From: a virus
Length of the DNA: 34,131 nt
Reading direction: 5' to 3' (one strand)
IMG/VR virus record: IMGVR_UViG_3300007735_000857
Span: 1 to 34,131 of that record
This document shows positions 1-34,131 of the stretch, piece by piece. Position 1 is the stretch's first letter. Each line of letters starts with the position of its first letter. Both the position numbers and the translations under genes were made by a program. Under the pieces are notes generated by a model. It saw nothing but the letters and a program-made list of their open reading frames with translations, had not been told where the DNA came from and did no database searches.

Positions 1-561
1 TACGATCTTATTCAGGACTCTGACGGTCGTTGGAGTGCTGAGAAGTTCCGTGGACTCATGTTCCAGATTGAGCGTGAGTGCAACCAGATCGCCAAGGATA
101 CCCGTCGTGGCAAGGGCAACTTCATCATCTGCTCGGCAGATGTTGCTTCTGCTCTCGCAATGGGCGGCTTCCTCAACATTAGCCCCGCACTAAATGTCAG
201 CCTTGATGTGGACGACACTGGCAACACTTTTGCTGGTACTCTAAACGGCAAGGTCAAGGTGTACATTGATCCGTACATTGACACCACTTCCACTAGCGGT
301 GCTAACTTTGTCTGTGTTGGATACAAGGGAACCAGCCCATACGACGCTGGCGTATTCTACTGCCCCTATGTCCCGCTACAGATGATGCGAGCCGTTGATC
401 CCAACTCCTTCCAGCCCAAGATCGCGTTCAAGACCCGCTACGGCATGGTTGCGAACCCGTTCGCTGAAGGTGCTAACCAAGGCAACGGTGCGCTCAACAC
501 CCGCAGCAACCGCTACTACCGTATGTTCCGCGTGGACAACCTCCACGGCGTTGCATCGTAA
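1..561 (+). CDS. 23: Major capsid protein, T4 gp23 family (C-terminal part)
   Basis: This is the C-terminal 186 residues of the major head protein; the 5' end lies outside the window and frame 1 is open from base 1. The segment with YKGTSPYDAGVFYCPYVP followed by LQMMRAVDP is the highly conserved C-terminal signature of T4-type gp23, which forms the hexamers of the icosahedral head after prohead cleavage and folding by a gp31/GroEL-type chaperone. The ending (RVDNLHGVAS) also fits the family. A strong intrinsic terminator follows 24 bp after the stop, as expected for a very highly expressed late gene. Identification is close to certain; only the missing N-terminus limits the call. Confidence 0.97.
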   Translation, partial: YDLIQDSDGRWSAEKFRGLMFQIERECNQIAKDTRRGKGNFIICSADVASALAMGGFLNISPALNVSLDVDDTGNTFAGTLNGKVKVYIDPYIDTTSTSGANFVCVGYKGTSPYDAGVFYCPYVPLQMMRAVDPNSFQPKIAFKTRYGMVANPFAEGANQGNGALNTRSNRYYRMFRVDNLHGVAS

Positions 562-584
562 TAGTTAAGGTAAACTGAAGACTT

Positions 585-618
585 GGGGGAGAGGGTAAAC
601 CTCTCCCCCTTTTCTTTT
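585..618 (+). terminator. Intrinsic terminator after gene 23
   Basis: A perfect 10-bp inverted repeat (585-594 GGGGGAGAGG pairing with 600-609 CCTCTCCCCC) encloses a 5-nt loop and is followed by TTTTCTTTT (610-618). This is a textbook rho-independent terminator. It separates the capsid transcript from the next gene and may also protect the 3' end of the abundant capsid mRNA. Confidence 0.93.
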
Positions 619-622
619 GGTG

Positions 623-630
623 TCTAAATA
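623..630 (+). promoter_or_regulatory. Possible late promoter (TCTAAATA)
   Basis: TCTAAATA differs at one position from the T4 late promoter TATAAATA recognised by gp55-RNA polymerase. It lies directly after the gene 23 terminator and just before the next gene, where a new late transcript would have to start. The start codon at 638 is only 8 nt beyond the motif, so the transcript would have essentially no leader. One base off an 8-mer is weak on its own; position is the main support. Confidence 0.45.
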
Positions 631-637
631 CTGTTAC

Positions 638-1171
638 ATGGCTAAAGGCGAACCATTCGATTTTTCTAATATTGAAGACGGGATTCTAGCCCGTTATCCT
701 CAATACATGAATCCGTTGCTACCGACTTACTATCGGTTCAATATTGCACGGCTACCAAAGGTTTCATATTTCTGTCAAAGTGCATCACTTCCAACCATAA
801 CAATGAGTGAAGTGGTCATTCCTACTCCATTCGTACAGATTTCTCGTCCATCTAAACTGGACTTTGATGAACTTACCGTTGGTTTTGTAGTGGATGAAAA
901 TATGGGTAACTGGATGGAATTGTATAACTGGATGCGATCCATGACTAATGTTGAAAATTATGAAGAGTACAAACCGTCCAATACTCATGTGTCAACTGCA
1001 AACCTGATTATTTTGAATTCAACCAAGAATCCTAAACTGAATATTACATTCAACGACATATACCCTCGCTCTCTGTCGTCCATAGACTTCAACTCTGCTG
1101 TAGTTGATCCTGAGCCGTTCGTTGCCACATGTACCTTCAAATATCGAAGTTACGAAATAGAGACTCTGTAA
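638..1171 (+). CDS. Tail-tube-fold protein (gp19/gp54-like)
   Basis: A 177-residue protein following the capsid gene. The segment PSKLDFDELTVGFVVDE, then NWMELYNWMRSM, an ILNSTKNP strand and the ending FNDIYPRSLSSIDF...ATCTFKYRSYEI has the layout of phage tail tube proteins: a 'DELTV' strand, a helix, then a C-terminal beta layer in which a late strand ends in a Y-E/Y-Y motif. It would pack into the tail tube or cap/initiate it. In related marine T4-like phages the gene after 23 is often named gene 3 (tail completion), which is the main alternative by position. ATG 638 is chosen over in-frame TTG 617, which lies in the terminator T-tract. No clear Shine-Dalgarno sequence precedes it. Confidence 0.62.
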   Translation: MAKGEPFDFSNIEDGILARYPQYMNPLLPTYYRFNIARLPKVSYFCQSASLPTITMSEVVIPTPFVQISRPSKLDFDELTVGFVVDENMGNWMELYNWMRSMTNVENYEEYKPSNTHVSTANLIILNSTKNPKLNITFNDIYPRSLSSIDFNSAVVDPEPFVATCTFKYRSYEIETL

Positions 1172-1198
1172 TATTTGCAACACGACAAGTTTTTCCGC

Positions 1199-1226
1199 TT
1201 GACAACCATTGAATCTCGTGTATACT
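1199..1226 (+). promoter_or_regulatory. Sigma70-like promoter before uvsY
   Basis: TTGACA (1199-1204), 16-bp spacer, TATACT (1221-1226). The predicted start near 1233 leaves a short leader carrying GGAG (1235-1238) before ATG 1247. The -35 is a perfect consensus match and the -10 matches at five of six bases. Its position in the gap between the tail gene and uvsY supports it as the early promoter of the recombination block. Confidence 0.82.
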
Positions 1227-1246
1227 CCTCTGATGGAGATTTGTTT

Positions 1247-1681
1247 ATGACCCTAGACGATATTCGCAAAGAACTTGAAAAAGACACACGGATAGACGAC
1301 TCTGCTCTTGATGCGGAGTCGTTACGCATTCCACAACTCCATAACAAGTATTTGAATTTTCTCATGGAAGAACGCCTCATGCTTGCCAAATACGAAAATG
1401 AAATGGCAATAGCAACCCGTGACAAGTGGGAGTACTATACAGGAAAGATGAGCGAAGAGCAGTTGACTGCTCGTGGATGGGAGCCATTCAACCTCAAGAT
1501 TCTGCGTAACGATCTAGACATATACCTGAACGCAGACACAGATATTGTGAAAGCCAAGCAGAAGGTGTATTATCAACGAGAAAAGATTGGTCTGCTTGAA
1601 GAGATTGTCAAGGAACTGAATAATCGGCATTGGAAAATACGAAATGCCATAGAGTGGAGAAAGTTTGTCAATGGTCAATGA
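1247..1681 (+). CDS. uvsY: UvsY recombination mediator
   Basis: A 144-residue protein (T4 UvsY is 137). It starts MTLDDIRKELEKDTRID, contains the basic/aromatic block RDKWEYYTGK and the conserved DLDIYLNADTDIVKAKQKVYY, and ends IRNAIEWRKFVNGQ, all matching the T4 UvsY pattern. UvsY loads the UvsX recombinase onto gp32-coated single-stranded DNA for recombination-dependent replication and repair. Upstream in-frame codons would extend the ORF to 1175, but those 24 codons span the promoter, so ATG 1247 with GGAG 9 nt upstream is the start. The gene overlaps the next by 11 bp. uvsX itself is not in the window. Confidence 0.9.
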   Translation: MTLDDIRKELEKDTRIDDSALDAESLRIPQLHNKYLNFLMEERLMLAKYENEMAIATRDKWEYYTGKMSEEQLTARGWEPFNLKILRNDLDIYLNADTDIVKAKQKVYYQREKIGLLEEIVKELNNRHWKIRNAIEWRKFVNGQ

Positions 1682-2222
1682 TTGGGATGAACTACTAGAC
1701 TGTGATCCAGAGAACGAGGATCGTGACGCACGATACCTGACCGATGTGTGGAACATGGCAGCACAGCACAGCCACGATCCAAACACACAGGTTGCTGCTG
1801 CTTTGGTTACATGGGCAGGAGGAATAGTTCTAGCAGGATGGAATGAAATTCTTCCGTCTTTATGTGAAAAAGGATATCCCAAAACTGCTGATAGTAAAAA
1901 TTACTGTTTTGAACACGCAGAACGACGAGTTTTATACAAGTCTGTTGCAAATAAACTTGATGTGGCGGGGCTACAGATGTACGGAACATGGATTGGATGC
2001 TCTGAATGTGCTCGTGCAATAATTCAATTTGGAATCAGTCGTGTGGTTACATTTAGGCGCATAGTTCAAATGACTCCCGCAAGATGGAAGCCAAGTGTTG
2101 TAAACGGATTAGAAATGTTGCGTGATTCAGGAATACAGGTAATAGGTTGGGAAGGTATCATAAACTCTCCATACAAAATTAAATTTGATGGAAACTTTTT
2201 AGGAACAGATATTCTTGTTTGA
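1671..2222 (+). CDS. Deoxycytidylate (dCMP)-deaminase-like protein
   Basis: A 183-residue zinc-dependent cytidine/deoxycytidylate deaminase family protein. It shows the substrate-side motif DPNTQVAAALV (about residues 36-46), the zinc and proton-shuttle motif H82-A83-E84 and the second zinc pair C110-x-x-C113. dCMP deaminase makes dUMP for dTMP synthesis, and in T4-type phages balances the dNTP pool. The proline normally before the first cysteine (PCxxC) is glycine here, a small departure. It overlaps uvsY by 11 bp and is followed at once by uvsW, so it is co-transcribed with the recombination block. A different cytosine/nucleotide deaminase specificity is possible; the fold assignment is firm, the substrate is inferred. 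Confidence 0.8.
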   Translation: MVNDWDELLDCDPENEDRDARYLTDVWNMAAQHSHDPNTQVAAALVTWAGGIVLAGWNEILPSLCEKGYPKTADSKNYCFEHAERRVLYKSVANKLDVAGLQMYGTWIGCSECARAIIQFGISRVVTFRRIVQMTPARWKPSVVNGLEMLRDSGIQVIGWEGIINSPYKIKFDGNFLGTDILV

Positions 2223-3717
2223 TCTTGATGTGAGTATAGTTGACTCGGTATGGCTTCGCGTTGGATGCGAGCGTGGTATTGCCAAAGAGTTGGCTGATTA
2301 CTTTACATTCAAGGTTCCCGGTTACAAATTCATGCCTGCGTATCGTTCTCGTATGTGGAACGGTGAGATATGCCTATACAACATCCATACACAACAGATA
2401 TACGGTGGGCTTGCAGAATATATTGAGAAGTTTGCCCTTGAGCGTGGATACACCATCTCAATGCCTACAACCAATCAGGTCAAAACCACTCCTGACGCTG
2501 TAAGAAAATTTATAGAGGATTTCTTACAGGTTTGTGTGGGTGGCAAGAAAGCCCAAGCCCACGATCACCAAATAAATGCCGTGCATCACGCCATAGAGAA
2601 AGAGCGTTGCTTGCTCCTGTCTCCCACAGGCAGCGGTAAGAGTCTCATCATCTACTCGCTTGTTCGCTACTATTTGGACAAGATTCCAAAAGATAAAAAG
2701 ATACTCATTCTTGTTCCAACAGTTTCGCTTGTGGAGCAGATGTATTCAGATTTTATTGACTATTCATATGACAACAATTGGCGAGTCAATCAAAACTGTC
2801 ACAAGATTCTAGCAGGTGCAAGCAAGACCACAGACAAGCGTGTGGTCATTTCTACATGGCAGAGCGTGTTCAAGCAGAACGAAAAATACTTTCAGCAGTT
2901 TGGTGCGGTGGTTGGTGACGAGGCACACCTGTTCAAAGCAAAATCGCTTACTTCTATTATGACCAAACTGAAGACTTGTCCGTTCCGTGTGGGCACTACA
3001 GGTACACTAGATGGCACACAGACACATCGGCTTGTGCTTGAAGGGCTATTTGGTCGTGCTTATGAAGTCACCAAAACTAAAGAACTCATGGAGAAAAAAA
3101 TATTGAGCGATCTAAAAATTGATTGCTTGGTATTAGAGTACCCAAAAGCAGATCGTGAACAGATAAAGCGAGCCAAGTATCAGGACGAAATCAAGTGGCT
3201 CATTTCTTCTCAAAGACGAAACGGGTTCATCGCAGACATGTGCCAAAAATTAAAAGGCAATACACTTGTATTATTTCAATTCGTTGAGGGACACGGAACA
3301 GAACTACATAAGTTAGTGAGCGAGCGTGTAGGCTCCACTCGTAAAGTGTTCTTTGTATACGGAGGCACAGAAGCGGGAGAGCGAGAAGAGATACGCAAAA
3401 TAGTCGAGCAGGAGTCTGATGCAGTTATAGTGGCTTCTTATGGAACATTCAGTACAGGCATCTCCATACGCAGACTCAACAATATTGTGTTTGCTTCTCC
3501 CTCAAAGTCCAGAATACGAGTATTGCAGAGCATTGGCAGGCAGTTACGAGTCTCCGAACACAAGTCCGTTGCTAGACTATTTGATATCGGTGACGATCTC
3601 TCGTGGAAATCTTGGATAAACCACACAATGCGGCACATGGAAGAGCGTTTGAAAATATACGAGTCAGAAGGATTCACTCACAAGGTGGTAAAGATTAAGA
3701 TAGGAGAAACGGCATGA
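2215..3717 (+). CDS. uvsW: UvsW-type DNA/RNA helicase
   Basis: A 500-residue superfamily 2 helicase. An N-terminal accessory domain (about 1-110, with the WNGEICLY turn seen in UvsW) precedes Walker A SPTGSGKS (136-143), DEAH (235-238), motif III TTGTL (261-265) and motif VI SIGRQLR near 446. The C-terminus (DDLSWKSWINHTMRHMEER) also fits UvsW. In T4 this enzyme unwinds R-loops and Holliday junctions, drives branch migration and shuts off origin-dependent replication late in infection. The start is TTG 2215, overlapping the deaminase stop; the sequence from there aligns with the T4 N-terminus, and no later start preserves that domain. The stop overlaps the next ATG (ATGA). Confidence 0.93.
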   Translation: MFDLDVSIVDSVWLRVGCERGIAKELADYFTFKVPGYKFMPAYRSRMWNGEICLYNIHTQQIYGGLAEYIEKFALERGYTISMPTTNQVKTTPDAVRKFIEDFLQVCVGGKKAQAHDHQINAVHHAIEKERCLLLSPTGSGKSLIIYSLVRYYLDKIPKDKKILILVPTVSLVEQMYSDFIDYSYDNNWRVNQNCHKILAGASKTTDKRVVISTWQSVFKQNEKYFQQFGAVVGDEAHLFKAKSLTSIMTKLKTCPFRVGTTGTLDGTQTHRLVLEGLFGRAYEVTKTKELMEKKILSDLKIDCLVLEYPKADREQIKRAKYQDEIKWLISSQRRNGFIADMCQKLKGNTLVLFQFVEGHGTELHKLVSERVGSTRKVFFVYGGTEAGEREEIRKIVEQESDAVIVASYGTFSTGISIRRLNNIVFASPSKSRIRVLQSIGRQLRVSEHKSVARLFDIGDDLSWKSWINHTMRHMEERLKIYESEGFTHKVVKIKIGETA

Positions 3718-4559
3718 GAGCCAAGAAGTCTAAACTCCGAGTCTTCAAACTGCGTAGCGGTGAAGAAATCATTTCAAAGGTCGCTGCTCGTCCTCGTGGC
3801 AAGTTCACGCTGGAAAGACCCATGAAAATGAACTATTCTGTGGTGGCTGATCCGTTCACCGGTATGAAAAAGAGTGTCTTATATTTTACAGATTGGCTTG
3901 GTGGTGCAACAGAACTCAAGGTGGATATTCCACGAGAGTTTGTGTTGCTAGAACTTACACCTGATCCAGATATGGAGAAGTTATATTTCACACAGTCCGA
4001 TGCACAAGACACTTTCAAGGCTGGTGGTATTGGTGGAATAGAACCAAATGTTGATCCTGTAATACCTCCACCTACAGAAGAGGAATTAAAGAAATTGGAT
4101 GCTTTGTTGGAGTCTATGGGTATTCCTAAACTGGATGAGCCTATGGACAAGAAACCAGAGTTTCCTGAAGATGCAAATGCACCCAAGCCTCCGAAACAAA
4201 GTAAACGCCCTCCGTTTCCTCCCATGTTTCCACCGCAGCAGAAGGGAATCTTGTTCAGTTTCTCTGTTCCTAATGATATGATAAACGAGTGGATAGAGAA
4301 CGGTATATTTGATTACTTGAAAGACTGCATGGACGACTTCATGGACATTGAAATGATGGACTCCATGTTCAAGCCCAAGAAAAAGAAACCGTCAGTTTCC
4401 AAGAAACAAAAGCCGTCAAAAAGCAAAGGCGAGTGGAAGCCGCCCACTGGCGATCAAGCCAAAGACCCCCATTACGGAAACCGTTTGGGTGATTGGTCGC
4501 CATTTTTGAAAGACTATATGGACGGACTCACTGGAGAAAATACACAAGACAGTGCTTGA
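3714..4559 (+). CDS. Unknown protein with an Sm-like N-terminal region and Pro/Lys-rich tail
   Basis: A 281-residue protein not recognised by name. The first ~85 residues (RVFKLRSGEEIISKV ... PMKM ... VLLELTP) look like a small five-stranded barrel of the phage Sm/LSm-like type often found between uvsW and gene 55 in T4-like marine phages. The middle (about 115-180) is rich in proline, glutamate and lysine and probably disordered. An acidic helix-rich stretch with repeated Asp/Met follows, and then a lysine-rich region (about 220-240) and a conserved-looking end. It starts in an ATGA overlap with uvsW, so translation is coupled. The promoter for gene 55 begins in its last codons. An RNA-binding or replisome-associated role is only a guess. 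Confidence 0.7.
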   Translation: MRAKKSKLRVFKLRSGEEIISKVAARPRGKFTLERPMKMNYSVVADPFTGMKKSVLYFTDWLGGATELKVDIPREFVLLELTPDPDMEKLYFTQSDAQDTFKAGGIGGIEPNVDPVIPPPTEEELKKLDALLESMGIPKLDEPMDKKPEFPEDANAPKPPKQSKRPPFPPMFPPQQKGILFSFSVPNDMINEWIENGIFDYLKDCMDDFMDIEMMDSMFKPKKKKPSVSKKQKPSKSKGEWKPPTGDQAKDPHYGNRLGDWSPFLKDYMDGLTGENTQDSA

Positions 4560-4583
4560 CAAAGTGTGATTGTGTGGTACTAT
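4556..4583 (+). promoter_or_regulatory. Sigma70-like promoter before gene 55
   Basis: TTGACA (4556-4561), 16-bp spacer ending TGG, then TACTAT (4578-4583). The TG one base before the -10 makes it an extended -10 promoter. The predicted start near 4590 gives a ~12-nt leader with AAAGGGA (4592-4598) before ATG 4602. The -35 overlaps the stop codon of the preceding gene. Confidence 0.75.
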
Positions 4584-4601
4584 TCGTAATGAAAGGGAAT
4601 C

Positions 4602-5147
4602 ATGGCTAAAAAGAACGATCATTATATTGACAACAAACGCTTTTTCGAAGAGATGAAAGCGTGGAAAACGCTCGTGAAGGCAGCAGAAAAAGAAGGCAAG
4701 CCACATCCACCTGTAACCACCTATATCGGTGAGTGCTTTATGGCTATTGCTGATCGACTGTCACGCAAGCCTAATTTTATAAACTATCCGTATCGTGAAG
4801 AGATGATATCAGATGGAATAGAAAATTGCCTGCTGTATGCGTACAACTTCAACCCACGCAAGTCCAAGAATCCGTTTTCGTATTTTACACAAATAATCTA
4901 CTACGCTTTTCTTCGCCGTATATCCAAAGAGAAGAAGCAAGCGTATATTAAACTAAAGAAGATTGAAAACTCAAATATCGACTCTACGCTCAAGAAGTGG
5001 TTTCGTGAGAATTACTTGAGTGGAGAGGACAACAAGCCGTCTGTGCTTACTGAAACAGATATTCAGAACTTTGAAAAGAAGCCAGAAAAGACCGAAATCG
5101 AAACACCCAAGAAGCCAAAGAAGAAAAAACCAAAGAGCAAGAAGTGA
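4602..5147 (+). CDS. 55: Late-transcription sigma factor gp55
   Basis: A 181-residue protein (T4 gp55 is 185) with the gp55 core: INYPYREEMISDGIENCL, YNFNPRKSKNPFSYFTQIIYYAFLRRISKEKK, corresponding to sigma region 2 and its promoter-melting helix. It directs host RNA polymerase to TATAAATA-type late promoters, several of which can be proposed in this window. Unlike T4 gp55, whose last residues carry a hydrophobic SLDFLYE motif that binds the sliding clamp, this protein ends in a lysine-rich tail (about 160-181) with no such motif, so clamp coupling may be absent or different. It has its own promoter and overlaps gene 47 by 4 bp. Confidence 0.92.
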   Translation: MAKKNDHYIDNKRFFEEMKAWKTLVKAAEKEGKPHPPVTTYIGECFMAIADRLSRKPNFINYPYREEMISDGIENCLLYAYNFNPRKSKNPFSYFTQIIYYAFLRRISKEKKQAYIKLKKIENSNIDSTLKKWFRENYLSGEDNKPSVLTETDIQNFEKKPEKTEIETPKKPKKKKPKSKK

Positions 5148-6205
5148 AACTCCCCATCATTACTGATACCCACTTCGGGGCACGAAACGATTCTCCGGTA
5201 TTCATGGAGTATTTCATGCGGTTCTTTGACCGCGTGTTTTTCCCGTGGGTGGAAACCCATCAGCCGTCACATATCCTACACTTGGGTGATTTTTTGGATC
5301 GCCGTAAGTTTGTGAACTTCTCCACCCTGAATGCGGTGCGTGAAGGGTTTGTGAAGCGATTGGAACGGACAGGCGCAGAGTTTCATGTGATTCTTGGCAA
5401 CCACGATATCTTCTACAAGAATACAAGTAATGTGAACTCGCTTCGTGAACTGTTTTCCGACAGGTTCGTGATTCACGAGAAGCCTACAATTCAGGAGTTT
5501 GACGGGCGACCTCTAGCACTGCTGCCGTGGATCAACAAGGAGAACGAAGCCGAAGCCCTAGAGTTTGTCCGTACAGCACCCACAGATATCTTGTGTGGAC
5601 ATCTAGAACTTCACGGATTCAATGTGCTGAAGAACACACCATTTGACGGCGGCATGAACGCTGATCTGTTCAAGCGGTACTCTGCGGTGTACACAGGACA
5701 CTTCCATTGCCGTCACAGCCGTGATAATGTGCACTATTTGGGTTGCCCGTATCAGATCACCATGAACGATTACGGTGACAAGAAGGGCTTCCATGTACTG
5801 GACACCGACACAGGCGACTTGGAGTTCGTTCCTAATCCGTACACCATCTTTACCCAACTCCGCTACAACGACAAGGACGCTGATCCTGCTACACCGATTC
5901 AAGTAGAAGAAGCACGAGTCAAGGGCAAGTTTGTGCGGGTTGTGGTGGAAACCAAGACCAAGCCGTATCTGTTTGAGAAATTTGTGGACTCCCTGTACGC
6001 ACACCAGCCACAGACAGTCACGGTGATTGAAGACTTGGCTCCTGAAACCGTAGCCGAAGAAAATGTGGACTTGACAGAGGACACCATTACGATTATAAAT
6101 CGTGAGATTGACGGGCTACAGAATATTGACTCGTCACGGCTAAAGACTCTGCTGCGTGAACTGTACGCTGAAACCCAAGCACTGGAAAACACTAAACAGC
6201 AATGA
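5144..6205 (+). CDS. 47: Recombination endonuclease subunit gp47 (Mre11-like)
   Basis: A 353-residue calcineurin-like phosphoesterase (T4 gp47 is 339). The two-metal motifs run in order: D8-T-H10, G48-D49, GNHD (85-88), CGHLELHG, and GHFHCRH. With gp46 it forms the Mre11/Rad50-type complex that resects double-strand ends to give 3' single strands for UvsX loading, essential for recombination-dependent replication. The start is GTG 5144 inside the end of gene 55; translation from it begins directly with the first beta strand, as in T4. The stop overlaps the gene 46 start (ATGA), typical for a stoichiometric pair. Confidence 0.96.
   Translation: MKLPIITDTHFGARNDSPVFMEYFMRFFDRVFFPWVETHQPSHILHLGDFLDRRKFVNFSTLNAVREGFVKRLERTGAEFHVILGNHDIFYKNTSNVNSLRELFSDRFVIHEKPTIQEFDGRPLALLPWINKENEAEALEFVRTAPTDILCGHLELHGFNVLKNTPFDGGMNADLFKRYSAVYTGHFHCRHSRDNVHYLGCPYQITMNDYGDKKGFHVLDTDTGDLEFVPNPYTIFTQLRYNDKDADPATPIQVEEARVKGKFVRVVVETKTKPYLFEKFVDSLYAHQPQTVTVIEDLAPETVAEENVDLTEDTITIINREIDGLQNIDSSRLKTLLRELYAETQALENTKQQ
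6071..6099 (+). promoter_or_regulatory. Possible internal promoter upstream of gene 46
   Basis: TTGACA (6071-6076), 17-bp spacer, TATAAA (6094-6099), inside gene 47 and about 100 bp before gene 46. Eleven of twelve bases match the sigma70 consensus. The sequence also serves as gp47 codons, so chance cannot be excluded. Confidence 0.4.
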
Positions 6206-7920
6206 TTCAGTTTACAAAAATCCGATGGAAGAACCTGTTGAGCACAGGCAACACCTTTACAGAGGTGCGGTTGGACAAGTCTCCCACCACGCTGATCTGT
6301 GGCGAGAATGGTGCAGGCAAGACCACTCTGTTGGATGCCCTGACCTTTGTGCTGTACGGAAAGCCGTATCGTGGGGTCAACCTGCCACAACTTGTCAACT
6401 CCATCAACGGCAAGGACTGCCTTGTAGAGATAGAGTTCACCGTGAACGGCAACGCTTACAAGGTGACTCGTGGTTTGGCTCCAAAGGTTTTTGCAATGGA
6501 ACTGAACGGCAAGACTGTAGAGCAGACTGCCAACGCAAAGGACTACCAAGCAATACTTGAAACACAAATTCTCAAGATGAACTACAAGACTTTCTGTCAG
6601 GTAGTGATTCTTGGTTCCACCAACTATGTGCCGTTCATGCGTCTGCCTGCGGGAGACAGACGAGGCATCGTGGAAAACCTGTTGGACATTGATGTGTTTT
6701 CCAAGATGAACGATGTGCTAAAGTCCCGTTTGCAAGACGCAAAGGAAACCCTGCGTGGCGTAGAAGTGGAAATCAGCACCCTGAAACTCAAGGTGGAACA
6801 CAAGAAGGACTTGATCGGCAAGATTGAGCAGAAGTCTGATTCACAACTACAGTCGTATCGTTCTCAAGAGGACGAAGAGCAAGCCGCCCTTGACGAACTG
6901 CTAAAGAAGCGGGACGAGTTGCAGGCGGCTATCTCTGCTATGACGGCGAACACCGCTGCGGTTGAAGCCAAGCGGGACTCCCTGAACCAAATGGTTTCGC
7001 TCCGAAAGCAGATGGGTAGCAATATCAAGAAGGCACAGGAAGAAAGCGAGTTCTACAAGCAGAACGAAGACTGCCCTGTGTGCAAGCACGATCTGCCCCA
7101 GTCTTTCCGTGACGACATGATTGCCAAGAAGACTGCTCGTCAAGACGAACTACAGACTGCCATCACCAAGATTGAGGAACTCATCTCCAAAGAAAAGGCA
7201 AACTTGGAGGTGTTGGTCAAGGAGTCGCAAGCGATATCTGCAAAAGAAACCGAAGTGGCTAAAACTGATTCAGCCATTGCTGCTTCCAAGAAATACATCA
7301 AACAGTTGCGTGACTTGCAAACCAAGACCATAGCAGAGCGTGACAGCATTGCTGCTGAACGAACCGCACTAGAAGGCATTCAAACCAATCAGGAAGCCAA
7401 AGAAGACGAGCGTAAGGGAATCGTGGAAGACCTCCACACAATGGAGATTGCCACCGTGCTGCTCAAGGACAGCGGCATCAAGCGAAAGATTATCAAGAAG
7501 TATATCCCTGCACTCAATAAAATCATCAACAAGTACTTGGTGTCTATGGACTTCTTTGCACAGTTCACCCTGAACGAAGACTTTGTGGAAATCATCAAGA
7601 GCCGCCACCGTGACGAGTTCTCGTATGAAAACTTTAGTGAAGGCGAAAAGTTACGAATAGATGTGTCGCTCCTGTTGGCGTGGCGTGACATTGCCAAAAT
7701 GAAGAATTCAGCCAACACCAATCTGCTTATTTTGGATGAAGTATTTGATTCGTCGCTGGACGGTGTGGGCACAGAAGAAGTAATAAAGATTCTTCAAAAT
7801 ATGGGTGCAGCAAATAATGTATTCGTAATTAGCCACAAATCTGACCAGTTGCTTGACAAGTTTGCCAACATACTTACATTCAAGAAGGTGAACAACTTTA
7901 GTAGACTATGCACACCATGA
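6202..7920 (+). CDS. 46: Recombination endonuclease subunit gp46 (Rad50-like ATPase)
   Basis: A 572-residue SMC/Rad50-family ATPase (T4 gp46 is 560). It has Walker A GENGAGKTT (34-42), a coiled coil broken at the zinc hook CPVC (291-294), an ABC signature in NFSEGEKLR (near 477) and Walker B/D-loop LLILDEVFDSSLD (about 508-520). It pairs with gp47 to process DNA ends; ATP binding clamps the dimer and the zinc hook links coiled coils. The start overlaps the gp47 stop, and the end overlaps the next gene, whose ATG 7917 lies in the stop region. Confidence 0.96.
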   Translation: MIQFTKIRWKNLLSTGNTFTEVRLDKSPTTLICGENGAGKTTLLDALTFVLYGKPYRGVNLPQLVNSINGKDCLVEIEFTVNGNAYKVTRGLAPKVFAMELNGKTVEQTANAKDYQAILETQILKMNYKTFCQVVILGSTNYVPFMRLPAGDRRGIVENLLDIDVFSKMNDVLKSRLQDAKETLRGVEVEISTLKLKVEHKKDLIGKIEQKSDSQLQSYRSQEDEEQAALDELLKKRDELQAAISAMTANTAAVEAKRDSLNQMVSLRKQMGSNIKKAQEESEFYKQNEDCPVCKHDLPQSFRDDMIAKKTARQDELQTAITKIEELISKEKANLEVLVKESQAISAKETEVAKTDSAIAASKKYIKQLRDLQTKTIAERDSIAAERTALEGIQTNQEAKEDERKGIVEDLHTMEIATVLLKDSGIKRKIIKKYIPALNKIINKYLVSMDFFAQFTLNEDFVEIIKSRHRDEFSYENFSEGEKLRIDVSLLLAWRDIAKMKNSANTNLLILDEVFDSSLDGVGTEEVIKILQNMGAANNVFVISHKSDQLLDKFANILTFKKVNNFSRLCTP

Positions 7921-9011
7921 GCAAGAAACTATCCAAAGAACGAGTACAGCGAATCCTGAACGGTGGCGATGAGCCGCTGTTCACCCCTGAAGACTTTGCG
8001 TCAGACGAAGCCCGTGCCAAAGCACTGGATCGGGGAATGTATTTCTACCGCCAGTCTTTCTCCCCATCAGACGCACGAAAGTGGATCAGCGAGTGGTTGG
8101 TGGGCAAGGGACGCAAGGAGGACGCACGGTTGGTGTCTCGTGCGTCCAAGAGCAGTCTACGCCTTGTGTGTCCGTATTGCCGAATGGAGTCTCGGGGGTT
8201 CGTGTGGACAGACGAGCAGCAGGTTACAATTCAAAAATATATTAGTGAACTGTTGAACGAAGCCCGTTCCGCTGCACCTGCGGACGATGACACTCCCAAT
8301 ATTCAAGACCGCCTCCGGGCGAAGGCTGATGACACCCTTTCGGAACTAGAACCCCTGATTGACGAAGCCTTCACAGGGGCAGGCAGCAAGCGGTATAAGC
8401 CCGTTATAGCCTCTTGGATTGATTCCAAGCCCATGACCCGCCCCACAGCCATCATTGTGCGTGACAGGCTAATGGTTGCAATGGAAGAGATGTACTCTGC
8501 ATATTATAAAACCGACCCTGATATTGCTGAAGGGTATTCATATTTGAAAAGACCCACACAGAAGCGGCTGATTGAAATATTTGAAGAAGCAGTTGCCACC
8601 GCGAATGTAAAAATTAGTGGCATGGTGGCGGCTCGTAAACCCCGCAAGCCCCGTAAGGTAAATCCTGAAAAGGCGGTGAAGCGTTTAAAGTATTGCCAAA
8701 AGACCGAAAGTGGCTTGCAGTCAGTTGATCCTCGTGGTATTATTGGTGCTCAAGGACTCGTTGTGTTCAACACCAAAAACCACAAGGCTATCGTGTTCGT
8801 TGCCGCTGAACCCAAAGCAGGGCTAGGTGTCAAGGGATCAACCATTACCGGATGGGACGAGTCCAAGTCTTATGAAAAGACGGTGCGTAAGTGGGAAGAG
8901 TGGTTGAAGAAGACCGCAGGAATGCTGAAGGCACTTGAAGACATGAAGACCACAGCACTCGTTCCAACAGGAAGGATCAACAAGCACTGCTTGTTGCTAA
9001 AGACACTATGA
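7917..9011 (+). CDS. Unknown protein between genes 46 and rnh
   Basis: A 364-residue protein of unknown function. It is charged and mostly helical in appearance, with one Cys pair in RLVCPYCRMES (about residues 85-95), a Pro/Arg/Lys-rich linker (RKPRKPRK, about 240) and a C-terminal half with the phrases FNTKNHKAIVF and GSTITGWDESKS. Those strands suggest a globular C-terminal domain. Relatives of T4 in aquatic environments commonly carry an uncharacterised gene at this spot, so a replication or repair accessory role is plausible by context only. ATG 7917 (ATGA with the gp46 stop) is preferred to in-frame ATG 7908. Its own stop overlaps rnh by 4 bp. Confidence 0.72.
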   Translation: MSKKLSKERVQRILNGGDEPLFTPEDFASDEARAKALDRGMYFYRQSFSPSDARKWISEWLVGKGRKEDARLVSRASKSSLRLVCPYCRMESRGFVWTDEQQVTIQKYISELLNEARSAAPADDDTPNIQDRLRAKADDTLSELEPLIDEAFTGAGSKRYKPVIASWIDSKPMTRPTAIIVRDRLMVAMEEMYSAYYKTDPDIAEGYSYLKRPTQKRLIEIFEEAVATANVKISGMVAARKPRKPRKVNPEKAVKRLKYCQKTESGLQSVDPRGIIGAQGLVVFNTKNHKAIVFVAAEPKAGLGVKGSTITGWDESKSYEKTVRKWEEWLKKTAGMLKALEDMKTTALVPTGRINKHCLLLKTL

Positions 9012-9862
9012 TTCTCGTAGACAACAGCCAAGTGATTATGTCGTCCCTGTTCGCACAGCGTAACTTGGACTACACCGACGAGTCCTTGATTCGTCATATG
9101 GTGCTGAACACCTACCGCATGTATCGCAAGCGGTTCGGCAAGGAATACGGTGAACTTGTCCTGTGCCAAGAAGGGCAGGGTGGCGAGTATTCGTGGAGAC
9201 GCAAGTTCTTCCCGAATTACAAGGCTGCTCGTCGTGAGGCTCGCAAGGACAATCCCGACATGTGGAAGCGATTCTACGAAATCATGGACACCGTTCGCAC
9301 AGAGGTGCGTGAAGTGTTCCCGTACAAGAACCTATCCGTGAGAGGGTGCGAAGCCGACGATGTGATCGCGGTGCTTGCACGAAACCTGCATGAGCAGGAA
9401 CCTATTCTGATTCTGAGTGGAGACAAAGACTTTGGGCAACTGCAAATCTACAATGGAGTCAAACAGTACTCGCCCATGCAGAAGAAGTTCGTGACGGTTG
9501 ATAATCCAAAGACTTTTCTTTTTGAGCATATCGTGAAAGGCGATTCTTCAGACGGTGTGCCTAATGTGCTGTCTGAAGACGATTGTTTTGTGACGGACGG
9601 CAAGCGGCAGAAGCCAGTGACCCGTAAGCGTCTTGAAGAATTGGAGCAGTCTTGGGCTGAAAGCGGCAAGGTTCCTGATGCCGTTGCAGCCAATTGGAAC
9701 AGAAACGAGACACTTATCTCGCATCTGTGCATTCCGCCAGAATACCAAGAGCGTATCATGGAGGAGTGGCGTAAACCGTTTACCGCTAATCGTTCAAAGA
9801 TTTTGAACTATATGATTAGCAAAGGACTCAAGAACCTCATTTCAGATATAGGAGACTTTTGA
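9008..9862 (+). CDS. rnh: Ribonuclease H / 5'-3' flap exonuclease (T4 Rnh-like)
   Basis: A 284-residue FEN-1-type nuclease (T4 RNase H is 305). Metal-site motifs are VDNSQ (D5), CEADD (114-118), SGDKDF (137-142) and GDSSDG (178-183), with SWRRKFFPNYK matching the arch-region pattern of T4. It removes RNA primers and adjacent DNA from Okazaki fragments. At the place of T4 Asp71 (LCIDN) this protein has LCQEG, that is, a glutamate (E55) instead of aspartate, by eye alignment. ATG 9008 overlaps the previous stop; the stop overlaps the next ATG (TGATG). Confidence 0.9.
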   Translation: MILVDNSQVIMSSLFAQRNLDYTDESLIRHMVLNTYRMYRKRFGKEYGELVLCQEGQGGEYSWRRKFFPNYKAARREARKDNPDMWKRFYEIMDTVRTEVREVFPYKNLSVRGCEADDVIAVLARNLHEQEPILILSGDKDFGQLQIYNGVKQYSPMQKKFVTVDNPKTFLFEHIVKGDSSDGVPNVLSEDDCFVTDGKRQKPVTRKRLEELEQSWAESGKVPDAVAANWNRNETLISHLCIPPEYQERIMEEWRKPFTANRSKILNYMISKGLKNLISDIGDF

Positions 9863-10041
9863 TGGAAGGCAAGCCAAGTTGGGACGATTACGACCGTGCA
9901 GCAAAGAAGGCTCGCAAAAGTGCTGGCGACAAGAAGCGACGGGGCAAGCGTCACCAAGACCGACAGCAATTGCGTGATTGGGTGAATGATATCAACTACA
10001 GACGAAAGGAAGATTATGACGACTACCGCAACGAAGACTGA
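9862..10041 (+). CDS. Small highly charged protein
   Basis: A 59-residue protein with very high Lys/Arg/Asp content (KKARKSAGDKKRRGKRH, then DWVNDINYRRKEDYDDY). No domain is recognised. It starts at ATG 9862 in a TGATG overlap with rnh and GGAG (9851-9854) lies 7 nt upstream. It overlaps gene 45 by 26 bp and contains that gene's ribosome binding site (AAAGGAAG, 10005-10012). Its placement in a tightly packed operon, and its own ribosome binding site, argue that it is real. A basic nucleic-acid-associated peptide is possible but unproven. Confidence 0.68.
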   Translation: MEGKPSWDDYDRAAKKARKSAGDKKRRGKRHQDRQQLRDWVNDINYRRKEDYDDYRNED

Positions 10042-10720
10042 TTCCATGAAGATCAGCAAGCGAACCCTTGACATTCTCAAGAACTTTTCTGCTATCAATC
10101 CCGGACTGTTGGTGAATGTGGGCAACACCATCACCACTCTGTCCACAGGAAAGACCATCGTAGCCGAAGCAAAGGTGGACGAGAAGTTCACCAAGCAGTT
10201 CTCCATCTACGATCTGAACAAGTTTCTTGGCACAGTCAGTCTGTTCAAAGACCCTGATTTTTCTTTTGAGCAGAACTACATTGCCATCAAGAACGGCAAG
10301 TCAACAGTAAAGTATTACTACTGTGACGAGAAGTTGGTGCACCACACCAGCAAGAAGGTGTCCATGCCCAAGCCTGTTGTGGAATTTGATCTGTCCTCAA
10401 AGGATTTCTCTGAACTCCTGAAGGCAGCAGCGGTTCTACAGGTCAAGCATCTGTGTGTTGAACCGTCAAAGGACGGCAAGAGCATTCAGATTGTGGCTCG
10501 TGACAAGGAGGATGTGACTTCCAATGATTATTCACTGGTGGTTGCAGACTACGACGGTGGGGCAGAATTTGAGTTCATCATGGATGTGGATAATCTCAAG
10601 ATCATGTCTGGCGACTACCGTGTGCAGATTTCTGAAAAGGGAATCAGCATGTTCTCCAACAAGAACGAGCCACTAACCTATTGGATTGCAAATCATTCTG
10701 ATTCCAGTTACTCTGCCTGA
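10016..10720 (+). CDS. 45: DNA polymerase sliding clamp gp45
   Basis: A 234-residue protein (T4 gp45 is 228). KISKRTLDILKNFSAINPGLLV, the IYDLNKFLG strand, and the late segment GDYRVQISEKGISMFSNKN are characteristic of T4-type clamps. The trimeric ring tethers the polymerase to DNA and, in T4, also activates late transcription. ATG 10016 with AAAGGAAG just upstream is the start; an in-frame ATG at 9986 lies within the preceding gene and lacks a site. The order 45-44-62-regA is the canonical T4 replisome cluster. Confidence 0.94.
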   Translation: MTTTATKTDSMKISKRTLDILKNFSAINPGLLVNVGNTITTLSTGKTIVAEAKVDEKFTKQFSIYDLNKFLGTVSLFKDPDFSFEQNYIAIKNGKSTVKYYYCDEKLVHHTSKKVSMPKPVVEFDLSSKDFSELLKAAAVLQVKHLCVEPSKDGKSIQIVARDKEDVTSNDYSLVVADYDGGAEFEFIMDVDNLKIMSGDYRVQISEKGISMFSNKNEPLTYWIANHSDSSYSA

Positions 10721-10728
10721 AAGGCTTT

Positions 10729-11682
10729 ATGAAAACAAATGAATCCGTGAAGGGGCTATGGGTTGAGCGTTATCGTCCGCAAAGCGTGGACGAGTGCATC
10801 TTGCCACAAGACACGCAGGATGTGTTTACCCAAATGGTGCATCGGAAGGAACCACAGAATCTACTCCTCTCTGGAGGAGCAGGCTGTGGAAAGACTTCAG
10901 TTGCCAAGGCCCTGTGCAACGATCTTGGTTGTGATTGGTTGATGATTAACTGTTCGGAGGACGGTAATATTGATACCCTCCGCACCAAGATTCGTCAGTT
11001 TGCTTCTACTGTCTCCCTTACAGATGGGGCAAAGAAGGTGGTCATCCTTGACGAGTTTGACTATTCCAATGCACAGTCCACTCAACCCGCCCTTCGCGGA
11101 TTCATTGAAGAGTTTGCAGGCAACTGCCGATTCATCCTGACTTGTAATTTCAAGAACAGGGTGATTGAGCCGTTGCATTCCCGATGCACCTGTATTGATT
11201 TCCGAATCCCTAGCAAGGAAAAGCCTAAACTTGCTGTCAAGTTCCTGAAGCGAGCAGAAGACATCCTGAAGCGGGAGGGTATCGAATACGATCAGAAGGT
11301 GGTGGCTCAATTGGTTGGGAAGCATTTCCCCGACTTCCGCAGAACCATCAATGAACTTCAGCGGTATTCTGCTTGTGGCAAGATTGATGTAGGCATCCTG
11401 AACTCTATTGCCGATGTTCAGGTCAAGGAACTTATGAGGTGCATGAAGGGCAAGGACTTTGCAGGAGTCCGTAAGTGGGTGGTGGAGAACCTTGACAACG
11501 ACGCAACTCGTTTGTTCAGAACAGTTTACGACTCTCTGTACGAGAATCTTGAAGGCGGTTCCATTCCCCAAGCCATCCTGATTCTTGCAGACTACCAATA
11601 CAAGGCAGCGTTTGCAGCAGACGCAGAGATCAATCTTGCGGCTTGCATGGTTCAACTAATGATGGAGTGCAAGTTTAAGTGA
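10729..11682 (+). CDS. 44: Clamp-loader ATPase subunit gp44
   Basis: A 317-residue AAA+ ATPase (T4 gp44 is 319). It opens WVERYRPQSVDECILP, as clamp loaders do, then Walker A GGAGCGKTS (49-57), Walker B VVILDEFDY (about 103-111) and the arginine-finger motif HSRC (about 149). Four gp44 subunits with one gp62 open the gp45 ring and load it at primer-template junctions. AAAGG sits upstream of ATG 10729. The stop overlaps the gene 62 start (GTGA), coupling production of the two subunits. Confidence 0.96.
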   Translation: MKTNESVKGLWVERYRPQSVDECILPQDTQDVFTQMVHRKEPQNLLLSGGAGCGKTSVAKALCNDLGCDWLMINCSEDGNIDTLRTKIRQFASTVSLTDGAKKVVILDEFDYSNAQSTQPALRGFIEEFAGNCRFILTCNFKNRVIEPLHSRCTCIDFRIPSKEKPKLAVKFLKRAEDILKREGIEYDQKVVAQLVGKHFPDFRRTINELQRYSACGKIDVGILNSIADVQVKELMRCMKGKDFAGVRKWVVENLDNDATRLFRTVYDSLYENLEGGSIPQAILILADYQYKAAFAADAEINLAACMVQLMMECKFK

Positions 11683-12065
11683 GCCACCAACTGACTGATT
11701 ATTTGAAAGCCATCAACGAAACCAAAGAGCCGTTGATGGATACACCCGAGTGGGGCAAGACCTCGTATCCCCCGTTCGTGGTTGGGCGGTGTCTGTCGTA
11801 CTTTCCTGACACCCTGTTCGCTGTAAATGAAATGAATACCCGTGCCCACATTGACCCCAAGATGCACTTTGACTTTCTTCGTGGAGCCGTTCGGAAGCGT
11901 AAGCGGTTCTCCAAGTGGCTGAAGCGGGAGAGTGATGAGCGAGTGCAAGCACTAATTGAATATTATGGATTCTCTGCAAAGAAGGCTAGGGAGGCATTGA
12001 CCGTTTTGACCCCACAACAGGTTGCTGATATTGTGGCAGCGGTCTTCAAGGGTGGAAAAGCGTAG
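11679..12065 (+). CDS. 62: Clamp-loader small subunit gp62
   Basis: A 128-residue protein, shorter than T4 gp62 (187) but like the compact versions in aquatic T4 relatives. The block FVVGRCLSYFPDTLFAVNEMN, then MHFDFLRGAVRKRKRFSKWLKR, parallels T4's LSQFPECMPAVYAMN and FNYLMAAVPRGKRYGKWAK. It is the non-ATPase stator of the clamp loader. GTG 11679 overlaps the gene 44 stop. Identification rests on this motif and on its place between 44 and regA. Confidence 0.88.
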   Translation: MSHQLTDYLKAINETKEPLMDTPEWGKTSYPPFVVGRCLSYFPDTLFAVNEMNTRAHIDPKMHFDFLRGAVRKRKRFSKWLKRESDERVQALIEYYGFSAKKAREALTVLTPQQVADIVAAVFKGGKA

Positions 12066-12068
12066 ACT

Positions 12069-12076
12069 AATAAATA
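12069..12076 (+). promoter_or_regulatory. Possible late promoter before regA
   Basis: AATAAATA (12069-12076) matches seven of eight bases of the T4 late promoter and lies in the 49-bp gap between 62 and regA, 39 nt before ATG 12115. If used, it would drive regA and perhaps the start of the glycosyltransferase island late in infection. Confidence 0.4.
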
Positions 12077-12114
12077 GTTCCGTGTCAGTAAATTTTATAG
12101 AAAGTGGTATAGAC

Positions 12115-12555
12115 ATGGAACAACCAAACGAACGATATATTGATCTTGAACCCAAAGACCTGCTAGAAGTTACTATTGCAAAGCCTGATGACTTCCTGAA
12201 GGTTCGTGAAACCCTGACCCGTATCGGGGTATCATCTCGTAAAGAAAAGAAGTTGTGGCAGTCCTGCCATATTCTTCACAAGCGTGGCAAATATTACATT
12301 GTCCACTTCAAGGAAATGTTTGCACTTGATGATCTGCCCACCTCTATCGACTCCGAAGATATTGGTCGCCGCAACACCATCGCGTGTCTGCTTGAGGAGT
12401 GGGGACTGCTCAAGATTGTCAACAAAGAAAAAATAGTAGACAAGGTTCCCCTGAACAAAATAAAGATTCTCCCACATAAAGAAAAGGGAGAGTGGCAACT
12501 GTGTCCTAAATATCACATAGGACGAAGCAAATCGGGACATAAGCCCGAAGAATAA
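12115..12555 (+). CDS. regA: RegA translational repressor
   Basis: A 146-residue protein with the RegA core clearly conserved: DFLKVRETLTRIGVSS, LWQSCHILHKRGKYYIVHFKEMF, NTIACLLEEWGLLKIV and the ending EWQLCPKYHIG. T4 RegA (122 residues) binds ribosome binding sites of many early mRNAs, including 45 and 44, and represses their translation. Compared with T4 there is an N-terminal extension of about 18 residues and a short C-terminal basic tail. The start at ATG 12115 follows a 49-bp gap; the ribosome site is weak (GAAAGTGG). Confidence 0.93.
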   Translation: MEQPNERYIDLEPKDLLEVTIAKPDDFLKVRETLTRIGVSSRKEKKLWQSCHILHKRGKYYIVHFKEMFALDDLPTSIDSEDIGRRNTIACLLEEWGLLKIVNKEKIVDKVPLNKIKILPHKEKGEWQLCPKYHIGRSKSGHKPEE

Positions 12556-12571
12556 AAAGGAGATATTCGTA

Positions 12572-13279
12572 ATGAGCAGACTCGTGATAAAGTTCCCGAC
12601 ACGGAACCGCCCTGAAAAGTTCAAGACCGTATTCACACGCTACATGACCTTCCTGAGCGGACGGCATGATGTGCGTTTTGTTGTCAGCATGGACGCAGAC
12701 GATGCCACCATGAACAACGATGCCATGCGCGAGTGGTTTGAGACTCGCAAGCGTAACGCAGACATCAAGTACTGCTATGGACACTCCAAGACCAAGATTC
12801 AAGCCTGCAATGCAGACATGGAAGGCGAAGACGGCGATGTGCTGCTGCTTGCTTCGGATGATATGAATCCGCAGCAGATGAGTTACGATGAAGTAATTTT
12901 CAAGTGCTTTGAGCAGGCATTTCCCGACTTTAGCGGAGCCATCAAGTTTTGGGACGGGCTACGCCCCAAGGAAGACCCCCTGATGACTCTTACAGTCATG
13001 GGCTTCCCCCTGTACAAGCAGTTTGGATATATTTACAACCCAGAGTATAAGTCCTTGTACTGCGACAACGAGCAGACAGCCGTTTGCCATCAGTTAGGTA
13101 AACTAGCCATTGCTCCGTATTGTATTATTCGTCACGAGTGGACAAATGAGCCGTTTGATACCCTTCACGCTCGTAACGAAAACAAGGACATGTACGATGT
13201 GGACAGCAAGACTTTTGAGGCTCGTAAAGCCAAGAATTTTGATATGGAGGTAATGTTCAATGCCAGTGCCAGCCGATGA
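12572..13279 (+). CDS. GT-A-fold glycosyltransferase-like protein
   Basis: A 235-residue protein opening the carbohydrate island. It starts with the strand LVIKFPTRNRPEKF typical of GT-A enzymes, has a metal-binding DxD-type motif in SMDADD (residues 40-44) and a second acidic motif ASDDMNP (94-100). The later HEWTNEPFDTLHARNENKDMY suggests a conserved phage-type glycosyltransferase. Donor and acceptor are unknown. A good ribosome site (AAGGAG, 12557-12562) precedes ATG 12572. Base composition here is still like the replication core, so this gene may be a long-standing neighbour of regA rather than part of the AT-rich insert. It overlaps the next gene by 20 bp. Confidence 0.72.
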   Translation: MSRLVIKFPTRNRPEKFKTVFTRYMTFLSGRHDVRFVVSMDADDATMNNDAMREWFETRKRNADIKYCYGHSKTKIQACNADMEGEDGDVLLLASDDMNPQQMSYDEVIFKCFEQAFPDFSGAIKFWDGLRPKEDPLMTLTVMGFPLYKQFGYIYNPEYKSLYCDNEQTAVCHQLGKLAIAPYCIIRHEWTNEPFDTLHARNENKDMYDVDSKTFEARKAKNFDMEVMFNASASR

Positions 13280-13892
13280 TATTTTGATTAGTATTCTAAT
13301 CCTTTCTATTCCTTCTCGCACAGAATCCGTTACTGCCTTGATGAAAAAGTTGGATGGGCAGTTGGGAAACCGTCGCTCTGTGGAGATTCTAGTTCTAACA
13401 GATAACCGATCACAGAGTATTTCAGAGAAGAGAAATGTTCTGCTTCGTGCTGCTCGCGGACAATTTGTGTGTTTCATGGACGACGATGATGGTATTGCTA
13501 ACGATTATATTGACCAACTGCTAAATGCAATAAAAGAGAACCCGTCAGTTGATTGTGTTTCGTTCAACCAATTCTGTTCTTTGGATGGTGAGCCTATGAA
13601 TGTAGAGTTTGGTATTGGAAATCCGCACGGGCAGTTGTGGCGAACCCAAGATGGAATGCTTGGAGATATCAAGCGTCCTCCGTACCATATGTGTCTGTGG
13701 CGGCGTGAAATTGCACAGAGTGAAGAGTTCCGTCCGATGTATAGTGCTAACGGTCAGTCTACAGAAGATATTGATTGGTTGATGCGGCTGTACCCAAAGG
13801 TTCAAACAGAACATCATATTGATGCACCTTTGCATATGTACATTTACAATTCAAATACAACTGCTTCTTTGGTTCCACAATCAGAACAATGA
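13260..13892 (+). CDS. Family 2-like glycosyltransferase
   Basis: A 210-residue protein. ISILILSIPSRTESV is the first strand and turn of family 2 glycosyltransferases, SEKRNVLLRAARGQFVCFMDDDD (residues 56-77) contains the helix and DxD-type metal/nucleotide motif of that family, and YSANGQSTEDIDWLMRL supplies the acidic catalytic-base region. It probably transfers one sugar from a nucleotide donor. It starts within the previous gene and ends in an ATGA overlap with the next, so it is translated as part of a chain. From about here the sequence becomes AT-richer. Confidence 0.8.
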   Translation: MPVPADDILISILILSIPSRTESVTALMKKLDGQLGNRRSVEILVLTDNRSQSISEKRNVLLRAARGQFVCFMDDDDGIANDYIDQLLNAIKENPSVDCVSFNQFCSLDGEPMNVEFGIGNPHGQLWRTQDGMLGDIKRPPYHMCLWRREIAQSEEFRPMYSANGQSTEDIDWLMRLYPKVQTEHHIDAPLHMYIYNSNTTASLVPQSEQ

Positions 13893-14599
13893 AAATTCTT
13901 CTAAATTATGCAAATGGCAAGTTCTTGGAATCGCAATTCAAGAACAGTCAAAGTGGTTTGGCAGCAGGATTCAATGTTGTGTATCAAATGGGTGGTTCTG
14001 ATATCGAGTCTTGTTTTAGTATTGCACACCACAATATCCTATCAGAAAAAAGAGGTGCGGGGTATTGGTTGTGGAAACCGTATTTCATCAATCGAATTTT
14101 GAAAAATATGAATGAGACAGATATTTTATTCTATTCTGATTCTGGTTCTATTTTTATTCGTAGAATGGAACCAATCTTTGATGCCGTTACTTCTGATCCT
14201 CGTGGAATAGTTGCTTTTGAATTGGCTGGAGGTCACATAGAAAAGCAGTATACTAAAATGGATTTGCTGAAATACATGAATATGGAAAGTTCAGAATATT
14301 CAGATTCTCCCCAAAGGATGGCTAGTTTTATGTGCTTTCGTGGGACACATGAAGCAAAGAGAATAGTTTCAGAATATCTTGAACTTGCAAAAAATCCACA
14401 CTTCATAACAGACACTCCAAATCAAAACGGATGGGTTGAGCCAAATTTTAAAGGACACAGACACGATCAATCCATATGGAGCCTATTGACAAAGAAGCAC
14501 AATGTGACTATACTGCGTGATCCCACACAATGGGGTCTACACCACAAAGAAACTACCGAAGAAGAAGTTTTCATTCACCACACCAGAGATCCACGATGA
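13889..14599 (+). CDS. Putative glycosyltransferase with GYWLWKP motif
   Basis: A 236-residue protein. The segment GAGYWLWKPYFI (57-68), followed by an acidic YSDSGS (82-87), is the pattern of a family of bacterial and phage proteins with a nucleotide-diphospho-sugar transferase fold found in polysaccharide loci. The C-terminal HRHDQSIWSLL and HHTRDPR would complete the active site. Substrate is unknown. It starts and ends with ATGA overlaps. A promoter-like sequence (14486-14514) lies near its 3' end. Confidence 0.65.
   Translation: MKILLNYANGKFLESQFKNSQSGLAAGFNVVYQMGGSDIESCFSIAHHNILSEKRGAGYWLWKPYFINRILKNMNETDILFYSDSGSIFIRRMEPIFDAVTSDPRGIVAFELAGGHIEKQYTKMDLLKYMNMESSEYSDSPQRMASFMCFRGTHEAKRIVSEYLELAKNPHFITDTPNQNGWVEPNFKGHRHDQSIWSLLTKKHNVTILRDPTQWGLHHKETTEEEVFIHHTRDPR
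14486..14514 (+). promoter_or_regulatory. Possible internal promoter in the glycosyltransferase cluster
   Basis: TTGACA (14486-14491), 17-bp spacer, TATACT (14509-14514); eleven of twelve consensus bases at ideal spacing, about 80 bp before the next start codon (14596). It uses the same -35/-10 pair as the intergenic uvsY and uvsE promoters. It is inside a gene, so it may be coincidental. Confidence 0.45.
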
Positions 14600-15396
14600 A
14601 GATTGAAAAAGTAATCGTATCAACCAATTCCAATCCGCTATACTTTGATTTTTGGAAATCGTTTTCGTATGTGTGGAAGGAAAAGATGGGAGCCGATCCT
14701 GTTCTGATATACATTGACAGCAGCCCTGATTCTGCTGAAATTGATGAGAGATGGGGTCAGGTTATTCGTGTAAAGACTGTTGATGGTGTTCCTGAATATT
14801 TGCAAACACAATGGTCACGATTTTTCTTTACTCGTCTGTTTCCCGATTCTGTTTGTATGACCAGTGATATTGATATGTACCCTTTACATAAGGGTTATTT
14901 CATGGATGAATTTCAATTTGATGGTAATTGGCATTTGCATCTTAATGGAAATGGTGTCACAGGAAGACACGATGATTGGATTAATGGTAAGTGTAATCTT
15001 AATGTCTGCTATCATGTGAATTACGGAAACCGTTTTGGTTCTTTATTTGAAATGGCGGATTCTTGGGAAGATGAGATTCGTAGACTTCATTCCATGAATC
15101 TAGGAAAAGATCAGTCTCAATGGGCAGAACACCTTAAGGGCATGGATAACTGGGGCGCAGAAGAAGACTACACTACTGCTGTATTACGCAGAAAGAGCAT
15201 AGATCAATCTGTAACTGTGTATAGCAAAGGACTGTACGGGCACAGATTTGATCGTTCGGCATGGGATCGTTGCAAGCAAGCAATTCCTTCACATCAATTT
15301 GTGGATTGTCACTCACTTCGTCCATTTCATCAAAATCAAAATCAAATTCTAGAAATTCTAAACCACTACCACGGAAATTTTGATGATTCCATCTGA
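14596..15396 (+). CDS. Putative glycosyltransferase (SDIDM motif)
   Basis: A 266-residue protein. VIVSTNSNPLYFDFW and VLIYIDSS form the expected N-terminal alternating strands, followed by SRFFFTRLFPDSVCMTSDIDMYPL, where SDIDM (90-94) is a DxD-like nucleotide-sugar/metal motif after a helix typical of small GT-A enzymes. NWGAEEDYTTAVLRR may hold the acceptor-side acidic residues. The end HQFVDCHSLRPFHQ carries His residues often found at the metal site of such enzymes. Specificity is unknown. It overlaps its neighbours at both ends. Confidence 0.66.
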   Translation: MKIEKVIVSTNSNPLYFDFWKSFSYVWKEKMGADPVLIYIDSSPDSAEIDERWGQVIRVKTVDGVPEYLQTQWSRFFFTRLFPDSVCMTSDIDMYPLHKGYFMDEFQFDGNWHLHLNGNGVTGRHDDWINGKCNLNVCYHVNYGNRFGSLFEMADSWEDEIRRLHSMNLGKDQSQWAEHLKGMDNWGAEEDYTTAVLRRKSIDQSVTVYSKGLYGHRFDRSAWDRCKQAIPSHQFVDCHSLRPFHQNQNQILEILNHYHGNFDDSI

Positions 15397-16210
15397 AGAA
15401 ATAATTAGCGGAAACAATCTAGCAGCAAAGTGCGACTATGTGTTTGCACAAATGTGTGCCACAGAACAAGGTGTGTTTCCTGTTTTTACAAAATACGCTC
15501 CGTCTTTTAAAGGTGGAGAAGTTGTTTTTTGTAAAACTGACTATATTGTTTCTCTGCGTGATGTTGTGAACCAGTTTGTTCCGCGCGATGTTCCATTCAC
15601 CATATTGACACACGACAGCGATTATGCTGTAACGAATGAGATGACACAACTATTCGCAGATAGACCAGTTAAATGGTATGGTATGAATTGTTCTACGGAA
15701 ACAGCAAGCCCAATTCCTATTGGTGTAGCAAATTCTTACTCCAAAGGAAATCTGAACGATTTTGAAAGAACAGTATCTCCTACTCGTCTGCTGTATGTGA
15801 ACAATCGTGTTCATAATTATCCAGATCTTCGGCAATGGCTGTATAATCATTTTTCTTCAAAGTCTTGGGCAACAATCCGAGTTCCATATGAACATGCTGG
15901 TATTGATCCACGATACAAAGAAGAATTGCTAGATCACAAATTTGTATTGTGTCCTCGTGGCAATGGAGTAGATACTCATAGAATGTGGGAAGCAATGTAT
16001 AGCGGAGTTATACCTGTAGTTGTTAGACACAGAACTCACGCATTACTTGAGGGGCAGTTGCCTATATTGTTTGTAGATGATTATTCTGAAGTGAACGAGC
16101 ATATGCTAAATGAAGCATATGAAAAATTCAGTAAGTCTGTTTGGAATATGGATATGCTGAAAGTTTCTTGGTGGATGGAATTCATACGGAGATGTGATTA
16201 TGCCTATTGA
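15383..16210 (+). CDS. Exostosin-like glycosyltransferase (GT47-type)
   Basis: A 275-residue protein. The segment KFVLCPRGNGVDTHRMWEAM followed by YSGVIPVV (residues 186-213) is the nucleotide-sugar-binding helix-turn of exostosin-type GT-B enzymes (a 'CPRG...RxWEA...GxIPVV' pattern). The enzyme would add a sugar to a growing glycan. A second, weakly similar protein is encoded at 16893-17705. ATG 15383 lies inside the previous gene; TTG 15380 directly before it is in frame but unlikely. The ribosome site is poor. Confidence 0.75.
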   Translation: MIPSEEIISGNNLAAKCDYVFAQMCATEQGVFPVFTKYAPSFKGGEVVFCKTDYIVSLRDVVNQFVPRDVPFTILTHDSDYAVTNEMTQLFADRPVKWYGMNCSTETASPIPIGVANSYSKGNLNDFERTVSPTRLLYVNNRVHNYPDLRQWLYNHFSSKSWATIRVPYEHAGIDPRYKEELLDHKFVLCPRGNGVDTHRMWEAMYSGVIPVVVRHRTHALLEGQLPILFVDDYSEVNEHMLNEAYEKFSKSVWNMDMLKVSWWMEFIRRCDYAY

Positions 16211-16889
16211 TATAAAGACTATTGTTCTTCATTATAAGCCTTTAAAAGAAAGAAAGGCTAATATGATTAATCAGTTGGACAGGTTTGGTTTTTCGGATTA
16301 CTCTTTCTATGAAGAGTTTGATGGAAATGAACTAACACAGGAAATAATAGATCAACATTGTGTTCGTAAACACATGGATTGGAATACCGTTGCACATAAA
16401 ATTTCACTTTGGAATATAGGTATTGAAACACAAAGAGAACTGAATCCTGCTGAACTGTCTCTTACAATCAAACACGGAAAGGTGTTTCAACAGTTGTCGG
16501 AACAAGAAGGAGATGTGTTCATTATCTTTGAGGATGATGTTATTCTGTGCAACGATTTTGATAAGCATTTTAATGAATATCTTTCAAGAACACCTGATGA
16601 TTGGGATGTTATTCATTTTGGTAGTGGTGCTGGTTTGAAAGCACCAAACACAACTCCTGATAAAATTGCGTATCGCATAAACCATCCCGCATCCAGATGC
16701 ACAGATTCTATATTACTAAAAAAGTCTGCCCTAAAGGATTTGGCTAAAACATGGTTCCCATTTCACTTGATTTGTGATTATGAGTTGGGATATCAGCATT
16801 ATCTTCACAATCACAATGTTTATTGGTGGGAGCCGGGTTTGGTAAAGCAGGGATCAGAACATGGAATCTTTAAAAGCGTATTGAGATAA
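16200..16889 (+). CDS. Family 25-like glycosyltransferase
   Basis: A 229-residue protein. TIVLHYKPLKERKANMINQL (N-terminal strand and helix), SLTIKHGKVFQQL and FIIFEDDVIL with E111-D112-D113 match the GT25 (LPS biosynthesis/LgtB-type) family, in which the EDD motif binds the donor and metal. DWDVIHFGSG continues the family pattern. Such enzymes add galactose or glucose to lipooligosaccharide or to hydroxylysine. GGAG (16188-16191) lies 8 nt before ATG 16200, which decides against the in-frame GTG at 16194. Confidence 0.78.
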   Translation: MPIDIKTIVLHYKPLKERKANMINQLDRFGFSDYSFYEEFDGNELTQEIIDQHCVRKHMDWNTVAHKISLWNIGIETQRELNPAELSLTIKHGKVFQQLSEQEGDVFIIFEDDVILCNDFDKHFNEYLSRTPDDWDVIHFGSGAGLKAPNTTPDKIAYRINHPASRCTDSILLKKSALKDLAKTWFPFHLICDYELGYQHYLHNHNVYWWEPGLVKQGSEHGIFKSVLR

Positions 16890-16892
16890 ATT

Positions 16893-17705
16893 ATGCACAA
16901 GATAATCAACAATCTTAGAGGTCGTGAATTTCATGGTAAAGATGAAGCAGAATATTTTGAATCAATAGTCTCACATATTCACACAAAAGAGGATCATACA
17001 TTTGTTTTCTCTGTTTGGAATGAACCTCTTGGAGACATTCCGAATGGTTCTATAGTTTTTTCTACTTCAGATGAACACCACCAACAGCCAATTGCCGATC
17101 ATCTTCAGAAGAATGTTTTTCTTCTTTTTAAGAATTACTATCCAACAGATCCAATTTGCGATAGTCGGGTGTTTCCTTTTCCCCTTGGATACCTTACAAA
17201 TTTCTCTGGCACACATTCCATTCCAATAAACGAAAGAGAATTTGATTATTCTTTCGCAGGAACTTTCAATGGAAATGGCAGAGACAAGATGTGTAGAGAA
17301 TTGGAAGCACGAAAAAATGATGGTAAAAAGAAATTTTGTGCCATCACTCATAGTTGGGGTAAAGGATTGAGTATGGATGAATACAGCAAATTGCTGTCAC
17401 ATACAAAGATTTCTTTGTGTCCTAGTGGATATGTTAGCAAAGAGTCGTTTAGAATATTTGAGGCTGCTCGTTGTGGGTGTATTCTTATTGTTGATGATGT
17501 TCCCACAAATCTATGGTATTATGACGAGTTTCCCGGTATAATCCTTAAAGATTGGTCTGATATTTCTATTATTGAGCGTCTATTGTCAGACCCCGATAAG
17601 ATGCAGGATATTAGTAATAAGACTATTCGTTGGTATGAACGGTGCATATCACCCAAGTCGGTTGCATCATATGTTCAGAGCAAAATAGAAGAGAAGACAA
17701 CATGA
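16893..17705 (+). CDS. Exostosin-like glycosyltransferase (second copy type)
   Basis: A 270-residue protein. RVFPFPLGYLTNF and DYSFAGTFNGNGRDKM precede KISLCPSGYVSKESFRIFEA and ARCGCILIVDD (172-202), the same sugar-nucleotide-binding layout as the protein at 15383-16210 (LCP-x-G, R-x-x-E-A, G-x-I). The two look like diverged relatives rather than a recent duplication. Role and substrate are unknown. No ribosome site is evident before ATG 16893, which is only 3 bp after the previous stop, so re-initiation is likely. It ends in an ATGA overlap. Confidence 0.72.
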   Translation: MHKIINNLRGREFHGKDEAEYFESIVSHIHTKEDHTFVFSVWNEPLGDIPNGSIVFSTSDEHHQQPIADHLQKNVFLLFKNYYPTDPICDSRVFPFPLGYLTNFSGTHSIPINEREFDYSFAGTFNGNGRDKMCRELEARKNDGKKKFCAITHSWGKGLSMDEYSKLLSHTKISLCPSGYVSKESFRIFEAARCGCILIVDDVPTNLWYYDEFPGIILKDWSDISIIERLLSDPDKMQDISNKTIRWYERCISPKSVASYVQSKIEEKTT

Positions 17706-18601
17706 AGATTAAATTCATAGCAGGATGGAATACTGACTATAACATATACTCCTTTGTCAATGACATATGGAATATGGATGGTAAGTATGACGATATTCTA
17801 ACATATAATGATGACTATACGCATTTGGTCATATTCAATGGTGTCAATAATTCTAACTACAGAATAGAGAAGGAAACCACATACGGTATTGTCGTGGAGC
17901 CGTATTGGAGTACTTCCTTTGATAAAAATATGCTGTCTTATTGCAAGAAGATCGTGACCTATCAGACAGACAAATATGAAGCAGGGAGAACCATATTCAG
18001 CCCATTGATAGGAACACATAGACTATATGATCTTGGGGAAGACGGCGAGATTATTCCTATTCCAAATACCACCAAAAATCTGTTGTCTAAAAAATTTGAA
18101 AAGAATAAGACTCTATCCATCATTGTTGCTAATCATGGATTTGATACTAGGTCTTATACAAATTACAACCATCGTCAAAATTTAGTGGTACAGTTGATGA
18201 ATTCCGATCTAGAATTTGATATGTATGGATTTGGATGGCACATTCCGGATAGACGATTTAAGGGACCACTAATAAACAAGATAGACGGAATAGCAAACTA
18301 CAAATACACAATTGCTCTTGAAAACAGTCCTGTTAGTGGTGAAATAACTGAAAAAATCATTGATGCCATATTGTGTGATACCATTCCAATTTACAATGGT
18401 CATAAAGACATCAAAAAGTTTTATCCAAATTCGTGTGAATATTTGGAGTATGATGGTAAAGAGATAAATAGGATAAGAGAGATCATCAACAGCAACAAGA
18501 CAGTAAGCGACTACGATTTTGATGATGCAAAAAATAGGTACTTTAATTTATACAATCCCATCCAAATAGTGTTAGACGACATCATAAAATACCAATACTA
18601 A
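17702..18601 (+). CDS. GT10-type fucosyltransferase-like protein
   Basis: A 299-residue protein. YKYTIALENSPVSGEITEKI and IDAILCDTIPIYNG (200-233) reproduce the GT10 alpha-1,3/4-fucosyltransferase signature, where a 'F/L-E-N-S' and a 'T-E-K-I...A...G/D-x-x-P-I/V-Y' segment bind GDP-fucose. FDMYGFGW precedes it, as in bacterial GT10 enzymes. It would transfer L-fucose, or a related GDP-linked sugar, to a glycan. The context fits: a GDP-fucose/colitose-synthase-like gene (25463) and a colitose-type dehydratase (18611) are nearby. ATG 17702 overlaps the previous stop. Confidence 0.8.
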   Translation: MKIKFIAGWNTDYNIYSFVNDIWNMDGKYDDILTYNDDYTHLVIFNGVNNSNYRIEKETTYGIVVEPYWSTSFDKNMLSYCKKIVTYQTDKYEAGRTIFSPLIGTHRLYDLGEDGEIIPIPNTTKNLLSKKFEKNKTLSIIVANHGFDTRSYTNYNHRQNLVVQLMNSDLEFDMYGFGWHIPDRRFKGPLINKIDGIANYKYTIALENSPVSGEITEKIIDAILCDTIPIYNGHKDIKKFYPNSCEYLEYDGKEINRIREIINSNKTVSDYDFDDAKNRYFNLYNPIQIVLDDIIKYQY

Positions 18602-18610
18602 GAATACATT

Positions 18611-19771
18611 ATGATTTGTGAAAACAAGCCGTGGAAATTGATGGATGATCGTGCTGTCACGAAAGAAGATCGTGAAAAAATGTGTGAGTTTATTATGAGC
18701 AATCAAAAACTCTCATATGGCGAAAAATGCAAAGAGTTGGAGCGTCTTTGGTCTGAATGGCTAGGAGTTAAATATAGCGTTTTTGTTAATTCGGGATCGT
18801 CTGCCAATCTTATACTTGTTCAGGCTATGCACGATCTATATGGTCGCGGTGATTGGGTTGCTCAATCGTGTACATGGGCAACAAATATTTCTCCGATATT
18901 ACAATTAAAGAACAGCAGTCAGGGTATTTACATGACTGATGTTGATATGAAAACCCTTGGAATGCGTCTTGAAGATGTAGAACACTACATCAAAACCCAA
19001 AATGTTAGATATTTATTTGTGACTCATGTTCTTGGTATGCCGTGTATCAGTGAAAGATTGCTTGACATTTGCAAAAACCACGATATAATACTCTTGGAAG
19101 ATTGTTGTGAATCTCACGGTAGTATTTGGAATGGGAAAAAGGTTGGCACATTTGGAAAAGCATCTACCTTTTCTTTTTTCTATGGGCATCACATCACCTC
19201 TATTGAGGGAGGCATGGTATGCACAGACGATGAAGCCCTATATCATCATCTACTACTCTTGCGATCTCATGGTATGCTTAGAGAATTACCAGAAGAAGAA
19301 AGACAAAAAAGGAAAGTCGATGGAGTTGATGAGAGATTTACCTTTTTATGTAATGGATACAATGTAAGAAATACCGACTTGAATGCTGTTCTGGGTATTT
19401 CTCAAATGGCTCGTCTTGATAAATCGGTTAGTATCAGAGAAAGAAATTTTAAAATTTATCTTGAAGGACTAGATTCCTCAAAGTATCATACCGATATGAA
19501 TCATCAAGGAGCCAGTCTTTTTTCTTTCCCCATAATCAGAACAGATGGCAACATACATAAGGTTGCAGAAGTCTTGAAGAACAACGAAATTGACAACAGA
19601 CCTCTGATTGCTGGAAATCTGTTTAGACACCCAATGATGAATGGAGTCAATACATTCATAGTTAAAGGAAATGCAGATTTCATTCACGATAATAGTTTGT
19701 ATGTTGGAAACAATGAGTTTGTGGAACTTGATGATGTAAACCGATTGGTGAGAATATTAAATGCGATATAG
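18611..19771 (+). CDS. ColD-like PLP-dependent sugar 3-dehydratase (DegT/DnrJ family)
   Basis: A 386-residue fold-type I PLP protein (E. coli ColD is 388). The N-terminal half has NSGSSANLILVQA (60-72), TDVDMKTLGM and LLEDCCESHG (161-170; D164 faces the PLP ring). At the site of the Schiff-base lysine (normally ...GKN/K-x-T...EGG), it has YGHHITSIEGG, with His193 in place of lysine. That swap defines dehydratases such as ColD and the E1/RfbH type, which remove the 3-hydroxyl, rather than aminotransferases. ColD turns GDP-4-keto-6-deoxymannose into GDP-4-keto-3,6-dideoxymannose. No iron-sulfur Cys cluster typical of RfbH E1 is seen, so ColD is preferred. It overlaps the next gene by 11 bp. Confidence 0.85.
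   Translation: MICENKPWKLMDDRAVTKEDREKMCEFIMSNQKLSYGEKCKELERLWSEWLGVKYSVFVNSGSSANLILVQAMHDLYGRGDWVAQSCTWATNISPILQLKNSSQGIYMTDVDMKTLGMRLEDVEHYIKTQNVRYLFVTHVLGMPCISERLLDICKNHDIILLEDCCESHGSIWNGKKVGTFGKASTFSFFYGHHITSIEGGMVCTDDEALYHHLLLLRSHGMLRELPEEERQKRKVDGVDERFTFLCNGYNVRNTDLNAVLGISQMARLDKSVSIRERNFKIYLEGLDSSKYHTDMNHQGASLFSFPIIRTDGNIHKVAEVLKNNEIDNRPLIAGNLFRHPMMNGVNTFIVKGNADFIHDNSLYVGNNEFVELDDVNRLVRILNAI
19062..19089 (+). promoter_or_regulatory. Consensus sigma70 promoter inside the ColD-like gene
   Basis: TTGACA (19062-19067), 16-bp spacer, TATAAT (19084-19089): a perfect match to both hexamers, with the same 16-bp spacing as the intergenic promoters. It lies 670 bp before the transketolase-methyltransferase gene and codes for part of LLDICKNHDIILLED. 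It could drive the downstream sugar genes, but no gene starts close by, so chance in AT-rich sequence is possible. Confidence 0.45.
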
Positions 19772-21110
19772 TAATGAAAGAAAAAAGATGGTGGCAAAAG
19801 TTGTTCAACTTGCTCACGATAGCAAGGAAGGGCATATTCCAAGTTCACTATCTGTTCTTGATATGGTGTATGGGCTATACCAAGAGCATATTACGAAAAA
19901 CTCAGATCATAAGTTTGTGTTGTCCAAGGGACATGCTTCTCTTGGGTTGTATGTTGTTCTGGATCATTTTGGGATATTGAATGCTGATCTGAATTCCTTT
20001 TGTAAATTTGATTCTCTGTTAGGAGGTCATCCCAATCTTAAAATACCTGCTATTGAAGCATCCACAGGTTCTCTAGGACACGGTATGCCAATTGCTGTTG
20101 GAATGGCTATGGCAAAAAAGATACAGGGAACGGGTGGTACTGTATTTGTTTTGATTGGTGACGGTGAAGCAAACGAAGGAACTATATGGGAATCTGCTTT
20201 GCTAGCAAGCCATCATAAGTTGAACAATCTTGTTTGTCTTTTGGATCACAATCATTCTACCGATAGGGCTGTTGATATTGGCGATATTATGTCTAAATTT
20301 TCTTCTTTTGGTTGGCACACAGAGGAAATAGATGGTCACGATATTGATGCTATAACTTCAATACAACCATGTTCTAACAAGCCTATTTTTGTGTTGTGCA
20401 ATACCACTAAAGGGAAGGGAATAGACATGATGGAGAACAATCCAGAATGGCATCACAAATCTCCAACAAGTGAACAGGTTCTTTCTATACTAAAGGATCA
20501 AATTGTGTTTGATGGTGTCGTGAATACCGCACTATCAAGAAATGGAAGTGGGCAGACTGAAGATGAATTTTTTATCTTGGCTGAAATTGTAGAAAGATGT
20601 AATAGCATATCGGGAGACTTTGCTGAAATTGGTATCTATTGTGGAGTGACAAGTGAACTGATATTTACATTGAAAGATAAAAATAAGACTCTTTTTTTGT
20701 GTGATACTTTTAGTGGGTTGGTCGATGTTGAAACGGATGACAGTTTAAAGAATGGATTTGCCTCTTTTTCTTATCAAGATTTTTGCAAAATAAACAGTTA
20801 TGTGAACGAAAAGGAAGTTAGAGTAGTAGATGGTTATTTTCCAACTTCTGCTACAGAGGAAATGAACAGTACCAAATATTCATTTGTCCATCTAGATGTG
20901 GATACCTACAAATCAACGATTAAAGGTTTAGAATATTTTAGTAACAGAATGTCTACAGGTGGTTTTATTGTTGTCCACGATTATCGTAATTCAATCTGTC
21001 AGGGTGTTAAAAAAGCGGTTGATGAATTTATGATAGAAAAACAAGGTGAATTTATGCTTGAAACATATCCAAAACAAAACAGCACCCAAGCAATCATAAG
21101 AAGAGTTTAA
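19761..21110 (+). CDS. Transketolase N-terminal subunit fused to TylF-like methyltransferase
   Basis: A 449-residue fusion. Residues 1-250 are the pyrophosphate-binding half of a transketolase: HDSKEGHIPSSLS, LSKGHAS (54-60), GSLGHGMPIAVGMA (103-116), and the thiamine diphosphate motif GDGEANEG (133-140) with N164 closing the GDG-N pattern. Residues from about 265 are a class I SAM methyltransferase of the macrocin-O-methyltransferase (TylF) type: FAEIGIYCGVTSE (motif I, 288-300), HLDVDTYKST (378-386, metal-binding Asp) and VVHDY (404-408). The frame is open throughout, with no stop or split between the halves. The C-terminal transketolase half is the next gene. A two-carbon transfer to a sugar plus O-methylation is inferred. 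Confidence 0.88.
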   Translation: MRYSNERKKMVAKVVQLAHDSKEGHIPSSLSVLDMVYGLYQEHITKNSDHKFVLSKGHASLGLYVVLDHFGILNADLNSFCKFDSLLGGHPNLKIPAIEASTGSLGHGMPIAVGMAMAKKIQGTGGTVFVLIGDGEANEGTIWESALLASHHKLNNLVCLLDHNHSTDRAVDIGDIMSKFSSFGWHTEEIDGHDIDAITSIQPCSNKPIFVLCNTTKGKGIDMMENNPEWHHKSPTSEQVLSILKDQIVFDGVVNTALSRNGSGQTEDEFFILAEIVERCNSISGDFAEIGIYCGVTSELIFTLKDKNKTLFLCDTFSGLVDVETDDSLKNGFASFSYQDFCKINSYVNEKEVRVVDGYFPTSATEEMNSTKYSFVHLDVDTYKSTIKGLEYFSNRMSTGGFIVVHDYRNSICQGVKKAVDEFMIEKQGEFMLETYPKQNSTQAIIRRV

Positions 21111-21111
21111 T

Positions 21112-21987
21112 ATGAGAAAGCAATTTGTAAAAACAATAAAAGATATTCTTTACGCTGATGAAAAAACAGTTCTTCTTCTTGGTGATATTGGAGTGTTTGG
21201 ATTCAGAGATGAACTAAAAAATATTCCTACCCGTGCTTACAATATCGGGATACTAGAACAAAGCACAATAGGAATTGCTGCGGGAATGGCGAAGGGAGGT
21301 CTTGTCCCGTTTGTGCATACTATAGCACCTTTTATAGTAGAGCGAGCGTTTGAGCAACTAAAGGTAGACTTTGGATATCAAGAACTGAATGGTAACTTTA
21401 TCAGCGTTGGTGGATCATACGATTATGCGGCACTAGGATGTACTCACCATTGTCCTGCTGATATTTCTTTGATGGCATCTATCCCAAACATGGAAATAGT
21501 CATTCCCGGTACAGCATCGGAGTTGGATTCTCTTATAAAGCAAACATACAATAGTGGAAATCCGACATATACTCGTATCAGCGAGACACAGCACACAGAA
21601 ACCATTCCTGTTAAATTTGGATGTGCTAATGTAATTAAGCAAGGAAAAACAGCGACCGTTGTGTGTTTTGGCCCAATGCTAAAACAAGTAATGGAAGCCA
21701 CAGAGAATATGGATGTTACATTACTATACTATAGCACAATTCTTCCATTTGATAACAAAACTCTGCTTGACAATTTCAACGAAACTGTTATCATATGCGA
21801 ACCATTCTATGAAGGAAGTACCAATCACCTAATTGATCTTGCTCTTGTAGGAAAAGCATATAGGAAGTTTAATATAGGTGTACCCCGTAAATTTCTTACT
21901 AACTACGGGCACAAAGAAGAACATGATAGTTTTCTTGGTTTGGATTCAATAGGAATAAAGGAGAAGATTCAGAGATGCTTAATTTGA
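21112..21987 (+). CDS. Transketolase C-terminal subunit
   Basis: A 291-residue protein matching the pyrimidine-binding and C-terminal domains of a split transketolase/DXS-type enzyme. NIGILEQSTIGIAAGMA holds the catalytic Glu (E49) that activates thiamine diphosphate, VPFVHTIAPFIVERAFEQLK follows, and VGGSYDYAALGCTHHCPADI is the family's next conserved block. With the N-terminal half in the preceding gene (1 bp away), it should form an active heterodimer-type enzyme that moves a ketol unit. Split versions of this enzyme are found in secondary-metabolism and sugar-modification gene sets. A promoter-like sequence (21767-21794) sits near its end. The assignment to sugar branching is inferred. 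Confidence 0.87.
   Translation: MRKQFVKTIKDILYADEKTVLLLGDIGVFGFRDELKNIPTRAYNIGILEQSTIGIAAGMAKGGLVPFVHTIAPFIVERAFEQLKVDFGYQELNGNFISVGGSYDYAALGCTHHCPADISLMASIPNMEIVIPGTASELDSLIKQTYNSGNPTYTRISETQHTETIPVKFGCANVIKQGKTATVVCFGPMLKQVMEATENMDVTLLYYSTILPFDNKTLLDNFNETVIICEPFYEGSTNHLIDLALVGKAYRKFNIGVPRKFLTNYGHKEEHDSFLGLDSIGIKEKIQRCLI
21767..21794 (+). promoter_or_regulatory. Possible internal promoter before the SDR gene
   Basis: TTGACA (21767-21772), 16-bp spacer, TATCAT (21789-21794), about 180 bp before the next start codon. Eleven of twelve consensus bases and the same spacing as other promoters in the window, but within coding sequence. Confidence 0.33.
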
Positions 21988-23015
21988 TAAATGAAAATTG
22001 TGAGAAAGTAATTTCGTCTTTAGATTTCTCTTCGCTAAAAAATAAAAGAATATTGGTAACAGGAGCAAGTGGACTGATTGGAGTTCACATGGTTTCTGTT
22101 CTAAAAAATCTAAAAGAAAAATACAACTACGATATCGACATTTGGTGTTGGGTATTTTCCAATATTGAACCTTCTTTTCGTGAATTATTCAAGGGTTGCG
22201 TGGTTCTAAAGTCAGATTTGACAGATTCAAAAAACATAGAAAGCGTTGGTCAGATTCTTGCAGAAACGCTTTCTGGATTCGATGTAATCATACACGCTGC
22301 TGGTTACGGTCAGCCTCAAAAATTTACCTCCAACAAAGTAAAGACAATAGAACTGAATACCCATGCAACGATAAATCTGTTCAAACTATTGAATAATGGA
22401 GGTTCCTTCTTGTTCTGTAGCACTAGCGAGATTTATAGCGGAATTAATGAGGAAGGAATAGACGAGTCTAGGATAGGCACAACTCTACCAAATCATCCAC
22501 GCGCTTGTTATATTGAAGGAAAGAGATGTGGAGAAGCAATATGCCAATCTTTTCTTGAAATGGGTTACAATACAAAAATTGCTAGAATAAGTCTGGCATA
22601 TGGCCCAGGAACCAAAGCGAATGATGCTAGGGTCATCAGCAATCTGATTGACAAAGGACTAAAAAATTCAAGAATAGAACTACTTGATAGTGGATGTTCT
22701 ATAAGAACATATGGATACATTACAGACATCGTAGAAATGCTATTCAATATTCTTCTTCACGGAAAGCAGACTGTTTATAATGTTTCAGGAGTTTCTAAGG
22801 TTTCTATTCTTGAACTTGCACAAAAAATAGGAAAAGAATTGAACTGTGATGTTGGGGTTCCATCATCAGAGAACATGGCTCTATCTGGAAATCCAAAGGT
22901 TGTAAACATGAGCATCAACAGATACCTGAATGAGTTTGGGGCAAAACAATTTGAGCCTATAAATACAGGACTGTGTAAGACTATAGAATGGCAAAAATAT
23001 CTTCACGCTATTTGA
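21975..23015 (+). CDS. NAD-dependent sugar epimerase/dehydratase (extended SDR)
   Basis: A 346-residue extended short-chain dehydrogenase. RILVTGASGLIG (G30, G33, G36) binds NAD(P), IIHAAGYGQPQKF is the family's second motif, CSTSEIYSG supplies the catalytic Ser/Thr and YIEGK the Tyr-x-x-x-Lys pair. IRTYGYITDIVEML is the usual C-terminal substrate region. The closest general types are UDP-glucuronate decarboxylase and dTDP-glucose dehydratase relatives; the exact reaction cannot be read. In this neighbourhood a reduction or epimerisation of a keto sugar made by the ColD-like or transketolase-like enzyme is plausible. GGAG (21960-21963) precedes ATG 21975, which overlaps the previous gene by 13 bp. 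Confidence 0.83.
   Translation: MLNLINENCEKVISSLDFSSLKNKRILVTGASGLIGVHMVSVLKNLKEKYNYDIDIWCWVFSNIEPSFRELFKGCVVLKSDLTDSKNIESVGQILAETLSGFDVIIHAAGYGQPQKFTSNKVKTIELNTHATINLFKLLNNGGSFLFCSTSEIYSGINEEGIDESRIGTTLPNHPRACYIEGKRCGEAICQSFLEMGYNTKIARISLAYGPGTKANDARVISNLIDKGLKNSRIELLDSGCSIRTYGYITDIVEMLFNILLHGKQTVYNVSGVSKVSILELAQKIGKELNCDVGVPSSENMALSGNPKVVNMSINRYLNEFGAKQFEPINTGLCKTIEWQKYLHAI
22958..22965 (+). promoter_or_regulatory. Possible late promoter (exact TATAAATA)
   Basis: An exact TATAAATA, the T4 late promoter, on the coding strand 65 nt before the methyltransferase start at 23030 and inside the end of the SDR gene. It also encodes codons of that gene, and the surroundings are AT-rich, so chance occurrence is a real alternative. 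Confidence 0.4.
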
Positions 23016-23029
23016 TGAAAGGTAATTTG

Positions 23030-23944
23030 ATGAAGACTATAACAAAAAATGATATTGAACAAATTCTAGGCATGAAAGTTCCACATTTTGTGTCTAGTGA
23101 CATGGAGAAGAATCCTCTACAATATGAGGATTTGACACCTGAACAGTTAGAAAAATATCTAATTCATGTGGTGAAGGTTTTGCTTGCTGATATTACAAGA
23201 TGTGGAGAGCATCGTTTGGTGGAATGGGAAGAAGGATGGAATCAAAATTTACAGGAGTTTTGCAACACAAAAAACCCATCTTCTTTGATTCCAAAGTACC
23301 ACGGTAAGAATAGGTATGTTCGTTGGATGGGAAAAATTGTCAATCCTATTACCCATCATTTTGACTATAGAATACACACCTATATGGTTGATACAGTTCT
23401 AAATTCATACATGGAAGGAATTGAAAATGTTTATGAATTTGGTTGCGGTCCGGCGTATCATCTTTTGAGAATGCAAAATAACTATCCCGATAAGTGCTTG
23501 CATGGATTGGATTGGACTTCTTCTTCGCAAGACATAATCGGAAAAATAAACTCATCTGTGGGTACAGATATAAAGTGCCACCGATTTAATTTTTTTGAAC
23601 CAGATAGACAATTTGATCTCAAGCCAAATAGCATGGTATACACGATTGCTGCATTAGAGCAGGTTGGTGATAGATTTGTTGATTTTGTGGAATATCTTAT
23701 AGAGAAAAAACCAAAAGTTTGCATCCACATGGAACCCATGTCGGAACTTTTAGACGAAAATAGTGTAGTTGATTTTCTTTCCATAGAATATTTTAAGAAA
23801 CGCAATTATCTATCAGGATTCCATTCTCATCTGCTTCAACTAGAAAAAGAGGGTAGAATAGAAATCATCTCTAGTAAAAGAACATATAGCGGAAGTTATT
23901 TCATAGAAGGACATTCGTTAGTAGTTTGGAAACCAAAAGATTGA
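23030..23944 (+). CDS. SAM-dependent methyltransferase-like protein
   Basis: A 304-residue protein. VYEFGCGPAYHLLRMQ (about residues 130-145) is SAM-binding motif I, HGLDWTSSSQ holds the acidic residue after the second strand, and VYTIAALEQVGDRFVDFVEYL is motif IV/post-IV. The first ~120 residues form a separate N-terminal region of unknown role. It probably methylates a sugar or lipid-linked glycan given its neighbours. AAAGG (23018-23022) lies 7 nt before ATG 23030; in-frame ATG 23015 (overlapping the previous stop) and ATG 22988 are alternatives. A 22-bp gap follows. Confidence 0.75.
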   Translation: MKTITKNDIEQILGMKVPHFVSSDMEKNPLQYEDLTPEQLEKYLIHVVKVLLADITRCGEHRLVEWEEGWNQNLQEFCNTKNPSSLIPKYHGKNRYVRWMGKIVNPITHHFDYRIHTYMVDTVLNSYMEGIENVYEFGCGPAYHLLRMQNNYPDKCLHGLDWTSSSQDIIGKINSSVGTDIKCHRFNFFEPDRQFDLKPNSMVYTIAALEQVGDRFVDFVEYLIEKKPKVCIHMEPMSELLDENSVVDFLSIEYFKKRNYLSGFHSHLLQLEKEGRIEIISSKRTYSGSYFIEGHSLVVWKPKD

Positions 23945-23965
23945 CATTAAAAAGAAAGAAACACT

Positions 23966-24556
23966 ATGCCATTAGTCCAAATGCGAGGCGGCGATATGAC
24001 TGTTGGGTTACAAGAATTGTGTGGTGCAATAAAGCAACATCTTGGAAATAAAGAAGATCCAAATATTGTTGAAATTGGTAGTTACTGTGGAGAATCTACC
24101 CTAATCATAAACAGTTGTTTTACGAATGCAACTATAAATTCTGTTGATCCTTATGTCTCATATAGAGAAGATAATTCGACATACGATCTTGACAATCAGG
24201 CACAGGAACTAAAGGAAGCAGAAAAAGTGTTTGATTCCATCTGTAAGCGATTTCCAAACATCAAGAAAAATAAAGCACATAGTCTAGAATTTGTGAATTC
24301 TGTTCCCAACAATTCTTTGGATTTTGTTTACATAGACGGAGATCATTCTTATGCTGCGGTAAAAAAAGATATTGTTGCTTGGATTCCAAAAGTCAAGATT
24401 GGTGGTGTCATTTGTGGACACGATATTACATGGCAAACTGTTCGCAAGGCATTGGTTGAGGTTTTTTGTGGACAGCAACCTAATGGAGTTTTCAAAGACA
24501 GTAGTTGGGCTTATGTTAAAACACCAGAACTAAATGAGTATTTTTGTGGAGAATAA
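23966..24556 (+). CDS. Class I methyltransferase (Methyltransf_24 type)
   Basis: A 196-residue protein. NIVEIGSYCGEST (about 33-45) is SAM motif I and LDFVYIDGDHSYAAVKKDI (about 117-135) followed by KIGGVICGHDI is the pattern of the small Methyltransf_24 family, in which DGDHSY binds metal or substrate. Similar proteins occur in phage and bacterial glycan gene sets and methylate sugars. The C-terminal part of the fusion at 19761 is a related fold but a different subfamily. AAAGAAAG precedes ATG 23966. The stop is followed at once by the next start (24558). Confidence 0.8.
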   Translation: MPLVQMRGGDMTVGLQELCGAIKQHLGNKEDPNIVEIGSYCGESTLIINSCFTNATINSVDPYVSYREDNSTYDLDNQAQELKEAEKVFDSICKRFPNIKKNKAHSLEFVNSVPNNSLDFVYIDGDHSYAAVKKDIVAWIPKVKIGGVICGHDITWQTVRKALVEVFCGQQPNGVFKDSSWAYVKTPELNEYFCGE

Positions 24557-24557
24557 A

Positions 24558-25466
24558 ATGCTATTATCAATTCTTATTGGTGGAAAAAACGACAATTACG
24601 CAGCAGACGAAAACGGAAAAGGTGGGGTTCACAAAAGACTTGAACTCACTCTGAATAAAATGATAGACAATCTTCGTAGACTTGGCAAAGATGATATTGA
24701 GGTTGTCGTGTGTGATTGGGGAAGCGAAGATAAGATTTCTGATGCTTTGGTAAAAGAGCGACATCCCAATATGAAGTTTGTGTATGTGTCTCCTGATATA
24801 ACAAAAAAGTACAATGGAAAGGCATCCTATTCTATTGTTCATCCGTATAATGTATCCTTTAAGCACAGCAAAGGCGAGTACATTATTTTTTGGGACTCCG
24901 ATTGTTTTATGCCATACGAGGAGATAGAGAATCTTTATAATTTTGTAAAGGGGCTATCTGCCAATAAAGAGAAAAAGTTCTACCAAGGATCGCGTTTCCA
25001 TATCCCGCGTGTAGGATATGTTGATGCTGCTTCATACCATGATGTGGATGAGTATTTGAAGACCTGTATTGTAGACACAAAAACAACACTAAGACCAACC
25101 AACGATGCGGATAATTTTGTAAATCACCATATGCTTCGTCACAACAAAGTAAATGTTGATGCGTTTAATGGAACTGCTATGGCAACTCTAATGCACAGAG
25201 ATATTGCCGAAGACAGCACTTGTTGGTGGGAAGAATTGAGTTATTGGGGATGGCAAGATGTTGAATTCCATATTCGTTTGAATAGAAAATATATTTGCGG
25301 TGGTGATATGGAAGATTTTGGAGTAAAGTTTTTTCATCTATATCACTACGAGCCATTTGAAGGCAAAGAAAAACCTATTATGAATGATTATTTGATGCCA
25401 AGTAAATTTAGGGCAAATGGTAAAAATTGGGGGCTTGCTAACGAAACTTTGGAGGTGATTTCGTGA
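24558..25466 (+). CDS. Family 2-like glycosyltransferase
   Basis: A 302-residue GT-A enzyme. LLSILIGGKNDNY begins the fold, IEVVVCDWGSEDKIS holds the nucleotide-binding Asp, KGEYIIFWDSDCFMP contains the DSD metal motif, and CWWEELSYWGWQDVEFHIRL has the W-G-x-x-D/E block typical of the catalytic-base region in the polypeptide GalNAc-transferase/chondroitin-synthase branch of family 2. A galactosyl- or GalNAc-type transfer is possible but unproven. GGAG lies before ATG 24558; the in-frame ATG at 24534 lies inside the previous gene. It ends in a GTGA overlap. Confidence 0.82.
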   Translation: MLLSILIGGKNDNYAADENGKGGVHKRLELTLNKMIDNLRRLGKDDIEVVVCDWGSEDKISDALVKERHPNMKFVYVSPDITKKYNGKASYSIVHPYNVSFKHSKGEYIIFWDSDCFMPYEEIENLYNFVKGLSANKEKKFYQGSRFHIPRVGYVDAASYHDVDEYLKTCIVDTKTTLRPTNDADNFVNHHMLRHNKVNVDAFNGTAMATLMHRDIAEDSTCWWEELSYWGWQDVEFHIRLNRKYICGGDMEDFGVKFFHLYHYEPFEGKEKPIMNDYLMPSKFRANGKNWGLANETLEVIS

Positions 25467-26371
25467 ACACTCTAGTACTAGGTGGAAGCGGTATGCTTGG
25501 TTCTGTTGTTGATTTTGGTCTAAAGCCAACTAGACAAGAACTAGATATTTTAAACTATGATAGTCTCCATGAGTATATTATTGCAAATGATGTTGATGAA
25601 ATAATTCACGCCGCTGGTGCAGTAGGTGGAGTAAAAGCAAATAATGATTATATGTATGATTTTTTTATGGATAACATTCGTATGAATGTGAATGTCATAA
25701 GAGCATGTAAAGAACATAAAATCAAGAAAGCAACATTTTTCCTATCAACATGTGTTTTCCCTAACCACGCATCTCTTCCTTTAGTTGAAGGTGCTATACA
25801 TCAAGGAGAACCACATCCAACAAATTTCGGATATGCTTACGCAAAAAGAATGTTGGAAGTTGGTTCTAGATGCCTACTAAAACAATACGGAATACACACA
25901 TCGTGTATCATTCCTTGCAATATGTACGGCGAAAACGATAACTATCATTTAGAAAATGGTCATGTTATACCAAGTCTTATTCATCGTTGTTACTTGGCAA
26001 AGAAAAACAATGCAGATTTTATAGTTTGGGGATCAGGTAAGGCAGAAAGAGAATTTTTATATGCTCGTGATATGGCTAATGTTTTGAAACTTCTTCATTC
26101 AAATACCAATCAGTCAATTCCTCATCTGATGATTGTTTCTCCGGAAATCATACATTCTATATCTGAAGTAGTTTATTGCATAGTAAAGCATATCGGATTT
26201 CAAGGAAAAGTGGTTTTTGATTCTACTAAATCAGAGGGAATAATGAAGAAAAATACGGATAATTCTTTATTCCGAAAACACTTTCCAGACTTCAAATTTA
26301 CCGATCTAGATACAGGGTTGGCAAATTCTATTGAATACTTTGTAAAAAACTACGAAAAAGTCAGAAAGTGA
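25463..26371 (+). CDS. GDP-L-fucose/GDP-L-colitose synthase-like (Fcl/ColC family)
   Basis: A 302-residue extended SDR. GGSGMLG binds NADPH; HAAGAVGGVKANN (49-61) is the Fcl-specific second motif; the catalytic residues are S95, C97 (in LSTCVFP), Y124-x-x-x-K128 and H167 (GHVIPSLIHRC), with NMYGENDN in between. IVWGSGKAEREFLYARDMA is the substrate region. Fcl epimerises and reduces GDP-4-keto-6-deoxymannose to GDP-fucose; ColC, a homolog, does the analogous step on the ColD product to make GDP-colitose. Both the ColD-like and the GT10-like genes are in the same island. The GTG start has a strong ribosome site, GGAGGTGA (25451-25458). Confidence 0.86.
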   Translation: MNTLVLGGSGMLGSVVDFGLKPTRQELDILNYDSLHEYIIANDVDEIIHAAGAVGGVKANNDYMYDFFMDNIRMNVNVIRACKEHKIKKATFFLSTCVFPNHASLPLVEGAIHQGEPHPTNFGYAYAKRMLEVGSRCLLKQYGIHTSCIIPCNMYGENDNYHLENGHVIPSLIHRCYLAKKNNADFIVWGSGKAEREFLYARDMANVLKLLHSNTNQSIPHLMIVSPEIIHSISEVVYCIVKHIGFQGKVVFDSTKSEGIMKKNTDNSLFRKHFPDFKFTDLDTGLANSIEYFVKNYEKVRK

Positions 26372-26378
26372 AAATACC

Positions 26379-27320
26379 ATGAAAGCACTAGTAACAGGTG
26401 GAGCAGGTTTCATAGGATCAAATCTGGTTGATCGGCTTATTGCAGACGGTCACGATGTCACGGTTATTGACAACGAATCATCAGACGCACACGATCAGTT
26501 CTATTGGAACCCTGCTGCCAAGAACTATAAGTACGACATCAACGACTATACAATGGTTAGTAAACTGTATGAGGGTGTGGATACGGTTTTTCATCTTGCT
26601 GCGGAAGCCCGTATTCAGCCGTGTATTATCAACCCCATAAAGGCTGTGGAAGCCAATATGCTTGGTACGGCTAGTGTGTTGCAGTGCGCTCGTGTGTGTG
26701 GCGTGAAGCGGGTGATCTACTCGTCCACATCCTCTGCTTATGGATTGAAGAATATTCCTCCTCTTGTAGAGACAATGCCCAACGATTGCCTGAATCCGTA
26801 TTCTGTTTCCAAGACGGGCGGCGAGGAGTTGTGCAAGATGTATTCCAAACTGTACGGCTTGGAGACAATCGTGTTCCGCTACTTTAATGTGTACGGTGAG
26901 CGTCAACCCCTGCGTGGTCAGTACGCGCCAGTGATTGGCATTTTCCTGCGTCAACGAGCCGCAGGAGAACCCATGACTATTGTGGGTGACGGTGAACAGC
27001 GGCGCGACTTTACCCATGTGAGTGATGTGGTGGAAGCCAATCTCAAGGCTTCACGATTCGTGGCTCCTGAATACAATGTCACCGACAACGGTTCGTGCCA
27101 AACTTATCGCGGATGGGAATGGGGTCAGGTGTACAATATTGGTACAGGAACCAACCATTCCGTAAATCAGATTGCTGAACTGATGGGGGGAGAAACTGTG
27201 AATATTCCACCCCGCGCAGGCGAATCCCGAATTACACTTGCAAACGCAAACAAGGCAAAGGAACATCTTGGATGGACTGCCCAAGTTCGTCTTGAAGACT
27301 GGATTGCCGAGCATAAATAA
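26379..27320 (+). CDS. NAD-dependent sugar-nucleotide 4-epimerase-like (GalE/WbpP type)
   Basis: A 313-residue extended SDR. ALVTGGAGFIGSNL binds NAD, FHLAAEARIQ is the second motif, YSSTSSAYG holds the catalytic Ser/Thr and Y141-x-x-x-K145 (PYSVSKTGGE) is the catalytic pair. FNVYGERQPLRGQYAPVI and GDGEQRRDFTHVSDVV are the substrate-binding parts of UDP-hexose 4-epimerases and their relatives. It would interconvert UDP-sugars, for example UDP-GlcNAc/GalNAc or UDP-Glc/Gal. Its base and codon composition returns to that of the replication core, unlike the AT-rich genes just upstream, so it probably belongs to an older layer of the island. Confidence 0.85.
   Translation: MKALVTGGAGFIGSNLVDRLIADGHDVTVIDNESSDAHDQFYWNPAAKNYKYDINDYTMVSKLYEGVDTVFHLAAEARIQPCIINPIKAVEANMLGTASVLQCARVCGVKRVIYSSTSSAYGLKNIPPLVETMPNDCLNPYSVSKTGGEELCKMYSKLYGLETIVFRYFNVYGERQPLRGQYAPVIGIFLRQRAAGEPMTIVGDGEQRRDFTHVSDVVEANLKASRFVAPEYNVTDNGSCQTYRGWEWGQVYNIGTGTNHSVNQIAELMGGETVNIPPRAGESRITLANANKAKEHLGWTAQVRLEDWIAEHK
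27312..27319 (+). promoter_or_regulatory. Possible late promoter (CATAAATA)
   Basis: CATAAATA overlaps the stop codon of the epimerase gene and matches seven of eight bases of the T4 late promoter. A predicted start near 27325 leaves a short leader with AAGGAGA (27327-27333) before ATG 27340. The arrangement is well suited to late expression of the next genes. Confidence 0.5.
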
Positions 27321-27339
27321 CCGTACAAGGAGATCGTGA

Positions 27340-28575
27340 ATGTCTACAGTATGCCTCTCTATGATTGTCAAAAACGAAACGCACATTATCCACGAGTGCT
27401 TGGAGTCTGTCTACAAGCATATTGACTATTGGGTAATTGTGGACACTGGTTCAACTGATGGAACCCAAGAACTAATCAAGCAGTTCTTTGCTGATAAAGG
27501 TATCCCCGGTGAACTGCATGAGCGTCCGTGGGTGGGGTTTGGTCACAATCGCACAGAAGCACTTGGGTTGTGTGACGGCAAGGCTGACTACGCTTGGATG
27601 ATTGATGCAGACGACCGAATTCTTGGAGAGTTCAAGTACCCACACGACAAGACTCTTACAGCCGATGGATACGCACTCAAGTGTTCACGCGACAATTGTA
27701 TATGGTGGAGAAATCAGATATTCAAGACTGGTATTGGATGGAAGTATATTGGTGTTCTCCACGAATACGCACATTGCGAAAAGCAGCCTTTGATCCAAGA
27801 GAAAATTGAAGGCAACTACGGGCTTGAGGCTCGTACTTTGGGTGCGCGTAATGTGAATATCACAGCGGTTGAAAAGTACTCCAAGGACGCAGAACTGCTG
27901 CTTGAAGCCTTGAAGACTGAACCCACAAACTCGCGGTATCAGTTCTATCTTGCACAGTCTTACTTTGATTCTCAGCAATGGGACAAGGCTACTGAAGCGT
28001 ACTACAAGCGTGTAGAGATGGGTGGGTGGGAAGAGGAATGTTATTACTCCCTGTTCCGTGTGGCACTTATTGCTATTGCACAAGAGAAGCCGTGGGATGA
28101 AATACAGAGAAAACTCCTAGACGCATACGATTATCGTCCGTGTAGAGCAGAGCCTTTACATATGATCGCCCGTGCTCTTAGAGGTATGAACAGAAACAGA
28201 GCAGCGTATCTATTCGCAAAAGAAGCAGCACAACTTCCTCATCCACAACAAGACATCCTATTCATAGACACGAATGTATACAAGTGGATGGCACTAGATG
28301 AACTTGCTGCCACCGCTTTCTATGTTCACGATTACAAATTGGGATATGCTGCATGCACTAAACTGCTGCAAGAAAATTTGTTGCCATCATCTGAAGTGCA
28401 GCGGGTAAGAACAAATTTGGAGGCATATTCTCAAAAAATACGCGAAATGGAAAGAGCAATTCAACACGCACAGCAAATGCAAAACAAGCAGGCAGAATTG
28501 CAACAAATCAACCCGTCACCTAAAAGTGCATACATACCTCCTAGAGCGGCTCGCTTCAAGGAGAGAAAACGATAA
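27340..28575 (+). CDS. Family 2 glycosyltransferase with TPR region
   Basis: A 411-residue two-part protein. Residues 1-170 are a family 2 domain: VCLSMIVKNETHII, VDTGSTDGTQ (34-43) and the metal motif MIDADDRIL (87-95). Residues ~190-370 are helical repeats of TPR type (SRYQFYLAQSYFDSQQWDKA TE...), with a Gln-rich coiled end and a basic C-terminal tail. This combination is common in phage and bacterial enzymes that glycosylate proteins or O-antigen. It has its own ribosome site (AAGGAGA) and possible late promoter, and the next gene, possibly structural, starts on its stop codon (TAATG), which hints that the two work together. Confidence 0.85.
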   Translation: MSTVCLSMIVKNETHIIHECLESVYKHIDYWVIVDTGSTDGTQELIKQFFADKGIPGELHERPWVGFGHNRTEALGLCDGKADYAWMIDADDRILGEFKYPHDKTLTADGYALKCSRDNCIWWRNQIFKTGIGWKYIGVLHEYAHCEKQPLIQEKIEGNYGLEARTLGARNVNITAVEKYSKDAELLLEALKTEPTNSRYQFYLAQSYFDSQQWDKATEAYYKRVEMGGWEEECYYSLFRVALIAIAQEKPWDEIQRKLLDAYDYRPCRAEPLHMIARALRGMNRNRAAYLFAKEAAQLPHPQQDILFIDTNVYKWMALDELAATAFYVHDYKLGYAACTKLLQENLLPSSEVQRVRTNLEAYSQKIREMERAIQHAQQMQNKQAELQQINPSPKSAYIPPRAARFKERKR

Positions 28576-29030
28576 TGGCTTCAGCACAGTACGATATTTA
28601 CGCCAAACAGGACGAAACCCTAAATTTCCATGTTGAGTATTACGATACCAACGGAAATGCAATTGATCTTGCTGGGTATACTGCCAGATTCCAAGTACGG
28701 CAAAATATAGCAAGCCAATACAAACTGTTGGATGCCACTGTGGGTGGAGTAACTGGTGGAGGACTAACGGGGGAATACCTAGAAGGAATTACCATGAAAG
28801 GTGGTTTAACATGGACTTCTCCGGGTGTTGCTGGAACAGGTGGAATTTATTTAAATAGAGGAGAGACGGGTAGCGTGTTTACTGGAGGAATCCGTTTGAA
28901 CATCGACTACACCACTATGGGTAAGGTTCCTCTAGGAACATGGGTTTACGGTTTTGATTTGGTTCAAGGAGCCACCGTGAATGAACTCTTAACAGGTCGG
29001 TTTGTGGTTAGCGATAAAGTTGTACGATGA
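28575..29030 (+). CDS. Possible phage structural protein, Ig-like/tail appendage type
   Basis: A 151-residue protein not recognised by name. It starts with YDIYAKQDETLNFHVEYYDTNGNAIDLAGYTARFQVRQ, a beta-sandwich-like pattern seen at the start of small phage virion proteins, in which 'D-T-N-G-N-x-I-D-L-x-G' forms a strand-turn-strand. The middle is glycine-rich, and the end (VYGFDLVQGATVNELLTGRFVVSD) is strand-rich. It is placed between a glycosyltransferase and dUTPase and may be a virion or appendage protein, possibly even the acceptor of the transferase. That link is inference from adjacency. Confidence 0.62.
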   Translation: MASAQYDIYAKQDETLNFHVEYYDTNGNAIDLAGYTARFQVRQNIASQYKLLDATVGGVTGGGLTGEYLEGITMKGGLTWTSPGVAGTGGIYLNRGETGSVFTGGIRLNIDYTTMGKVPLGTWVYGFDLVQGATVNELLTGRFVVSDKVVR

Positions 29031-29269
29031 CTAACAAACTAAAAATTAAAGAACCGTCTTTTCAGATCACCGCAAACATTGATGAGCGGATTAAAACCAA
29101 AAAACAAAAATTACTCATTAAAAGCCCAAACAAGATTACTATCAGACCTAAACCAAACGGCATAATAATAAACCAAACTAGAGATGTGGATGTATACAAA
29201 CAAGATCAAGGTTTGGGGATAATCTTAAAAAAAACCGATCAGTCAGTAATATACAAACAGTCGGCTTGA
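29027..29269 (+). CDS. Small basic protein
   Basis: An 80-residue lysine- and isoleucine-rich protein with no recognised domain. It has an alternating pattern (KQKLLIKSPNKITIRPKPNG) suggesting short beta strands. It starts in an ATGA overlap with the preceding gene, so it is translated together with it, and it may be a partner of that putative structural protein. The dut promoter begins within its last codons. Confidence 0.6.
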   Translation: MTNKLKIKEPSFQITANIDERIKTKKQKLLIKSPNKITIRPKPNGIIINQTRDVDVYKQDQGLGIILKKTDQSVIYKQSA

Positions 29270-29293
29270 CATTTTGTTGACATAGTATACACT
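29266..29293 (+). promoter_or_regulatory. Sigma70-like promoter before dut
   Basis: TTGACA (29266-29271), 16-bp spacer, TACACT (29288-29293). A second TTGACA at 29277 is too close to serve. The predicted start near 29300 gives a short leader with AAGGAGA (29301-29307) before ATG 29314. An alternative -10 is TATACA (29286-29291) with a 14-bp spacer. Confidence 0.7.
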
Positions 29294-29313
29294 CCCCGTG
29301 AAGGAGATTCATC

Positions 29314-29859
29314 ATGTACCAAATTGAACAAACACTTGGCGTTTACTCCGTTCCCGAAACTAATCCCCTGCTACCGAAGTTTGCCACAGCAGGCTCCGCT
29401 TGTTTTGACATTCACGCACGGCTACACCCCGAACACATCACCTTCTACGAGGGTTCATCGGGTCTGCCTGAAAAGAAAAGGGTGGATGCCACCAACTGCG
29501 AACGCAAGGTGTGGATATTTCCAGGTCAGCGTGTACTGATTCCCACAGGACTGATACTAGACATTCCTGCGGGTTATTCTGTGCGTCTACATGCCCGCAG
29601 CGGGCTAGCCCTTAAGAGCGGGCTAGTGCTCACCAACTCCGAAGGCGTGATTGACCACGATTACACCGAAGAACTGCTGGTCATGGTGAGCAACATCAGC
29701 AGCGGCAGCGGTGCACGAGAAATCCTTATCACCGACAACATGCGATTGTGTCAGGGCGAACTTGTCCGTTGTGTCCCCACCACCATTCAATGGGTGCAGG
29801 ATCGTCCGCAGCGTGATACTCGTACCGGTGGATTTGGTAGCACAGGAGTCGGCACATGA
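29314..29859 (+). CDS. dut: dUTPase
   Basis: A 181-residue trimeric-type dUTP pyrophosphatase with the five family motifs in order: FATAGSACFDIHA (23-35), HARSGLALK (93-101), GVIDHDYTEE (111-120) with the catalytic Asp, GELVRC (148-153) and the C-terminal GGFGSTG (172-178). It hydrolyses dUTP to dUMP, preventing uracil incorporation and feeding dTMP synthesis; it complements the deaminase at 1671. An insertion at about 46-67 (GSSGLPEKKRVDATNCERK) makes it longer than the usual ~150 residues. It has its own promoter and overlaps the next gene by 4 bp. Confidence 0.93.
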   Translation: MYQIEQTLGVYSVPETNPLLPKFATAGSACFDIHARLHPEHITFYEGSSGLPEKKRVDATNCERKVWIFPGQRVLIPTGLILDIPAGYSVRLHARSGLALKSGLVLTNSEGVIDHDYTEELLVMVSNISSGSGAREILITDNMRLCQGELVRCVPTTIQWVQDRPQRDTRTGGFGSTGVGT

Positions 29860-30182
29860 CCCGAGATGAACTACTAGCATTTCATGCAGAACTATGCAAG
29901 GCTGCTCGTGACCTGATGAGCCTGAAGAACCGTGACTACGCAGGCAAGGAAGGCGTTGAGCCGTTTGCCAACTTTACCCGCGTAGAGTCTATGGGCATCT
30001 GCAAGACTGAACAGGGCTTCATGGTGCGTCTCACCGACAAGATGAGCCGCCTGTCTTCGTTTATTCACGCAGGCAAGATGAATGTGCAGGACGAATCGTT
30101 TATGGACACCTGTGTGGATGTCATCAACTACATGGTGCTGCTTGCGGCGTATCTAAAGGACAAAGAATCCAAGATTAAATGA
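29856..30182 (+). CDS. DUF1599-type (nucleotide-modification-associated) protein
   Basis: A 108-residue helical protein. SLKNRDYAGKEGVEPFANF (22-40), GFMVRLTDKMSRLSSF and DESFMDTCVDVINYMVLLAAYL make up a pattern of the DUF1599/Nmad1 family, related to MazG-like NTP pyrophosphohydrolases by its metal-binding acidic helices (here D93 region: FMDTCVDVINY). These proteins occur next to phage nucleotide genes and are thought to process modified nucleotides. Here it directly follows dUTPase with an ATGA overlap. The exact substrate is unknown. Confidence 0.7.
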   Translation: MTRDELLAFHAELCKAARDLMSLKNRDYAGKEGVEPFANFTRVESMGICKTEQGFMVRLTDKMSRLSSFIHAGKMNVQDESFMDTCVDVINYMVLLAAYLKDKESKIK

Positions 30183-30189
30183 TTCTATC

Positions 30190-30834
30190 GTGCTAAATCA
30201 AAATATACCACATTTTTATTGCTACATGAGAAAAGAACACATGTACCAACACAAGGATCACATTGGTGAATTTGTGAAGGTTACTGTGTTTGGTGCTCAA
30301 TCAAATCCAGACAGAGCAATACTATTTCATGTTCTGACAGATGATGGACTTGTCCGAAGCAGAGTTCCTGTTCATATGTTGTGCCACAAAGAGACAGCAC
30401 CACAAATGCCTTTGGATTATCTGCAATTGTGGGACTGCTTTTCTGTTAATTTCACAGTCACCGTTTACGATTATTTGAAAGCATCAAGAGTGAAAACGGT
30501 TCTTAAAGATAAACAAGAACTGTGGGGTAATTACATGATGACTTTTGATTGGTATGGTAATCCATACAGCGACGAACCAACACAATATAAGTGTCTACAC
30601 ATGATACAGTTGGACAACGGCTGCTATACACTACAACCAAATAATAGAATTTATTGGAAACATATGTCTTTTGTCACCAAACCTTTCCCCGAGAATCCAG
30701 ATTTTAAAGTTGACGATAAAGTGTTTAGGTGTGAATCTGCCAGTGATCGTTGGCTGATTGATGGAGACGACGATTCATATTATTACGATTTAAAAAATCA
30801 AAACACCAATTATAATATTGAACAGTCCGAATAA
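30190..30834 (+). CDS. Unknown protein
   Basis: A 214-residue protein that I do not recognise. It starts with NIPHFYCYMRKEHMYQHKDH, and has KVTVFGAQSNPDRAILFHVLTDDGLVRSRVPVHMLCHK and DNGCYTLQPNNRIYWKHMSF, suggesting a beta-rich globular fold with many aromatic residues. The C-terminus is Asp/Asn-rich. GTG 30190 is chosen because the sequence before the first ATG (30226) looks like part of the domain; ATG 30226 is an alternative. Composition is AT-richer than its neighbours dut and uvsE, suggesting a later arrival. Its stop is directly followed by the uvsE promoter. Confidence 0.6.
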   Translation: MLNQNIPHFYCYMRKEHMYQHKDHIGEFVKVTVFGAQSNPDRAILFHVLTDDGLVRSRVPVHMLCHKETAPQMPLDYLQLWDCFSVNFTVTVYDYLKASRVKTVLKDKQELWGNYMMTFDWYGNPYSDEPTQYKCLHMIQLDNGCYTLQPNNRIYWKHMSFVTKPFPENPDFKVDDKVFRCESASDRWLIDGDDDSYYYDLKNQNTNYNIEQSE

Positions 30835-30838
30835 CGGG

Positions 30839-30866
30839 TTGACATACGCACAGACTGTGGTATACT
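30839..30866 (+). promoter_or_regulatory. Sigma70-like extended -10 promoter directly before uvsE
   Basis: TTGACA (30839-30844), 16-bp spacer ending TGG, TATACT (30861-30866). TG one base before the -10 adds an extended -10 contact. The expected transcription start, about 7 nt after the -10, is at or next to the A of ATG 30873, so the mRNA would be leaderless. Confidence 0.82.
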
Positions 30867-30872
30867 GTGGGC

Positions 30873-31796
30873 ATGATCCGCCATCTTGGCTACGCCTGTC
30901 AAAACTTGTCCCTTGCACGGGGACGCAAACACAAAGATCGGTTGCTCACCGACCGTACTCTTCGTATGGACAGGTTTACCCTTGAGCGTGTGGGAGAACT
31001 CGCCGTTCGCAATACCGAAGACCTTTTGCCTATTCTGCAATGGAATGCCGCAAATGGAATTCGGTTCTTCCGTATTGGGAGCGGTGTGTTTCCGTTCATG
31101 GATCATCCCACTCTACAGTACACCCTGCACGACCTAGCACTCCACCACTACGAAGCGATTACCGCAAACCTTGCTGCCGCAGGTCGGTACGCCAAGAGCG
31201 AAGGCATGAGGCTGTCGTGCCACCCTGGCCCATACACCTGTTTGGCTTCTCCCGATCACGATGTGGCAGACAAGAGCATTCTGTGCCTAGAGATGCACTC
31301 GCTGCTTGCAGACCTGTTGGGATACGGTGACGAGTTTGCCATCAATATCCATGTGGGCGGCACTTACGGTGAGAAGACTGATGCGGCTAAACGATTCGTG
31401 GACAGGTTCCGCGAGTGTTCTCCCCGTGTGCAGGCTCGCCTAACGGTGGAGAACGACGACAAGGCTTCCATGTGGAGCATGAGCGACCTGTACGAAATCC
31501 TGTGGTCGCGTTGTGACCGCTTGAAGTTGGTGTTGGATGTGCATCACCACCGCTTCTGTCAGCGTGAGAGTTTGGAAGACGCTGCCAAAATGGCGTTTGA
31601 TACTTGGGATGGTTTCTGTGAAATTCCTAAAGTGCACTATTCAGAATCTCGTGACGGTGCTCGTCCTCAAGCCCACTCGGACTACATAAAGGGAGAGATA
31701 CCGCTTCTAGACCCTGTGCGTGAATACGATGTCATGCTTGAAGCCAAAGCAAAAGATTTGGCACTACTTGAATGCCGTGAAAGGATTCTCCTGTGA
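30873..31796 (+). CDS. uvsE: UV-damage endonuclease (UvsE/UVDE)
   Basis: A 307-residue TIM-barrel nuclease. RHLGYACQNLSL (3-14), RFFRIGSGVFPFMDH (64-78), SCHPGPYTCL (115-124), HVGGTYGEK (160-168), NDD (194-196), DVHHH (222-226), HYSES (255-259) and HSDYI (268-272) reproduce the UVDE metal-site layout. It nicks DNA 5' to UV photoproducts and other lesions without a glycosylase step. The N-terminal RHLGY strand is conserved, so translation must start at ATG 30873, right beside the promoter's predicted start site. It ends by overlapping the lysozyme gene (GTG 31793). Confidence 0.93.
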   Translation: MIRHLGYACQNLSLARGRKHKDRLLTDRTLRMDRFTLERVGELAVRNTEDLLPILQWNAANGIRFFRIGSGVFPFMDHPTLQYTLHDLALHHYEAITANLAAAGRYAKSEGMRLSCHPGPYTCLASPDHDVADKSILCLEMHSLLADLLGYGDEFAINIHVGGTYGEKTDAAKRFVDRFRECSPRVQARLTVENDDKASMWSMSDLYEILWSRCDRLKLVLDVHHHRFCQRESLEDAAKMAFDTWDGFCEIPKVHYSESRDGARPQAHSDYIKGEIPLLDPVREYDVMLEAKAKDLALLECRERILL

Positions 31797-32176
31797 TTTC
31801 TGCATTGATTGCGACTGCTGCTCTTGCTGTTCCGCCCTCTGTCCCCACAGACCGCCTGTTGGATGCCATGTACACCGTTGAATCGGGGCGTGGCAAGAAT
31901 CTGATTGGTGACGGTGGCAAGGCGATTGGCCCGTATCAGATTTGGGAAGAGTATTGGCAGGACGCTGTGGAATACGACCCGTCTATCGGTGGCTCGTACT
32001 GTGACTGCATGGACAAGGCGTACTCTGAACGGATTGTGTGGGCGTATTGGTGTCGCTACGCTCCGAAGGGTGCAAGCGTGGAGCAGTTGGCTCGTATCCA
32101 TAACGGTGGACCAAAGGGACACAAGAACTCCAAGACGGTTGGGTATTGGGGCAAGATTCGGAAAGCACTAAAGTGA
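31793..32176 (+). CDS. Invertebrate-type (i-type) lysozyme-like endolysin
   Basis: A 127-residue protein. AMYTVESGRG (25-34) with E30, LIGDGG with D40, AIGPYQIWEEYW (44-55) and ARIHNGGPKG (100-109) followed by GYWGKI match the destabilase/i-type lysozyme pattern (E and D catalytic; HNGGP and YW conserved). Most of the many disulfide cysteines of animal members are missing; only C70, C72, and C87 remain, which suits a cytoplasm-made phage enzyme. The first ~17 residues (MISALIATAALAVPPSV) resemble a short signal or signal-anchor peptide. It would cleave peptidoglycan. GTG 31793 overlaps the uvsE stop; AAGGA (31781-31785) lies 7 nt upstream. Confidence 0.72.
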   Translation: MISALIATAALAVPPSVPTDRLLDAMYTVESGRGKNLIGDGGKAIGPYQIWEEYWQDAVEYDPSIGGSYCDCMDKAYSERIVWAYWCRYAPKGASVEQLARIHNGGPKGHKNSKTVGYWGKIRKALK

Positions 32177-32183
32177 CCATGTA

Positions 32184-33101
32184 ATGAATTCTGAAACAGA
32201 AAACCCGTGTCTGCGGGAATACAACAAAGACCACTGTTGGCAATACGATATTCGTCTCCGCAACCGTGAAGACGACCTGAAAGCCGCAGGACTAACCGAA
32301 GATGCTGCACAGGCACTTCGGGTTTCTGATTTTGTATTTCGCCCACTAAACTCTCCTGAAGAACGGACTGAAGCAGTGGCGTTCATCAAGCGGCACGAGT
32401 GGTTGGGTAATCTGTCACAGTACACTACTCATTGGTTTGGTGCTTACTATCACGATCCGCATCAAGGCTTGGTGGGCAAGGACATCATGGCAGGAGTCAT
32501 CCTGATGAACATGCCCAACGCATTTTCTAAACTGTTGGGCGAAGACACCAAGACGCTAGAGCGATTGGTTAGTCGTGGTGCGTGTGTGTCGTGGAGTCCC
32601 AAGAATCTTGCAAGTTCATTCCTGATGTGGTGCTGCGGGTGGATGGTGAAGAATACACCGTATCGCCTGTTCACCGCGTACTCTGACCCCACCGCAAAAG
32701 AATTGGGAACCATTTACCAAGCGTGTAACTGGTACTACTTGGGGCAGGAGTCAGGAACCACCACACGGTACATCAATCCGTACACAGGCAAGGTTGTGAG
32801 TGACCGCTTCTTCCGTGTGCGTAGTGCGTACAAGAAATACGCCAAAGAGTTGGGCATCAAGTGGGAGCGGGATTGGAACAACGATCAGCGTATGTTATGG
32901 GAGAATGTGCCTGCGGAAGTGGAAGCCCAACTCCGTGCACACAGTAAAAAGAAGCAGAGCGAGTCTCAAAAGATTCAGATGCCAAGCAAGCACAAGTACG
33001 CTTTTGTGTTGGGTGCAACCAAAGCCGAAACCAAGAAGTTGAGACGGGAGTTTGAAGAGCGTAATCCACCCAAGCCATATCCCAAAGAAAGGGGGAAGTG
33101 A
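32184..33101 (+). CDS. Mom-like GNAT-fold protein (possible DNA-modification enzyme)
   Basis: A 305-residue protein. FIKRHEWLGNLSQYTTHWFG, then GVILMNMPN, VSRGACVSWSPKNLASSFLM and FTAYSDPTAKELGTIYQACN WYYLG follow the layout of phage Mu Mom and its relatives: a GNAT-type acyltransferase fold with a cofactor-binding region before the 'AYSDP...G.IYQA.N..YLG' C-terminal block. Mom converts adenine in phage DNA to a carbamoylmethyl derivative and so blocks restriction. The C-terminal ~90 residues are Lys/Arg-rich and may bind DNA. An HNH-like gene follows immediately. The family match is by pattern only; another GNAT substrate is possible. Confidence 0.58.
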   Translation: MNSETENPCLREYNKDHCWQYDIRLRNREDDLKAAGLTEDAAQALRVSDFVFRPLNSPEERTEAVAFIKRHEWLGNLSQYTTHWFGAYYHDPHQGLVGKDIMAGVILMNMPNAFSKLLGEDTKTLERLVSRGACVSWSPKNLASSFLMWCCGWMVKNTPYRLFTAYSDPTAKELGTIYQACNWYYLGQESGTTTRYINPYTGKVVSDRFFRVRSAYKKYAKELGIKWERDWNNDQRMLWENVPAEVEAQLRAHSKKKQSESQKIQMPSKHKYAFVLGATKAETKKLRREFEERNPPKPYPKERGK

Positions 33102-33763
33102 TGGGAAATAACAATCAGCGAGGAAAGAGATTGATTTATGGGATTGGGATCAATGATGTCGATGCCCACACAATGTGGATGGAGAATGGAAAGATGATGA
33201 GAGATCCTTACTATCACATATGGAATGGGCTTCTTCGACGCTGCTACAGCCCCGAATCTCAAAAACAAAAACCCGCCTATATCGGGGTCAATGTGCATCC
33301 CGATTGGCACAGGTTTTCAAAATTCAAGGAGTGGGTAGACAACCAACCACAGAAGGATTGGCGAGATTTGCACATGGACAAAGACTTGCTAGTGAAGGGC
33401 AGTAAAGTCTATGGCCCTGATACCTGCTGCTTTCTTACACATCAAGAAAACAACATTTTTAGACCATCTATTGTTCCGTTAGGGCACTGTCGTTATAGAA
33501 AAGATTGTCCAAAAACTCCTTGGGAATCTGTATATGGTAGGCATTTCGTCCTTTACACAACCAAAGAGGAAGCCGAGGTAGTGGCGGGCAGGGAGTCCAT
33601 CAGAAGAATCATGGAGGTAGTCAACGCCAACCCCCACCAGTTCATCCGAGAGGCTATGATGAGATGGGTAGACGAGTGGAAGCAGGAACTACTGTTGCGT
33701 GAATCAGCATTTCAAAAACTTGGAGAACAAAATAATGGAACCCTACAAGACCACCTCTGCTGA
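33101..33763 (+). CDS. HNH/AP2-like phage protein (possible homing-type nuclease)
   Basis: A 220-residue protein. GIGINDVDAHTMW, YYHIWNGLLRRCYSPESQ, PAYIGVNVHPDWHRFSKFKEWV and MDKDLLVKGSKVYGPDTCCFL form a widespread phage pattern seen in HNH-type and AP2-DNA-binding homing proteins (an 'IWxxMLxRCY', 'Y.GV.V...W..F..F..W' and 'LDKDLL.KG...Y.P..C.F' series). It may cut or bind DNA. The C-terminal ~70 residues are helical and variable. ATG 33101 overlaps the previous stop with GGGGGA upstream; in-frame GTG 33098 is the alternative. It overlaps the next gene by 29 bp. Confidence 0.65.
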   Translation: MGNNNQRGKRLIYGIGINDVDAHTMWMENGKMMRDPYYHIWNGLLRRCYSPESQKQKPAYIGVNVHPDWHRFSKFKEWVDNQPQKDWRDLHMDKDLLVKGSKVYGPDTCCFLTHQENNIFRPSIVPLGHCRYRKDCPKTPWESVYGRHFVLYTTKEEAEVVAGRESIRRIMEVVNANPHQFIREAMMRWVDEWKQELLLRESAFQKLGEQNNGTLQDHLC

Positions 33764-34131
33764 TAGCACAGCAGACACAAACAAGCCGTTTGGATATTCG
33801 TACTACTTGGACATGTACAGTTGTCGCGTTGGAGCAGCCGATGACTTGGAACTCCACTACCGTTTTCTTGAGCGGGTTGTGGACAAGATAGGCATGACCC
33901 GCATGAGCCAACCGGTAGTGATGCACGGGCCAACACAGAACGGACGGGAACTGTATCCTGATAAGGCAGGCGTTAGTGGTTGGGTTCCGCTGATTGAAAG
34001 CGGCATTCAGATTCACTCAATGGAGCCAAAGCGGTTCATTACTCTTGATGTATATTCGTGCAACCGGTTTGACAAAGACATCATTCTACAGTATGCTAGG
34101 GAGTGCTTTGGGTTTGAGTGGCACGAAGAGC
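33735..34131 (+). CDS. speD: S-adenosylmethionine decarboxylase-like protein (SpeD), partial
   Basis: 132 codons are present; the 3' end is outside the window. GYSYYLDMYSC (20-30) matches the N-terminal strand of SpeD. VSGWVPLIESGIQIHS contains E88-S89, where SpeD cleaves itself to form the pyruvoyl group from serine, then H94; C109 in LDVYSC lies exactly 20 residues after S89, as in bacterial SpeD (Ser63, His68, Cys83). The next residue after the serine is glycine instead of the usual histidine (ESH). SpeD makes decarboxylated SAM for spermidine synthesis; some phage homologs may act on other amino acids. GGAGAA (33722-33727) supports ATG 33735. Confidence 0.8.
   Translation, partial: MEPYKTTSADSTADTNKPFGYSYYLDMYSCRVGAADDLELHYRFLERVVDKIGMTRMSQPVVMHGPTQNGRELYPDKAGVSGWVPLIESGIQIHSMEPKRFITLDVYSCNRFDKDIILQYARECFGFEWHEE

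Follow-up and report, generated by a model that had tools for sequence, protein, structure and literature searches.

A single open reading frame of 449 residues (19761-21110, + strand, ATG start) in a T4-like phage contig joins a complete transketolase N-subunit to a TylF-family O-methyltransferase, and this layout is real rather than a product of chance. The N-subunit occupies residues 1-246 (19761-20498) and the SAM-dependent methyltransferase about residues 249-449 (20505-21107); in Pfam, residues 18-251 match Transketolase_N (E 1e-31) and residues 280-426 match TylF (E 5e-14). After a gap of 1 base there follows on the same strand, also with an ATG start, the gene for a 291-residue transketolase C-subunit (21112-21987), which matches Pfam Transket_pyr (E 1e-19) and Transketolase_C. 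A preliminary description of the window (the whole stretch of 34,131 nucleotides that was analysed) had given the coordinates and the one-frame fusion correctly, and the motifs by which it recognised the three parts are all present: GDG...N in the N-subunit (G133-D134-G135...N164), DVDTYK in the methyltransferase (residues 379-384) and the catalytic Glu in the matching C-subunit (E49, equivalent to E411 of E. coli TktA). It knew of no described enzyme with such a layout, and our literature search likewise found no published enzyme in which a transketolase half is fused to a TylF domain.

A search for the same fusion, which had been suggested at that stage, uncovered a second case in phage contig L030 (ORF 3989-5308, 439 residues). 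The two proteins are 52% identical over 423 residues in an alignment that is unbroken across the junction, so that a chance join or a frameshift artefact cannot account for the whole layout. That every relative might have separate genes had been named as an argument against a functional fusion; L030 is fused too, and nearly all of the others are separate. Two separate genes are the usual state for this phage-encoded enzyme, the N-subunit being unfused, among the relatives retrieved, in 67 of 69 distinct phage sequences and in all 80 bacterial or archaeal loci. A 437-residue open frame in G006 was considered as a further example and rejected, as it is an unfused 285-residue gene within a long stop-to-stop frame. 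We reject a bacterial origin of the fusion, none having been found in those 80 loci, among the matches listed for 285 genomes of the phylum Omnitrophota (E ≤ 1e-40), or in 380 genomes of the phylum of G002 (Magasanikbacteria; E ≤ 1e-60), 398 of the phylum of G008 (Methylophilaceae; E ≤ 1e-60) or 187 of the G008 family (E ≤ 1e-50), the genome searches being ones that miss weaker matches. A search of the collection of sequenced phage records found no close relatives.

A single clade of both fused forms is rejected by the N-subunit tree (AU p 4.8e-5) and by the methyltransferase tree (AU p 1e-3), which disposes of one ancestral fusion kept in both lineages. Because both gene trees reject it, either the fusion arose at least twice or an older fusion was split repeatedly. 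The nearest relatives of the window, L001 and L008, have stand-alone N-subunits that are 80% identical to the fused one and carry no methyltransferase between the transketolase genes. In other phages this slot holds TylF-type, Methyltransf_24-type or FkbM-like genes or a 281-residue gene, and it is occupied in about 18 of 54 phage cassettes linked to a short-chain dehydrogenase/reductase (SDR). We suggest that the window fusion probably followed the insertion of a methyltransferase gene into this often-filled slot, after which the upstream stop codon would have been lost. The junction (20499-20507, + strand) reads CAA (residue 247), ATT and GTG (residue 249), and the CAA is one transition away from the stop TAA; unfused relatives terminate at the same place (L001 has ggtTAAattgag where the window has gatCAAattgtg), and their N-subunits carry C-terminal extensions mostly of 0-20 residues, with one of 34. 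In L043, the methyltransferase comes directly after a TAA stop and in the same frame. This near-stop codon, the L043 arrangement and the use of one slot by several unrelated kinds of gene would all be expected had gene shuffling and stop loss produced a harmless read-through, leaving the two domains to act as they do alone, on unrelated sugars. We take this to be a serious possibility, although short of probable, in view of the fusion (or repeated splitting) of a TylF-type domain at least twice in separate lineages and of L030, where the methyltransferase has no start of its own near the junction and both domains are intact. The separate appearance of the same fusion in a second virus suggests instead that the two steps work together. 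On the other side, most relatives function without this methyltransferase, so that the transketolase reaction does not depend on it.

Both halves of the thiamine-diphosphate (ThDP) enzyme have their best match in a split-gene transketolase whose alpha2beta2 structure is known. The N-subunit was assigned from its ThDP ligands and from PDB entry 6yak, which is closest by sequence (E 5e-46) and also top by fold, and the C-subunit from 6yaj, the C-chain of the split transketolase (E 4e-25). The best-matching families are transketolase/DXS and not acetolactate synthase (the YerE-type decarboxylase superfamily), and the N-subunit matches Transketolase_N far better than E1_dh (E 1e-31 versus 3e-8), unlike the E1-alpha/E1-beta type of AviB1/B2. 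The TktA catalytic residues H26, H66, H100, D155, N185, H261, E411 and H473 are all conserved, with H25, H58, H90, D134, N164 and H231 of the N-subunit aligning with the first six; E411 is kept in 137 of 137 C-subunits, and H473 in all but one, which is gapped there. At the position of H461, involved in sugar-phosphate binding, the larger alignment shows Gly, with a His in 1 of 137 C-subunits. Where TktA has the phosphate ligand R520, 55 of the 64 C-subunits with an SDR link carry Glu or Asp (42/48 phage, 13/16 bacterial), and C-subunits that have no SDR link mostly have Lys or Arg (46/61 bacterial, about 8/12 phage). This pattern suggests that the SDR-linked enzymes act on something different from the customary sugar phosphate. 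Loss of H461 and R520 weakens the case for a classical sugar-phosphate transketolase, while leaving that for a ThDP ketol-transferase untouched.

The transketolase genes sit in a glycan cassette whose genes all lie on the + strand. Immediately upstream is a DegT-family ColD/RfbH-type sugar 3-dehydrase (18611-19771; GHHITSIEGG), closest to ColD structures 2gms and 3gr9 (E 1e-58 to 6e-60). Its H193, in place of the PLP lysine, aligns with the active-site His of ColD, at exactly the point where the variant 3b8x has Asn. A His-type DegT is found in 27 of the 27 phage cassettes that have a DegT in range, and enzymes of this kind make 3,6-dideoxy-4-ketosugars, the acceptor of the yersiniose pathway among them; the branched-chain-sugar setting proposed in the preliminary description thus gains support from this gene. 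Downstream, an extended SDR of the NDP-sugar epimerase/reductase type (21975-23015; Pfam Epimerase E 2e-33) is the constant neighbour of the C-subunit and accompanies the N-subunit in 54 of 69 phage cases and 16 of 80 bacterial ones. It is followed by a conserved 318-residue cassette protein (22988-23944) that has no match in Pfam, NCBIfam or PHROG and is predicted to adopt a class I SAM methyltransferase fold (AF2 pLDDT 94; Foldseek matches are SAM C-/O-methyltransferases), and by a Methyltransf_24 protein (23966-24556; E 2e-16), relatives of which fill the slot between both transketolase genes in other phages. The cassette continues with a GT2 glycosyltransferase (24534-25466; E 2e-9), a GDP-L-fucose-synthase-like SDR (25463-26371; PDB match E 1e-65) and an SDR epimerase/dehydratase (26379-27320; Pfam E 2e-56, UDP-glucose 4-epimerase-like in PDB, E 5e-49), and ends with a second GT2 (27340-28575; E 5e-12). 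Further glycan genes recognised by Pfam lie upstream (13260-18601): GT2 (13260-13892), GT47/RXYLT1-like (15380-16210 and 16893-17705), GT25 (16194-16889) and GT10 fucosyltransferase-like (17642-18601). Genes for GDP-mannose dehydratase and for GDP-fucose-synthase-like enzymes are repeatedly found next to the ColD-like dehydrase, the former being absent from this 34-kb fragment.

This gene company bears on whether the transketolase product, rather than a branched nucleotide sugar, might be a ketose or a heptose or pentose precursor for glycans, either free or phosphorylated, or a contribution to the pentose-phosphate supply of the host in the manner of other phage metabolic genes. The ThDP core is like that of an ordinary transketolase, and T4-like cyanophages commonly carry genes for carbon metabolism. 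We nevertheless consider such a product unlikely, given the Glu or Asp at the phosphate ligand in most of the family, the nucleotide-sugar and glycosyltransferase neighbours in phages and bacteria alike and a window in which no pentose-phosphate gene was seen.

The fused methyltransferase scores 52.6 bits against TylF family PF05711 (Pfam gathering cut-off 23), has profile matches to NovP (2wk1, E 3e-15), 5i10/4cdz and MycF (4x7u), and has stand-alone homologues in L010, L012 and L043. Its SAM methyltransferase motifs are motif I (EIGIYCG, 289-295), DVDTYK and HDY (406-408). The metal-binding acidic triad of NovP and MycF is D...DDY; D379 is present in the fused domain, and DDY has become HDY (H406-D407). 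A His thus replaces the first aspartate of the metal-binding pair, and the mechanism may differ from that of NovP and MycF; H406 could itself still be a metal ligand. It is very improbable that a TAA was misread as CAA in sequencing or assembly, or that this domain is also made separately from GTG 20505 or ATG 20427/20430. In favour of such readings, a single base separates the joining codon from a stop, and the Shine-Dalgarno-like match of the GTG is moderate (-4.7 kcal/mol, a value reached by 15% of the start triplets found across the window), which makes a start there possible but not distinctive. Against them, the independent contig L030 carries the same fusion, collinear across the junction, with no start codon nearby, and so shows that it is no one-off sequencing error.

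We propose, with about even confidence, that the phage cassette builds an unusual deoxysugar by ketol-transferase branching and O-methylation; the substrate, donor, product, coupling and glycan target are those that we infer from the genes. The ColD-type 3-dehydrase would supply a 3,6-dideoxy-4-ketohexose, probably GDP-linked, and the fused N-subunit and separate C-subunit would form an alpha2beta2 ThDP ketol-transferase that places a two-carbon unit (hydroxyacetyl) on the 4-ketone, turning it into a tertiary alcohol that bears the branch. The neighbouring SDR might reduce the branch or epimerise the sugar, the TylF-type domain would O-methylate a hydroxyl, either of the branched sugar or of a product further along the pathway, and the cassette glycosyltransferases would attach the sugar to a phage or host glycan. 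More tentatively, and we think it somewhat doubtful, the fused protein could be a phage enzyme with two functions, along the lines of the coupled two-carbon addition and O-methylation suggested in the preliminary description: its transketolase-class subunit and then its O-methyltransferase would act on one nucleotide sugar to yield an O-methylated, two-carbon-branched 3,6-dideoxyhexose.

If the chemistry is as proposed, it would fill a gap to which a recent review draws attention, that of split transketolases proposed for ketone branching and unproven (PMC12247030). A literature search found no solved structure or assay of an NDP-ketosugar transketolase, and nothing on split transketolases with nucleotide sugars or in cyanophages. 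The bifunctional enzyme, if real, would be the first of the transketolase class proven to branch a sugar and the first to do so on a GDP-sugar, and its physical coupling would have been selected at least twice in phages. The cassette offers short clustered genes whose catalytic residues are intact, and it exists in many natural variants, some fused and some not, some having the methyltransferase and some lacking it. On the same condition, T4-like phages of aquatic bacteria would carry a rare-deoxysugar pathway with no close match in the sequenced phage records searched, and this bears on how phages alter glycans, of the virion or of the host surface.

In colitose synthesis ColD is followed by epimerisation and reduction by ColC. 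The phage dehydrase shares with ColD (GDP-4-keto-6-deoxymannose 3-dehydratase) the His at the Lys position, but in the cassette a ThDP enzyme follows instead. The methyltransferase belongs by Pfam and by profile to the family of the sugar O-methyltransferases TylF, MycF and NovP, but it is shorter, phage-encoded, joined to a transketolase subunit and has HDY for DDY. The transketolase of Carboxydothermus hydrogenoformans (6yaj/6yak) likewise uses two genes for one alpha2beta2 ThDP enzyme; it has no methyltransferase domain, and its C-chain keeps Arg at R520, where the phage protein has Glu. The likeness to yersiniose and avilamycin drawn in the preliminary description holds for the branched-chain-sugar setting but not for the enzymes, as neither the proven YerE nor the proposed AviB1/B2 is of the transketolase class. 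YerE (yersiniose) and ErwE (erwiniose) also carry out ThDP-dependent branching of a 3,6-dideoxy-4-ketohexose, but they are single-gene members of the YerE-like decarboxylase superfamily that use a 2-keto-acid donor and a CDP-sugar (PMC12247030). AviB1/AviB2 (avilamycin) and Pau11/Pau12 (paulomycin) are two-gene ThDP enzymes with a proposed role in placing a two-carbon branch on a ketosugar, but of the alpha-ketoacid-dehydrogenase type with pyruvate as donor (PMC4753412, PMC12247030). A closer precedent, by analogy, would be the split transketolases proposed, although never demonstrated, for sugar branching in miharamycin and amipurimycin. Compared by description, these belong to Streptomyces secondary metabolism, are uncharacterised in vitro and have no fused methyltransferase mentioned in the review, and the reaction proposed for them, hydroxyacetyl transfer to a ketosugar, is the one that we propose for the phage enzyme (PMC12247030).

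The fusion frame (19761-21110, plus strand; 449 residues) matches Transketolase_N at residues 18-251 and then TylF at 280-426, and the C-subunit frame (21112-21987, plus strand) matches Transket_pyr and Transketolase_C; the layout given in the preliminary description, an N-subunit joined to a methyltransferase with the matching C-subunit next, is thus borne out. Both halves match split-gene transketolases best (6yak for the N half, 6yaj for the C-subunit), and 6yak is the first structural match of the N half of the AlphaFold model. The modelled fusion has two domains that are largely well folded (many blocks at pLDDT 85-97, weak at 319-344), and a single helix, residues 237-259, spans the junction with lower confidence; because pTM is 0.62, the predicted placement of the domains relative to each other is unsure. 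The first 11 bases of the fusion frame lie within the DegT gene; the C-subunit gene begins 1 base past the fusion stop and overlaps the next SDR gene by 13 bases, and translation is on this evidence probably coupled.

Our scans for relatives were pattern-based, and counts refer to the limited set of loci fetched. The N-subunit ends near residue 246 in 67 of the 69 distinct phage N-subunits and is fused in two, the window and L030; it is unfused in every one of the 80 bacterial or archaeal loci, which were the top-scoring part of at least 589 relatives. Separate genes in every relative had been put forward as an argument against a functional fusion, but L030, a separate contig of 141,843 bases, carries a fusion that shares 52% identity with that of the window across 423 residues and is unbroken at the junction. 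A search of L030 residues 207-267 found no in-frame ATG, GTG or TTG, which suggests that its methyltransferase could hardly be produced other than as the fusion. The window has an internal GTG (residue 249) with a moderate ribosome-site-like match, equalled by 15% of all start triplets.

Extra genes, one or two, lie between the transketolase genes in roughly 18 of 54 SDR-linked phage cassettes, by an automatic and approximate gap measure, and in none of 16 SDR-linked bacterial cassettes (among the best 80 of at least 589 relatives). The cargo of this slot differs among phages: a Methyltransf_24-type, FkbM-like or 281-residue protein, or, encoded on its own, a relative of the window's TylF-type domain. 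Such stand-alone relatives (39-49% identical to the window domain) lie directly 5' of the C-subunit gene in L010, L012, L015 and L043, and in L043 the methyltransferase gene is in frame with the N-subunit, directly past its TAA. In the window the two parts are joined at CAA, a single transition away from TAA. The window's tCAAATTGtG resembles the stop/start tTAAATTGaG of its close unfused relative L001; the stretch is short, and the likeness is only suggestive of a lost stop. In the N-subunit tree the window groups with unfused L001 and L008 (100/99) and L030 with unfused L052 (95/93), and uniting the two fused forms is rejected (AU p 5e-5). The slot methyltransferases form one group (98/89 in a larger tree, 76/76 in a smaller one), within which the window groups with stand-alone L010 and L012 (100/99) and is not sister to L030 (p 1e-3). 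Two separate fusion events would be the simplest reading of these trees; an older fusion that was split repeatedly is a less simple one.

The fusion may be a neutral read-through; against this, with modest weight, the same pair was fused twice among about four lineages with this methyltransferase in the slot. On that ground we modestly favour a fusion that would couple the transketolase and methyltransferase steps.

The 281-residue gene (MKASKSLIINTREYG...), possibly a glycosyltransferase, lies between the transketolase genes at L010:4526-5371, L012:4523-5368, L017:5154-5999 and L028:4716-5564, overlapping the N-subunit stop in the first three. At L004:5998-8756 (IMGVR_UViG_3300027972_000007, a 170-kb phage contig), about 1 kb with two short frames parts the transketolase genes.

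The IMG/VR virus record (34,131 bases) has T4-like genes for gp23, tail tube, UvsY, UvsW, gp46/47-like, RNase H, gp45, gp44, gp62-like and RegA proteins. The nearest UvsW is that of Methylophilales phage Melnitz (52%), followed by those of T4-like phages from marine and cyanobacterial sources (49-50%), and the phage host is on this basis probably an aquatic bacterium. The window also encodes a zinc-dependent cytidine/dCMP-type deaminase (1665-2222), dUTPase (29314-29859), a UvdE-type UV endonuclease (30867-31796) and a Mom-like DNA-modification protein (32184-33101). The glycan cassette occupies about 16 kb between RegA and dUTPase, all on the plus strand, with GT2, GT25, GT10, GT47-like, DegT and transketolase genes and several SDRs and methyltransferases.

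The DegT protein is a relative of ColD (E 6e-60) in which His replaces the PLP lysine, the mark of sugar 3-dehydrases; His occupies this place in all 27 phage cassettes with DegT in range. The cassettes repeatedly contain genes like those for GDP-mannose dehydratase and GDP-fucose synthase (GMD is absent from the 34,131-base window), and the window cassette has a GT10 fucosyltransferase-like gene further upstream; together these suggest the use of GDP-sugars. All checked ThDP and proton-relay residues of E. coli TktA are conserved. Where TktA has its phosphate-binding R520, 55 of 64 SDR-linked C-subunits carry Glu or Asp, and the other split transketolases mostly carry a basic residue (Lys/Arg); across the C-subunits of L001-L185 this residue is a possible marker of substrate type. 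The ColD-type His, the GDP-sugar genes and the R520 replacement indicate that the cassette probably acts on a nucleotide deoxysugar. The yersiniose pathway runs from 3-dehydrase to ThDP enzyme to reductase. By analogy with such pathways, the sugar would undergo 3-dehydration, receive a two-carbon unit at its 4-ketone, be reduced by the SDR and be O-methylated. Of the proposal of two-carbon addition and O-methylation on a sugar nucleotide, the deoxysugar setting has gained support and the steps themselves are predicted by analogy.

A conserved 318-residue cassette protein (22988-23944, alignment A7) has no match in Pfam, NCBIfam, PHROG or sequenced phages and is predicted with high confidence to adopt a class I SAM-methyltransferase fold (pLDDT 94). 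In many phages, and in bacterial genomes such as those of Patescibacteria, Omnitrophota and Bdellovibrionota, its gene comes next after transketolase and SDR genes. The order N-subunit, C-subunit, SDR occurs in unrelated bacterial phyla (L106, L107, L108, L109, L110, L112, L113, L114, L117), often followed by GDP-fucose-synthase-like, 318-residue methyltransferase-like or ColD-like genes, and the same sugar pathway seems widespread in bacterial glycan loci. In four Pelagibacteraceae loci (L124, L127, L153, L173), DegT relatives encoded close to split transketolase genes show Ser, by alignment, where the catalytic Lys or His would be (FYGSHVISCAGN). At L011:5451-9649 (IMGVR_UViG_3300045125_000172), methyltransferase, SDR, GT2 and fucose-synthase-like genes are each broken across frames, a pattern that frameshifts could have produced, whether through faulty assembly or through decay.

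We found no transketolase-methyltransferase fusion in the literature searched, among sequence matches to the PDB or in the bacterial genomes that were scanned at strict E-values, in keeping with the initial view that no described enzyme of this layout is known. No PHROGs family matches the transketolase parts, and phage records gave weak matches alone (25-39% identity), none spanning most of the fusion. Ketosugars are branched by the decarboxylase-class enzymes YerE and ErwE (PMC12247030), and the ketoacid-dehydrogenase-class AviB1/AviB2 are proposed to do so (PMC12247030; PMC4753412). For miharamycin and amipurimycin, transketolases have been proposed in this role; the 13 putative sequences listed from Streptomyces are all of the split-gene kind, and none has been tested in vitro (PMC12247030). 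The suggested likeness to yersiniose and avilamycin holds on paper for the predicted branching of a ketosugar but not for enzyme class, since the phage enzyme is of the transketolase class. The genes of the phage system lie next to those for a ColD-type enzyme and for GDP-sugars, and two of its transketolases, in the window and L030, are fused to a methyltransferase.
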